NCBI GenBank assembly: GCA_964036045.1
Contig: OZ038388.1
Location: forward strand, 1,063,501 to 1,127,500
Length of the DNA stretch: 64,000 nucleotides
Reading direction: 5' to 3'
Source of the DNA: Eutreptiella sp. 'Long Island Sound 2002'
Lineage: Eukaryota > Euglenozoa > Euglenophyceae > Eutreptiales > Eutreptiaceae
A program made the position numbers and the translations under genes. Below the pieces are notes generated by a model. It searched no databases, had not been told where the DNA came from, and worked only from the letters and a program-made list of their open reading frames with translations. Below are positions 1 to 64,000 of the stretch, in pieces; within the stretch, counting starts at the first letter, position 1; every line of letters starts with the position of its first letter.

Positions 1-49
1 ACGGGAGGCCACTGAACGCAGCCGCCGGCGCCGTGATGAGGAGGCATAC

Positions 50-1677
50 ATGGAAGGAGTACGGCGTGAACATCTAGGTTCAGCGTGCATGGAGGAACCA
101 CGGCGTGGCCACGCGGATACCGGGGAGGAGATGGAAGTGGCAGCCGTGGGAGTCCGTGGGAGAGGCCGATGGGAACCTCGGTCGACCTCGCGGACGGCGT
201 TCATGGTCTCTAAGACCGCGGATGCCGCCGTGTGGGAAGACTTGAACGACATCAAGCCCCCCATGTACGATGGCAACCCCCTCAACCTCGACCGCTTCTT
301 GGAGAAGCTGGACGATTGGGGGGTGACCGTCACTGAAGACATGGATCCCGCGGATGCGGAGAAATATGCCTTCAGACGGTTCAGGTACCGCCTGCCGGAA
401 GTGCTCCAAGAGCTATACTTCGTGGCAACCAAGGAGGGGAAGATCAAGACCCTCAAGGAAGCCAAGAAGTGGCTGAACGAGCAGGAGCGAGTGGACGCTC
501 CGCAGGTGGCTGCCAAGCGGTGGAAGTCCATCAAGCTTCAGCATGATGCACGGGAGATCCGCCTACGGGATTGGCGGGACTTCCGGGGGCAATACACCCT
601 CTTCCGCCGCAACGTGGAGGATTGGAACGAGGGTGACGAGCAGGCTCGCCTGCTCTCCATGCTGCCGCTAGCATGGATCAAGAGGGTCACCAAGGAGGAA
701 TCGAAGCGGGCCAAGTCCAACCACACGGTCAAGATGATGCTCCCCAAAGAGTATCATACGAACGTGGTGGCTTGGACGAGGAAGAACGTGGCCCGGGATG
801 TCAAACGGCACTCCCTGCGGAACGCTCTCCTCATCACTGTCTCGGGCGATCGCGAGAAGACCGCGATGTGGCGCCTTGACGAGTGTGACGTGAGCGGCCA
901 GACCATCCGTCTGCAGGCCATCCCGGCGCGGATGAGCTGCGACGAGATGCTGGAGTGGGTTGGAGAGGAAGTACTCAAGGAGTACCGGAACCTCCACCAC
1001 ACCCGCGGGTTGAGGCCCGGCGACCCGACGTCAACTACGTTGGCGAGGGGCCTGGCGGGGAAGCTGCCATGGACCCAGCGGGAGCCGATGGCGATGAAGC
1101 TCTCGTCGACGATGACGACGACGATGAGCCCGCCGAGATGGCCGTTTGTGCCTTCGTGGCCCACAACGGCGCGGGGAACAACCGGGGAAGCTGGAAGCCC
1201 GTGCAGCCGGGTTGGAAGAAGAAGGAGAAGAGGGACCCTCGCCGCATTGGCGACCCTCCGCTGTCCTTTGGGGAGTTCATACGAGCTCACCCTCAGGGCT
1301 GTTTCGTGTGTTATGGGAGGAAGAAAGGCTTCAACCATGACCACCGAACATGCCCCACCCACCAGGCCGACACGGAGGCCTACAAGAAGGCGCACGGGTC
1401 GAAGAAGCGTGCACCTGCGGGTATCCGGGAAGCCAAAGTGGAGGTGGACAAGGACGAGCTCTCCAAGCTGATGTCGGTGGGGACCGAGTTGGCTAAGGAG
1501 ATCCAGGAGATCAAGAGGAACTGGGTCCCCAGGTCGGACAACGAGAACAAGGAGAACAAAGAGAACGACCAGAACAAGGACAAGGACAAGAAGCCTAGGA
1601 ATAGGGGAAGGAAGAAGGGTGTCAACGAGGTTGATGCGGAGGAGAATACCCCTACTTCCACAACCGACGCCCCCTAG
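50..1677 (+). pseudogene. gag: gag of element A, frameshifted
   Basis: This is the structural (capsid/nucleocapsid) protein of chromovirus A. The first part reads in frame 2 (from an ATG at 50, frame open further upstream). It contains a capsid-like helical segment rich in W, R and E between about residues 70 and 320. Near 1010-1025 sensible coding moves to frame 1, which then runs to the TAG at 1675-1677. That means one small indel, so the gene is broken here. The frame-1 part has an Asp run, then a Cys/His cluster (CFVC, then HDHRTC, about 1300-1355) that looks like a variant zinc knuckle. A Lys/Asn/Glu-rich tail follows. It is the first gene of element A and is followed in the same frame by the protease. 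Confidence 0.7.
1675..1677 (+). other. in-frame TAG between gag and protease of element A
   Basis: The TAG is followed by CGG. The same frame then stays open without another stop from 1678 to 3471. Gag and protease are therefore one frame interrupted by one stop codon. Elements B and C have the same arrangement at the same boundary, which suggests translational readthrough rather than chance mutation (inference). Confidence 0.65.
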
Positions 1678-3474
1678 CGGAGCCCCTGCAGCCAAGGGCC
1701 CCAGCTAGGGCGGTCACTGGATGGTGTCGTGGGAAGCGCCACACCATCCCAGTCGGGAGTCGACAAGCACAAAGGGAATGCCGCGGGCGGAAGGCCCGGT
1801 CCGGCACCCAGTCGCGGTGGCGGGGTGAGGGCAAGTGAAGGCACGAACCCTTGCACCCGGCCATCTTTCGCGACCAAGAATGTGTTTGATGTACTTCAAG
1901 ATCTATCCGAGAGTATCGGAGGATCACCCGGACCGCAGCTGGATGCTGCAGATGGGCAGCCTGAGCCCATTGTCCACGACCTGCACCAGTCGCTTGTTGA
2001 GCTTCTGGAACGGCCGGAGATCCTGAGCTTGCATGCTGTGCGCCCAGTTAGGCGTGAGCGGCAGTTGCATTATAAGGTCCGTGCCTTATGCGGGGAAGTG
2101 GAAAAGGTCTTTGACGTGTTGGTCGACACGGGAGCTCAGGTCAGCTTGGTCAAGGCTGGCCTACGTCCGCCAGAGTGTTTGACCGACAGTCGGAAACCTG
2201 TCAGGCTGAAGGTGGCGAACGGCCAGTACATGGTGGGAGGCACGAAGGAAGCGGCCATCGGGCTGCAGTTCGTGAACCATCGTGAGCTGAGCCGCCCAGA
2301 CCTCGGCAAGGAAATCCTCCTGCAAGGTCGCTTCTACGAGGCCGAGATGGACTGGGACATGATCGTTGGGTACGACTTCATGATGGAGACGGACTCCGGC
2401 GTCCTCCCGGCCCAGGCCTCCATGACCCTGTACCAGGACGACCAGCCCTCGTGGCTTTCGTCGCCTGAGCACCATGTGGAATGCCAATGGATCCACCCCG
2501 AACGCAATCAGCTCGAAGTGGCCGCGCTGGACACTGAGCCAACTGGGCCAGCAAACCAGGAGTACGGCGTAATGCCGGAAGTGGCGAGCCGAGTGGTTGC
2601 GGACCTGGGAGCTTCGGATCTGGCCCTGGATGCGTTCTCTTCAGGAACCTCCGCCCATCTTCGGGTTTGCGAGAAGTACTGGAGCGCCCAGGACTCCGCG
2701 TGGGAGAAGCACTGGGGTCCGCATCAGGGCTTGATGTGGATCCATTGCCCTCGATGGGACATTCCAAGAGCGATAGCGAAGATTCGCAAGGACCGCTCCA
2801 AGGCAGTGCTGGTTGTTCCTATGGGATGCACCGAGGAGGAAAGTACCCGACATTGGGTAGTCTCATTGACCAACATGACCTTAAACAAGGTCGTCCTACC
2901 GGCTGAAGAGAGTGTCTATCAGGACGCTAAGGGACAGCCCATGCCACCCCAGAGATGGCCAACAGAATTCCACTATGTGGATGGGGGCCTTGATCAGGCC
3001 GACACCACGGATTTCGTGTGTGTCAACAGCATCGTAGCGGAGCCATGGCGGCAATGCTTCGCGGTTTCCCCCGTTGACATCGGAGAATCGGAAGACCCCC
3101 TCACTGAAGAGGAGTTGGATCTGGTTCAGGGGTATATGGATCAGCCCTTTCACGACTGGGGAAGCCAGCGTGAGGGCAAGGGCCAGGACAAAGCCTGGTG
3201 GGAAGTGGACTCGATCGTCTCCGGTTCCTATGATGGTGATACCTTCGTAAGGAGGGTACTGGACCACTTGTCCAGCCAGGACGAGCCAATCGGGGGTAAC
3301 CCACCCACCTACGGCGATCTGTTCCGAGGCAAGACCAGAGATGGCCCTTTGGGCCACCTGGGAAGACCAAATGAGCCGAAACCGAGCGGGGTCGCTACCC
3401 CTCAAGTAAGCTGGTCCAGGAGCCCAGAAAAGCCAAGGCGGAGTCCGATGATTGCCCCAAAGTCCAGGCATTGA
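1678..3474 (+). CDS. pol: protease and Dam-methyltransferase-like region of element A Pol
   Basis: This is the first part of Pol in chromovirus A. The aspartic protease is clear: VDTGAQ with the catalytic Asp codon at 2125, and a conserved hydrophobic stretch ending near 2390. From about 2580 to 2990 follows a region with LDAFSS, several Trp, CPRWD and VLVVPMG motifs. Its order matches the Dam-like domain of element B, but CPRWD stands where the catalytic (D/N)PP(Y/F/W) motif would be, so it is probably not an active enzyme. The frame has no convincing ATG; it is the downstream continuation of gag past the TAG. It ends with TGA at 3472, while RT coding has already opened one frame back from 3375. 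Confidence 0.7.
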   Translation, partial: RSPCSQGPQLGRSLDGVVGSATPSQSGVDKHKGNAAGGRPGPAPSRGGGVRASEGTNPCTRPSFATKNVFDVLQDLSESIGGSPGPQLDAADGQPEPIVHDLHQSLVELLERPEILSLHAVRPVRRERQLHYKVRALCGEVEKVFDVLVDTGAQVSLVKAGLRPPECLTDSRKPVRLKVANGQYMVGGTKEAAIGLQFVNHRELSRPDLGKEILLQGRFYEAEMDWDMIVGYDFMMETDSGVLPAQASMTLYQDDQPSWLSSPEHHVECQWIHPERNQLEVAALDTEPTGPANQEYGVMPEVASRVVADLGASDLALDAFSSGTSAHLRVCEKYWSAQDSAWEKHWGPHQGLMWIHCPRWDIPRAIAKIRKDRSKAVLVVPMGCTEEESTRHWVVSLTNMTLNKVVLPAEESVYQDAKGQPMPPQRWPTEFHYVDGGLDQADTTDFVCVNSIVAEPWRQCFAVSPVDIGESEDPLTEEELDLVQGYMDQPFHDWGSQREGKGQDKAWWEVDSIVSGSYDGDTFVRRVLDHLSSQDEPIGGNPPTYGDLFRGKTRDGPLGHLGRPNEPKPSGVATPQVSWSRSPEKPRRSPMIAPKSRH

Positions 3475-3795
3475 GGGCCAGGCTGAAGCAGAAGTATGGT
3501 GAAACCTTCTTCGGCGGAAAGCCTGTGTTTCCCCCACCGGTGCGTGGACCGTATGGCGAGGCCAAGATACGACTGAAGCAGGACCCCCGTGTGTATCGAC
3601 ACCGGGAGTTTGCCCTGAGGGGCGAGAGGAAGGAAGCCATGGAGAAGATCCTCCGTGACTTCATCGAGAGAGGCTGGCTCGAGCCGTGCCACTCCAAATG
3701 GGCCTCTACGTGCTTCGTCGTCCCCAAGAAGGTGGCCGGTGAGTGGCGGCTCGTGGTCGACTACCGCGGCCTAAACGCCCAAGCGCAGCACGACA
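3375..3795 (+). CDS. pol: reverse transcriptase N-terminal part of element A, cut by element B
   Basis: The fingers part of the Ty3-type RT is readable in frame 3. It includes a GWLEPCHSKWAS segment, VVPKK, and the VVDYRGLNAQ motif that precedes the first catalytic Asp. The frame opens after a TGA at 3372-3374 and overlaps the protease frame by 100 bases. Either a -1 frameshift joins the two, or an indel has broken the gene. At 3795 the RT is interrupted by the LTR of element B and resumes at 14907. The halves join in a sensible order, so the break is purely the nested insertion. Confidence 0.85.
3791..3795. repeat. target site duplication (left) of element B
   Basis: CGACA here and again at 14907-14911 immediately flank the two LTRs of element B. 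Five bases is the usual size for Ty3/Gypsy integrases. Confidence 0.9.
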
Positions 3796-4521
3796 AGTAA
3801 GAAAAAGTCACTGCCATGTCTTTCTTGGAGGGCTTGATCCAGGCTAAGCTCCCCTTAAAACCCTTTGTTGATGCTGAGACAAACTTAAGTGTTTTTATCT
3901 CTCTTTTGTGGCCTAAAGTACACTTTCTCAAGGTAACTAGGGTTGTGACCCTAGCCCCCCCCATGAAGTTCACCCCTACCACTCAACTGAGCGGAGGTAC
4001 CTTCCTTCATGGAGGTCATACCAAAATAAATCAGGCATTCCATGCTTGTGGGCCTTGGAGGTTAAGCCTAAGTGGTCTCCCACCCCAAGACCCCTATACT
4101 CAATTGATTCTACCACTTATTGTGGTCCTACTTTGTAACTGTTTCTGAATTCAGTTGCTTGGCCAAGTCATTTTCTGTGTGGTCCTGACATCAATGCCCC
4201 TCAGTCCTAACCAGCACCATTTCACCCAAAAGAGTGCACATGAAGTGCCTATTGCAACCTCTGAGGCTAGAGTCTGACCAATTTTCATATAAAACCTTTT
4301 GCATTATTCATTTGTGATTGAATCTATGTACATATACCTGCTTTGTCTATCTGCAGCCCTTCTGTGTTACACTGGATTCCAAAACCAATCATTGATTTCA
4401 TTGATTCGATCCATATTCAGTCCTTGCTCTACTTGCTGCTTTGGTTTGGGGTTTTCAACTACAAAACCAACTTGCAGGAATACATCAAAAGACCTAGGGC
4501 ATAATTCCAGGACATCTTTCC
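3796..4521 (+). repeat. 5' LTR of element B
   Basis: This LTR begins AGTAAGAAAAAG and ends at TCTTTCC; the 3' copy ends TCTTTCT. The ends form a short imperfect inverted repeat (AGTAAGA / TCTTTCT) rather than TG...CA. An ATATAAAA sequence near 4287 could serve promoter function, but that is only a resemblance. Element C has an LTR with the same first 12 bases. Confidence 0.95.
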
Positions 4522-4533
4522 GGTAGCAGAGAC
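4521..4533 (+). promoter_or_regulatory. primer binding site of element B
   Basis: The sequence GGTAGCAGAGAC directly follows the LTR. TGGTAGCAGAG is the complement of the 3' end of eukaryotic initiator tRNA-Met. Here the first base is C instead of T; element C keeps the T. Confidence 0.75.
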
Positions 4534-4599
4534 AGTCCCTTGAGACCTTTTGAACCCACCCTGAGAAGTGCAGAACAAAAGCTCAACAACAAGTCCATA

Positions 4600-6774
4600 A
4601 TGTCCACACCAAGTGTAAGGACCTGGCCTATCCGAACTGTCCAAGTACAAATGGGCAGTGTGGTCCACCCAATGAGTGAACCACCACACCGAGCACCACA
4701 TCACCTCAGTGGCGCATCTGGGTCCCAAGGAGATTCAGAACGCAGAAGGGCGGAGAAGAATAAAGGCCTTACCACCGAGGCCTTAGCAGCACACGGTGGA
4801 GACAGCTTCAGTCACCTCCACAGACGTGTGGCTGCTTCAGTATCACGATCCAATTGCCCAGCTTCATCCTCAACTGCCATTGAAGGACCTGAGGAATATG
4901 AGAAGCTGAAGATGAAGATGGATGAGTACATCATGCACGATGAGTACTACAAATCCATCCGTGGGGAAGATGGAGAGGAACCACTGGCTGTACATGGGTC
5001 CAGACCACGTACGGATCTAGGGTTCTACTCACACTCAGGCCCTCCGTCTACTGCATCCCTGCCAAGACGACTACGACCTGAGTACCCAACCCCAAGGGCT
5101 CCCGAAGTGGGCCCAACACGAGTCGAAGAACATCATCCAAGGCCAACCTACGGTGCCCTGGATCAAACGGCCGAGCTGCTGGCCAAATTCCTGTCTGGAT
5201 CAGAAGATCCAGATGTGACGGCCTTATCAGAGGCCATTAAGGCTAAGCTGGGTATTGCAGAACCCTTACCCAAGCCTGAGTTCCTCTCTCTCTCTCCAGG
5301 GCTGAGTACCCTGGCCGAAGATCTCGAGAGATCGAGGGTCTCAAGGCTGTTGCCTAAGGTTACCTGCCCCAGCCCCTTTCACCCCCGTGCCAGGACTGTG
5401 CCTATGGCGGACCTACAGGACGTGCCTGTCACAGAGAGTGAGAGAAGAGGGCTGTCAGCCCTGGCCCCACTTGCCGGCGTGTCGCCTTCAGGCCTAACTC
5501 CGGGGGGTGGGAAGATGGGCAGACCAATTGCCCAGGCGAACATCCAGCTGGAACTGCCGGAGTTCGACCCTAAAAACCTGCCTGAATGGGCAGAAGAATT
5601 TGCGGAGTTCCTTTTGTTGACTGGCCAATCCCATGTGGATGTGGCCACCAAATGTTCACTGCTAAAACGCTCATGCAAAGAGAAATTTTTGCAAAAACAG
5701 GTCAAACAGATTGTGAAAACCTGTTCTACTTGGGCGGAGGTACTCCTGAGGTTAGAGAAAACATTCCCAGTCTATGAGACTGACCTCAGCGTACGCACAC
5801 AAATCGAGGAGCTACCTATGCTCCCGGAGTTTCCATCCGCTGCGCGAATTTCTGAGTATGTGTGCGACATGGAGTACTTATTTTCGAGGATGAATGTGGG
5901 CTCCTACGGAGCCACTGAGCCCCACCTATGGCTCATGAGTAAGATCCCCCAGCGTACGTGGGATGATTGCCGCTCAACCTCTGAGAGGAAGAGCAGGACC
6001 CACTCGTATGATACACTGGTGGATCTCTTGATTGAGCTAGCTCTTGAGAGGGAGAACGACTCCCACATGGAGAAGTTCCTCAAGAAGCATTTGGGACGAG
6101 GTGGTACCCCTACCCCTGAACGTGGCGAAGGGAAGGGGCATAAAAATCCCACTAACACCAACCAGGGAGGCGGTAAAGGGAGGGGCAACCTACGTGCCAT
6201 GAACGAGGTTCCAACTGATGCAGGCACCCCCCCCCTGTTTTACTGCCGACCTGTCAATGACGAGGGGGGACCTTGTCATGCCTCTGACTGCGATCTCCGC
6301 AGTGGCTGTATGCTGCAGATGAAACGTCAGCAGCATACTAAAGATGGGAAAACTGTGACCCATCAGGACCACTTCAGGTGTACCATCACCTGTGGTTACT
6401 GTGGCAAGCGTCGTCACTATGAGGACGAATGCCACATCAAGAAACGCGAGAGTGACAAACTCAAGCGTCAGGAGGCGGAGCGCCAGAAGAACCCGACGCC
6501 CGCCAGAAATCCCCCGAATGGGGATAAAGGTAAAGGAGGTGGCAAGGGGGGTGGTAAGACTGGACCCCCTAACCCCCAGAGGCGCTCATCAGCGCCCGTT
6601 GCTACGCCTACTCCTGCTGCTACACCCGCTCCTGCCGCAGGTGTCCCCCAGAAGCGCCCCCAAGGGGATAACGCTACCCCTGAGGGGAATAATTCTAAGA
6701 AGAGGCGCTTGGCCTGGATGGCCAAGGCCCTCATGGCTGCAGGAGTGGATGTGAAATTCCCTGATGAGGAATAG
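4600..6774 (+). CDS. gag: gag of element B
   Basis: This 724-residue Gag starts at the first in-frame ATG at 4600, 78 bases after the LTR; the frame is open slightly upstream but has no ATG. The N-terminal half is low in predicted structure. A capsid-like block covers about residues 315-500, with conserved tryptophans and the pattern LPEFDPKNLPEWAEEF. A Cys-rich segment (FYCRP...PCHASDC...GCML) precedes a classical CX2CX4HX4C zinc knuckle at residues 598-611 (CGYCGKRRHYEDEC), followed by a Gly/Lys-rich RNA-binding tail. It forms the particle that packages the element RNA. It stops at TAG 6772-6774, and the same frame continues directly into pol. Confidence 0.93.
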   Translation: MSTPSVRTWPIRTVQVQMGSVVHPMSEPPHRAPHHLSGASGSQGDSERRRAEKNKGLTTEALAAHGGDSFSHLHRRVAASVSRSNCPASSSTAIEGPEEYEKLKMKMDEYIMHDEYYKSIRGEDGEEPLAVHGSRPRTDLGFYSHSGPPSTASLPRRLRPEYPTPRAPEVGPTRVEEHHPRPTYGALDQTAELLAKFLSGSEDPDVTALSEAIKAKLGIAEPLPKPEFLSLSPGLSTLAEDLERSRVSRLLPKVTCPSPFHPRARTVPMADLQDVPVTESERRGLSALAPLAGVSPSGLTPGGGKMGRPIAQANIQLELPEFDPKNLPEWAEEFAEFLLLTGQSHVDVATKCSLLKRSCKEKFLQKQVKQIVKTCSTWAEVLLRLEKTFPVYETDLSVRTQIEELPMLPEFPSAARISEYVCDMEYLFSRMNVGSYGATEPHLWLMSKIPQRTWDDCRSTSERKSRTHSYDTLVDLLIELALERENDSHMEKFLKKHLGRGGTPTPERGEGKGHKNPTNTNQGGGKGRGNLRAMNEVPTDAGTPPLFYCRPVNDEGGPCHASDCDLRSGCMLQMKRQQHTKDGKTVTHQDHFRCTITCGYCGKRRHYEDECHIKKRESDKLKRQEAERQKNPTPARNPPNGDKGKGGGKGGGKTGPPNPQRRSSAPVATPTPAATPAPAAGVPQKRPQGDNATPEGNNSKKRRLAWMAKALMAAGVDVKFPDEE
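6772..6774 (+). other. in-frame gag/pol stop (TAG) of element B
   Basis: TAG is followed by GGGGGCGGC, and then the frame stays open through the protease and the whole pol. Pol has no ATG at its start. A purine-rich sequence just after a UAG resembles the readthrough context of murine-type retroviruses (known for those viruses; inference here). Confidence 0.75.
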
Positions 6775-9700
6775 GGGGGCGGCTCCGAAGAGGAGGACTT
6801 GGTTTTCTGGATCCTCGTGAAAATCGGGGATCAGGTTTTTCGAGCAGTGCTTGATACCGGTGCAACACTTTCCATAGTGGCCCGGCGCCTGCTTAAAACT
6901 TTCAGGAAGACCAAGACTGTGGCCATAAGAGTAGGGGATGGGCGTACCATCCATTCCTTGGGGGGGGTCGATGTGACCATATGTCTGGGCGACGAAACCG
7001 TGACCCAACACTGCAGAGTGTTGGACACTGACGCCTTTGACATTGTCGTTGGCACTGACTTTCTAAGAAGAAACCCCCAGGTTAAAATGCTGTCCCTACA
7101 GCGTCCTTACTCTTTGCACTGCGACTTTGGCAGTGGGCTATTCTCCGTACCTTTGGAGCTGTCAGGACGAAAAGAGTCTGGGCTGCGCTACGCAACCAAG
7201 ACGAACTATCGTACTGAAAACTACCAACTGGCCCGTCATGTTCTCGAAAATGGACTGGCGGCCCTTCAGGTAAACCTGGATGAGATCCAGGTGGAATTGT
7301 TTGCGAGCCAACAACAGCACATCATGCAGTTTTACTGCTCGAAACAAATGAACAATGCTTTCCGATTCTTCTGGAAAGCAATGGGCCTAGCGTATGCTAA
7401 CCCTCCCTTCTCCCTGCTCGCGAAGGTTCTAACCAAGATCGCTTATGAGGGAGGAAGGGTTGTTATGTGCACCCCTGACTGGGGTTGCTCTGGTGAACAT
7501 GCTTACTGGCGCCGTATGCTTGACCGGATTGCCGTGGGAAGAGTGCAACTCCCCGACGGCCCCATCTATGTGCCTGAGGACTCAGACACAGCTATGCAGG
7601 CCCCTGAGTGGGCCAGTTTCCTGTCCATCATCGATGGATCTCTCAATCCTGTACCCCTGTGTGACCTGGACCAGGTGCTACTAAAAGAGGTCATGGCCGA
7701 AAATCGTGGCCTGACCCTTTATGATCTCAAAAATCGATCTCCTGAGCACCTATCTGCCACACTTACAGGGTGTGAGTCTCCTGATGACTATCTGGAACCT
7801 GCAGCTGTAAAAGAGGATGCTGACGACCAACTGTCTGAGATCGCCAGCACTATTCCCTCTGTTGATCCCAGCTGTGTTGACCTAAAACATAGTGCTTTCC
7901 TGGCCCAGCTGTTGCTAGAGGAGTTAGATCTAGAGTCAACCTCTGAACCCGCTTCCTCTGTTGGGAAACCAGTGCTACACATGCAGCCTGTGCACACAGG
8001 TGAACCCGTGGCCCGGAGTACTGATGCTCTGGCACGGCCTGCTGCTAATAACATGCCCTTGTCTGAGCATGACACGCAAGAACTCCGACGGCTGCTGTAC
8101 CTGAAGGCCGAAGGTATTGAGCGCCAAGAGCGGCTGCAATACCTCAGACAGACCTGGAAATACTCCATCTGGTCTGAGGAGGACGATGAGTCCTATACGC
8201 TGCCTGATCCTGAGATACCTCTAGTGTACTCTCTACACTATGGGCAGCAATGTCCCCCTGAGTGGGACGATGGTACTGTACCTGCCGAAACTGCTGATCG
8301 GCATAAAAAGAAAGAACATGGAAAAAGCAACCTCCATGCTGAGGAGGACTTCCTTCAGAAAGTCGAGAGTCTTAACCTTGACCCCCGCCTGAAGAAACTG
8401 CTTATAACCTATGAGGAGGTGTTCGGCGCCTTGCCGCCTCCCCTATCTTGCAAAAAACTGGTCCAGATGGACCTGAAATTGAAACCAGAATTTGAAAAGA
8501 CGCGAGTGAGGCGTCGTCCCTATCCCGCTCCACAGGAACAGGTTGAAGAAATCGAGCGCCAGATCCAAGAATGCATTGATGCTGGCCTCGTTGAAGAGTA
8601 CAAACATGGGGACTATCCCCATCACTGCAGCCCCTGTTTCCTTGTTGCTAAACCAGGGTCGACTGCTCTACGTCTTGTTGTAGACTATGGTGAGGTCAAC
8701 AAGAAAACCCAGAACCATTCAGGGAGTATTCCTAACATGGAAAACACCCTGGAGCGTATTGCCAAATGCAGGTATAAGACCAAAATGGACAAACGCTCTG
8801 GTTTCTGGCAGGTTGACCTAACCGCCGCAGCTCAGGAGCTGCTTGCCTTTATAACCCCTAAGGGTCGTGTCTTCAAGTGGAAGGTTATGCCTTTCGGGGT
8901 GGCTAACGCCCCAGCGCTCTTCCAGGAGCTTATGAACAAAATTTTGTACATACTGAGGCGCAGGCCTCTAGTACAAGAGTTGATTTCTCGGGGTGCAGAA
9001 ATGGAGGCTCACATCGACGACGTGAGTTTGGGTACTAATACCAAAGAGGACCATGTCCTTCTCCTCCGTGAATTCTTCACTGTCTGTCAAGAAAACCATC
9101 TCCGAATCAAACTCGAAAAATGCGAGTTTATGAAAGAGGAGATGGAGTATTTGGGTTTCGATGTGGGGTATGGCTGGTGGAAACCAGCCGCGTCTAAGAT
9201 GCAGCCCCTACAGGACATGCAGATTCGCGATGACCCTAAGAAGGGTCTACACGACGTGAGGAGTTTTGTGGGCGCCTGTAATTTCTATCGGCGTCACATC
9301 CACAATTTTACATACTCCTCTGCACCCCTCACTGACCTAATCAAGAAAACTACTCCCTGGAGGTGGACCTCCAGAGAGGAAGAGTGTTTCCAGGAGTTGA
9401 AAAAGAAGATTGCCTCCTCCAACTGCCTGGGAGTTCCCCGCCCTGAGGGCGAGATAGTCCTGATCACTGATGCCAGTGATGTAGGGGGGGGAGGTACGAT
9501 CTACCAATGGCAGGAGCTTAACCCCGCTGAGCTAACCCACTGCCATTATCGTACTACTGGACTGAACCGTGATGGTTCGTTGAAACATGACTATCCTACC
9601 AGTGAGTGGCGACTGGTGCCACTGGGACACTGGAATTGGAAGTGGAACCAAGCGCGTTCCAACTACAGCACCTATGACCAGGAACTCCTGGCCGGTATGT

Positions 9701-11577
9701 TGGTGCTATCTTCACAATCCCGACTCCTGGGGTCTAACCCTATTGTCTGGCTGTGTGACCAGGAGCCTGTGAAGTCTTTTCAGAAGGGCCCACCACCAGA
9801 AAAAGCGAAGCTAAAACGGTGGTGGACTTACCTGAGCCAGTTCAGGCTGACAGTGCATCATATCCCCGGGATTAAGAATGAACTGTCTGACTATATATCG
9901 CGCAACAACTTCGATGCGCTTATTGGTGAGAGCTCTGAGGCACTCGCCAAAGAGGCTTTCCAGCGTATGGATGTCCAGCTTGACCTGTCCATGCGCACTG
10001 CTGGAATCCTGGAGGGTTGGAGTCTAACCGACTATCAGTCAGAGTATGAAGAAATTATCCAAACCCTCAACACTGGTCTCGAACCCCGTGTCATTGACGG
10101 GCACCAGTGGTATAAAAACAATCAGTACCTCTTCTACGAGGACCGAATTGTAGTGCCTGAGGCACGACTGGATGGGTGCCTACAGTGGTCCCATCTCATT
10201 TCTGGTCACACTGGCGCTAATCGCTCAGTGGACTTCTTCCGTGAGTGTTTCTACTCTAGTCTAACCCTGACTGAACTGAGGTCGCGTATGCAGACCATTG
10301 TGGATGCTTGTGGCTGTCATGCCAGCAAGCAAAGTGACAGTAGGGATAGGGGTCTGATCTCCAGCTTACCCATACCCTATTGTGCTAACTCTCTTCTCTA
10401 CGTGGATTACATCCACGGCTTACCACGCTTTGGCGGCTATGATAGTTGCCTCGTGGTCACCTGTGGTCTATCTCGCTTCACCCGTGTGTTCCCTTGCAAT
10501 AAGAAAATCACAGGTGAGCAGACTGTAAAAATGTTGGTCGAACAATGGTTCGAACCCTATGGAGCACCTAAACAGGTGCACTCTGATGAAGATGTACGCA
10601 TCCGCAGTGACACTGGGTGGTACAAACGAGTGCTAAATGCCCTCAACGTGGAGGTAACCACAGGTGTGCCCTACACTCACACGTCTAACCCTCTCTGTGA
10701 GAGACAGAACCGTGTGGTGGAGCAAAACTTAAGAATCCTGATGAAACAGGAGCGCACCAAGGACTGGGTACGCCTAGTGCCCTGGGCAGTTCTGTCCATG
10801 AACTCACAGCGGAGCTCTTCTACGGGTTTCACCCCCCACGAACTGTTCCATGGAGGACGACCTGCTTGGTTCTTCAAAACCCCCTTTCCTGAGGACTTCA
10901 AGAGCCCTGTGGGAGATTGGCTAGAACACAAGCAGTCTCTGGCTAACCAGGCTGGTACTAACCTGAGGCACATTCGTGACCGTGAACAGAGCCGACGGAA
11001 CCGCCTACGGCGACCTGCCAGCTTCAAGGTTGGTGACCTTGTTTTGGTACACCATTCACGCCTACCCTCCTGGCCACGTAACTGCCTACAGGACCCTTAC
11101 TTTGGACCCTATCGTATCATCAGGATAGATGGATCCAGGATCCATGTCAGGTGCAGTCCACGTCTAGGTGGTGAACTGCTATGTGCTCCTAAGCAGCTGA
11201 GGCACTATCACTCCCCTGACGACTTGTCTTGGGATGAGTGGCGCCTCAGCGACAGTGAGATTGAACGTATAGACCTAGAGAACGCTGCCAGTCCAGAGGA
11301 GGCAGACGAACTCGAAGAGATGACTGCCGATGAGATGGCAGTCGATGGTTACTACGTGGTTGCAGGTATTGCTCGCCACGAGTATAAACAGGGCTGGAAA
11401 TTCCTAACCCTGTGGGATGGCTATGGGTTGTCCGAGGCGACCTGGGAACCTATGTCAGCCTTCATACAACCAGATGGGAGTATCAACCCCATCTTCCGCA
11501 CTTACCTCGTTGAGAACAACGAGGGGCAGCTCCTAACCCGTGCTGAGACTATGTCCCAGCGTAAGAAGCGAAACTAA
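6775..11577 (+). CDS. pol: pol polyprotein of element B: protease, Dam-like domain, RT, RNase H, integrase, chromodomain
   Basis: The frame is 1,600 codons with no internal break. Residues are numbered from 6799. The aspartic protease has LDTGAT (Asp 19). A Dam-like methyltransferase region has VELFAS 165-170, NPPF 201-204 and TPDWG 225-229. An acidic linker follows to about residue 530. RT carries VVDYGEVNK and HIDD (738-741), where most relatives have an aromatic residue before the xDD. RNase H has TDASD (Asp 891). Integrase has a GHTG/CGCH zinc region, VDYI (Asp 1203), HSDED (Asp 1263), CERQN (Glu 1301) and a GPY motif. A C-terminal chromodomain (about 1518-1556, YYVVAGI...WEPMSAF) would direct insertion to marked chromatin. 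The protein is expected only as a Gag-Pol fusion. Confidence 0.95.
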   Translation, partial: GGGSEEEDLVFWILVKIGDQVFRAVLDTGATLSIVARRLLKTFRKTKTVAIRVGDGRTIHSLGGVDVTICLGDETVTQHCRVLDTDAFDIVVGTDFLRRNPQVKMLSLQRPYSLHCDFGSGLFSVPLELSGRKESGLRYATKTNYRTENYQLARHVLENGLAALQVNLDEIQVELFASQQQHIMQFYCSKQMNNAFRFFWKAMGLAYANPPFSLLAKVLTKIAYEGGRVVMCTPDWGCSGEHAYWRRMLDRIAVGRVQLPDGPIYVPEDSDTAMQAPEWASFLSIIDGSLNPVPLCDLDQVLLKEVMAENRGLTLYDLKNRSPEHLSATLTGCESPDDYLEPAAVKEDADDQLSEIASTIPSVDPSCVDLKHSAFLAQLLLEELDLESTSEPASSVGKPVLHMQPVHTGEPVARSTDALARPAANNMPLSEHDTQELRRLLYLKAEGIERQERLQYLRQTWKYSIWSEEDDESYTLPDPEIPLVYSLHYGQQCPPEWDDGTVPAETADRHKKKEHGKSNLHAEEDFLQKVESLNLDPRLKKLLITYEEVFGALPPPLSCKKLVQMDLKLKPEFEKTRVRRRPYPAPQEQVEEIERQIQECIDAGLVEEYKHGDYPHHCSPCFLVAKPGSTALRLVVDYGEVNKKTQNHSGSIPNMENTLERIAKCRYKTKMDKRSGFWQVDLTAAAQELLAFITPKGRVFKWKVMPFGVANAPALFQELMNKILYILRRRPLVQELISRGAEMEAHIDDVSLGTNTKEDHVLLLREFFTVCQENHLRIKLEKCEFMKEEMEYLGFDVGYGWWKPAASKMQPLQDMQIRDDPKKGLHDVRSFVGACNFYRRHIHNFTYSSAPLTDLIKKTTPWRWTSREEECFQELKKKIASSNCLGVPRPEGEIVLITDASDVGGGGTIYQWQELNPAELTHCHYRTTGLNRDGSLKHDYPTSEWRLVPLGHWNWKWNQARSNYSTYDQELLAGMLVLSSQSRLLGSNPIVWLCDQEPVKSFQKGPPPEKAKLKRWWTYLSQFRLTVHHIPGIKNELSDYISRNNFDALIGESSEALAKEAFQRMDVQLDLSMRTAGILEGWSLTDYQSEYEEIIQTLNTGLEPRVIDGHQWYKNNQYLFYEDRIVVPEARLDGCLQWSHLISGHTGANRSVDFFRECFYSSLTLTELRSRMQTIVDACGCHASKQSDSRDRGLISSLPIPYCANSLLYVDYIHGLPRFGGYDSCLVVTCGLSRFTRVFPCNKKITGEQTVKMLVEQWFEPYGAPKQVHSDEDVRIRSDTGWYKRVLNALNVEVTTGVPYTHTSNPLCERQNRVVEQNLRILMKQERTKDWVRLVPWAVLSMNSQRSSSTGFTPHELFHGGRPAWFFKTPFPEDFKSPVGDWLEHKQSLANQAGTNLRHIRDREQSRRNRLRRPASFKVGDLVLVHHSRLPSWPRNCLQDPYFGPYRIIRIDGSRIHVRCSPRLGGELLCAPKQLRHYHSPDDLSWDEWRLSDSEIERIDLENAASPEEADELEEMTADEMAVDGYYVVAGIARHEYKQGWKFLTLWDGYGLSEATWEPMSAFIQPDGSINPIFRTYLVENNEGQLLTRAETMSQRKKRN

Positions 11578-12863
11578 TTACCCTGTGTCAGTCTACTGAC
11601 CCTGTCTGTGCCCTGCAGACCCATGCCTATGGTTTCCAGCGTGAGCCAGATGGCCGCTTATCAAGATTGCAGCCACCCAGCGAGTGTTTGCCTTGTTGAC
11701 CATGTGTTGCATGGGTACTGCCCTAATGTAATGACCTTGGTGAGCCAACAAAGAACGGTGGCTTTCTACACCAGGGGGGAATGACAAGCAAGGTGTTATG
11801 AGGCAAGGTGTGTCTTCCCTCCTTGGGGACAAGCGAGCCCACAGTTAGGACCCCTGACTGGTCCAGACCCATGGGGTTCTACCCTTCCTTACAGGGTTTA
11901 CCTTACCCTTACCTGCCATAACGTATGTGTGAGTGTGCTAGTCCTAAGGTCCTGAGAGCAAGACGCAGAAGTGGTGTCCTAATTATACCCAAGTCTGCGC
12001 CCTTGCTAACCCTGGAGGGTTGGCTTATTGATGCCACGGGGTACGCCCCGGGTCTCCCCTCCCCTATGCGCCCAATTTCTGTGCTGGCGCAAAACCTTGG
12101 GGGAATACCCAGAGTGTTAGTCCAGGTATTGTTTTCCCTACCTACCTGGCTACTACAGGGAGGGGTGGCCAAAAGCTATGAAGGCATGCAAAACGCCTGT
12201 TTGCTATGTGGCCAAAAACACTAACCTAACCACTGTCACAGCCCACCAGCCCAGCTAAAATTGCAGGAAAAGGGTGGGACATTGACACGCCCCCTACAGG
12301 TCCTACACACCCTACAGTGGCACCATCCTGGTGGGCGAGCACTGGGCAACTGGCTCTAGCCCCCACTCAGGACTACCACTCCTACACGCACACTCTACTT
12401 GGCGTTGCGGAGGTGAAGTTCTCATGGGTCCTAACGACCCTCCTGTGAAAAGGACAAGAGAACACAGCGCTCCTAAGCAGCTGTGGCCTAACAGGGGACG
12501 CCACAACGCGTTTCCCCTGCTAGGGCTTGGAGGGAAGGGGTGCACTCGTTGCGTGCACAGCGCAGATGTCGTTGAAGTCGGACTGTCCTCGCCACTCCTG
12601 GCAGAGGCACAGTGATTTGATTTGTGATCAGCGCCCCTGTTTTGCTGGGGCAGAAAAATGGTAGCCGCCGAAGGCAGCTGCTGCTGCACCAATCACCCTA
12701 ACCTCTCCCACCTGTACAAAAGAGGCAGATGAAGGGGCGTTTGCGACTGTGGAACCAAGCCACACTCCAGGTATTATACCCTTCTCAGTGTGACCTATAA
12801 TACGCTGTTCGCAAACACGCTGCAAATGCAGCTACCCCTGTCAAGCAAGCAAGCTTTAAGAAA

Positions 12864-12897
12864 CTCCTCGGGTTCTCTTAAAGAACGTACCGAGGAG
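12864..12897 (+). other. strong RNA hairpin in element B 3' region
   Basis: An outer 8-bp stem (CTCCTCGG with CCGAGGAG) encloses an inner 5-bp stem (GTTCT with AGAAC) around a CTTAA loop, with a 3-base bulge. It may mark an RNA packaging or processing structure. The function is not known. Confidence 0.6.
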
Positions 12898-13870
12898 CCT
12901 CTGGGTAACCTAAACAAGGTTTACCGTGCGCAATTCGCGTGGCCTACCCTTTAATGCATCATGTGCATGCAGGGAAGGGAGGCTTAACCACAGACTCAAC
13001 CAGGAGGTGAGCTCCTCCTGGGCTAACCTACCTTACTCACCATGCATCGTGTGAATGCCGCATTGAAACGAACACAAAACAAACCTAAGCGTTTTAAGCA
13101 ACTCAACTTGAACGCTACGGCCGCACACGTACAAACGCTTACCTGTGAGAAAAGAAACAAGGGTGGATTAGGGATACAGGTGAAGCGATACAGCGTGTGG
13201 ATGCCTAGATTAGGCACATGCATCGCGAGCACAGCGCATATTCTAACCCTACATGCGCGCTGCGCGCTCCATTCGCATCACATACCTTTCACTCCTGCTT
13301 TCACCTGTGCAGAGCACGAGAGATGAACACCCGACCCCCCAACGAGCACAGCGTTAACAACCCTAACGTTTTGACGGAGCAACCAACACGAACGCAATGC
13401 GTGAGTGTGAAGTGACACAGACATACCTGAGAGACGGGTTGTTGAACTGCTCTGTGGTGCGGGCTGATTTTGAATACTTTACTCTGAAGTTTATAAACAT
13501 TTTGCTGCAACTGTGCAAAAATTTTCTTTAAAACTTTAAAAACTACGGCTCATACCTTCTTTTCCAAAAGCCGTTTTCGCTTGCGCAACCCTTTTCTTGG
13601 CGTCCGCTTCGTTTGCGCTTGTCTGCGACTTTAAGTTATGTGTAAAAATGACGATTTCCCGCGTGGTTTCGTCGATTTTCAACGATTTCACTTGCTAAAT
13701 CGCAGCCCCTTCCGCAAAACCGCAGGAATCACTCCCTGCTGGTTCCATTTTCTATTTTTTTCAGCTCCTGGGGGTTTGTGTCCTCCATTGGGAGTATTGC
13801 TCCGCCCTGGCCCTTGGTCAGGACGTTTACTAAAACGCTGTTTATACGGCGATAACCGTCCGTATTAGAG

Positions 13871-13944
13871 CGTTCGACTGTACCCTAGTGGACAGACACA
13901 TGTCCTCTAAACAGGGAGTCCTGGGTTCAATTCCCACTGCCCCC
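13871..13944 (+). other. tRNA-like sequence in element B
   Basis: An A-box-like TACCCTAGTGG (13881) is followed about 42 bases later by a B-box-like GGGTTCAATTCCC (13923). The T-arm pairs 4 of 5 bases around a 7-base loop. I find no matching acceptor stem, so this is a relic or a Pol III promoter-like module and not a functional tRNA gene. Confidence 0.4.
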
Positions 13945-14173
13945 ACTCTCTTTCCAAAGGTTTTCGCCTCACGCCGACGTCTTTTGAGGAATGCCCCTCC
14001 GAAGGGACATCATTCACGGTACATTACACTGTTTTTCAAGGGTCCATACAGTGTGATGGGCTTCTATGAAGTGATGAGAATGTTTTTGGTAAGTTTAATT
14101 CATTTTTTGAGGTAATTTTGGGAATATTTGAGCCTTTTTCCTTGGTCCTACTAGCATGATCAACTAGTACTCC

Positions 14174-14180
14174 AGGGGGG
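14174..14180 (+). promoter_or_regulatory. polypurine tract of element B
   Basis: AGGGGGG lies directly before the 3' LTR, the place where plus-strand DNA synthesis is primed in LTR retrotransposons. It is short. Confidence 0.65.
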
Positions 14181-14906
14181 AGTAAGAAAAAGTCACTGCC
14201 ATGTCTTTCTTGGAGGGCTTGATCCAGGCTAAGCTCCCCTTAAAACCCTTTGTTGATGCTGAGACAAACTTAAGTGTTTTTATCTCTCTTTTGTGGCCTA
14301 AAGTACACTTTCTCAAGGTAACTAGGGTTGTGACCCTAGCCCCCCCCATGAAGTTCACCCCTACCACTCAACTGAGCGGAGGTACCTTCCTTCACGGAGG
14401 TCATACCAAAATAAATCAGGCATTCCATGCTTGTGGGCCTTGGAGGTTAAGCCTAAGTGGTCTCCCACCCCAAGACCCCTATACTCAATTGATTCTACCA
14501 CTTATTGTGGTCCTACTTTGTAACTGTTTCTGAATTCAGTTGCTTGGCCAAGTCATTTTCTGTGTGGTCCTGACATCAATGCCCCTCAGTCCTAACCAGC
14601 ACCATTTCACCCAAAAGAGTGCACATGAAGTGCCTATTGCAACCTCTGAGGCTAGAGTCTGACCAATTTTCATATAAAACCTTTTGCATTATTCATTTGT
14701 GATTGAATCTATGTACATATACCTGCTTTGTCTATCTGCAGCCCTTCTGTGTTACACTGGATTCCAAAACCAATCATTGATTTCATTGATTCGATCCATA
14801 TTCAGTCCTTGCTCTACTTGCTGCTTTGGTTTGGGGTTTTCAACTACAAAACCAACTTGCAGGAATACATCAAAAGACCTAGGGCATAATTCCAGGACAT
14901 CTTTCT
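14181..14906 (+). repeat. 3' LTR of element B
   Basis: This is the same 726-bp sequence as 3796-4521, with two differences seen (a C instead of T at 14395 and the terminal T). It is preceded by the polypurine tract and followed by the CGACA duplication. Confidence 0.95.
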
Positions 14907-14911
14907 CGACA
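14907..14911. repeat. target site duplication (right) of element B
   Basis: CGACA matches 3791-3795. The coding frame of the element A RT resumes here. Confidence 0.9.
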
Positions 14912-17766
14912 GCTATACGCTACACCTCATTGAGGATATGCTGCAAAAACAACACCGGCGGAGGATCTTCACGGTGATTGACCTGAAACATGGTTATCAT
15001 CAGATGCCTCTCGCCGAGGAGTCCCGTGCCTGCACAGCCATGAGCACCCCACTTGGACCTCTCCAGTGGAAGGTGATGCCTATGGGCGTTACCACTGGCA
15101 ATGCGGCTTTTCAGCGGATGCTGGAGAACCTGCTTGAGCCGGTGCGTGACTGTGCGGACCCCTTCGTGGACGACGTGATCATCGTGTCCGGGGACCCCAG
15201 TATGAGCTACGAGGAGCTCCTGGAGGCACATGAGAGGGACGTCACTCGAGTAATGGACCTCCTGGTTCGGCACAAACTCACGGGCAGCAGTGACAAGGCC
15301 ACCATTGCGGTAAGCGAGGTGGTCTTCGCTGGCCACGTAGTTGGGAACGGGCAGCGAAAGCCCATACCTGGCAAGGTGGCTGCGATCGAGCACTGGGAGA
15401 AGCCCAAAACGGTCTCTGAGCTGCGTGCGTACTTGGGGTTCTGCAATTACTACTCGGGGTATATCAAGATGTATGCCGAGTATGCAGCCCCCATGACGAC
15501 CATGCTCAAGGGCAACCGAGAGGAGACCAAGAAGGGGTCCAAGAAGGCTCTGGTCTGGACAGCTGAGTCCGACCGTGCCTTTGAGGGGATGAAGCAGGCG
15601 CTGCTATCCGCAGTGGGTCTGCACCTCGTGGATCCCGACCGAGGGTTCGTCCTGCGCACCGACGCTTCCGACTACGCCGTTGGCGCTATGTTGGAACAAG
15701 TGCTTGACCATGGAAGGCACGTGCCGGTGGCCTTCTGGAGCCGAGTCCTGGCGGAAGGCCAGAGACGGACGTGGACGCCCCGAGAAAAGGAGGTGTATGC
15801 CATCGTCATGGCTCTCAGGAAATGGGCTGGGTACATAGCCCTCCATCCCGTCACCGTCTGCACCGACCATCAGAGTCTGCAGTCGTGGCACAAGGAGCAC
15901 GTGGACACCCCCTCTGGTCCCGCCTCCCGACGGGCAAGATGGCATGAGACCTTGGCCAAGTTCGACCTCACGGTTGTGTATGTTCCTGGAAAGGACAACA
16001 CCGTGGCGGACTGTCTCAGTAGGTGGGCCTATCCCGCCAGCAAGGGCATGACGGATGTCTCTGCCCATGGCGATGAGGCTGAGACCGCTGAAGCCAAGAG
16101 GATCATTGAGATGGAGCGCCTGATGGAGGAGGAGGGTGTTAAATGCTTCGTCGTCATGGCTGCGGATGCCTCCCTCGGAACGAGGATGGGCAGAGCGGTC
16201 AGAGTACTCGCCCCTGATGGAGCTGAGTCCGACAAGCACCTGTTTCCTGAGTCTTGCCTCCAGGACGACTGGACCGACGACTACGCTAAGTCTGAGGCCT
16301 TTGCGGCCGAGTATAGGGCTGTGACCGACCCTGATGACGGGCAGAAGTGGCCAAAGGGGCTGACTGAGGAAGATGGCAAGCTCTACCGGAATGGTAAGCT
16401 GCTAGTACCGGAGTCCCGGGTGCTCGAGCTGTGCGAGGCTTGGCACCACCATATGCTGCACCCAGGGGTCAAGAAGCAAGCCCTTGACATGCAGCGCCGG
16501 TTGGAGATCGACCACATCGTTCTCTACACCGCCATCAAGAAGGTCAGGAAGGGTTGCTCGGTCTGTCAGGCCTGCAATTCCGATAACCGGAGCGTCAAGG
16601 GGGAACCCCAATGGACCCCGGTTCCTGACCAGCCCATGGAGAGCGTGGCCATGGACGTCTTCTCCATGCCCGAAGTGCACATTGGCAAGGAGACCTTTGA
16701 CTGTGTGGTTCTTTGTGTGGATCGCCACAGTTGCTACGTAGTAGCCGTTCCGGCACGCAAAAAGGGGTTGCTTGCCAAGGAAGTGGCAGTCATGATGATT
16801 CGTCATTGGCTGACCGTCTTTGACATCCCCCGCACCATTTGCAGTGACCGAGGGCCCCAGTTTACTGGTGGCTGGTTCAAGGCTATGTGTTCCCTCATGG
16901 GAATACGTCATGCCAAGAGCGTCGCCTATCTCAGCCGGTCTAACGGCCGTGCTGAAGTGGCTGGACGGCAGCTGTTCGAGAAGCTGCGCAAGATTCACAT
17001 CACCAATGCACGTCGGAACTGGTTTGAGGAGATGTGGCCCGCTCTGAAGGCCCATCATGACACCCCCACTCCGGGTGGTTTGTCCCCTCACCAGATTCTG
17101 TTCGGCAGGGACCACCTGGGTCGGGGACTTCCCTTGTCTGGTGATGGCATGGCTATGGACGCCAGGGAAATCTTCGCGCGGCAAGAGGCAACGGCGCGTG
17201 ACATCCGCCAGCAGCTCGAGAAGGAGCATGCTGAGCGTCAGAAGTCCGCCCCGAGCTCGACAGCGCAGAAGTTCAGGGTGGGAGACCTGGTGTGGGTGAT
17301 CAGACCGCGCCCTATGGGCACCCACCGCACCAAAACCTGGTTCACACCCGGAGAGGTGGTCCGCAGGATTGGTGAGGACACCTACCGCATCAAGGTGGGT
17401 CACGGACAGTTCTGGGAGCGCAACGAGAGTCAGCTCCGTGTGCGGGAACCCGACCTCCGTGGCCAACATGTGTCCCTGAAATATGCCGCACATGAGGCTG
17501 ATTTGGACGACGACTATGCCGAGCAGGACGACTATACAGTCGAGAAGATTCTTGCTCAGCGTCCGCACGCCTCGGCACCCGGAGGCCTGGAGTTCAAGGT
17601 TCGTTGGCGAGGCTATGGGCCGTCCCACGATACCTGGGAACCCGTCTCCTCGTTCGTGCCGCGGGTTAATACTCCCTTCATGGAGTACATCCGCAAGCAC
17701 AAGACCAATATCCATGTCTCGGACTTGGCAGCACTCACCCGGGCGATTGCAGCCAGGGGCGCCTGA
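14907..17766 (+). CDS. pol: pol of element A, downstream part: RT, RNase H, integrase, chromodomain
   Basis: The frame continues the interrupted RT with IDLKHGYHQ and the catalytic FVDD (15163-15174). It then gives an RNase H with TDASDYAVG (15658 on). The integrase has a WHHHMLHPG...CSVCQAC zinc region (about 16440-16580) and a DDE core at codons 16654, 16846 and 16954, with 35 residues between the last two as expected for this superfamily. A C-terminal chromodomain follows (about 17530-17660, VRWRGYG and DTWEP). It ends with TGA. No stop or frameshift is seen in this part, so its decay is limited to gag, the RT join and the nested insertion. An ATG at 14938 is not the real start; the frame opens at the duplication. 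Confidence 0.93.
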
Positions 17767-19394
17767 TCATCGCCCTGAGCTCTCCCCTGATGCATTTTGA
17801 GCGCTTGTGAGGTCGACGGATCGTCCCTTACTTGCTTGCTCTCTCCCATCTTCCGGTGACCTGCCATCAGATTGGCCATATATCCCCCCCCCTGCTGAAT
17901 CCAGAGGAGGATGGCCCCTCTCTTCTACTCCTCTTCGTCACTCCCCACCTGCTGAATCCTTGGGAAACCAGGCAGGGCAACTGACCTTCACATTTTCTGA
18001 GCTCTTGGGGCCTTGAAGCCCATACGACGTTGCGCAACAGATGCCGCTGTCATCGGCATTGCGATTTTTTGGTGTGTGGTCTGGTCCCATGGCACTTGCG
18101 GGATCCAGACCAGTCGACGTGTGTCTGCAGACTATATATGGCCTGGACTCAGGCGTTTTCTTGCCCACCCTCCTGTATATGCCTTATCCTAACCAGGGCG
18201 TGGTTTGGCGCTCTTTACGGAGTGTGTTTACACGCCTAGTACCCCGCTTGTTGCTTGTTTTTCTGCCCCCGGGGATATGTGCATCTGTATGTTCAGTTGT
18301 CAGCCCATCACTGAGATGTGGACTGTTTTTCCCCCCAGAGGGGATGCGAATCGCAATACAAAGGCGCCCTGGGTCGCCATGTACATGCTCTTACGTAAGG
18401 TCCAGCCTGGACCAATACCTAAGTACAGATTCTTCTGTTTGAGTGCCTGTGATACCGTGTGCCCTAGTGGCTGTGATGTGCTGAGATCCTGATGGCGCCA
18501 GGCGGGAAGCCCAGTTGCCTGAATGCACTCCCAGCGGTCCGCCACTGTCAGTCCCAGTGTGAGCCTACCGACTCGCAGACGCACTTGCAGTCGGGTGGCG
18601 ACCTCCGGTGTTCCTGACCTCGGTCAGTCTGCCTGGGAAACTGGTGGTTTGAGGAGTCGACGCCTCCGCCCACACTGCATGGGGACTCCCTCATCTATGG
18701 CCTTCGTGGTAATAGGGCGAGGGAAAAGACGGCCTTGATGCCCGATCCCTTAAGGAGGAGCTCGTTCGGCTGTACCACTCTGGACTCGCGTCGTGGATAT
18801 GGACATGGTGCGCCCGAGGAAGGACCCGTGGGGACTCTCCCCCAGCCGGCGGGCCTTGGGAAGCTTGGGGTAGCCTGATGGATCTTTGTATTCGCTTTCG
18901 ACCTGTGGGACCACCTCGGTCGTCGTGTGACGCCTATGTTGGCCGTGTATGCCACTGCCACTGTGGTAGTGACCGTCGCAGCCGGCACCCGGTGCGCCTG
19001 GTATGGGTTAACGGGTCCTTTGGATGCCGAACAATCGCCGTCAGGACCCGGCACTTGATACTTGATACTGTACTTGAAGTTACTAACAGCTACAGCACCG
19101 TGCCTGTCTTACTGTGGGATTTGGGCGGCCTAACCTGCAGATCAGCCTGAAGTGAGGATGTGACACCCCCCCCCTTCAGGGGATGGTCCTGGGTACCCGC
19201 TGCCATGCTTGGGTGTTATCGAGCCCCCCCCAGGGTTTGCTCTAAGGAGGGGGGTGAAGCGGTACCCAGAACCCCATGACCATGGTGGGGTATGTACGGA
19301 GGGGAAGACGCCCGGTGAAGCCCGGTGAGAGCCCGGCAGGAGCGTGTCCCTTGCCGTAAAGCCCCCGTGACGGCATTCCGGCCACTTGGGGCAT
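17767..19394 (+). other. 3' non-coding region of element A, presumed to include its 3' LTR
   Basis: No gene is recognised. A TATATATGG sequence lies near 18131, and C-rich/G-rich inverted stretches lie near 19163-19275. The 5' LTR is outside the window, so the LTR borders cannot be read. Confidence 0.5.
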
Positions 19395-22376
19395 GCTACC
19401 ATGTACCGGCAAACTGCCATTTGCCGGTATCTTACTATTTCACGCCAATCTGCCCCGCACCGCCTTCGGCCGTCGATTCGGCAACCTAACCCTAACAACA
19501 GATGTAGGTAAGACGTGTTTGTGTGAGAGATCTGGGCATTTCAGCTATTAGCGGCCGCATCGGCAACCGATGCGTCGTCCGCTGAGATTTACACATCAGA
19601 ATATCAGGAATCAACAGGGTTTTATTTTCATATTGTTTCCGTAAATTTGCACGCTTCCGTTCTGATAATCAATGTTTTGACTGCTGGCGGTTGGCTCGCG
19701 ACTTTAGCGTAACCGCCAGTTTAACTGTTATTTACAGACATTTTAGCGCAATCCGTGACGAAGACTCTAAAGTCTTCAGGAATTGCATTGATGCATCTGC
19801 AATTTTCACATTGTACACTCGCAACCTTAATCCGAATTTTTCAGGATGTCGAAATCGGATTTTCGACTTCGACAGCCTCGCACTTGATTTGACCTCTTTC
19901 GAGTGGACCTACGTGCTTCCCTATGCACGAATCAACTTTCCTTTTGTCTTGCCCTCCATTTGTCTTAGAGATATGGGCAAAGCAAAGTTGATTCGTGAGG
20001 CGACTTGTGAGGGTCATATCTCGTGCTGCTTGCGAGGAATGACAATAAGTAAGCATGGGATGTATTCACAATACTCCCGACGTAATTTAGGAAGCTTTAT
20101 ACGCCTTGCGTCTCCACACGTGCGCGCTAGCGTAATGGATCATGGTCAAGAGGGTAGAGTTTGCGTTATAACTCTTCGGCCATGATATTGCGTGCATTAA
20201 GATAGCTTTCAAGTGTAGCGCGCGAGTGTTGGTGTTGCATAGGAACTTTCCTTGAGTTCCTATGAGCGATTGACACAAAGTTATGCCCTTGGAGGGCCAT
20301 GACATATCGTGGGGGGGGCTACCTTTTTGGGCAGTATGTGGTATGTGCCATGTGTTGTATTGCGTGCCCATTTGGCGGGTTTGGCTAAGAGCGATACACC
20401 CACCAATGGACCTGATATTGCAGGAGGCCCTTCCTCATACTCCCCAAAATCAATTGCAAGCCTAACCTTCGTGGAGGAAAGCTTGTGTGGCGATCCTAAA
20501 GCGATGCGTTGGGAGCAAGGTATGTGTTTTGCAATTTTCCATATTTTCATGTGCCCACTTGGGAAGTAGCGCTCCTGACCTTTCAAAGCGCCCCAAGTGG
20601 AGCACATATGTGGAATCGAAGGTCATTGGTGTCAAGTCATTGTGTTTAGAAGAATTGGTCGATTACTCAATCCAAGCCGAAGATATTATAATATATTTGT
20701 GCGCCTTTCAAGGCCCTTTTGGGTTTTTTTCGCCAATATTGCTGTTTTTTGCCCGTCATAATGTCAAGTGGCGACCGTGTATCTCAACGTTGCGCTCAAT
20801 TGACATCATGACCCAAGTATGTTATGAGGGTATATACTTCGGTGCCCAACATATCTTGGACCCGACGAATAACTCCTCTTGGGCTTGGCATACCGTGGCC
20901 GCCGTGTTGGCGATTTGGGACTATCACAAATCATGGGCTCACTTGGCCACCCTGCCATTCCCAAAACCAGAGGAGTTGGGCGACGCCCAAAAGATATGTT
21001 GGACGCATATGACTTGATACCAATCCTATGGCACACTCCGGTCCAAGTCGGGCATGTGCCTCATTTGCCCCAACCATGAGTGTGCGCATTTTCGGCCATT
21101 TTGAGCAATCTTCCACATTTTATGCCCGCCGTGCACCATGTTCAGCCCCCGATGCACGCCGGACGCTTGGAGGAATGGACCATATATGACATGGGTGATA
21201 TGGACATTGGTCCCCATGGTTCACACACCACATGGGGCGAGGCGGAGCAACCTTCGTCAAGGTGCTAGCCCAAAGTGAGTGTGGACAATTTTGCCATTTT
21301 GGCATTTGTGGCATGAAGATCTTTGGGAGCCAAGTGCATGGAAGTCTGTGTTGGACTCCCGGTGGATTGCGTATGGAATGGCGGATCCGATCTCCAAGCC
21401 GGCGTGGAGATATACTATTGGGAGCACCCCCAAATTTTGGCTCATTTCGAGCAGCGAAAATGACCCCCTTTTGGGACCCAAATTTCACCCCCCCGTGTGG
21501 TCAATTGGCGGCGTCATATCTCTATGCCCACAGGGAGCCCGGACCTAAATCCAAGTTGTACACTCAGATAAAAGTCTTAGGTCCTGCCTCCTAACCTGTG
21601 AGCCATTGGCCTTGCCCTGGCCGGGCGAGCCACGCGTGGGGATGACGCCAATTTTGGTGATTTTGGCATCATGACCCCACTTGACGAACCCGTGGTGCCC
21701 TGATGGCGGGACCTCAGAGCAAACCAGGTTGGGTGAGGGCTCCAGGGAGTACATACTCGAGGGGCATGGGGTCAGTTGCCTCGTCCCTACCTCTGGAGGG
21801 TCTGAACGATGGGTCAATTTTGGGGATTTTTGAGTTAATATCAGTTTGGGCTGAAACAGCCTATTTTCAGCTACCAACTCCTAGGGGATAATGGCAGGGC
21901 CATATCTCTGGCTCAGAGAAGAGTTGGGACCTGCCGTTAAGGGAGCAGAGGGAGCCACTGTCGGTTGGCCTTGGAGCCCCTTGGTTTGCAGGAACTCGCC
22001 TGTGGCTGGGCGCGATATCCCCCCTATTGGCAGGGTTTCAGGGTCCGGACTGAGCAGGGCATGGGTTGTGTTTGAGCCCCCGCCCCCACCAGCCACTGAG
22101 AGGGTCGGACTTGGGATTGGGATACGAGTTGGGACTGAGTGTCTATTGTCCTATGATGCCCTTACCCCAGTCCAGTCTTAAACCCATGTGTACATATCCT
22201 GATGTGTTGCTGTACATACTTTTGTTCCCTTGTTTCAGAGTGGCAAGGATCCTGAAACGCTTTGTCTCATGACACGAGCGTAATTGATGCCCCTGTGAGC
22301 GCAGTGCTTTGCCTGCCTGCTTGCTTGTGCGTGTCACCGCAGCGTCCCGTGGCCAGGCCCCCCACGGGAACGCGTC
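19395..22376. repeat. R3 repeat family, unit 1
   Basis: This non-coding repeat has no ORF with family features. Its left part (to about 20,365) is a diverged version of 22377-23,300, sharing for example the ATCAGGAATCAACAGGGTTT word and the CGAAATCGGATTTTCG palindrome-like word. Its right part (20,365-22,376) is nearly identical to 43,637-45,690, ending at the same GGGAACGCGTCA. The short CCCTAACCCTAAC at about 19,484 is only two telomere-like units. Confidence 0.75.
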
Positions 22377-23072
22377 ACTATGTGCCGGCAAGCCGCCATT
22401 GGCTGATATCATACTCTCCCGACCACCTGACCCCCGATGTGATAGTGTGATAGGTTTGGCCATTCGGGCTATGAGCGGCCATATTCAGTACCGAGGCGCC
22501 GCAAGCGGAGATTTATATATCGGAATATCAGGAATCAACAGGGTTTTTTTATCATAATGTTTCCGTAATTTTTCCGCCTTCCGTTTGGATGGTCAATGTA
22601 TCGGCGACTGTCAGTTGGCTGGCGATTTTGCGGTAACTGATTGGTTAACTGTTATTTCCAGATATTTTGGCGGAAACCCCGATGAAGGGTCAGATTTCAT
22701 CAGTAAAGGGTTCGTTGCTTCCGCAATTTTTTAAATATGCACTCGAAATTTTAATCTGAATTTTTCGCGATGTCGAAATCGGATTTTCGACTTCGACATC
22801 GCCGCACTTGATTTGATTTTCTTCGAGTGGTCATACTCTTTCCCCTATGCCCAAATCAGGTTTCCCTTGTATCGGCCATCCATTTGACTTGGAGATATAA
22901 GAGATACAAAAGTGATTCGTGGGACCACTTTGAAGGGCCATATCTACGCGTGATTGCGAGGAAAGAGAATAAAGAATGTTGCGTTGCAATTGCCTTAGTC
23001 TCAACTTATTTTTAGTAGGGTCCAACACCTTAGGTCGTCATACACACTCGTTGTATCATAGGATCATGGTCA

Positions 23073-23595
23073 ACATGGTAGAAACTTGTTTATAACTTGT
23101 TGACCATGTGTCTGGACTTGATATTATGACTTTCGAGTGTAGCGCATGAGTCTTGCGGTTGCATAGCATCTTTTCTTAGGTTCCCACGACCATTTAACCC
23201 AAGGTTATGACCATGGAGGGGCATGGCATACCATGGTGGGAGCCAATTTTAAGGGCTATGTGTGATATTGGTAGTATATGTCTTGATATGCGCACGCCCA
23301 TGTTATATATCTTCGTGTGGCCGAAGAGATGGAGAGCCACACGTGACAAGGGCTTTGCCCATGTCCCAATTGTGGAATTCAAAGCGCTAGACTAAGTCTA
23401 CCGCGTATGTATTGCTCATGGTATGTTTGGCAAAGAGATCCATGAGTGCACTCCCATTTTCATGGAGCATGTAGATATTAGTGGCGGAGGTGTCTCCATG
23501 CGCCCAATTGGGGATCCAAGTGGGGGAATTGTTCGCAAATGGTTCCAATCATTTGAATGTTGAACCATGCGCGGATATCATGGGTCAGCATAGAG
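23073..23595. repeat. 523-bp target duplication, left copy (insert 1)
   Basis: This is the same as 28837-29359, with about 17 substitutions and equal length (523 bp each). Homology starts at ACATGGTAG and stops at GCATAGAG, exactly at the insert borders. Confidence 0.85.
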
Positions 23596-23609
23596 GTAGG
23601 TAGGTAGGT
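23595..23609 (-). repeat. (GGTA)n end of insert 1
   Basis: Three GGTA units plus GGT sit at the left border. On the minus strand this is a (TACC)n tail at the 3' end, the kind of short tandem tail many LINE-type retrotransposons have. Insert 2 has the same tail. Confidence 0.75.
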
Positions 23610-25935
23610 GCACTCGGTCGTCGAGAGGCGCCCCATGGTTCCCCCTGGCGTCGCCCCTGTGACGAACAGGAAGAGGCTCCGCGCGTGAAGAGGGGAGGCG
23701 GCTTACTTCCCGCTAGACCTGACTGTTGGCCCCCAACAAAACGGCCCCGGGCAACGCCGGGAGGGCTGATCGCCGCCAGCGTGACATGCTTGTCTCGCCG
23801 GGGGGGTGTGCCCCCGTGCTTGCGCACGTCCCCTCCTTTGGGCGGAACCCTAGGGGTTCACCGGACTTCCTGGCGTATCCCGTTCCCAAGGCATGCATGC
23901 ACGTTCTTGGTACTAGGGTTCCGAGGCGCTTGGGTGTCGCACGCTCCGCCTCGAGTCCCAAAGCAGCGCAGGCCTTAGGATGCAGCCTTACCCCCGGTCT
24001 CCGGATCTCGTTTGGCCGGGTCACCTGCATGGCACGGGCTGCCTCAGTGCCCGGGCTGTGGGCACTGGGTTTCCTACTGTTGTGCGGCGTTTGTGTTTGG
24101 GTCCGGTTGGCGGTTGGGTGTGGGTTTTGTTAACCCCGCCAGTCCTGGCTGGGGTCTTGGGTGGGTGTGTTTGGGCACGGTTTGTGGTGTTGTCCCTCTA
24201 GTGTTGGCTGTTTGTGGTGTTCGTGGTTGGGCTTCGGTTTCGGCCTGCTTTTGGGACGTGTGTGGTTTCGTGGGCGCCCCGCTTGCCCCCCGCCGTTTCC
24301 GGTTCCGGCGTGCGGTGTGGGCGTGTGTGCTGGGCCCGGGTCTCGGCTGTGCCCAGCCCTTCTTGGCTGGGTTGTCGGGGTGTGTTTTTTGCGCTTTTGT
24401 TTTTTCTTTTTTTTTTTCTGTCCCCGGCTTTGTGGTCCCTGTCCCTCCATCCCCTTTCTTTCGGGCTGGGCTGGTGGCTCTTCTTTTTTTTTTTTCGTTT
24501 CGGTGTCCCTTTTCCCCGTGGGCCGCTGTTACTGGCTTGGTGTTGCCGGTTTTGGGTGGGTGGTCCCCCTGTGCCTCTGTGGGGGTCCTGTCTTCGGTGC
24601 CTTCTGGGGGGGGGGTTGGCCGCCTGTGGTGGTGTTGGCGGGCGGTTTGGCGGCTGTGGGCTGTTTTCGTGCCTTTTCCCCCTCCCCCCTCCCTTTTTTT
24701 GGGGGGGGGGGGGCTTGCCTGTTCCTCCTTCTGCCTTCCCTGGGCTGGCGCACGCACTGGCCTGCATTCAGTGTTGTCTTGCGGGCTGCTGTCTTTAGTT
24801 GCGTTCTGTGTGGCCGCGTTCCGGCCCCGTGGGTCGGGTGGGCTATGTACACGGTGGGCTCGGCGCCCCTTCTTGCCGGGTTAGGTCCTGGCTCTGCCGG
24901 CTGGGCGGCTGCGCCAGGCGGCTGCTTGTGGTTTTGGGTTAGGGGGCTGGGGTTGTTCGTGTCCTTTCCCCTCTGCCGTGCCGGCTGTAATCTTCTGGGT
25001 GGTCCGCCACCGTTGTCGCCAGGCGCGCTGTGGCCCCGTGTGTGGCCTGCGGTGCTGGTGTGTGGCGTGCTGGCGCGGCGCCTTCCAGGGTGTGCGGTGG
25101 CTGGCTTCGGTTAATCCCTCAGGTTAGGGTCAGTTGTGTCGTGCTGTGCCCCTCTGTGCCGCGTCGCGTCGCGTCGTGTTGTGGTGCGTTGCACTGTGGC
25201 GCGCTGTGGTGCGGTGTGCCGTGGTCTCGCGTGGTGCCGCGTTGGGTCAGTGGAGGTCAGCCTGGCCTGTGTCGTGGTGCGGAGTGCGGGCCGGAGTTTG
25301 GCTGGCTGGTGGCTGGGGGGTGCGGTTAGGTGTGGGTGGCTCGCTGGGTCCGTGCTGTGGGGGCTTGGGCGTGCCGCTCGGGCTGGTGGGTCGGGTAGGT
25401 TGTTCGCGTGACGGTCCGTGGGGTTGCCCTCCCTGGGGGCCTGTGCCTTGGTCCCGTGTCCTCTGGGGGTTTCGGTCCCTAGTCATGGGTGCCGCGGCCG
25501 TGCCTTCGTCCTCTTCCGGTGCCTGTGGGGTGGCCCTTGTGCCGGCCGGGGTCGTCGCCTGGCGGTGAGGGCGTGGTGGTGTGCCGTGCGGCGGCGTTCC
25601 CTGCGGCTTCCTCTGTGGGTGTGGCACGTTCTTCCCGTGTAGGTGTGCCCTCCATTCTCCGTGTGGTTTCCGGTGGCCGGTGGGCGTGCGCTGGTGTGAT
25701 CCGCATGGCGTCCGATGTTTGCTTCGGTGGTGTGTGTTGGGGTGTTTGGTGGGGCTGGGGCGGCGCTGGTTGCCCCGTCGTGGTGTGCCCTTCCTGGGTG
25801 TGGGTCGTGGTGCCTGCCGTGGTGCCCTTTTCCTCCGTGTCTTGGTCCCCGCTCCCGCCCCTTCCTGGTTCTTGGGTGGTTTCCTGCCCCCATGTGGTGT
25901 CGCTTCCGGCGTCCTGTCCCTGCGAGTGCCTGCCC
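23610..25935 (-). other. long 3' region of insert 1, + strand almost without A
   Basis: The stretch holds no recognisable gene. The run 24532-24751 (220 bases) contains no A on the + strand. Because every stop codon needs an A, several long + strand ORFs appear here and are artefacts. Confidence 0.7.
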
Positions 25936-27450
25936 TCACTTGGGGCCCTTCCGTGACCTCTTGCCTGAGTGCTCCTTGGTGCCCCTTGCCCTTCCCTTGC
26001 CCTTGTCCTGCCCCTTCCTGGTGTGGTGGTGGCGGGGGGGGCGGGGTGGGGAGGGGGCGCCGGCGGCCCAGGCCTGGGGGTGGGTGGCCTGGAGCCACTG
26101 GCGGAGGGCTTGGGGGGTGTAGGGGGGGCGGAGGCCCTGGACCGCATCGCGGAGGAGGGCCTCCCATGCCGCTTGCGGCATGATGGCCTCCGGGGCAGCC
26201 TCGTTGGGGTTTGCGGGGGTGCGGGTGCGCACCTCCTCGAAGGTATGCACCATGTGCACCCCTTCGTGCCTTCCCGCTCCTCCGGCCCACTTCACCCAGC
26301 GGCGGAGCTCCTGCAGACCGGGGGGAGACCACCAGGCGAGGTGGGCGGGGGCCCGGGGGGGGGAGGGGTCCGTGCCCGTGCTCGTGGTGCGGCGGGGGGA
26401 GGACGTGGACCTGCGGTGGTGGCGGGGGTGGCGGTGCCTGGGGGAGCGGGAGCGGCGGCGGCGGGTGCTGGAGGTGGAGGATGGGTACGGGCGGAGGGGG
26501 GAGCGGGAGGGGGAGGTGGACATGGGGCGGCGGTGGCGCGCTCGGTGGCGTCCGGGGGAGCGGGAGTGGTGATGGCGGGGGCTGGGGGTGGTGGATGGGT
26601 ACGGGTGGCGGGGGAAACGGGGAGCCCGGCGGGGCGTGTGGGGGGAGGGGGAGGTGGACGTGGGGCGGCAGTGGCGTGCCTGGCTGCGTCGGGGGGAGCG
26701 GGAGTGGTGGTGGCGGCCGCTGGGGGTGGGGGTCTTGTTTGGCCGGTGGGGGGAGGGGGAGGCGGACATGGGGCGGCGGTGGCGCTCGTGGTGGTGCCCG
26801 GGGGAGCGGGAGCGACGGGAGCGGGGTCCCGGGGGGTCGTGGTGGCACCTGGGGGAGCGGGAGCGGCGCGAGTGGTTGGTTGAGGCGCGGTGGGAGTGTG
26901 GGCGCCGTGGGCGAGTGTGCCGTGCGGGGGGGGAGCGGGAGCGCCGCCGTTTGCGGGACCGGGCCTCATCGCTCGAGTCGGGCCAGTCCGGAGGCGTTGG
27001 CGGCCCCTGGGGGGCCTCGCGCAGTGCCGCCTGGTACTGGGGGGGGGGGGGGGGGAGGTCCCTCGTCGTCCATGGATCCGCCACGTAGGGTTGTGGTGGC
27101 GGTAAGGGCTGGTGGTATGGGTCGAGTGGCTGTGCTTGGCGGGGTTGGGCCCGGGGGGCCCCTTCGGCGTGGACGTGGTGGCCGGGGGGGTACGGATACG
27201 GTTCCTGGTACGGGGGTGGTGGCTCGTACGGGGGGGGTGGCCCCCTCGCGGTAGGTGGGGTATGCGGGTGGAGCACTGTGTGGCTGCCATCCCGTCCGCT
27301 GGTGCTGTTCGTGCACGGGGGGTTGTGGCCCGGTGGGGTAGGGCGGTGGGCAGTGGTAGTGGTGGGGGTGGTGTTGGTAGTGGTGGTGTCGGGGCCGCTG
27401 GTGGTGGTGGTGTGGGTAGTGGTGGGGTTGGTGTTGCGGGTATGGCCCAT
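25936..27450 (-). CDS. SR-rich nucleic-acid-binding-type ORF of insert 1
   Basis: The 504-codon frame starts at an ATG at 27450, though useful coding may begin further upstream in another frame. It has an N-terminal Thr/Pro region, a Pro/Tyr-rich part, a long block of RSRSP and HHHSRSP repeats (about 26,350-26,960), and a C-terminal region with conserved-looking Trp residues (HLAWWSPPG, WVKWAGG, AAWEALLRD). It ends in a Lys/Gly/Arg tail (KGQDKGKGRARG). At DNA level the SR block consists of imperfect repeats of roughly 105-135 bp. Such composition suits an RNA-binding ORF of a LINE-like element. I do not recognise a named family. Insert 3 has an ORF of similar plan (58699-60671). Confidence 0.5.
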   Translation of the reverse strand: MGHTRNTNPTTTHTTTTSGPDTTTTNTTPTTTTAHRPTPPGHNPPCTNSTSGRDGSHTVLHPHTPPTARGPPPPYEPPPPYQEPYPYPPGHHVHAEGAPRAQPRQAQPLDPYHQPLPPPQPYVADPWTTRDLPPPPPQYQAALREAPQGPPTPPDWPDSSDEARSRKRRRSRSPPARHTRPRRPHSHRASTNHSRRSRSPRCHHDPPGPRSRRSRSPGHHHERHRRPMSASPSPHRPNKTPTPSGRHHHSRSPRRSQARHCRPTSTSPSPHTPRRAPRFPRHPYPSTTPSPRHHHSRSPGRHRARHRRPMSTSPSRSPLRPYPSSTSSTRRRRSRSPRHRHPRHHRRSTSSPRRTTSTGTDPSPPRAPAHLAWWSPPGLQELRRWVKWAGGAGRHEGVHMVHTFEEVRTRTPANPNEAAPEAIMPQAAWEALLRDAVQGLRPPYTPQALRQWLQATHPQAWAAGAPSPPRPPRHHHTRKGQDKGKGRARGTKEHSGKRSRKGPK

Positions 27451-28700
27451 GGACCCCTTGTGGGTTTTCCGGTCCCCCTTGTGGGGGTGGGGGGTTGGTC
27501 ATCCTGGGCAGTCCCCGGGGCTGCACTATGTGGTGGGCAGGGGGGGCGGGTTTGGGGGCCGGGCCTGACGGTGACGGTGGTCGAGGGGTCCCACGTCCCT
27601 GGGTCGGTTTGGCCGGCGGTGGTGGTGGTTTGTGGGGGATGGATGACGGGGCGCTTGGTGACGGGGATGCGGACGAGGGCTTGGACGGGGTCGTGCTGGG
27701 TGGCCGTCTCTGCGGTGGTGGTGGGTGCCGGCGGGAGGGGGGCGCGGGTTGCGGTGGGTGGGGGGTCCTGGCTTGGGCGAGGGTCCGGGCGGGGGTGGTG
27801 TCGGGTGGGTTTGTGTCGTTGCGTCTGTGGTGTTGTGTGTGCTCGCGTGGGCGCCGGCTTGGGTTTGGGGTCGGGTTTGGGGTTGGGGTCCGGTTCCAGG
27901 TTGAGAAGTACCTCTGTCCGGAGGTGTGAGGGCGCCGATGTCGGGTCGGGGGTCGTCCCGGTGGGTTGCCGGGGTGCCTGAGTCGCCTGTGTGGGGGTTG
28001 GGGGGTCGGTGCGTGCGGCCGCGGTCTTGGCTTTCGCCGTGGCCTTGAGGATGAGGGCGGCGGGGAGGGGGGGGTCGGAGGATGAGGTGGAGGAGGTGGA
28101 CGAGGCTGAGGATGAGGAGGAGGTGGTGTACGCGGGTTGGGCTGTGATGCGGGCGGGCTTGTGGGCGGCGGCTTCTGCTGCGGCCACGGCGAGGAGGATG
28201 GAGGGCATGTCCTCGGGCTGTGGGTTGGAGGCGGGCGGCTGGGGGGGCCCGGTCGTGACCTGGCGGCCCGGCGGGCCGATCTGGTCGGCAGCGGCAGGGG
28301 AGGGAGGCGCGGGGCTGTGGCCTTCTCCTTCTGGGCTCGGCTGGGCCCGGGTCCTGCAATGTGCGAGGTCGTGTGGGTTGGCGTCCGCGGGGGGGAACAG
28401 TTCGCGTGGACTGCATTCAGGGGCCGGGGGGGCTGGGCCTGGGTCCTCTGGGGTGTGTGTGGGGGGCGTGGGCGGGCCACTGGGGGGGGTGGGCGTGCCG
28501 CGGGGCGCGGGGCTCCCCTCGGCGGGTGTGTGTGGGTTGTCGAGTGTGGGGGGCGGTGAAGGGTGTCCGGCGGCCGGGTGTGTGGCGGGCGTGTGCTGGT
28601 GTTCAGGCGGGTGGGGGAGGCCCGTGTCGCGGGGCCCGGGGGTGCGCGCGATGGTGGGCGTGTGTGGGTCTCCGGTTGAGCAGCGAGAGGGGGGGGGCAT
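26292..28700 (-). CDS. upstream overlapping ORF of insert 1, Pro/Ala/Thr-rich
   Basis: This is an 802-codon minus-strand frame. Its first part (28700 to about 27480) contains a plausible helical segment (MPSILLAVAAAEAAAHKP) and a Ser run. The later part looks like an off-frame reading of the SR block. One real gene may have started here and moved into the 25936-27450 frame, which would mean an indel near 27,450. Composition is biased because the minus strand is poor in T, so an artefact remains possible. Confidence 0.3.
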   Translation of the reverse strand: MPPPSRCSTGDPHTPTIARTPGPRDTGLPHPPEHQHTPATHPAAGHPSPPPTLDNPHTPAEGSPAPRGTPTPPSGPPTPPTHTPEDPGPAPPAPECSPRELFPPADANPHDLAHCRTRAQPSPEGEGHSPAPPSPAAADQIGPPGRQVTTGPPQPPASNPQPEDMPSILLAVAAAEAAAHKPARITAQPAYTTSSSSSASSTSSTSSSDPPLPAALILKATAKAKTAAARTDPPTPTQATQAPRQPTGTTPDPTSAPSHLRTEVLLNLEPDPNPKPDPKPKPAPTRAHTTPQTQRHKPTRHHPRPDPRPSQDPPPTATRAPLPPAPTTTAETATQHDPVQALVRIPVTKRPVIHPPQTTTTAGQTDPGTWDPSTTVTVRPGPQTRPPCPPHSAAPGTAQDDQPPTPTRGTGKPTRGPWAIPATPTPPLPTPPPPAAPTPPLPTPPPPLPLPTALPHRATTPRARTAPADGMAATQCSTRIPHLPRGGHPPRTSHHPRTRNRIRTPPATTSTPKGPPGPNPAKHSHSTHTTSPYRHHNPTWRIHGRRGTSPPPPPSTRRHCARPPRGRQRLRTGPTRAMRPGPANGGAPAPPPHGTLAHGAHTPTAPQPTTRAAPAPPGATTTPRDPAPVAPAPPGTTTSATAAPCPPPPPPTGQTRPPPPAAATTTPAPPDAARHATAAPRPPPPPPTRPAGLPVSPATRTHPPPPAPAITTPAPPDATERATAAPCPPPPPAPPSARTHPPPPAPAAAAPAPPGTATPATTAGPRPPPAAPRARARTPPPPGPPPTSPGGLPPVCRSSAAG

Positions 28701-28836
28701 GGGCGGGGATTGTGCGGCGGGGTGTGCTGTGTCGGTGTATGTGTCCGCTTGCCGCGCGCTTGCGTGGGCAGTCGTAGGCCGGGCGGTTTGGAGGAGAAGC
28801 TTGCCGTCTTCTGCTGCCGCGGCAAGGATTTCGCAG

Positions 28837-29359
28837 ACATGGTAGAAACTTGTTTATAACTTGTTGACCATGTGTCCGGACTTGATATTATGACTTTCGA
28901 GTGTAGCGCATGAGTCTTGCGGTTGCATAGCATCTTTCCTTAGGTTGCCACGACCATTTAACCCAAAGTTATGACCATGGAGGGGCATTACATACCATGG
29001 TGGGAGCCAATTTTAAGGGCTATGTGTGATATTGGTAGTATATGTCTTGATATGCTCACGCCCATGTTATATATCTTCGTGTGGCCGAAGAGATGGGGAG
29101 CCACACGTGACAAGGGCTTTGCCCATGTCCCAATTGTGAAATTCAAAGCGCTAGACTAAGTCTACCGCGTATGTATTGCTCATGGTATGTTTGGCAAAGA
29201 GATCCATGAGTGTACTCCCATTTTCATGGGGCATGTAGATATGAGTGGCGAAGGTATCTCCATGCGCCCGATTGGGGATGCAAGTGGGGGAATTGTTCGC
29301 AAATGGTTCCAATCATTTGAATGTTGAACCATGCGCGGATATCATGGGTCAGCATAGAG
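28837..29359. repeat. 523-bp target duplication, right copy (insert 1)
   Basis: This is the partner of 23073-23595, of equal length. After it the R3 unit continues with ATATACTATCATG. Confidence 0.85.
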
Positions 29360-30306
29360 ATATACTATCATGACAACTTTGTATTTGGACATATTTTCAT
29401 GTTTTTGACCTCAATTTTTGCTCATTTTTGCGTTTTGTGTACTTACCTGGTCGGCAAACAGCAAGAAGCCTATGGGGAGTCGAACCATGGTATGTTGTTC
29501 ATATGTTGGCATATGCTTTGGAGTTGAACACCACCATATGCCGGATTGCGTACTCCATTTGGCTTGGCACACGAAGGATTACAAGATTTGGGCTCAGGAT
29601 CATGGGCTGACTTGGGCAGTGCGTGGTGCCCATATCCGAAAGGGTTTCGAGGGTAATGTGGGGATGTACATGGGCATTGACCTTTCGTCTCTATCCTCCA
29701 GGAATACTAGACTTCGATTCCATGCATACTTTGAGCCTTCGGATAAGTGGTAACTTCAATTTTGAGCATATATTTGATATTTGGCCAATATGGTGTGAAT
29801 TGGCAGTTTTTGGCATGTTATGATTTCAACCTCATGGGGCATATCTCTAAGCCCATTCGACTCCAAGTCCAACCAAGTATATGTCAGGGTAGGGCATGGT
29901 CCTGAGTGCCACTCTAGGCCATGACACGCCACCTCCCCTATTGGGCTAGGATTTAGAGGCTTGGAGGTGAACACATTTTTGGGGTTTGTGTAGTGACTTT
30001 TGACACATCGCATTTAGACATCTTATTGTGAATTAGTTGGACTGGGTTCAGGGCATCATGTTTGTGAGTCAAGGGAAGGTCTTCAGTCCAGGGGATGAGG
30101 GGTCTATGGCTGTGATTGTGTAGGTTTCCATCTTTCCCCAACTTTGCTTTATTTGTGTTCACATGCCAATTTCAGGGCTTTCCTCTTTGGTGCAATTCTT
30201 GTACATGCCCGCCACCGTGGGACGACCGGTGTGCTGAACGGAAGCCCGCAGTGTATATTGGATTGTGGATTGGGTTATTGCTGTATTTGTGGGATCTGGT
30301 TGCTGT

Positions 30307-32320
30307 TCAGGGTTGAAGGAGGATTTTATTTTCTATATTTTTGCGCTCAGGATATTTCTCCTTACCCTCATGACGCTTCTTACCACACCACACGCACAAA
30401 TTCAAACGTAACCGCTCCTTCACGTCTGACTCCCCAACGCGTTTCTGGTTCTTCAACCATGGGGGCCAGTGAGTAGAGGAACCAACCCAGCAGGTCTTTG
30501 GGTTGTGTGCCTTACCACAGTGTGTGCAAGGGGGGAGACCAGGATCCGAAGCCGTACGCTTGCCCCCCCCATGCTCACGCTCAGGTGATCGTCCACGCCT
30601 ATTTGCTTCATCCCCACGTGTTCTACCCCGACTATCAGGATGGATTCCCCGCACCGGCGCCTCGTCAGAGTGAGTCTCTGTGGTCTCGCGCCCTGCCGCT
30701 TTCTTGGATACCGTGAAACGCCTATGAGTGCGCAACAAAGGCATGATGAAATTATGGCAATCCTCCAAAGTCAATGCTTTGGGCTGTGTGTCCTCAAACT
30801 CATACAGCTTCTCAAGCTGCGAATCAAAAAACCCACAAGATAGCAAAGCATGCAAATACTGAGTCTTGGCAATGTCTGGTGGCACACCCCCCAACCGCTT
30901 CAAAAGCACGGACCACTGCAGGATCCAGTCCCTATAATCTTGCAAGTCACTCGACTCCGGTCGGGATTTCTGCCATTCAGTTTGCAAAGAAACAGGATTC
31001 GACAACATCTTAGCTTCACTCTTAATCTCATGCCAAATATCGGTATATGTCCAACCCAATTCATAAATTCACTTCAAGTATGAGTCAGCCGATTTATCCG
31101 GCAAACAAGACAACAAAGTCAAAGTTCGCAAATGCGGGCTCATAACTGAGCCCCAAAACTCCGTATAATACTTCCACTGCTTTCGAAACACATGCCAATT
31201 CAAAAAATCAGCGTCCAGCTTAGGACGTGGCAAAAACCTACGAATCTCCTTCTTGGCCTGTTCATCAAGCAACCTCAATTCGTTAGGATCAAACTGATCG
31301 CTAAGGACTCCTCGCACACGCCCTTCTCTCTTTCCGACTGTATCACCCATGAGGTCAGCCAATTGATCCACTTCAACATGCTTACCCTCATCCACTGAAC
31401 TGAAAAAAGACCGTACCTTCTGAGCATCCTTCCTCAATTGATCATGGGCGGTGTCTTTCCGTTGATGAGACAAAGAGGGGAAGCTTGCCTCTCCCACCTC
31501 ACTAGCATTGCTGTCATCATCAAAAGAAAATGCATTGAAACCAGAGCTCTTAGTTTTACCTTGCAACCGAAATGGAGACAAACCACCAATGCTACTCCGA
31601 GTTACCCGTGAGGGTGCACCATCGACTGATTGTGAGTGTTTGGTGCTTTTACCCAATAGACCTTGTAATGAGGAGTATGGTGCACGACCTACTTCATCGT
31701 CACTATCTCCAGCACGAAAACGAACATATGCCTCTTTAGCTGTTGGAATTGGCACTCGTTCGGCGGATCGATGGCTCACTGTGTCTCCTTTGATATCCTC
31801 CACACATTCGGCGATGGCTGCCGAAAGGGGAGAGACAACATTAGAGACATGTTCAAATAACTCCTTCCTCCTCACAAGTGCATCATCACCCAATTCACAA
31901 TCAATGATATGCCGAATCCTACTTAACTCGCGACCAAATTCATCCAAAACCCGTGTCTCTCCATGTGAAACCCAGTCACCATCTACTGGTTCCTTCTTGA
32001 CACCCCTTGTGGGATTCAACAAAGAAGCACGTGTGTCAACCTCTAATTTGAAGCGATGGAAATCATTCAAGGTGACAGATGACGCATAACGAGAATGCAA
32101 GTTGTGAATTTCTTTCTGCAAATTACCATCAACCAATTGGATATTTTTTTGCAATTCACCAATAGAATTCGAGTTTGGATGAACCATTTTGAAGGAAGAA
32201 TCAACCATATCCATTCTACGACACAACTCCTCAATGTTAGATGGAATTGTATCATACTTTTTCATGTTATCCTCCATGCGTTGAATTTCGTGCGCGCTCG
32301 GCATTGAAGAAATCTTTTCC
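30307..32320 (-). pseudogene. gag: Gag-like protein, 3' part (minus strand), with an in-frame TGA
   Basis: This is the downstream part of a large retrotransposon Gag-like protein. It runs 32320 to 31072, meets one in-frame TGA (31069-31071), then continues to 30307. A conserved-looking block (FLNWHVFRKQWKYYTEFWGS and the WQKSRPESSDLQ region) resembles Gag segments of Pao or similar LTR elements; the family is uncertain. Near the end are a full zinc knuckle (CTHCGKAHNPKTC, CX2CX4HX4C) and a second, CVWCGKKRHEGKEK, with Lys where the last Cys should be. The single stop and the missing Cys mark decay. No pol follows. Confidence 0.7.
31919..32320. repeat. 402-bp target duplication, left copy (insert 2)
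   Basis: This is identical to 38863-39264 except for about three substitutions, with equal length. The duplicated DNA is coding sequence of the minus-strand Gag. Confidence 0.9.
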
Positions 32321-32323
32321 GTG

Positions 32324-32345
32324 AGGTAGCTAGGTAGGTAGGTAT
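32324..32345 (-). repeat. (GGTA)n end of insert 2
   Basis: AGGTAGCTAGGTAGGTAGGT at the left border is an imperfect GGTA array matching the end of insert 1. Confidence 0.7.
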
Positions 32346-32905
32346 CTTCGGGAGCTCGGGATGCCTCCTTTGACGGTGCAGGAAGAAGGTCTTACCATGG
32401 GGACGTCCTGTCCCTCCCACTGCCCTATGTTAGGTGCCCCTTGAGCCGCTCCCGCATGTGCTTGGGAAGGCATTGTCGCGGCCACCCGGTCCATGTGTCC
32501 CAGGTGGGAGGGTGTCCCCACATGTGTCCATGAGTAGGGCCACATGCCCCCTCCTTCGGGCGGCAGCTCTGGGGGCTGCCCAGCCGTGTGGAGTATCTCT
32601 CACCACAAGGGGTCTTGCTCCCGCTTGTCTACGGTACGACCGCCTCACCCTTGTGGCTTGAGTTGCGGGGCCGCTCCGCTTGGCAGGCGACCCCCTCCTG
32701 GACTGTGTACCGGCTCGCCTGTCACCGGTTGCATCCATGGCTCCGGGTGACGTTTGCCATGGTCCCCGATGCAGCCTGGCCAGGCTCGGACCAGCAGCCT
32801 TGGAGTACCGCTCCTGCCACTGGCCCGGTGGGTCGGCTGGGTCGCCCCAGTGTGTCCGACCCATGGGGTGTTGGTGCTTTCCTGTCCCATGGCCGCCCTA
32901 CGTGT
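32346..32905. other. GC-rich stretch between tail and minisatellite of insert 2
   Basis: No gene is seen. A CCCCTCCTTCGGGCGG word near 32547 resembles CCCCTCCTTTGGGCGG in insert 1 near 23831, at a similar distance from the tail. This supports a shared 3' region. Confidence 0.5.
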
Positions 32906-35900
32906 GTGCGGTGTCCTGGGCCTCCCGGCTCCTGTTCACCGATGTGCCCGCTCGCCGTGTTGTGTTGGGTGTGCGGTGTCCTGGGCCCCCCGGCTCCTGT
33001 TCACCGGTGTGCCCGCTCGGTGTGGTGTGTTGCGTGTGCGGTGTCCTGGGCCTTTGGCTCCTGTTCACCGGTGTGCCCGCTCGGTGTGTTGTGTTGCGTG
33101 TGCGGTGTCCTGGGTCTCTGGCTCCTGTTCACCGGTGTGCCCGCTCGGTGTGTTGTGTTGCCTGTGCGGTGTCCTGGGCCCCCCGGCTCCTGTTCACCGG
33201 TGTGCCCGCTCGGTGTGTTGTGTTGCCTGTGCGGTGTCCTGGGCCTCCCGGCTCCCGTTCACCGGTGTGCCCGCTCGGTGTGTTGTGTTGCGTGTGCGGT
33301 GTCCTGGGCCCCCCGGCTCCTGTTCACCGGTGTGCCCGCTCGGTGTGTTGTGTTGCGTGTGCGGTGTCCTGGGCCTCCGGCTCCTGTTCACCGGTGTGCC
33401 CGCTCGGTGTGTTGTGTTGCGTGTGCGGTGTCCTGGGCCTCCGGCTCCTGTTCACCGATGTGCCCGCTCGCCGTGTTGTGTTGGGTGTGCGGTGTCCTGG
33501 GCCCCCCGGCTCCTGTTCACCGGTGTGCCCGCTCGGTGTGGTGTGTTGCGTGTGCGGTGTCCTGGGTCTCCGGCTCCTGTTCACCGGTGTGCCCGCTCGG
33601 TGTGTGGTGTTGCCTGTGCGGTGTCCTGGGCCCCCCGGCTCCTGTTCACCGGTGTGCCCGCTCGGTGTGTTGTGTTGCGTGTGCGGTGTCCTGGGCCCCC
33701 CGGCTCCTGTTCACCGGTGTGCCCGCTCGGTGTGTTGTGTTGCGTGTGCGGTGTCCTGGGCCTCCGGCTCCTGTTCACCGGTGTGCCCGCTCGGTGTGTT
33801 GTGTTGCGTGTGCGGTGTCCTGGGCCCCCCGGCTCCTGTTCACCGGTGTGCCCGCTCGGTGTGTTGTGTTGCCTGTGCGGTGTCCTGGGCCTCCCGGCTC
33901 CTGTTCACCGGTGTGCCCGCTCGGTGTGTTGTGTTGCGTGTGCGGTGTCCTGGGCCTCCCGGCTCCTGTTCACCGGTGTGCCCGCTCGGTGTGTTGTGTT
34001 GCGTGTGCGGTGTCCTGGGCCTCCGGCTCCTGTTCACCGGTGTGCCCGCTCGGTGTGTTGTGTTGCGTGTGCGGTGTCCTGGGCCTCCCGGCTCCTGTTC
34101 ACCGGTGTGCCCGCTCGGTGTGGTGTGTTGCCTGTGCGGTGTCCTGGGCCTCCGGCTCCTGTTCACCGGTGTGCCCGCTCGGTGTGTTGTGTTGCGTGTG
34201 CGGTGTCCTGGGCCTCCCGGCTCCTGTTCACCGGTGTGCCCGCTTGGTGTGTTGTGTTGCGTGTGCGGTGTCCTGGGCCTCTGGCTCCTGTTCACCGGTG
34301 TGCCTGCTCGGTGTGTTGTGTTGCGTGTGCGGTGTCCTGGGCCTCCGGCTCCTGTTCACCGGTGTGCCCGCTCGGTGTGTTGTGTTGCGTGTGCGGTGTC
34401 CTGGGCCCCCCGGCTCCTGTTCACCGGTGTGCCCGCTCGGTGTGGTGTGTTGCGTGTGCGGTGTCCTGGGCCTCCGGCTCCTGTTCACCGGTGTGCCCGC
34501 TCGGTGTGTTGTGTTGCGTGTGCGGTGTCCTGGGCCTCCCGGCTCCTGTTCACCGGTGTGCCCGCTCGGTGTGTTGTGTTGCGTGTGCGGTGTCCTGGGC
34601 CTCCGGCTCCTGTTCACCGGTGTGCCCGCTCGGTGTGTTGTGTTGCGTGTGCGGTGTCCTGGGCCTCCGGCTCCTGTTCACCGGTGTGCCCGCTCGGTGT
34701 GTTGTGTTGCGTGTGCGGTGTCCTGGGCCTCCCGGCTCCTGTTCACCGGTGTGCCCGCTCGGTGTGTTGTGTTGCGTGTGCGGTGTCCTGGGCCTCCCGG
34801 CTCCTGTTCACCGGTGTGCCTGCTCGGTGTGTTGTGTTGCGTGTGCGGTGTCCTGGGCCTCCCGGCTCCTGTTCACCGGTGTGCCCGCTCGGTGTGTTGT
34901 GTTGCGTGTGCGGTGTCCTGGGCCTCCTGGCTCCTGTTCACCGGTGTGCCTGCTCGGTGTGTTGTGTTGCGTGTGCGGTGTCCTGGGCCTCCCGGCTCCT
35001 GTTCACCGGTGTGCCCGCTCGGTGTGTTGGGTTGCGTTTGCGGTGTCCTGGGCCTCCCGGCTCCTGTTCACCGGTGTGCCCGCTCGGTGTGTTGTCTTGC
35101 GTGTGCGGTGTCCTGGGCCCAGCGGCTCCTGTTCACCGGTGTGCCCGCTCGGTGTGGTGTGTTGCGTGTGCGGTGTCCTGGGCCTCCGGCTCCTGTTCAC
35201 CGGTGTGCCCGCTCGGTGTGTTGTGTTGCGTGTGCGGTGTCCTGGGCCTCCCGGCTCCTGTTCACCGGTGTGCCCGCTCAGTGTGTTGTGTTGCGTGTGC
35301 GGTGTCCTGGGCCTCCGGCTCCTGTTCACCGGTGTGCCCGCTCGGTGTGTTGTGTTGCGTGTGCGGTGTCCTGGGCCCCCCGGCTCCTGTTCACCGGTGT
35401 GTCCGCTCGGTGTGGTGTGTTGCGTGTGCGGTGTCCTGGGCCTCCGGCTCCTGTTCACCGGTGTGCCCGCTCGGTGTGTTGTGTTGCGTGTGCGGTTTCC
35501 TGGGCCTCCCGGCTCCTGTTCACCGGTGTGCCCGCTCGGTGTGTTGTGTTGCGTGTGCGGTGTCCTGGGCCCGCCAACTCCTGTTCACCGGTGTGCACGC
35601 TCGGTGTGTTGTGTTGCGTGTGCGGTGTCCTGGGCCTCCCGGCTCCTGTTCACCGGTGTGCCCGCTCGGTGTGTTGTGTTGCGTGTGCGGTGTCCTGGGC
35701 CTCCCGGCTCCTGTTCTCCGGTGCGCCCGCTCGCTGTGTTGTGTTGCGTGTGCGGTGTCCTGGGCCCCCCGGCTCCTGTTCACCGGTGTGCCCGCTCGGT
35801 GTGTTGTGTTGCGTGTGCGGTGTCCTGGGCCTCCGGCTCCTGTTCACCGGTGTGCCCGCTCGGTGTGTTGTCTTGCATGTGCGGTGTCCTGGGCCTCCCG

Positions 35901-36395
35901 GCTCCTGTTCACCGGTGTGCCCGCTCGGTGTGTTGTGTTGCGTGTGCGGTGTCCTGGGCCTCCCGGCTCCTGTTCACCGGTGTGCCCGCTCGGTGTGTTG
36001 TGTTGCGTTTGCGGTGTCCTGGGCCTCCCGGCTCCTGTTCACCAGTGTGCCCGCTCGGTGTGTTGTGTTGCGTGTGCGGTGTCCTGGGCCCCCCGGCTCC
36101 TGTTCACCGGTGTGCCCGCTCGGTGTGTTGTGTTGCGTGTGCGGTGTCCTGGGCCTCCGGCTCCTGTTCACCGGTGTGCCCGCTCGGTGTGTTGTGTTGC
36201 GTGTGCGGTGTCCTGGGCCTCCGGCTCCTGTTCACCGGTGTGCCTGCTCGGTGTGTTGTGTTGCGTGTGCGGTGTCCTGGGCCTCCCGGCTCCTGTTCAC
36301 CGGTGCGCCCGCTCGGTGTGTTGTGTTGCGTGTGCGGTGTCCTGGGCCTCCCCGCTCCTGTTCACCGGTGTGCCCGCTCGGTGTGTTGTGTTGCT
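32906..36395. repeat. minisatellite, 64/65-bp unit, about 54 copies
   Basis: The unit contains the 8-bp palindrome CACCGGTG, the word GCTCGGTGTGTTGTGTTGC and CGGTGTCCTGGGCC. Units are 65 bp (CCTCCCGG or CCCCCCGG variants) or 64 bp (CCTCCGG). The + strand unit has only one regular A (in TTCACC), so no frame can contain a stop. Three overlapping reading frames of 1,277-1,847 codons result and are artefacts. On the minus strand each unit has a TGA in one frame. Confidence 0.95.
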
Positions 36396-36411
36396 GTGCG
36401 GGGCGTCGCTG

Positions 36412-36572
36412 CGGGGCGCCCACTCGTCCATCTGGACGGCGGCTATCGTAGCCGGCAGGGGCTGGGTACCCTCCGGGCGCACACACGTCCATCCGGACGG
36501 CGGCTGTTCGTAGCCGGCAGGTGCTGGGTACCCTCCGGGCGCGAACTCGTCCATCCGGACGGCGGCTGGCGT
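36412..36572. repeat. short tandem repeat of about 63 bp, 2.6 copies
   Basis: The unit contains CGTCCATCCGGACGGCGGCT, GTAGCCGGCAG and CTGGGTACCCTCCGGGCGC. TCCATCCGGACGG includes a near-palindrome. The array abuts the minisatellite but has a different unit. Confidence 0.85.
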
Positions 36573-38290
36573 GCGTGTGCTTGCTCTTTGTGGCCGGGTC
36601 GGGCGGGCCGGCCTCCCGGGCGCGTTGTGGTGCGCCTCACCTTTTCCTTTGGCCGCCTTGTCTTTCTGCTTTGCTTGGCCCCCTCCGGGCTGGGGTTGCT
36701 GCCCGCTCTCTCGCTGCCCTTGCCGTTCCTCGTTGCCTTGGCGCCGTGCTTTGGTTGTTTTTCTCGGCCTCCCGCTGCCTGGCTCTTCGTGCGCTCGCGC
36801 GTCGTTTGTGTCTCCCGCTTGGCCGTTGGCTGCTCTTTGGTGGTTTCTCCCCCCACCCCCTCCCTTTTTGTGTCTCGGTGTTTTCGTCGCTCCTGCTTGG
36901 TGCCTTGGTGTTGTTTTTTTTTTTTTTTTTTTTTTTCCCTTCTTCCCCTGTGCGCCCCCGTTGTCTCCGGCTTTCTCTGGTTTCCGGCCCCGGGTGCCCT
37001 GGGCCTCGGCGCTGTGCGTTGTTTGCTTTGTTGGCCTTCCGCCTCTCGGCTCTCCGTGTGCTTGTCCCTCTTTCGTGCTTTCCGCCTGGCTGGTGCTTGC
37101 TCCCCGTCGGTTGCTGCCCCCCCCCCCCCCCCTTTTTGTCTCGCGGTTTTCGTCGCTGCCGCTCGGTGCTGTGTGCCGTGTGCTGCGTTGTGCTGTGTGT
37201 CCCTGGGTGCGGTGCTGTGCCGTGTTGTGCTCGTTGGGTGCCGCTGCTTGTTGCGCCGTGCCCTCTGGCGCTGCCCGTTGCCCTGGGGCCCTGTGCTCTG
37301 CGGCGCTGCGTTTTGCGGTATTCCCCTGTGCTGTGTGTGTTTTGTCGTGGTGCGGTGGTGCGTGCTGTTGTTGGCCGCTCTGCTTTGTGCTGTGTGTGTC
37401 CCGGGGTGCTGTGCTGTGCGTTCCCTGTCCTCTCCGCTACGTGCGGTGTGTGCTTCGGCGTGCTGGTGCGCTTGTGTTGTACTGTTCGTGTGGTGCTCGC
37501 TGTTACTGGCGCCTGGTGCTGTGGTGTGCCGTGGTGCGGTGCTGGGTCTGGTGGCCGGTGGTTGTCTGCTGGTGGCGTGTTTCGGTGTCGGTGTCCCTGT
37601 CTGGCCGCGTGGTCTGTTTCCCTGTGGTTGGTGTGGTTTGCTGTGGTGCCCTGCTTTCCTGTGTCGTGTTCTGTGGTGCTGTGCTGTCGCGTGGTGCTGT
37701 GCTGTTGTGCTCTGCTGTCGTGTTGCGGTGCTGTTGGGGCTTGCTTTGCCCTCCTGTGGGCTGTCGTGCTGTGCTGTGTTGTGCTGTTGGTTGGCTGTGC
37801 TGTTTTTTGTCCGGTGGTGGTGTCTGCGTGCTGTGGTGCTCTTTTCCTCATGCTGTGCGTTCCCTGTCTTCTCCGCTCTGTGCGCTGCGGTGCCTTGTTG
37901 TGCTGGCTGTGGTGCCTTGCTTCCCTGTGTCATGTGCTGTGGCGCTGTGCTGTCGTGTGGTGCTGTGCTGTCGTGCTCTGCTGTCGTTTTGCGGTGCTGT
38001 TTGTGTTTGCTTTGCCCTCCTGCGGCCCGTCGTGCGGCGCCAGTGTCGTCTGCGCTGTTGTTGGTGCCTCGTGCTGTGGCGTGTCCCTGTGCGTTGTGGT
38101 GTCTCCCTGGGCGTTCTGCGGTGTGGTGGTGCTGCTCTGGTGTGTCGTGGTGTCTTGCTGTGCTGTGCGTTGTCCTGTGGTGTCCTGCGCCCTGTGCCGT
38201 GTCCTGCGGTGCCGTGCTGCCCTGCGGTGCTGTGCTGGTTTGTTTCTTGCGTGGGTGTGGTTGTACCTACTTGAAAAACCGCCGCAAAAT
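36573..38290. other. A-depleted stretch of insert 2
   Basis: The run 36856-37319 (464 bases) contains no A on the + strand, and the whole stretch is made of GTGCTGTGC-like words. A 496-codon minus-strand frame (36443-37933) exists, but its composition (Thr, Gln, His, Arg, Lys) follows from the missing T on that strand. I see no protein family in it. Confidence 0.6.
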
Positions 38291-38337
38291 TTCGTAAAAT
38301 ATTTTTTTTTTTTTTTCCTCTTTTTTTTTTTTTTTTG
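38291..38337. repeat. poly-T tracts
   Basis: Two long T runs are separated by CCTC, followed by A-rich DNA. On the minus strand they are poly-A tracts. They may be an internal relic of a poly-A retroposon, or simple slippage. Confidence 0.6.
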
Positions 38338-38862
38338 CTTTTGAAAAAAAATAAAATTATACACGACCCAACACACTCGCATGCAGCAAGACCATGTTCG
38401 TTGCTGTGCCTTACGTGCTACCCGTCGTTCTTGATGTTCTCGGCCTTGTTCTTGTGCGTGGCGTCAAGGAGCGTGTTGGTGTCCATTGCTAAGGGTTAAC
38501 CGCGTTCCCCCAGGGCCGCCGCCTGAGCTGCAGGGCAAGGGGAGTGATGGGCACGAGGGTGGGGAGGGAGGTGCATGGAGAAGAAGAAGAAAAAGGCGGC
38601 AGGGCGCGACATGAGGGGTCGTGGCGAGTTATGAAAAATTTTCGAGTTTTACGCGCTGCTCGCGAAGCGTTTTTCTTTGCACCCATAGCGAGTTAGACAA
38701 CGGCAAGGACGGCGTTGGGGTCCTACGAGCGTTACGGTGCTTACGGCGTTAACTATTCACCTATTTGACGTCGAAAAAGTTTTCGTCGCGTTTTTACGCG
38801 TTTCGCAGCGCGCTTTTTGGCCTAAGCGTTTTTTATGCTAATTAGTCTTATTTTCAGCTATT

Positions 38863-39264
38863 CTACTTAACTCGCGACCAAATTCATCCAAAACCCGTGT
38901 CTCTCCATGTGAAACCGAGTCACCATCTACTGGTTCCTTCTTGACACCCCTTGTGGGATTCAACAAAGAAGCACGTGTGTCAACCTCTAATTTGAAGCGA
39001 TGGAAATCATTCAAGGTGACAGATGACGCATAACGAGAATGCAAGTTGTGAATTTCTTTCTGCAAATTACCATCAACCAATTGGATATTTTTTTGCAATT
39101 CACCAATAGAAATCGAGTTTGGATGAACCATTTTGAAGGAGGAATCAACCATATCCATTCTACGACACAACTCCTCAATGTTAGATGGAATTGTATCATA
39201 CTTTTTCATGTTATCCTCCATGCGTTGAATTTCGTGCGCGCTCGGCATTGAAGAAATCTTTTCC
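38863..39264. repeat. 402-bp target duplication, right copy (insert 2)
   Basis: This is the partner of 31919-32320. Beyond it the Gag coding sequence continues with CTTGAATTCCTG. Confidence 0.9.
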
Positions 39265-40505
39265 TTGAATTCCTGTAGCAATTGAGTTGAAGAAATATTG
39301 GAGGATGATGCCTCCAATGCCATAATACGCGTATCAAGCGCCTCAATTTGTGAAGACAATTGCCGGACACTCACCTATTTGTCCGAACGAATGGCGCGCA
39401 ACTCTTGGGTGAATTGTTGACTCAATGAATCAAATCTGCGTTGCAATTCACCCAACTCTTGTCGAATTACCTTGGTATTTACATTGTCACCACAAGCATC
39501 CGACAATGGTTCACGCATGGATGAAATTTCTTGCGAACACCGTGTTTGGCCCTCTTCAAGTTTCCTATCTCCCTCTTGAAATATACAATCCATTTTGGAT
39601 AAACGTGACTCCAAATAAACACGGTCTTCCTTTAACAAAGATTGAAGTGCATCGTGTGTCACACATGAATTAACATGGTTTCGTAGTTCCCCAATTTGAG
39701 AGCGATACTCCTCACGCGCACCATGTAAATCACGCTCATGCCCTTGAATGCCTTGTTGCACATGACGAATGCATTGTTCTTGCTCATCCAATTTTGACCG
39801 AACACCATTCAATAACCCGGCATGTGATTCAACCACTTGAGAAATTTTCTCCACAAATTGACCCAAATTGTTGCCAACCGTGACAACACGTTGAATGTCC
39901 TCAGAATGCGTGTTTATGATGGCTTGCATAGATTGACCAGATTGAACCAAATTCTCCACAACCTCAGACACACCCAATAATAGGTCTTGTGCCGCCCCAT
40001 CTAATTGAGAATTTGTGCGAACCGCGCGGCGAATTTCAACTGGCACACCATCCGGAGTAACGAACCGAACCTGTTCGACGCGCTCTTCTCCAAATTCCCA
40101 TGCTTCATGCTCAAGAATGTTCGAGTCTCCACTATCTCCTTGTTGAAACTGCGAGAACGCCAACTGTCGTGACGGGCTTTCGAGCATCGGAAAGCTCCGA
40201 GTATATGCGAACCTCGCCGGCGTGCCTTGAGCGCGCCCATCATGAACTATCATCTCGTTCGGCCGCTCCGGCGAAACTCGATTACCAATTCGATACATCG
40301 GTCGATTTGTAGTTGTCGAATAAAATGTCGCTTTTGAAAACGAATTCCAATACCTTGCGAGATATATTCCGCAGCGATTCTCAACAATGGGCTCAAATCC
40401 GTAAACTTCTGTCGATCGATACAGGGCAGAACCTAATCTGCTACCATGCACGACAGATGATCGCCGGTAATCAAAGCAGAGTAAAAAGCCAATCAATCCA
40501 TTCAA
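38863..40505 (-). pseudogene. gag: Gag-like protein, 5' part (minus strand), coiled coil, with in-frame TAG
   Basis: This is the upstream part of the Gag split by insert 2. It reads from an ATG at 40505 through 376 codons to a TAG (39375-39377), then continues in the same frame from 39374 through the insertion point. The middle is heptad-rich and should form a long coiled coil (residues about 150-376 and on). No membrane segment is seen. The bases around the TAG read AGGTGAGT, which also matches a splice-donor consensus; but coding continues directly in frame, so a nonsense mutation is simpler. The last 402 bp are the right copy of the insert 2 target duplication. Confidence 0.7.
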
Positions 40506-40802
40506 TGTGATAACAGTCTAAGCCAGTAAATGAAAGCGCATTATTCTACACTTAAAGCAGCCAAAAATGCTACATCTAGCCAATTCTGCATCCTACTCTG
40601 AAATCTGTCAAATATGCTCAAGAACACACTGGGTAAGGACTACCCATGTCTACTCACCTTCCTACCCTCAGTCAATACAAGTCCCCAAGGGATGTGGCAA
40701 TACAAAGAGTGCTAATGAGCATCAATATCTATGCTGATCTATCCCTAAATGCCTGGGCCTCCTACATTTTGGACCCTGGATTTTGATAAATGCAATCGTT
40801 GA
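40506..40802. other. unassigned, between the Gag and GIY-YIG relics
   Basis: I see nothing recognisable in this AT-balanced stretch. Confidence 0.5.
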
Positions 40803-41898
40803 TCAGGAGCAAGTCGGCAGGGGTAACAGGCGGAAGGGGCACAGCGGGGGCCGGTCCTGGTAGGGACCTTCGTTACGTCGTGTATCAAGGACCAACTGCA
40901 GCTTCTCCGCCGGTGTCAGCACGCTGTGCCTGGTCTGCACAAAACGATTTGCTGCCTGTTCCACCGTTTGATTATGAGGGAGTGCTGCTGCCTGTTTGCG
41001 TTTCCCCGCAAAACTCTTTACCCTAGACAGCCATTCCCGGCTCGGTTGTCGCAAATCACGGGTTTCGGCGGTTCAGGAGATGGGTTTTTCCGAAACGGTG
41101 CATCCAGTAAGATTCACGGGCATTAGCATTTACATGCGACACTCGTTCAAGTGGGGTCATTTGGACGGAACCGAAACCATGTTTCTGAATCCACTCGTAC
41201 AGTGGTACTCGCTGCCTGCGGTTACGTTTGAGGAGATGAAAATCGCGCGCAGCACGGATATGTTCCTGGTACCTTTGAAAAGGGTCACGCTCTCCGAACT
41301 TTGCGCCGCATTGGCCTATGTACACCTGGTTGTCAGTTGAGCACCACAGGACATATATCTACAATATCCATGTGCCTTCCATGGACAGTGCGGCTCGCGT
41401 TTTTCGCCAGGTAAAGATTTTCCTAGCTGTATCAGTACGGCAGTAGCACAGGGCTCGGTTGATTCGGTCCAGGGAGTGATCAACACCATGCCACTTAAAA
41501 TTAGACCGCACCACCCTTCGTCGCGGATCCCAAGAAGCCCCTAGTTGCTGATTCCTCAGTGCCGCTTCCTTAGCAAAAATGGTCTGGAAATACTGGGAGA
41601 TAGCAGCGGAGAATTCACGTATGGGCATAATCCACGGAGGTATACGGCACACGTAGCCACCATGTTTCTGAACCAGTCTGCCAAAACCCTGGTAAAAAGT
41701 GCTGGAGACCAGACGGTAGCGACAGTGCATACCAGTCAGGATCATCCACCATTGGCATAAACCATCGCCTGTAAAACCTCGGGGCATAGTTGACACAACC
41801 TTACGGAGAGATTTGTGAAGCCAATTTGATGGCGTACCCTTGGGCTTCCCATCGGTGCAATGTATCAGAAAATAGGTTTGAGAGAGGGATTAGAGCCA
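40803..41898 (-). pseudogene. GIY-YIG endonuclease-domain protein, broken
   Basis: Coding on the minus strand can be followed from about 41898 (TDGKPKGTPSNWLHKSL), through PRGFTGDGLCQWWM and PPWIMPIREF, to a TAG at 41359-41361. It then goes on in the same frame into a nuclease domain (to 41056): QVYIGQCG, ERDPFQRYQEHIRAA with the conserved Arg, and ARESYWMHRFG with the expected catalytic Glu, then LLNRR. After a one-base frameshift at about 41056 the tail continues to 40803. GIY-YIG enzymes cut DNA with a metal ion and occur in mobile introns, Penelope-like elements and repair proteins. No RT is seen here, so the host element or gene is unknown. Stop plus frameshift make it dead. Confidence 0.7.
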
Positions 41899-42360
41899 AG
41901 TAGCTTCGACTCACAGGTGGTGTAACAAAGAACTGGCTTAAATGTGATACAGTGAGCACTACACAAGTCGAAGTCATGCTGTGGAACGCGGGCAGCATGA
42001 CAGAGCAGGAATACCTGATGTCAGCCGGTGAAAACGGTTTTGGGATGAAAGGTGATTCCGCCTGATGTAGAACTCCATCACTACAAGAGCCTGTAGACCA
42101 AACGGATCCCATGATGATGTCGGTGCATCCAAAAACTGTTTCCAGCGTCTCCCATAGGGTGTCGGAAATGGAAATAGACGTGGTTGTTGATGCCAGCATC
42201 TGAAGGCACAGAGCCTGAACATCTGAGAAAAATAATTGTATGCTGGTGGGCTTGACCTGTGACCAGGAGAATATACATACAAATATAATACAAATATAAA
42301 AATCACAAACAAAAAACATGTTGCATTATATATCCCAAGGCACCTTTCCAAAGAACACTT
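41899..42360 (-). other. possible upstream exon of the GIY-YIG relic
   Basis: Minus-strand frames (for example RWKQFLDAPTSSWDPFG in one frame) look protein-like, and TTTTTCTCAG/ATG near 42222 resembles an acceptor site. The exact structure cannot be fixed. Confidence 0.25.
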
Positions 42361-43589
42361 ACGTCTTCAACTCCTCATTCCACGACATGTAATCCAACAC
42401 AAAGTCATACACCTTCTGGGTCACAAGAAAGTACGGTATTCGCAATGCAAAGCAAACCAGAGGAGTCAAACTTGTCAAAAACCCATGGGTTCAACCTGTG
42501 ATTGTACATGCAAGAGACAAATAGCTCCTTCCAACGTACACGAGCATGCTCAGCACCAACACAAACTCATCAGATGATCACGAAGCTGAGTGCAGAAAAT
42601 GTAAACAGAAATTCGGGGCGTGGTCAGTCCAACGACCACATATAGGGCAAACCCGGGCAATTTGGGTACCAATGAGTCAAGAGACACAAAGCTACCACTA
42701 ATGTCCACCATCATGAAGCGGTACCCAGAACCTATGGCCCATGGCCCGGAGGCCTGTGAGCCGTCACTCCCGTGCGGAAGCCGTTGACACCGGCTGTCAG
42801 CGGGATATCCCTGTTCTCTAATCCGCGGGATTTGGAATCCGATCCTTAACCATTGAATCAATGTAGATTTACCATAACTTTATTGTCTTAGGCGATTCTC
42901 GGTCGGAAATCGGTGCAATACCCGATTTCTACCGCGATTTCCAATTGTCGTGAAATCGCCGCAGCCGCGCCGCCTGTCGTCGCCTGTTCCGTGGACTGCA
43001 TTAGATTATTCGGTAATACGATTTCTCTTGAAGTTAAGACTGAAACAGTCTTCGAGTGATCCGCAATTTTTTCCTTGATGTAACGGATCGCGTCCCAGAT
43101 TTTTCCCAGAAAATCTGGGCGACCGAAGGCGCTTTGAACCCCCAAGTGGAATAACACGGGTTACGAGCGTTCAAGCGCCCAAGGGCGAACTAACGTGCCT
43201 CATAGGCACTGTGTATGAGGTTTTGCCCCCCATAGTCATAGGATGAGGCCAAAGGATCCCAACTCAATAGGCCCAAAGGGTTATTCATTTTGAGTGTTCT
43301 CCAAGAAGTGCGCTTTTTCACGTACTTGGCGTCCAAGTACGTGTAGAAGTATGTTGAGTTGGCGTTTGTCCCACCCTTGCTTGCCTCTACATCCGGGGCA
43401 TATCACTTGTCTTCCCCGGATAGTGCATATATGATCTCCATATATATATATATTGGCAATATATTTGGCGTGCATGCTAAGATTCGGCTTTCCGAAGGGA
43501 GGTCGATTTTCGACCAAAGCACTTGCATGCGTGTTAAGGGACCAAAGTTACATTAGAATATAGGCATACTTTGATCCTAGGCCACTAGG
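42361..43589. other. unassigned stretch with a (TA)n microsatellite
   Basis: No gene is recognised. A TATATATATATATATT run lies at about 43439-43455. The word GAAGCGGTACCCAGAACC (about 42715) also occurs near 19255. A small minus-strand frame (42888-43157, 89 codons) has no recognisable family. Confidence 0.4.
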
Positions 43590-45690
43590 TTGGGTGTAGA
43601 AGGCGTGGGTAGGGTTGTATGCCATTTTTGGTGTCATATCGCGTGCCCATTTGGCGGGTGCACCATTCCGAGACAAACCCGCCAATGGACCCCATATCGC
43701 ACGAGGCCCTTCATTGTACTCCCAACCAACACTCGCAAGCCTAACCTCCGTGAAGGGACGCTTGTGGAGCGCTCCCGAAGCGATGCGTTGCGAGCAAGGT
43801 GTGTTTTTTGCAATCTTCCATTTTTGCATGTGCCCGCTTGGGAGGCAGCGCGCGCGACCTTCCAAAGCGCCCCAAGTGGAGCACATAAGTGCAATCGAAG
43901 GTCATTGGTGTCAAGTCATTATGTTTAGAAGAATTGGTCGATTACTCAATCCAGGCCGAAGATATTATAATATATTTGTGCGCCTTTCAAGGCACTTTTG
44001 GGTGTTTTTTCGCCAATATTGCTGTTTTTTGCCCGTCATGATGTCAAGTGGCGACCGTGTATCTCAACGTTGCGCCCAATTGACATCATGACCCAAGTAT
44101 GTTATGAGGGTATATACTTTGGTGCCCAACATATCTTGAACCCGGCGAATAACTCCTCTTGGGCTTGGTGTACCGTGGCCGCCATGTTGGCGATTTGGGA
44201 CTATCCCAAATCATGGGCTCACTTGGCGACCCTGCCATTCCTGAAACCGGAGGAGTTGGCCGACGCCCAAAAGACATGTTGGACACATATGACTTGATAC
44301 CAATCCTATGGCACACTCCGGTCCAAGTTGGGCATGTGCCTCATTTGCCCCAACCATGAGTGTGCGCATTTTTGGCCATTTTGGGCAATTTTCCACATTT
44401 TCTGGCCGCTGTGCACCATGTTCAGCACCCTCGTGCACGCCGGAATCATGGACCAATGGACCATATATGACATGGGTGTTATGGACATTGGTCCCCATGG
44501 TTCAAACACCACGTGGGCGAAGCGGAGCAACCTTCGTTAGGGTGCTAGCCCAAAGTGAGTGTGGGCAATTTTGCCATTTTGGCATTTGTGGACCCAATTG
44601 GGATTGTCACCACGCCGAGTGGCATGGAGATCTGTGAGAGCCAGAGGCATGGGAGTCTAGGTTGGACTCCCGGTGGATTGCGTATGGACTGGCGGATCCG
44701 ATCTCCAAGCCGGCGTGGAGATATACTATTGGGAGCACCCCCGAATTTTGGCTCATTTTGAGTAGCCAAAATGACCCCCTTTTGGGACCCGAATTTCGCC
44801 CCCCCCGTGTGGTCGATTGGCGGCCCCATATCTCTATGCCCACAGAGAGCCCAGACCTAAATCCAGGTTGTACACTCAGATATAAGTCCTAGGTCCTGCC
44901 TCCTAACCTGTGAGCCATTGGCCTTGCCCTGGCCGGGCAAGCCACGCGTGGGAATGACGCCAATTTTGGTGACTTTGGCATCATGACCCCACTTGACGAA
45001 CCCGTGGTGCCCTGATGGCGGGACCTCAGAGGGAACCAGGTTGGGTGAGGGCACCAGGGAGTACATACTCGAGGGGCATAGGGTCAGTTGCCTCGTCCCT
45101 ACCTCTGGCGGGTCCGGACGAGGGGTCAATTTTGGAGATTTTTGAGCTAATATCAGTTTCGGCTGAAACAGCCCATTTTCAGCTACCAACTCCTAGGGGA
45201 TAATGGCAGGGCCATATCTCTGGCTCAGGGAGGAGTTGGGACCTGCTGTTAAGGGAGCATAGGGAGCCACTGTCGTTGGCCTTGGAGCCCCTTGGTTCCC
45301 AGGAACTCGCCTGTGGCTGGGCGGGACACCTCCCCTATTGGCAGGGTTTCAGGGTCCGGACTGAGCAGGGCATGGGGTGTGTTTGAGCCCCCGCCCCCAC
45401 CAGCCACTGGGAGGGTCGGACCTGGGATTGGGATATGAGTTGGGACCGAGTGTCTATTGTCCTGTGATGCCCTTAACTCAGTCCAGTCTTAACCCCATGT
45501 GTACATATCCTGATGTGTTGCTGTACATACTTTTGTTCCCTTGTTTCAGAGTGGCAAGGATCCTGAAACGCTTTGTCACATGACACAAGCGCAATGATGC
45601 CCCTGTGAGCGTAGTGCTTTGCCTGCCTGCTCACTTGTGCGTGACCACCGCAGCGTCCCGTGGCCAGTCCCCCCACGGGAACGCGTCAAA
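43590..45690. repeat. R3 repeat family, unit 3
   Basis: From about 43637 this is a close copy (my reading about 93-96%) of 20365-22376 in the same orientation. It stops at the same GGGAACGCGTCA. It is non-coding. Confidence 0.8.
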
Positions 45691-45926
45691 AGCGTTTCAC
45701 CGCCGCGGGGTTACCCATCCCTCGCGTGCCACTCGGGGCCACCAACCCCGAGCAGCGCGGCCAGAGCATCAACCTGAGCGACCACGAAAGCGCCGCGACC
45801 GTGAAGGAGGTGGACAGACCAGGACTCCCTCATCAGCGAGTCCTATCGGCCGACCAGCAAGGCCGCACACCCAGTCGCGTCAACCACCTCCACAACCACC
45901 GGCCGACCAGCACCGGCCGCACTCCC
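45691..45926 (+). pseudogene. coding-like fragment left of the inverted-repeat element
   Basis: The frame running to a stop at 45929 reads like protein (LPIPRVPLGATNPEQRGQ, then LSDHESAATVKEVDRP). It ends at the element border. It may belong to the same broken gene as 50328-51068, which begins at the other border; this is not proven. Confidence 0.35.
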
Positions 45927-46647
45927 TGAAGCCGGTCCGGCTGCCCCACGACCGTCTTCGGCACAGACCTCGTAATGGTCAGCGCCGTGTTTAATATTTC
46001 TATTTTTTCTGTCTATTTTTTATATATGCTTTTGCATATTTTGTATTTTATTATTGTTTGCGACAGAGCGCGCTGGAGCGCTGGAGCGCTTGGAGACAGA
46101 GCGCGCTACCAAGCGCGAGACGCGGTCGCCAGATCAGCGATGTGACCGTCAGCATTGACTACAGAGTTTAGGAAAATCACGGATTTATAGTATAAAAAGC
46201 CTGTTGAACGCTGTAGTTATAATTATTGCGAATGCCCGTATTTATAAAGACGATTCTCGAATGTTGTAGAGTAGATCGTTCACGAAAGGGCCAGGTGCAT
46301 GCCCTGTTCTTTGTATGTTACGTGACTGCAGGTATGCGCCAGTGGTGAGGCCCGGCAAGGGTCTATGAATCTTTCGTACAATGGGTATGGATGAACCTCC
46401 GGCAGAAGGATGCAAAAGACGACATGAAACGTGTTGAGCGTGCATGCCACTGACGGGGTTCAGGTGTTGCTTGCAGGATTTTTGGATAAAATCAGCAAGG
46501 TTTTTCCGAAACAGCAGGCGGAGATCAACGGAAATGGTCACCAAACACCAAGACCAGGAGAGCCCATGGGGCTAGGGCTCTGGCCCTGTTACAGAAAGAT
46601 TCATAAATGGTTTTGCAGGACGGCCCGACTGACAGATGAATTACGGG

Positions 46648-46805
46648 CGGACGGACGGATGGACAGACGGACGGACGGACGGACGGACGGACGGAGAGAC
46701 AGACGGAGCCCGACGGACCGACGCCCACGGACCGATGGACCGATGCGCCGACGGACCGACCGACCAACCAATCGACCAAGAGACCGACCGACCGACCGAC
46801 CGACC
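46648..46805 (+). repeat. GGAC/GACC tetranucleotide array, left arm
   Basis: Imperfect (CGGA)n followed by (GACC)n just upstream of the arm ORF. It gives Arg-Thr-Asp-Gly repeats if translated, which I regard as an artefact. Confidence 0.85.
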
Positions 46806-46810
46806 TCGTC

Positions 46811-47356
46811 ATGGAGGCAAGTCCTGCACCCACCTTGCCCAGGCCACACCGCATGTCAGACGACGACGGTGACTTTCATTCTCCACTGCCCAGCTCAGAT
46901 TCGCGTGCAACGAGTCCATCATCGCGTTTCGAGTGGGAGTCACGCAGCGCTGCAACCACTGAGGAGGCGCGGAGCAACGGCAATCGAAGCCATGTGGAGT
47001 ACGAACACCAGTCCGGTGACAGCGCAGCCGAAAGAGATCCCTGGTGGACGGATTTGGATGAAGCAACGCTGCAGGAGCTCTTCGAAACCAGTCCAAGGGA
47101 GTCCATGGAGTTTCGCGCGGCGAGTGAAGCAGGATCAACGAGCTCAGAGTCCGTTGACGATGCAGCATACGCCATGCAGCGACTATCCATGACGCTGCCG
47201 CTGTGGGCACCTATTGTTCAAATGCCTGAGATCCCAGAGGACCGGCGGCATACTCGTGATGCAGCGGGTCACTGCAAAATATGTGGTCCGGATCTGTACC
47301 ACATGTGCCTGCCCATGTCCCAGCCAACGAAGTGTCCGTTGAGGAAGCGTTGTTAG
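46811..47356 (+). CDS. 181-aa ORF in left arm, possible zinc-binding end
   Basis: The ATG at 46811 opens a 181-codon frame. The protein is acidic and Ser-rich (MSDDDGDFHS, PWWTDLDEATLQELFE) and ends with a Cys/His cluster (CKICGPDLYHMC ... KC) that could bind zinc. The same frame with the same start, length and stop is kept in the right arm with only six residue changes, suggesting either recent duplication or constraint. I do not recognise the family. It may be an accessory protein of the inverted-repeat element. Confidence 0.5.
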   Translation: MEASPAPTLPRPHRMSDDDGDFHSPLPSSDSRATSPSSRFEWESRSAATTEEARSNGNRSHVEYEHQSGDSAAERDPWWTDLDEATLQELFETSPRESMEFRAASEAGSTSSESVDDAAYAMQRLSMTLPLWAPIVQMPEIPEDRRHTRDAAGHCKICGPDLYHMCLPMSQPTKCPLRKRC

Positions 47357-47461
47357 AAGACAGCCGTCGCCAGCAAAGTCTTCGGAAGCCACACAGACCA
47401 AGCACAACGTCCCACGCCACAGGGATTTTGTCAAACCTGGGGAGCGAGTACTCCGACGTGA

Positions 47462-47867
47462 CCCCCATGCAGTACGCCTACTGCGTGGGTTGGTTTGCAA
47501 CCAGCACTACCGCCACAGCCACCCCCAGTGCGAAGGCGGCATGCCCGGGAGCTTCGAGCTCCGCCAGGACATGGGCCCCGACCGCCTGCAGGCAGTCGAA
47601 GACTGGCTGCGGGTGGAAGCGTTTGCCTTCCGGTTCCAGCAGAGGCGCTGGAGGGTCTGGACCCGGCCGGACAGGCCCGGCGAAGGGCTGCGCCCCGACG
47701 GCATTGAGGTGGACGAGAAGCCCAACGAGTAGCCGTCGGGCCCCTCGATCGACGTCTCCATGTGGGACATGATCGAGAAGAACTTCTCGGAACCGGGGAG
47801 CGAGCGCAGGCTGCAGGGCAGCGGCAGCAGCGCGTCTCCGGGGTCTTCTGAGTGTCTTTTTTTTTTC
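47462..47867 (+). pseudogene. coding-like fragment in the centre of the inverted-repeat element
   Basis: The frame from 47490 reads like ordinary protein (FELRQDMGPDRLQAVEDW, then RFQQRRWRVWTRPDRPGEG). It meets a TAG at 47730-47732 and goes on in the same frame (SMWDMIEKNFSEPGSERR) until it merges with element DNA near 47868. No homology to the arms, so it is probably captured host or other coding DNA. Confidence 0.4.
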
Positions 47868-47900
47868 GGTATGCGCCAGTGGCGAGGCCCGGCAAGGGTC

Positions 47901-48579
47901 TATGAATCTTTCTGTAACAGGGCCAGAGCCCTAGCCCCTTGGGTTCTCCTGGTCTTGGTGTTTGGTGACCATTTCCGTTGATCTCCGCCAGCTGTTTCGG
48001 AAAAACCTTGCTGATTTTATCCAAAAATCCTGCAAACAACACCTGAACCCCGTCAGTGGCATGCACGCTCAACACGTTTCATGTCGTCTTTTGCATCCTT
48101 CTGCCGGAGGTTCATCCATACCCATTGTACGAAAGATTCATAGACCCTTGCCGGGCCTCACCACTGGCGCATACCTGCAGACACGTAACATACAAAGAAC
48201 AGGGCATGCACCTGGCCCTTTCGTGAACGATCTACTCTACAACATTCGAGAATCGTCTTTATAAATACAGGCATTCGCAATAATTATAACTACAGCGTTC
48301 AACAGGCTTTTTATACTATAAATCCGTGATTTTCCTAAACTCTGTAGTCAATGCTGACGGTCACATCGCTGATCTGGCGACCGCGTCTCGCGCTTGGTAG
48401 CGCGCTCTGTCTCCAAGCGCTCCAGCGCTCCAGCGCGCTCTGTCGCAAACAATAATAAAATACAAAATATGCAAAAGCATATATAAAAAATAGACAGAAA
48501 AAATAGAAATATTAAACACGGCGCCGACCATTACGAGGTCTGTGCCAAAGACGGTCGTGGGGCAGCCGGACCGGCTTCA
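47901..48579 (-). repeat. third, partial copy of the inverted-repeat arm end
   Basis: Same sequence and orientation as the outer 680 bp of the right arm (49648-50327), ending at the same TGAAGCCGG terminus (read on minus). It is preceded by a forward-oriented arm piece (47868-47912), the two joining at TATGAATCTTTC. Confidence 0.8.
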
Positions 48580-48792
48580 CCCCCCTTCTGAGAAGTGAAC
48601 CGACGGTTTTGGAACCGGCCATTCACGCACATCCACTACATCTCCTCTTGTCCGCACCGTACCTTCGAGTGCAACTGCCACTGACGACTCTCGCGGCATG
48701 CAACTCTAGCACGGATGGTCACGGATGGTGTAGGCCGCTCATACGTCGCTTCTACGTCGCTTCGGCAGCCGGCATGCGTGGACGCTCCTTCC
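48580..48792. other. unassigned segment between third arm copy and right arm
   Basis: About 210 bp of unrelated DNA with no recognised feature. Confidence 0.5.
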
Positions 48793-50327
48793 TCACGTCA
48801 GAGTACTTGCTCCCCAGGTTTGACAAAATCCCTGTGGCGTGGGACGTTGTGCTTGGTCTGTGTGGCTTCCGAAGACTTTGCTGGCGACGGCTGTCTTCTA
48901 CCAACGCTTCCTCAACGGACACTTCGTTGGCTGGGACATGGGCAGGCACATGTGGTACAGATCCGGACCACATATTTTGCAGTGACCCGCTGCATCACGA
49001 GTATGCCGCTGGTCCTCTGGGATCTCAGGCATTTGAACAATAGGTGCCCACAGCGGCACCGTCATGGATAGTCGCTGCATGGCGTATGCTGCATCGTCAA
49101 CGGACTCTGAGCTCGTTGATCCAACTTCACTCGCCGCGCGAAACTCCATGGACTCCCTTGGACTGGTTTCGAAGAGCTCCTGCAGCGTTGCTTCATCCAA
49201 ATCCGTCCACCAGGGATCTCCTTCGGCTGCGCTGTCACCGGACTGGTGTTCGTACTCCACATGGCTTCGATTGCCGTTGCTCCGCGCCTCCTCAGTGGTT
49301 GCAGCGCTGCGTGACTCCCACTCGGAACGCGATGATGGACTCGTTGCACGCGAATCTGAGCTGGGCAGTGGAGAATGAAAGTCACCGTCGTCGTCTGACA
49401 TGCGGTGTGGCCTGGGCAAGGTGGGTGCAGGACTTGCCTCCATGACGAGGTCGGTCGGTCGGTCGGTCGGTCTCTTGGTCGATCGCTCGGTCGGTCGGTC
49501 CGTCGGCGCATCGGTCCATCGGTCCGTGGGCGTCGGTCCGTCGGGCTCCGTCTGTCTCTCTGTCCGTCCGTCCGTCCGTCCGTCCGTCTGTCCGTCCGTC
49601 CGTCCGCCCGTAATCCATCTGTCAGTCGGGCCGTCCTGCAAAACCATTTATGAATCTTTCTGTAACAGGGCCAGAGCCCTAGCCCCTTGGGTTCTCCTTG
49701 TCTTGGTGTTTGGTGACCATTTCCGTTGATCTCCGCCTGCTGTTTCGGAAAAACCTTGCTGATTTTATCCAAAAATCCTGCAAGCAACACCTGAACCCCG
49801 TCAGTGGCATGCACGCTCAACACGTTTCATGTCGTCTTTTGCATCCTTCTGCCGGAGGTTCATCCATACCCATTGTACGAAAGATTCATAGACCCTTGCC
49901 GGGCCTCACCACTGGCGCATACCTGCAGACACGTAACATACAAAGAACAGGGCATGCACCTGGCCCTTTCGTGAACGATCTACTCTACAACATTCGAGAA
50001 TCGTCTTTATAAATACGGGCATTCGCAATAATTATAACTACAGCGTTCAACAGGCTTTTTATACTATAAATCCGTGATTTTCCTAAACTCTGTAGTCAAT
50101 GCTGACGGTCACATCGCTGATCTGGCGACCGCGTCTCGCGCTTGGTAGCGCGCTCTGTCTCCAAGCGCTCCAGCGCTCCAGCGCGCTCTGTCGCAAACAA
50201 TAATAAAATACAAAACATGCAAAAGCATATATAAAAAATAGACAGAAAAAATAGAAATATTAAACACAGCGGTGACCATTACGAGGTCTGTGCCGAAGAC
50301 GGTCGTGAGGCAGCCGGACCGGCTTCA
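48793..50327 (-). repeat. right arm of the inverted-repeat element
   Basis: Inverted copy of 45927-47461. It carries the (GGTC)n/(CCGT)n array at about 49449-49622 and the minus-strand ORF 48898-49443. Confidence 0.85.
48898..49443 (-). CDS. 181-aa ORF in right arm
   Basis: This is the copy of the left-arm ORF, starting at the same ATG (49443) and ending at the equivalent TAG. Residue changes seen against the left copy include Phe to Ser, Arg to Gly, Ala to Val, Leu to Val, Arg to Gln and Cys to Trp at the last residue. The Cys/His cluster (CKICGPDLYHMC) is kept. The function is unknown. Confidence 0.5.
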   Translation of the reverse strand: MEASPAPTLPRPHRMSDDDGDFHSPLPSSDSRATSPSSRSEWESRSAATTEEARSNGNRSHVEYEHQSGDSAAEGDPWWTDLDEATLQELFETSPRESMEFRAASEVGSTSSESVDDAAYAMQRLSMTVPLWAPIVQMPEIPEDQRHTRDAAGHCKICGPDLYHMCLPMSQPTKCPLRKRW

Positions 50328-51068
50328 GGAGAAGCGGTCCGCCGGGGACAGGAAGAGGGACCGGAAGTGGCGGGAGTACCAGGAATCCCTCGCCGCCGAA
50401 GCCGCCCAAGGCGCCAAGGGCGGAACCCCAGCCCCCAGCTCCCAACGGGCCAGTGGCGGTCACCACCCCGGCCACACCACCCTTGGTGACTTCCTCCAAG
50501 TCGCCAAGCCTGCCAAGGCCAAGCCCCGTCAGCTGCACCTGAGGAAGTCAGGCCCCAGCAGCGACGTGGAGTCGGCCCACCGCGGGAGGATGCCGGCCGA
50601 CCAGGCCAGCTCCAGCGGCAGCGTCGCTACCGACCAAAGGGATGTGGCGCGCGCCTGTGAGCGCGCCTGTGGGGTGCCGTGCAACCTTCGGGTCGCCCGG
50701 CAACGGGCCACGCAACAGAAAGCTGCCGTGGAGGGCGCCGTCGGCATCGCCCAGCAGGAAGCTGCGGAGTGGGCGCATGGCATGGCCATCCACGCTGCGA
50801 CCGTGGCAGCCGTTGCGGCCGGACTCACGGCCGCAGCCGCCCATCAGGCAGCGATTGCCCAGGTCAAGGGTGAGGTGGCGGCAGCCGACGAGGAAGCCCG
50901 CCTGACGCAGGAGGCCATTGCCTACAGGGAGGCTGAGGTCAAGGCGCTGGAAGAGGCGCTGGCCCAAGAGAGGGCAAAGAAGGAGGCGGAGGAAAGGGCC
51001 CACCCCGAAGCGACGGCTAAGGCCCAGGCGGACGCCGCCAAGAAGGACGCCATCGAGGCCGCGCGACG
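50328..51068 (+). pseudogene. Ala/Glu-rich coiled-coil gene fragment, cut on both sides
   Basis: The frame is open from the inverted-repeat element border to the LTR of element C. It has a basic start (RKRDRKWREYQESLA), a Ser/Pro linker and a long Ala/Glu/Lys helix (VKALEEALAQERAKKEAEE) likely to form a coiled coil. The left side is cut by the inverted-repeat element and the right side by element C after KKDAIEAAR. Could be a host gene or another Gag; not recognised. Confidence 0.5.
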
Positions 51069-51855
51069 AGTAAGAAAAAGTGCTTTTCCATTGCTTTGAG
51101 GCATATTCTAGTTGTATCAGAGATGCACCGAGCATCCATGCATTTTTATCTTAGTATTGGTCCAACCAAAAGTGGTGATAACACATTTTGACGTATGGAA
51201 CCAAACACCCAATCAGGATATGGAGTGGACCCCTTAATCCCCTTTCAATGTGAAGTAAATCATCTTTTCCTGAGTTGACTGAGAACTGACATATCCAAGG
51301 CAGAGCCTATGAATTTATCTATGTTTTTCCATGAATACTTATCTGCCCTAGTGGTATACACCCTAGGGGGCTAGGCACCTCTTTTTGAGAGGTCCTGGGT
51401 TCAATTCCTGGTCAGCCTAGCTAAGTAGGAAGATCCCATGTGACATGGCAGTGACCTCATCGCCACATACCCTGCCACCTCAGCACATATGGGACCCAAA
51501 ACAAAGAGTGCACATCTCCTGAGATGGCACTATGGAGAGAGAGTGACCATGGGGCAGTTTTCTAACTCTTTTCCAAAAACATTTCAGCTATCTTTGTGAA
51601 TATGCATTCATTTGTGACCTGAGTTGCAGTTTCTGTGAATATTTAATCATGTTTCACTGTTTACACTGCAGCCCTTCATGCTTTGATCCTGATCTTCTCC
51701 TCTTTGCACACTTCTGGCTTGGGTTATCCTGGATTGACTCTATTTCTGCAAACAAAAGGTTTTCATCTTCCAAAACAAGCAGCAGGAAACCCTACACCTA
51801 CAGCAAGCAGCAGGAAAAGCAAAAACACAGTGCTGAAAACACTATAAACCTTTCT
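51069..51855 (+). repeat. 5' LTR of element C
   Basis: 787 bp from AGTAAGAAAAAG to CCTTTCT, defined by the interrupted coding sequence on the left and the primer binding site on the right. The expected target duplication would be CGACG (51064-51068); its partner is not in the window. It contains a tRNA-like sequence. Confidence 0.8.
51344..51422 (+). other. tRNA-like sequence inside the LTR of element C
   Basis: A TGCCCTAGTGG A-box-like word is followed by a hairpin with 5-bp stem ACCTC/GAGGT and a 7-base loop TTTTTGA, then a T-arm-like CTGGG TTCAATT CCTGG. GGCTAGGC and GCCTAGC bracket both arms. There is no standard D-arm or acceptor stem, so it is tRNA-derived or tRNA-mimicking, not a tRNA gene. 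Confidence 0.45.
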
Positions 51856-51867
51856 GGTAGCAGAGAC
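51855..51867 (+). promoter_or_regulatory. primer binding site of element C
   Basis: TGGTAGCAGAGAC matches the complement of the initiator tRNA-Met 3' end over the first 11 bases. Its first T overlaps the last base of the LTR. Confidence 0.8.
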
Positions 51868-51954
51868 AGCCTGTCTCTGCGCACCGGCAGCAACCCCGTG
51901 CCGTACATCCAGTGCGCCGAGTACGGGCAAATATAAGCAGAAGGGTGAAAGAAG

Positions 51955-54450
51955 ATGGATCCAGGAAAGGAGGACGCCGACGTGAAGACAGCGCCAGCGC
52001 CTGAGGCACCGGCAAGGCCAGCACCTGGCGCTGTACCTTCGGCGGAGCCATTACATGGGCCAGTGGATGCGGCTGAGGACTCCCTGGATGGACTCCAGAC
52101 AGCCTTCGGGGCCCTGTCCGTCGAAGAGGTGGTCGTGGTCACTCAGCCTGTGAAGGGGAAGAGAAGTGAGAGCGAGAAGGATGCTGGAGAAGGAGCAGAT
52201 GAAGGAGAGGAGCAAGGGCAAGACCTGACGAATGTCCCTACCTTCGAAGGCGCACCAAGCGCTTCTGGCCTCCACGCATCACCCTCTCCTATGACCACCT
52301 CACTCCCAGTTGCTGCAACATCCACTTCCACAACCAACCCGCCTATGGCAGAGGGCACAGGCTTTACTGGCATGCCTCCCTACCCCGCCTATGGTATGGG
52401 CCCACCTACCACTGCGCTCCATGAGGCAACTACTGCCAGTGAGCCTGTGGCTTCCAGCTCTGCGCCGCGATGGTATGCGGCTGATTATCCCCATCCACTA
52501 CATGCTACTGGAACCTATGTGGATGTTCCTGGGTATGCTCCTGGGTATGCACCTGGGTATGCACCCTTGAGTGGGTTGAGGAGAGGACCCGAATCTCTTG
52601 GAGGAAGGAGTAGAGGATCGGGGAGATCCTCCAACAGGTCCCTGACGCGGTCGGAGATCAACGAGGTGCTCCGAGGAGCCACTTCAAAAATCGTGGGCGA
52701 CCTCACACAAGAGATCCGTGAGAAGCTGGAGCCCCTGATGATCCCGCCCCAAACGTCACCTATCTCGGTGGGAATGTCACCCCACCGAGTACAGGCTAAC
52801 CACCTGACGGCAGGGTTGACAAATACCCTGGGGAGCCTGAGGAGCAGACCGATGCCGACGCCTGCAGCTATTCCGAGAAGTCCCTTCGTGCCGAGAACGG
52901 CCCAGCCGCCCTACAGCCACGTGACAAACTCGACGAGGGCCGAGCTGGACCGGCTGGGGCTAACAGCCTTAAGGGCTATGGTGGACGTGGAGCCTTATGG
53001 CTCTAGTGATCTTGGCGGAGACCCCTCCGATGACGAGCCGCCGTCGATGGATTCTTCTTCGCCCTCAGATGACGATGACCCTGAGGACCCCGAGGGACCC
53101 AAGGGTAAGAAGAAGAAGAAGAAGAAGAAGAAGACCCGGCGCCCTGAAGAACGCCGGACTCAGGAGGCGAAGGCTATCGCCACCTCCAAAATCGTGGTGA
53201 ACCTGCCTGAGTTCACAGGCAAGGACCTCAGCGAGTTCGCTGAGAACTTTGGCCGGTTCCTACGACTGACCGGCCAAACCCACGCCAGTGGGCGAGTGAA
53301 GTGCGACCTGCTCCTGCAGTGCTGCAAGACCAAGTACCTGGAGAAGCAGGTCAGGCAGATCGTGACTAACTCCGCCACCTTTGCCGATGTGTTGGTTGCC
53401 CTGGAGAGGCAGTACCCGACCTACGAGACCGACCTCTCCATCAGGGTCGAGATCCAGAACCTACCCGTGCTGCCCAACAACCCCAAGCCTGCCAGGGTAT
53501 CTGAGCTGTTGGCTGATCTGAATCAGCGGGCTGGGCAACTGACGCCCGGCTCCTACAGCAGCGACGACCTGCTATTCTGGTTGGTGGCCAAGCTCCCTCG
53601 AGAGCTATGGGACGAGTGCCGTTCGACGGCTGAGCGCAAGGCTAGATCCCTCCACTACGAGGATCTATGCGTGCTGCTCCTGGAGCTGGCGCTGGAGAAG
53701 GAGAGCGACCAGCACCTGAACAACTACCGTCCTGGTGGTGGAGGTTCTGGAGGCAAAGGGTACCAAGGGTCCCGACCTGGGCAGGGGACTACCCCCAAAC
53801 ACGCCCACGCCCGTACCATGGAGAACGTGAAGGAGCTATTCTGGTGTGATGCCGGAGACAAGCAGGGCCACCTGCAGCAGGCCTCTGACTGCGAGCAGCG
53901 AGACTGCTTCGTAGTTCAGGGGAAGCAGCAGGAAAAGAACACCGGCGCTAAAGCGAAGCTGCCGGATCATTACTGGTGCACCATCACGTGTGCATTCTGC
54001 GGTAAGCGGAAGCACTACGAGGATGAGTGCTACCATAAGCAACGCCTATCGGCGAAGCTTAAAGGGGAAGATCCTGGCAAAGGCTCAAGCAAAGGTGGAG
54101 GTAAAGGCAAAGGCAACGACTCCGGCAAGGGCAAGTCGAAAGGACGTGGTCAAGAGCAAGACAAGGGTCAAGGTGGACGAGGAGGAGGCGCTAACCGCCA
54201 GCCAGACAACAAGAACAAGGACAAGAACGGAGGCAGCCCCAACCCTAATCCAGGGGGGAACTCCGAGCCCTCTGGAGGGCAGTCTGGACCGACCACACGC
54301 TCACAAACGCAGGCCCAGCAAGAACAAGGAGCCAAGCGTGAGCATGAGGGTGGTGATGACGGCAACGCTAAGAAGAGGAGCCGTTTCATGAGGATGGCCC
54401 GCAAATTGCGGAACAAGGGGTTCGAGGTGACCTGTCCCGCGGAGTTCTGA
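51955..54450 (+). CDS. gag: gag of element C
   Basis: 831 residues from the first ATG after the LTR (AAGATGGATCC). The N-terminus is acidic and Pro/Ala-rich, with a triple GYAP repeat (12-nt tandem, about 52528-52566). An acidic patch is followed by a run of Lys codons (AAG repeat, about residues 385-392). The capsid-like block spans about residues 410-600, parallel to Gag of element B (LPEFTGKDLSEFAENF). A Cys-rich part precedes the zinc knuckle CAFCGKRKHYEDEC (residues 679-692, CX2CX4HX4C), and a Gly/Lys tail closes it. It ends with TGA and the same frame continues into protease. Intact. Confidence 0.93.
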   Translation: MDPGKEDADVKTAPAPEAPARPAPGAVPSAEPLHGPVDAAEDSLDGLQTAFGALSVEEVVVVTQPVKGKRSESEKDAGEGADEGEEQGQDLTNVPTFEGAPSASGLHASPSPMTTSLPVAATSTSTTNPPMAEGTGFTGMPPYPAYGMGPPTTALHEATTASEPVASSSAPRWYAADYPHPLHATGTYVDVPGYAPGYAPGYAPLSGLRRGPESLGGRSRGSGRSSNRSLTRSEINEVLRGATSKIVGDLTQEIREKLEPLMIPPQTSPISVGMSPHRVQANHLTAGLTNTLGSLRSRPMPTPAAIPRSPFVPRTAQPPYSHVTNSTRAELDRLGLTALRAMVDVEPYGSSDLGGDPSDDEPPSMDSSSPSDDDDPEDPEGPKGKKKKKKKKKTRRPEERRTQEAKAIATSKIVVNLPEFTGKDLSEFAENFGRFLRLTGQTHASGRVKCDLLLQCCKTKYLEKQVRQIVTNSATFADVLVALERQYPTYETDLSIRVEIQNLPVLPNNPKPARVSELLADLNQRAGQLTPGSYSSDDLLFWLVAKLPRELWDECRSTAERKARSLHYEDLCVLLLELALEKESDQHLNNYRPGGGGSGGKGYQGSRPGQGTTPKHAHARTMENVKELFWCDAGDKQGHLQQASDCEQRDCFVVQGKQQEKNTGAKAKLPDHYWCTITCAFCGKRKHYEDECYHKQRLSAKLKGEDPGKGSSKGGGKGKGNDSGKGKSKGRGQEQDKGQGGRGGGANRQPDNKNKDKNGGSPNPNPGGNSEPSGGQSGPTTRSQTQAQQEQGAKREHEGGDDGNAKKRSRFMRMARKLRNKGFEVTCPAEF
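54448..54450 (+). other. in-frame gag/pol stop (TGA) of element C
   Basis: TGA followed by CGG. The same frame continues into LVFWVRIRLGG and the protease DTGA. It sits at the place of the TAG in element B. Confidence 0.7.
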
Positions 54451-54635
54451 CGGGGACGCTCTGGTGGCACCCAAGACCTGGTGTTTTGGGTACGTATCCG
54501 ACTAGGGGGACGTGAATACCTGGGGGTACTGGATACTGGCGCCACAATATCTATAGTGGCCAAGAAAATTTTACCTTGTGGGAGCCTGAAGAACACCATG
54601 ACCACCGCTGCTATACGTATGGGGGATGGACATGT
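54451..54635 (+). CDS. pol: start of pol (protease) of element C, truncated
   Basis: About 62 codons after the in-frame TGA. Protease active site LDTGAT (Asp codon 54532-54534) with SIVAKK after it, closely similar to element B. Coding stops making sense after MGDGHV, exactly where the (GGTTTGA)n end of insert 3 begins. Confidence 0.85.
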
Positions 54636-54656
54636 GGTTTGAGGTTTGAGGTTTGA
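54636..54656 (-). repeat. (GGTTTGA)3 end of insert 3
   Basis: Three perfect 7-mers at the left border. On minus they form a TCAAACC tail at the 3' end, comparable in position to the GGTA arrays of inserts 1 and 2 but of different sequence. Confidence 0.8.
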
Positions 54657-55908
54657 TTTTGCGGGTACTAGACGCCTTTCGGCCCCGGGGGGCCACCTGG
54701 TCGGGCCAGGTGATATCCTCCCCACCGGGTCCTAGTGGGGGGCCCTCCAAGACGCACCTCCTGCCTGGTGGCGGAGTCCCCCGGGTTCACAGAGCTCGGA
54801 GCCCCGTCCCTCCCCGGCGTCCCCGTTTCGCCACTCCCCGGTCAGTACATCAATTCGCAGCCGTGGCCGCGGGCGCTTACCCACTGCGTCGCCCCCCTAA
54901 TGTGTGGTCGCCCGGGGCACCGGCGCCGCCGGGCCCGTGCTACTGGCTTGTCGCCAGTGGGACCCCCTTGGGCTGGCGCGGTGGCTGCCTAGCCTAGGGG
55001 TTGGGGCGTGGCGCTGTGCGCCACTACTGCCTTGGCGGGTGCAGTGTCCCGTCTGTGTGTGCGCGGCGCTCGCGGCCGGTTCGGGGGGGTTCGGGCCGGT
55101 ACCTGGTGTTGTGTGTCCCCTTCTTCCCCCTTCCCGCCCCGCGTATCCCGCGTTGCGTGTGGCGGGCCGTCCCGTCCGGGTGTCCCTTATCCTCGCTCGC
55201 TGGTACGCCATTCCATGTGGTCTGTGCGTTCCGCCCGCTCGGTCCGGTTGCCCTTCTGGTGGTCCCCGCGTGTCCTTTTCGTGTGTGTGCGCTCGCGCTC
55301 TCGCGGTGTCCGCTCCCCGCTGGGTGGTGTGGCGCGCGCATCTCGCGTGGTCCCGGCACTGGGCGCTGGTAGGGCCGTTCCATGTGGTCCCTGCCCCTCC
55401 GCGTGTCCTGCCCCGGTCCCGTGCTCCGTCTGGCGTGCTTGGGGGGGGGGCGGTCCGGTCCCGGTTCCCCCCTACTTGGCTTGGGGTTGCGGGGGCGGCG
55501 GCTGGGCGTCCCCGGGGGGGTGCCTTCGTCCATTGCGTGGGGCGTGGGGCGTCCCTCTTCCCTCCTCTGCCCGTCCACTAGGTGGGCTGTCGGGGTCTGC
55601 GTTGCGGGCGTGCGGTTGTGGGAACCCCGCTCCGTTCTCGCGGGGGGGGAGAGAGGTGTCGTCTTGGTGTCCAGGCGCCGGCCCGCCGGATTCTCATGAC
55701 GTGCCTGATGCGCACGGAGCTTCGCCCTGCGGGATGCGTGGGGGGGTTGGGGTGACCGTGGCTGGAGTGGTGCTCCAATGTCCCGGTTCATGGCCCAGCT
55801 GGGCAGCCCTACCGCGGGCTTACTCTTAGTACAGGGGGAGGGGGTTGCGGGCGCGTTTGTTCTGTGACCCGGGTGCCGGTGTATCTCAGAAGGCAGCCGC
55901 CCCGGAGG

Positions 55909-55977
55909 TAGCGCACCAGGCGCACGCCGTGAAAGAGCTGGTTCGAACCCCGGGATCGGTGGTCTCCCACCGATCCC
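55909..55977 (+). other. tRNA-like boxes plus perfect hairpin
   Basis: A-box-like TAGCGCACCAGG (55909) and B-box-like GGTTCGAACCC (55940) are followed by an 11-bp perfect stem GGGATCGGTGG / CCACCGATCCC with a 4-base loop (55952-55977). No tRNA fold is possible; it may be a Pol III promoter relic. Confidence 0.4.
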
Positions 55978-56214
55978 TTCGAATACCGGGCGAGGCCTCC
56001 CATCGACCTGTTTGAGTACAGGTGACGGTGCGCACTGCTGCAGGGGTGGGTGGTTCCCATGTGTTTTGTTTTTCTTGGGTGGGGGGTAAAACGAACGAGA
56101 CCTCCACCCGATCCACCGGTATCGGTGGTGGCGCGAGTTGCTGGAGGGGGGGGTGGTTCCCACGTTGCCAACTAGAGAGCTCTACGTGCAGGGATCCCAG
56201 GAGCACCAACGCCC

Positions 56215-56271
56215 GGGATCGAACCCCCGCACTGGACGATTGAAGACCGACGCTCTCACTACTGGGCCGCG
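56215..56271 (-). other. tRNA-like boxes, minus strand
   Basis: Read on minus: GCGGCCCAGTAGT, then after about 30 bases GGGGGTTCGATCCC, matching A and B boxes. The T-arm pairs with one mismatch; I find no acceptor stem. Confidence 0.35.
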
Positions 56272-56528
56272 GGAGTCTCTTACGCCACTGAGGGGTGTCG
56301 TCGGCTATGAATCCTGTCCTGTGGGTGGGGCTGTGCGCCGTGAAGCGTGTTGCGCGTGCCGGGAGGCCTCAGTCCACGCGCACGGGGTCGGGACAGGGGA
56401 GGGGGCTGGGTGGGGTGCGTTGGATCGCAGACTGACGTGCACAGGGGTAAGAGGCGGGCAGTAGCACCACCGGGTCGCTGACTGACTGTAGGGCGGGGGG
56501 TCGCTCTGCCTCTTTCCGTCCCTCTGCC

Positions 56529-57511
56529 TTCCCTGGGCAGGCAACAAAGCGGGCGTCACTGGCGTTGCGCTGTCCATGGGGGGCGTGGCCCCCCATACCA
56601 CTCCGGTTCGTGTTCACCCAGCCTCTCCGGGTACGATCTGTGCGGCGTCCCGGTGCGCAGGCGTGGGCCCGCTTGTTCCTCGCGGCCCCCGTGTGGGCCG
56701 TCGGCCGGAGCGGGGGGGCGGGTCGCACTCCGGCCCCTCTCTCGGGTGGGGGGGGTCCATTCCCCTTGCCTCGGGGGGGGTGTCGCGCTGCGGCCTCCCC
56801 GCTCTCGTTCCGGGCGGCGGCCTGCGGTACCCCTTTCTGGCCCTCCCCTCCGGCGCGCGCGTGCGGTCGGGGCTGAAGTGCCGCCCCGGGGCGGGGGCTT
56901 GAGGGGCGGCCCGTGGACCGCTCCCCTGGGGGCCCCGGCTGACCTGCAAACCCCCCCTCTGTCCCCTCGGAGTGGGCTGTGGTCACGGGAGGGTCATGTG
57001 GGGCGCGGCCTCCTTCGTGTTCCGTTGTGCGCGTTGCTCCGGCACGCCGGTGTGGGTTCGTGGGGGCAGGTCCAGCCGCCGCTGCCCTTACCGTGTCGCC
57101 GTTCCTCCTGTGGGTGGGGGCGCCCCCCCGGCCCTGGGGGGGCGGAGGGCCGCGCCTGTGGTTCCCCAGCTGGGGTGGGTGCGGGGGGGGGGGGGGGGGC
57201 GCCACCCCGCTCGCTCTCGGGCCTGTGTGGGAGGGGGGGGGGGGGGGAGTGGGGGGGGTCCTTCGGTTCCCTGGCGATGCCCCCTGTCGGCCAGAAAAGG
57301 GGGGGGGGGGCGGCTTGGCGGTCCCAGCCCCGGGGGCCAGCCATCGGCCAGGGGGGTCGCGCCCTTCCCCCGCCCCCCTCTACCGTGTGCCGGATCCCCA
57401 CGCAGTCCCTCCCTGGGGCCCCTCATCTCCCGGCCGTTGCCGCGCGGCGCTGGCCGGCCGGGGGTGGTCGTGAGGGTCAGCGGTCAGTGGTTAGCGGGTT
57501 GCGGGGCCGCT
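56529..57511. repeat. tandem duplication in insert 3, copy 1
   Basis: Starts TTCCCTGGGCAGGCAAC. The same sequence with changes begins again 983 bp later. Contains the word ATGGGGGGCGTGGCC at both equivalent places. Confidence 0.8.
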
Positions 57512-58562
57512 TTCCCCGGGTAGGCAACAAAGCGGGCGTCCCTTGGCGTCGTGCTGTCCATGGGGGGCGTGGCCACCCATACCATTCCGGTTCGCGCCCA
57601 CCCGGCTTCTCTGGGCACGATCTGCGCGGCGGCCCGGTGCGCAGGCGTGGGCCCACATGCTCTTCGCGGCCCCCATTGGAGCCGGCGGCTGGGGCGTCGG
57701 GGCGGGTCACTCCCCGGCTCCCCTCCCGGGCGGGGGGGTCCGTCCCTTCAGCCTCGGGGGGTGGGGGCCGGGGCCCCTGCGGCCGGCGGGCCGGTGGGGG
57801 GGCGGGGGGGGGGGGGGGGGTGTCGCGCCGCGGCCTCCCTGCTCTCGTTCCAGGCGGCGGCCTGTGGTACTCCTTCCTGGCTCTCTCCGCGTCGCCGGTG
57901 CGCTCCCTTCCGGCGCGCGCTTGCGGTCGGGGCTGAAGTGCCGCCCCGTGGTGGGGGGGGTGAGGGGCGGCCCGTGGACCGCCCCCCTGGGGGCCCCATC
58001 TGACTTGACACCCTCCCTCCGTCACCTCGGGGCGGGCTGTGGTTACGGGAGGGTCATGTGGGGTGCGGCCTCCTTCCTGCTCCGTCGTGCGCGTTGCCCC
58101 GGCACGCCGGTGTGGGTTCGCGGGAGCAGGCCCAGCCGCCGTTCCCCCTGAGGGGGGGGCGCCCCCCCGGCCCTGGGGGGGCGGAGGGCCGCGCCTGTGG
58201 CGCCCCTGCTGCGGTGGGTGCGGGGGTGGGGGGGGGGGGGGGGGCGGGGGGGCCGCCCCCCGCCCGCCCCCGGGTCTGTGCGGGGGGGGGGGGGGGGGGG
58301 TGGGTTGGGGGGGGCCCTTTGGCCCCCTGGTGATGCCTCTCGTCGGCCGTGGGGGGGGGGGCGGGGGCGGCATGGCGGCCCTGGTCCCGGGGGCCAGCCA
58401 TCGGCCAGGGGGTCGCGTCCGTCACCCGCCCCCCCTATCGAGAGCTGGATGCCCGCGCAGGCCCTCGCCGGGGCCCTCACCTCCCCGGCCGTTGCCGCGC
58501 GGCGCCGGCCGGCCGGGGGTGGTTGATGGTTAGCGGTCAGTGGTTAGCAGGTTGCGGGGCAG
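57512..58562. repeat. tandem duplication in insert 3, copy 2
   Basis: Starts TTCCCCGGGTAGGCAAC and ends GGTTAGCAGGTTGCGGGGC, like the end of copy 1. It is longer than copy 1, mainly through G/C runs. Confidence 0.8.
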
Positions 58563-58698
58563 CCGGTTCCTCCCCGCGCTTGGCGCCCCCGCAATCCCTT
58601 CCGTGGGTGGCCGCGCGTCCCCGCACGTCGTGCCATACCGTGGGGGGGGCGTGGGTCAGGGGGCCCATCCCCCCCTCCCGCGCCCGCCGTCTGGGCCT

Positions 58699-59190
58699 TC
58701 ACTTGCGCCGCCGCTTGTGTGGGGGCTGGGGCTGCGGTGGCGGCGGGTTGTGCCGGCGGTAGCGCCAGTGGGCGAGGGCGCTACGCAAAGCCCGGGGGAG
58801 CCAGTTGTTGGCGTCCGCATCCGTGATGCGGAGCACCGCTCCCCCCTCCAGGAAGGCCGGCCACGTCGGCTCCCTGTCGGGCCACGCCGCCCGGATCACT
58901 GACCTGAGGACCCTCTCGTGGTCCTCTGGTGCCGCCCACCCCCCCGGGGGTGCCTCTCGGTTTCCTCCGTCCCTCCGGAGGAGCACGGCATCAAAGGGCC
59001 GGTTCCGCGACCTCCTGGAGGTCCCCTGGTTGGCCCAGCACAACCACCCGTACACTTCCCCCACCAGGGGGAGGGTCTCCCCCCCCAGCGGGTCCGGGAC
59101 TGCGCCCCAGTCCACGTTCCACGGCCGGCTCTCCTCTGCCCCCTGTGCCGGCCCCCCTCGCTGCTCCTGCACCTGCGGCGCCGATGCCAC
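58699..59190 (-). CDS. C-terminal part of the downstream ORF of insert 3
   Basis: 163 codons on minus, frame-shifted relative to 58896-60671. It reads like a folded domain (SRPWNVDWGAVPDPLGG, VYGWLCWANQG, RPFDAVLLRRDGG, ALAHWRYRRHN) with several Trp and ends in a Lys/Arg tail. It probably is the true C-terminus of the gene above, joined by an indel near 59,200-59,300. Its W-rich pattern loosely resembles the C-terminal part of the insert 1 ORF. No named family. Confidence 0.45.
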   Translation of the reverse strand: MASAPQVQEQRGGPAQGAEESRPWNVDWGAVPDPLGGETLPLVGEVYGWLCWANQGTSRRSRNRPFDAVLLRRDGGNREAPPGGWAAPEDHERVLRSVIRAAWPDREPTWPAFLEGGAVLRITDADANNWLPRALRSALAHWRYRRHNPPPPQPQPPHKRRRK

Positions 59191-60671
59191 GCCCCGTCCC
59201 CCCTCCGCCGAGGCCGTCCGCGCCGGCTCCGCCCTCGGCGCGGGGGGGGCTTGCTGGTGCTGGTGTCGTGGGGGTTGGGGGGGGATGAGCTCGCCGGCGT
59301 CAGGGTCGATGCTCCGCCCTCTGCCCCCCTCCCCTCGCCCCGCCCTCCCCCCTGGGCTCCCGTGCCCCGTCCCTCCTGTCCCTTGGGGCCCTTGCCCTTG
59401 CCCTTGCCCTTGCCCTTGGGCCCCTTTCCGGTCCCGTGCCCGTGTCGCGGGTCCCGCCTCTCGTCCCCCACACCCCGGCCCGCTCGCTCTCCCATCCCCC
59501 CTTGTCCAGCCCCCTGCGCCTGGGTGCCCTTCCCGCGCCCCTGACCACCCTTCCCGTGCCCTGGCCCCTCCCCGACCCCCTGCCCGAGTCGCGGGTCCCG
59601 CCTCTCGTCCACCACGCCCCGGCCCGCTCGCTCTCCCACCACCCCTCGCTCCGTCCCCTGCACCTGGGCCTCCTGCCCGCGCTCCCGCGCGCCCTTCCCG
59701 TGCCCCGACCCCTCCCCTGCCCCCTGCCTGTCACGCCGTCCGCCGCTCCCCTCCCCCTCGCCGCTGCGCCCTTCCTGGACCACTCGCCGGGCGTCCCGCT
59801 GCTTTTGCAGTTGCGGCAGCGTGACGCCCGGCGGCGAGCGCTCGCGCGTCGGGGGGCGGACGTGCCGCTCCCGCCCCGGGGGGAAGGGCTTGGGGGGGTA
59901 CGGCTTGGGGGGGCTGGTGTGGGTGTGGGCGGGGTTGGCGTGGGCGCGGTACTTCGCGCTCTCCCTGCCCACTGCTGCTGCTGCGGCGGCCGCCGGCGAG
60001 GCGTCCGCGGCCCGGGCGGGGTTCTTCCCCCGCTTGCGCGGCGTGCCAGGGGCCGCAGCCCCTCTCGCGCCCTCCGCACTCTCCTTCGCTGCCGTGGCGG
60101 CCGCCGACGAGGCGCCCGTGGCCGCGGTCGCAGACTCTCGCACATCCTCCTCGGTCTTCTCTGCTGCCGCGGCGGCCGCCTGCGAGGCGCCCACGGCCCG
60201 TGCGGGGTCCGTCGCAACCCCTCTTGCGCCCTGCTTGCTCTCCTGCGCGGCTGCGGCAGCCCTCGGCGACGCGTCCGGCTCCTGCGCCGGGGCTGCCCCC
60301 CTTGCCGGCGGCGTGCCGGGGGCCGCGGCCGGGGCCGCGGCGTGGCTCGCCGCGGTCTCCGCCTCCTGCGCGTCAGGGCGGGGCGGGGCGGCGGGGCTGG
60401 CCGCTTGGGCGGCGGGGGCGGCCGTCTCGGCTGGCCCAGGTTCCCGGGCCGGCGGCGGCGGTCCGACCACCGCCGCCTCCGCCAGCCTCCGCTCCTCGCG
60501 CTCCGCGAGGGTCTCCCCCGTCCACTCTGGGGAGGAGACGGGGGAGCGGGAGCGGGACCAGCGGTGGTGGCGGTCGTCCCGCCCGAGGGACCCATCGGAG
60601 TCTGCCATTACTGTTACTCTGGTAGGCATGCGTGGTGGCAGGCGCGCCCTTCCCACTACCTCCTGGTGCAT
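58896..60671 (-). CDS. Gly/Lys- and SR-rich ORF of insert 3
   Basis: 591-codon minus frame; the likely start is an ATG at about 60608 (MADSDGSLGRDD) rather than 60671. It has an SR segment (SRSRSPVSSPEW), an Ala-rich part, a proline/lysine stretch, and then a region with a 48-residue tandem repeat (DNA offset 144 bp, around 59444 and 59588; GERAGRGVVDERRDP unit) and a KGKGKGKG run. The composition suits RNA binding. It lies downstream of the RT ORF on the coding strand, the reverse of the usual LINE order. Confidence 0.45.
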   Translation of the reverse strand: MHQEVVGRARLPPRMPTRVTVMADSDGSLGRDDRHHRWSRSRSPVSSPEWTGETLAEREERRLAEAAVVGPPPPAREPGPAETAAPAAQAASPAAPPRPDAQEAETAASHAAAPAAAPGTPPARGAAPAQEPDASPRAAAAAQESKQGARGVATDPARAVGASQAAAAAAEKTEEDVRESATAATGASSAAATAAKESAEGARGAAAPGTPRKRGKNPARAADASPAAAAAAAVGRESAKYRAHANPAHTHTSPPKPYPPKPFPPGRERHVRPPTRERSPPGVTLPQLQKQRDARRVVQEGRSGEGEGSGGRRDRQGAGEGSGHGKGARERGQEAQVQGTERGVVGERAGRGVVDERRDPRLGQGVGEGPGHGKGGQGRGKGTQAQGAGQGGMGERAGRGVGDERRDPRHGHGTGKGPKGKGKGKGKGPKGQEGRGTGAQGGGRGEGRGAEGGASTLTPASSSPPNPHDTSTSKPPPRRGRSRRGRPRRRGDGAWHRRRRCRSSEGGRHRGQRRAGRGTWTGAQSRTRWGGRPSPWWGKCTGGCAGPTRGPPGGRGTGPLMPCSSGGTEETERHPRGGGRHQRTTRGSSGQ

Positions 60672-61899
60672 CAGTGCCGTGCCGTGGGCAGTGCCGTGTG
60701 GTGCTCTGCGCGGGGGGGGGGGGGGGGGGGGGGCCGGCTGTGGCGTCAGTCCCGCACGGCCGGGGGTCCGCGGCCATCCACCGGCATTGGGAGGGGAGGC
60801 GGGGGAGCCACGCGGCCCACGCGTCGCGCCACAGCTCCCAGTCTGGGGCGGGGCTCAGGGCCCTGGGCCCCCGGGGGTCGTCGAGCGGTGCCGGGGGCAG
60901 CCGCACCAGATGGACCCCCGTAACGGCGGTGACCTCCTGTGTGCGCAGGAAGGTGTGTACTCCGTCCCGCGCCGCGGGCGCCGGGAGGGGGGGGCGGGGT
61001 ACGGGTGTGGCCCCATAGAGGTGGGTGGGGGTGATCCCCAGGATCCGCCCCGGGTCCCCGCGGGTCGCGACGACGAGGAGGAGCAGGGGGGTGCCAGGGC
61101 ACTCTTGCCAGAGGACCTGCCCCCTGTGGTGGGCACCCCTGGTCCTGGAGAGGGGGGGGGACAGGTCTGGGTTAGCCCAGCCGCGGGGCGCGTGCGTCGC
61201 CGGTGGGAGGGCGGGGCACCAAGTGGGCTCCCTGGGGAACGCCTCGTAGACGACGGCGTACGGGGGGGTAGGCCCGGTGCCGTCATACACCGGGTTGGTC
61301 GGCCGGGGGCGGGCGGACGCCTCGTCCGCGCCTTCCACGAACACCGTGACCTCGCCCACCTCCAGGTCCTCGTCCGGCGGGTGTAGAAGGTGGAGCGCCG
61401 CATCCAGCTCGGACACTCCCCCCGGGTACGTGGCCCGCGCCTGGTTCAGGTACGGGGCCGCGTCCCCGGGGTAGCGCGTCCTGAGGGCGTGCAGCAGGGC
61501 TGGGGCGCTACTGTGGAGGGACATGGCAGACCCCGCTCCCGTCATCCGGAGGGCGTCCCCCATGGACAGGGGCCGGCCCGACCGATTGGACTCGCGCCAC
61601 TCCATCCAGTGCCCGTAGAGGGCCGCCTCTGGGCTGATGAGCCCTGGCCGGACGGCGTTCACGATCCGGTGCATTGCCGGGAGCAACGTAGGGGCCCCCG
61701 CTCCGTTCAGGGCGCGGACGGCCGGGAGGGCGGTCTCGTTGAGGAAGGCCCTCGCACTGCCCTCCAGGTCGCACCGTGCGGCAGCGTGCGCTCCTTTTGC
61801 CTCCGCCACCGCTTCCGCCACCAGACCCCGGACGGCCGCCTCCTGCGCTCTGCGGCGGGCCCTGGTGTGCCCCGGCCCATCCCCCCGTCGGCGTGGCAT
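60373..61899 (-). CDS. unknown ORF between RT ORF and SR-rich ORF of insert 3
   Basis: 508-codon minus frame from an ATG at 61899 (MPRRRGDGPGHTRARRRAQE). The first 370 or so residues look like a real folded protein (YGHWMEWRESNRSGRP, LGITPTHLYGATP, WRDAWAAWLPRLPSQC). After a 22-G run at 60712-60733 (Pro run) the reading becomes Pro/Gly-rich and overlaps the next ORF, so the true end may be near the run. I recognise no domain. Confidence 0.5.
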   Translation of the reverse strand: MPRRRGDGPGHTRARRRAQEAAVRGLVAEAVAEAKGAHAAARCDLEGSARAFLNETALPAVRALNGAGAPTLLPAMHRIVNAVRPGLISPEAALYGHWMEWRESNRSGRPLSMGDALRMTGAGSAMSLHSSAPALLHALRTRYPGDAAPYLNQARATYPGGVSELDAALHLLHPPDEDLEVGEVTVFVEGADEASARPRPTNPVYDGTGPTPPYAVVYEAFPREPTWCPALPPATHAPRGWANPDLSPPLSRTRGAHHRGQVLWQECPGTPLLLLVVATRGDPGRILGITPTHLYGATPVPRPPLPAPAARDGVHTFLRTQEVTAVTGVHLVRLPPAPLDDPRGPRALSPAPDWELWRDAWAAWLPRLPSQCRWMAADPRPCGTDATAGPPPPPPPAQSTTRHCPRHGTDAPGGSGKGAPATTHAYQSNSNGRLRWVPRAGRPPPPLVPLPLPRLLPRVDGGDPRGARGAEAGGGGGGRTAAAGPGTWASRDGRPRRPSGQPRRPAPP

Positions 61900-62127
61900 G
61901 GTGCTGCGGGCTCTGCAAAGGGCGGCGGCGGGTGGGGGTTAGGGGGCGAACACGTGCGACAGGTGCGCAATGGATGTGGGGTCCCGCAGGTGCACGTGGA
62001 TCCACAGAAGGGCAGCGCCCGCGGGGCCCGCCTGTTCGTGTGAGGGGGTGTGTGCCCCCTCGATGCGCCGGCGCAAGGCCTCCTCCTCTGTGCGCCTGCG
62101 CGGACCTGCGGGAGGTTCGGGCCAGGG

Positions 62128-64000
62128 TCACGCGGCTACCTGGGTGCACCGCTCGCACCTGTTGGCGCCTGTCGCTGCTGCGGAGGACACCGTGTCACAC
62201 TCTCCGCAGAGTCGGCAGGTGTGCGGGAGGTGGGAGGGCGGCAACCAAGGGTCGAGATGGCGGAGCCAGAGGTCGTCCCACCTCTGTCGGAGGGGGTCCC
62301 GGATCTCCAGCAAGCGGGCGCGGACGCGGCGCCGGTAGTCCTTGCCAAGTGTCTTCCGCTGGACCTCCTGCCACGTGTCGCCGGGGAGGATCCCGTGGTC
62401 GTGGAAGGCGGCGATGAGGTCGTCCCACGCCGGGCGGGGGTGCCCCTGGGGGGGGCTCGCCATGTACACGTGGCGCCCGGTGAGGTGGGGCGTCAGCGCG
62501 TCCCATTGGCACCCGTTCGCGGTGTCCCTGTGGAGGAGGGCCAGTAGGGTGCCGTCCGCGACCGCCTCCCACCCCACTCGCAGCCCTTCGCAGCCGTCCA
62601 GCTCCTGGTGCAGCGCGGCTGCGATACCGGTGGGGAGCATGAGGAGTAAGGGCCCCTGGGTGTCGCCCAGCCGGGACAGGGCGTCGTCGTACACCGGCCC
62701 CCCCGCTTTGAAGTGCGCCACGGTGAGTTGGGTGGCCCCGTCCTCTGGGGGTTGCCACCGGACGGTGGCCGCAGCGTGTCCCCACGTGCGTATCTCCGTG
62801 GCCCGGAGCACGTTGGCGGTGTGAAGGACGATGCGGGGCGGGACGGGCGTCCTGACGAGTGAGGATACGTCCCCAGTCCATCCCGTTTGCGGCCCCGGGG
62901 CCGCCTGCAGCCATTCCCCCGTCGCCGCGTCCCACGGGTAGTCAGGTCCCGCCCCGCGGACCATGGTGGGTCTCGGCCGGGTGTCCGGCCCCCACCCCCG
63001 GAGCGGGATGGCGGCGTATCGTTGCGCAGGGGTCTCCGGGGCGCGCGCGGCGGCGCACCACCGGCCCCACTCCCGCGCCCACTCCTCCCCCACGATGCGC
63101 GCCTCCCATGCGGTCATGGAGCCGCGCCCGATGATCCACGGTGGGAAAAGGGCGTCTTGCAGGTGCCTCGAGAACCCCCCCGGCAGGTCCTGATACGGGT
63201 GGGGGCCCTCTTGGAGCGGGCACTCCAGAGTGCCATTCACAACACGGAGGGAGGCTACGAAGTCCTTGTCAGGGCGCGGGGGAGGGGGAGGGTGGTCGCC
63301 CTCCGCCGCAGTGAGCCACCGGTGCGCCCGGGCCGCCGTGCTTAGGGGGTCGTGGAGGAGTTGCTCCAGCCGGTGGTTGCGAAGCTCCCACGCGAAGTCC
63401 CCTAGCCGGAGCATGTGGTGGAGGAAGTCGTCCACCGAGGTCCCTCCCGGCGGGTCGTATCGGGTTATGGCGCGGAGCTGCGCCTCCGCGTCCTCGGGCA
63501 CCAGTCCGGAGCAGAACACCTCCGTCCACGTGGCGCCTGCGGAGCGCCACGAGGCCACCCACAGGGCCTTGTCCCCAGGTGGGAGGTGGCGGGCCGCCTC
63601 GTGCACCGCCTGGCGGTAGTGGGGCCAGAGGAGCCGCGAGTGGGTGCAGCCCACGTGCATGTGCACCGGGGTCTCTTCCGGGCCGCCGCAGAAAAGGCAC
63701 GGCTGCGGGACGATGGCGACGCCGGAGAGCCGCTCCTTCCGGACGCGGAGCCTGCGCTGCACCGGCGTGTGGCCGTCTCGGGCCCGCAGCGCCCGGCAGT
63801 TGGTGGCCGCCGCGGTGAGGTCTCGGGCGTGGACGTAGGCCGTGGCGTGGGCCGCGCCTAGGGGTGTGTGTCCCCGGTGCGTCAGCGCATGGTCCGTCTG
63901 CGCCCGTTGTGCGACCTCGCCGAGCACCCGCATCGTGGGGGGCCGTAGATCGAGATGGCCGTCACGGCCGGCGACGATGAGTTGGGCGTGGCCAGGGTCC
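62128..64000 (-). CDS. C-terminal part of LINE-type RT ORF with zinc fingers (partial)
   Basis: The minus frame is open from the window edge to a TAG near 62128; the ATG at 63933 is internal. Near the N-terminal side is CLFCGG...HMHVGC...WPHY, the zinc-binding motif (zf-RVT type) that follows RT in many non-LTR retrotransposon ORF2 proteins. About 400 residues of unassigned, apparently folded sequence follow. The end has CRLCGECD and CERC, a likely zinc ribbon. The RT itself should be just beyond base 64000. No internal break is visible in this part, so the element may be fairly young. Confidence 0.75.
   Translation of the reverse strand, partial: DPGHAQLIVAGRDGHLDLRPPTMRVLGEVAQRAQTDHALTHRGHTPLGAAHATAYVHARDLTAAATNCRALRARDGHTPVQRRLRVRKERLSGVAIVPQPCLFCGGPEETPVHMHVGCTHSRLLWPHYRQAVHEAARHLPPGDKALWVASWRSAGATWTEVFCSGLVPEDAEAQLRAITRYDPPGGTSVDDFLHHMLRLGDFAWELRNHRLEQLLHDPLSTAARAHRWLTAAEGDHPPPPPRPDKDFVASLRVVNGTLECPLQEGPHPYQDLPGGFSRHLQDALFPPWIIGRGSMTAWEARIVGEEWAREWGRWCAAARAPETPAQRYAAIPLRGWGPDTRPRPTMVRGAGPDYPWDAATGEWLQAAPGPQTGWTGDVSSLVRTPVPPRIVLHTANVLRATEIRTWGHAAATVRWQPPEDGATQLTVAHFKAGGPVYDDALSRLGDTQGPLLLMLPTGIAAALHQELDGCEGLRVGWEAVADGTLLALLHRDTANGCQWDALTPHLTGRHVYMASPPQGHPRPAWDDLIAAFHDHGILPGDTWQEVQRKTLGKDYRRRVRARLLEIRDPLRQRWDDLWLRHLDPWLPPSHLPHTCRLCGECDTVSSAAATGANRCERCTQVAA

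What the first reader, a model, noticed from the sequence alone, without database searches (positions are those of the whole stretch)
31919..39264. Insert 2 shows the same behaviour: 402-bp target duplication in a coding sequence
Seen: 31919-32320 equals 38863-39264 (402 bp each, about three changes) around a 6,542-bp GC-rich insert that splits a Gag-like gene. With insert 1 this is the second independent case in one window, and the insert has the same (GGTA)n left end. Low divergence says it is recent. Two unrelated targets make pre-existing tandem repeats unlikely.
Basis: partly seen in the sequence, partly recalled or inferred. Interest (0 to 1): 0.88.

Follow-up and report, generated by a model that had tools for sequence, protein, structure and literature searches.

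The report
Retroelement duplicating kilobase target stretches
A 6.5-kb DNA element with the marks of a retrotransposon sits inside a predicted protein-coding gene with the same 402 bases on both sides, and 9 of 13 tested copies of it and a similar element in this 2.28-billion-base genome are flanked by duplicates of about 240 to 1,500 bases, likely because the two target strands are cut far apart during insertion, so that each jump would also duplicate a stretch of host DNA.

Summary
The site without insert exists: 6 of 6 other loci fetched carry the 402 bp once with continuous flanks, and a 686-aa relative reads through. The (GGTA)n 'left end' is best read as the 3' tail of a minus-strand element. 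The family is large (2,633 first-look candidates; the 40 scored are 98-100% identical), with a fixed 3' end, slightly varying 5' ends and no reverse transcriptase found. Thirteen copies of two (GGTA)n families were tested: nine have duplications of 243, 402, 523, 852, 960, 1052, 1108, about 1414 and about 1516 bp; one has 10 bp; one is ambiguous; two have none within 5.7 and 8.7 kb. A neighbouring 24-kb LINE has an ordinary 15 bp. Best reading: a non-autonomous non-LTR retroelement, likely mobilised in trans by a LINE, whose insertion often leaves duplications of hundreds of bases to over 1 kb. Large duplications are described for human L1 in repair-deficient cells (PMC5223499); as a frequent outcome in a natural genome this is a new variant of a known kind.

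The parts
31919..32320 (.). Target duplication, copy next to the (GGTA)n tail
   Evidence: 402 bp, 3 differences from 38863-39264; single copy in 6 of 6 other loci
38863..39264 (.). Target duplication, copy next to the element's 5' end
32321..38862 (-). Insert 2 (family A), non-autonomous retroelement, 6,542 bp
   Evidence: fixed 3' end and high-identity sister copies; no reverse transcriptase found
32321..32344 (-). 3' tail of simple GGTA/TACC repeats
   Evidence: sequence; same tail at sister copies with varying unit number
32548..32562 (-). 15-nt motif CGCCC[A/G]AAGGAGGGG beside a predicted hairpin, shared by families A and B
32904..36401 (-). 54-copy array of a 65-bp unit
38351..38862 (-). 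5' region of the element; stops about 70 bp short of the longest 5' end seen in sister copies
31186..40187 (-). Interrupted ORF, relative of P0001 (aligned parts 40187-38859 and 32343-31186)
23596..28836 (-). Insert 1 (family B), 5,241 bp; shares both ends with insert 4 at C11:1155106-1176343
23073..23595 (.). Target duplication of insert 1, copy next to the tail
   Evidence: 523 bp, 96.9%
28837..29359 (.). Target duplication of insert 1, copy next to the 5' end
54639..64000 (-). Comparison: insert 3, a LINE that continues outside the window to position 78769; 15-bp duplication 54624-54638 = 78770-78784

Best explanation
The 6,542-bp insert is likely a non-autonomous non-LTR retroelement on the minus strand that is predicted to have entered by target-primed reverse transcription with its two target strands cut 402 bp apart, so that gap filling would leave the 402 bp on both sides. 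Steps: (1) an endonuclease, predicted to come from a LINE acting in trans, nicks the window's + strand at the tail-side edge of the target (inferred). (2) The free 3' end primes cDNA on the (TACC)n tail of the RNA, giving the (GGTA)n junction (tail and junction shown, priming inferred). (3) Synthesis runs to or near the RNA's 5' end (5' ends that differ by up to about 70 bp are shown). (4) The other strand is cut hundreds of bases to over 1 kb away, and the strands are unwound and filled in (duplications of 243 to about 1,516 bp are shown, the order of events is inferred). (5) No reverse transcriptase was found in the element, so a partner is needed; the shared tail and 15-nt motif suggest that families A and B use the same one (inferred).
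For: Empty site: 6 of 6 other loci have the 402 bp once with both flanks at 98.4-99.2%; P0001 reads through. Fixed 3' end: the 40 scored of 2,633 candidates start at query base 1-8. 5' ends: of 15 read, 9 reach the outermost point and 6 stop earlier. Duplications: 9 of 13 tested copies have 243 to about 1,516 bp; among copies picked without regard to flanks it is 6 of 10 testable. At C25 the two sides are about 100% identical over 1,130 bp while the best other scored place is 97%; at C3:67.8 the first 668 query bases match only the two sides among the 40 scored places. All three GGTA/TACC runs of 3 or more units in 293.5 kb lie at such a repeat. A neighbouring LINE has 15 bp. Precedent in human cells: PMC5223499 (passages).
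Against: One copy has 10 bp, two have none within 5.7 kb and 8.7 kb, one is ambiguous. No autonomous partner with this tail was found, and an RNA intermediate is not shown. 5' truncation beyond about 70 bp could not be seen, because copies were picked by their 5' end. The shared motif is modest: 9 of 1,000 shuffles reached the alignment score. Opening 400-1,500 bp of duplex needs an assumed helicase or strand displacement. The ordinary LINE is a single comparison.
Confidence: 0.72

Rival explanations
1. Insertion starts by target priming, but there is no second cut: the cDNA end is captured by a distant pre-existing nick or copies the sister strand by repair synthesis, so the duplication length is set by chance or by host repair.
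For: Broad lengths from 10 to about 1,516 bp; about 48 bp of filler at the 5' junction of C3:67.8; the authors of PMC5223499 propose a distant unrelated nick (passages).
Against: This should also give deletions and unpaired sites; deletions could not be scored, since the empty sites of the sister copies were not sought. Repair capture would not by itself explain why the neighbouring LINE has 15 bp (one element).
Confidence: 0.17
2. Pseudo-duplication: the target was already a repeat, or recombination between segmental duplications brought similar flanks to both sides.
For: Many flanks lie in repeated DNA, and C5:51.5 does lie in a 418-bp tandem repeat.
Against: Insert 2's site is single in 6 of 6 relatives. 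The two sides are more alike than any other scored place at C25, and at C3:67.8 part of the sequence is found nowhere else among the 40 scored places.
Confidence: 0.04
3. A DNA transposon whose enzyme makes a very wide staggered cut.
For: Both ends are nearly fixed in the scored copies.
Against: One end is a simple repeat of varying unit number and the other varies; lengths of the duplication are not constant. No transposase match in the three insert ORFs searched. Terminal inverted repeats were not specifically searched for.
Confidence: 0.03
4. Assembly artefact: flanks duplicated by a faulty join.
For: I could not see reads.
Against: Nine loci on five contigs share the pattern with repeat edges at the element ends. 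The copies differ at 3 of 402 and 16 of 523, 5 of 1,108 and 2 of 960, though 0 of 1,052 at C4.
Confidence: 0.03
5. The 402-bp repeats are the LTRs of an LTR element.
For: Two direct repeats around an insert.
Against: The flanking sequence changes from copy to copy while the element ends stay, and the 402 bp lies in an ORF that occurs uninterrupted.
Confidence: 0.01

Closest known systems
Human L1 insertions in NER-deficient (XPA, XPC, XPD) cell lines, PMC5223499 (passages read)
   Same: Duplications over 100 bp in 4 of 7, 21 of 23 and 22 of 28 inserts, 18 of them over 1 kb; the size range overlaps the one here
   Different: Engineered L1 in mutant cultured cells; here natural copies in a genome where a nearby LINE has 15 bp
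Rotifer R9 non-LTR elements (only the title seen, in the reference list of PMC2861651)
   Same: Non-LTR element whose title reports an exceptionally long target duplication
   Different: rDNA-specific by its title; its length is 126 bp by my recall; here the sites are unrelated and the lengths vary up to about 1.5 kb
HERV-K (HML-2) sites with long duplications, PMC5488345 (passages read)
   Same: Duplications of 111 and 250 bp checked against preintegration sites; its authors also discuss pseudo-duplications
   Different: LTR retrovirus with integrase; rare cases there, 9 of 13 tested here
SINEs and other non-autonomous elements moved by LINEs, such as Entamoeba EhSINE1 (PMC2996970, passages read)
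   Same: No reverse transcriptase, internal repeats, mobilised by a partner LINE
   Different: Eleven family A copies here are about 4.6-6.5 kb; EhSINE1 is about 550 bp with duplications of mostly under 30 bp

Membership tests
Non-LTR (LINE-mobilised) retroelement | Constant 3' end with a simple-repeat or A-rich tail | tested here: met
   40 of 40 scored copies start at query base 1-8; GGTA tail of varying unit number
Non-LTR (LINE-mobilised) retroelement | Variable 5' end | tested here: met
   6 of 15 read 5' ends stop earlier, by up to about 70 bp; longer truncations were not visible with this sampling
Non-LTR (LINE-mobilised) retroelement | Flanking target duplications of variable length | tested here: met
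   10 of 13 tested copies have one (9 long, 1 of 10 bp), 1 ambiguous, 2 none found; much longer than the usual range
Non-LTR (LINE-mobilised) retroelement | RNA intermediate | not testable with these tools
   no transcript or mobility data
Non-autonomous element of a known LINE | 3' end shared with an autonomous LINE | tested here: inconclusive
   no autonomous element with this tail in 293.5 kb (one search finds only insert 3's reverse transcriptase); a genome-wide search for one was not run
SINE | Short element with a Pol III promoter head | tested here: not met
   Eleven family A copies are about 4.6-6.5 kb; no tRNA or Rfam match in the window
LTR retrotransposon | Direct repeats that belong to the element and are the same in every copy | tested here: not met
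   flanks differ from copy to copy

The most novel reading that the evidence does not exclude
A retroelement machine in this genome has second-strand cleavage uncoupled from first-strand priming as its normal mode, so duplications of 0.2-1.5 kb are its usual product. With thousands of copies it acts as a genome-wide generator of small segmental and coding-sequence duplications, without a general host repair defect, since a LINE next door leaves 15 bp.
Probability: 0.42. Interest if true: 0.85.

Novelty: new variant of a known kind. Interest (0 to 1): 0.72.

Why it matters
How a LINE cuts the second strand and completes insertion is a long-standing open question. A natural family whose tested copies mostly leave duplications of hundreds to over a thousand bases, beside a LINE with an ordinary one, gives a comparison for finding what sets the distance between the two cuts. 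If it holds genome-wide, each insertion also duplicates target sequence, coding sequence included, a steady source of direct repeats that could later recombine and remove the element.

Tried and rejected
Rejected: the LTR reading (flanks change from copy to copy, ends stay); the pre-existing repeat (single-copy empty sites); strict universality (one 10-bp copy, two without a duplication in 5.7 and 8.7 kb); insert 3 as the direct partner (different tail, ordinary duplication).

Led nowhere: protein families in the T-poor ORFs (three insert ORFs); tRNA and Rfam searches; naming the organism (2.28 Gb in 2,205 contigs; Euglena gracilis was considered after PMC12455990 and PMC11252322, passages, and not tested); a 123-bp repeat at C11:1293571, not resolved. 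Paper searches looked for non-LTR families with duplications of this size (48 was on Euglena); I read passages of six papers and otherwise saw listings only. I saw no report of a natural non-LTR family with frequent duplications of 0.2-1.5 kb in these, but most subscription papers are not held and preprints are mostly missing.

In one search the last printed lines (mmA/mmB) are valid only for L007, since the other loci were not reverse-complemented; only the BLAST rows are used. The p-like figure comes from a rough dinucleotide-block shuffle.

Full report
Observation. The two 402-bp copies at 31919-32320 and 38863-39264 differ at 3 positions, and the sequence between them is 6,542 bp. BLAST extends the repeat by only 7 bases in all. 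The repeat lies in a minus-strand ORF. A protein from a public assembly, P0001 (686 aa, 24 member sequences), is 97% identical to the 3' part. It aligns to both sides of the insert, and only the stretch that includes the 402 bp is shared between the two alignments. In the window's own genome (2.28 Gb, 2,205 contigs) the 402 bp has 24 matches, 18 of them over 335 bp of the query. Eight were cut out as loci; two of these are the window's own copies. In the other 6 of 6 the 402 bp occurs once, and the window's flanks continue on both sides at 98.4-99.2% identity without the insert; one of the 12 flank alignments is 1,410 bp instead of about 1,500. The uninterrupted state is therefore seen directly.

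What the insert is. On the + strand it starts with GTGAGGTAGCTAGGTAGGTAGGTA. The minus strand is rich in A and C, with 0-4% T in 500-base windows between its positions 1,000 and 6,000. A 65-bp unit is repeated 54 times in 32904-36401. Three ORFs of inserts 1 and 2 gave no Pfam match, and a tblastn scan of 293.5 kb with the reverse transcriptase ORF of a neighbouring LINE hit only that LINE. A search with the first 580 bases of the insert gave 2,633 first-look candidates; the 40 that were scored are 98-100% identical and start at query base 1-8. A search with the other end gave 2,817 candidates; the 40 scored are 97-100% identical and reach the last query base. Sister copies show that the element extends up to about 70 bp further. 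Of 15 family A 5' ends read and in the window, 9 reach that outermost point and 6 stop earlier; since copies were picked by their 5' end, longer truncations could not be seen. Eleven family A copies with both ends located are about 4.6-6.5 kb long. A fixed end with a simple-repeat tail, opposite an end that varies, is the layout of a non-LTR retroelement read on the minus strand; that is established knowledge, and its application here is inference.

Survey of duplications. In the 293.5 kb around the window there are three runs of at least three GGTA or TACC units, and all three lie at the edge of a long direct repeat. The third is insert 4, C11:1155106-1176343. It shares both ends with insert 1, contains a nested LTR element, and is flanked by 1,108 bp with 5 differences. 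I then looked at 14 copies chosen without regard to flanks: four from pairing the lists, and ten from the 33 exact 5'-end matches, spread over contigs. Ten of the 14 could be tested. C1:149.35 has 960 bp with 2 mismatches and C4:0.79 has 1,052 bp with none. C1:95.6 has 852 bp, of which 420 were compared at 99.3%, and C1:52.0 has 243 bp, of which 74 were compared at 100%. C25:19.96 has about 1,414 bp, of which 264 are extrapolated from coordinates. C3:67.8 has about 1,516 bp, of which 394 are extrapolated, with about 48 bp of filler. C1:37.4 has 10 bp. C5:51.5 sits in a 418-bp tandem repeat and is ambiguous. C3:109.02 has none within 5.7 kb, and C3:152.39 none within 8.7 kb. For C2:138.1, C4:151.5, C7:22.7 and C1:58.9 the 3' end lay outside the fetched stretch, so they were dropped. 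So 6 of 10 testable unselected copies, and 9 of all 13 tested, have duplications of 243 to about 1,516 bp.

Why these are target duplications. At C25 the two flanking copies are about 100% identical over 1,130 bp, whereas the best other scored place in the genome is 97%. At C3:67.8 the first 668 bases of the 1,150-bp query match only the two sides of the element among the 40 scored places. Together with the empty sites of insert 2 this speaks against elements landing between existing repeats. Divergence between the two copies ranges from 0 of 1,052 to 16 of 523, as expected for insertions of different age.

Comparison within the genome. The GC-rich stretch at the right end of the window is a LINE that runs past it. 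It spans 54639-78769 (24.1 kb) on the minus strand, with an endonuclease domain, a reverse transcriptase and a zinc-binding match below its cut-off. It interrupts an LTR-element-like coding stretch and is flanked by 15 bp, 54624-54638 = 78770-78784. Long duplications are therefore not a property of every LINE insertion here, though this is a single element.

Mechanism. I favour target-primed reverse transcription by a LINE protein in trans, with the second strand cut far from the first nick. Families A and B share the tail and a 15-nt motif, CGCCC[A/G]AAGGAGGGG, next to a predicted hairpin, 227-239 bp from the tail edge. The motif occurs three times in 293.5 kb on both strands, once in each of the three elements; the local alignment score of the two 3' regions was reached by 9 of 1,000 shuffles. 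This suggests a common partner, not yet found. In human cells lacking nucleotide excision repair proteins, L1 inserts have duplications over 100 bp in 4 of 7, 21 of 23 and 22 of 28 cases, 18 of them over 1 kb, and the authors suggest that a distant unrelated nick is used (PMC5223499, passages). The same idea fits here. The open step is how 400-1,500 bp of duplex is opened; a helicase or strand-displacing synthesis has to be assumed.

Limits. The genome carries no name here, long reads were not available, 13 of thousands of candidate copies were tested, and repeated 'busy' answers left unanswered the searches for the two copies without a duplication and for family B genome-wide.

Noticed in passing
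window 54639-64000, continuing in L009-L010 to C11:1142269: A LINE of about 24.1 kb, very long for its kind by my recall, with a 2,168-aa ORF2, a 1,280-aa upstream ORF, about 212-bp tandem repeats near its 5' end and a (TTTGAGG)n-type edge.
   Followed up: partly
window 32904-38300: Sense strand of insert 2 almost without T over about 5 kb, including a 54-copy 65-bp array.
   Followed up: no
window 45925-50329: Inverted repeat of 1,537 bp at 98.5% with a further 679-bp copy between the arms.
   Followed up: no
window 3796-14905: LTR element with 725-bp LTRs that differ at 1 base, and reverse transcriptase, RNase H and integrase matches.
   Followed up: no
C11:1293571-1299799 (L026-L027): A 5,983-bp GC-rich stretch between 123-bp direct repeats at 98.4%, without a GGTA run of three or more units; perhaps another family with long duplications.
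   Followed up: partly
C6:84252280-84258100 (L045, L046): Two family A 5' ends 5.6 kb apart followed by similar sequence; possibly a tandem pair sharing a duplicated target.
   Followed up: partly
C3:67876917-67878165 (L057): About 48 bp of filler of unknown origin between the element's 5' end and its target duplication.
   Followed up: no
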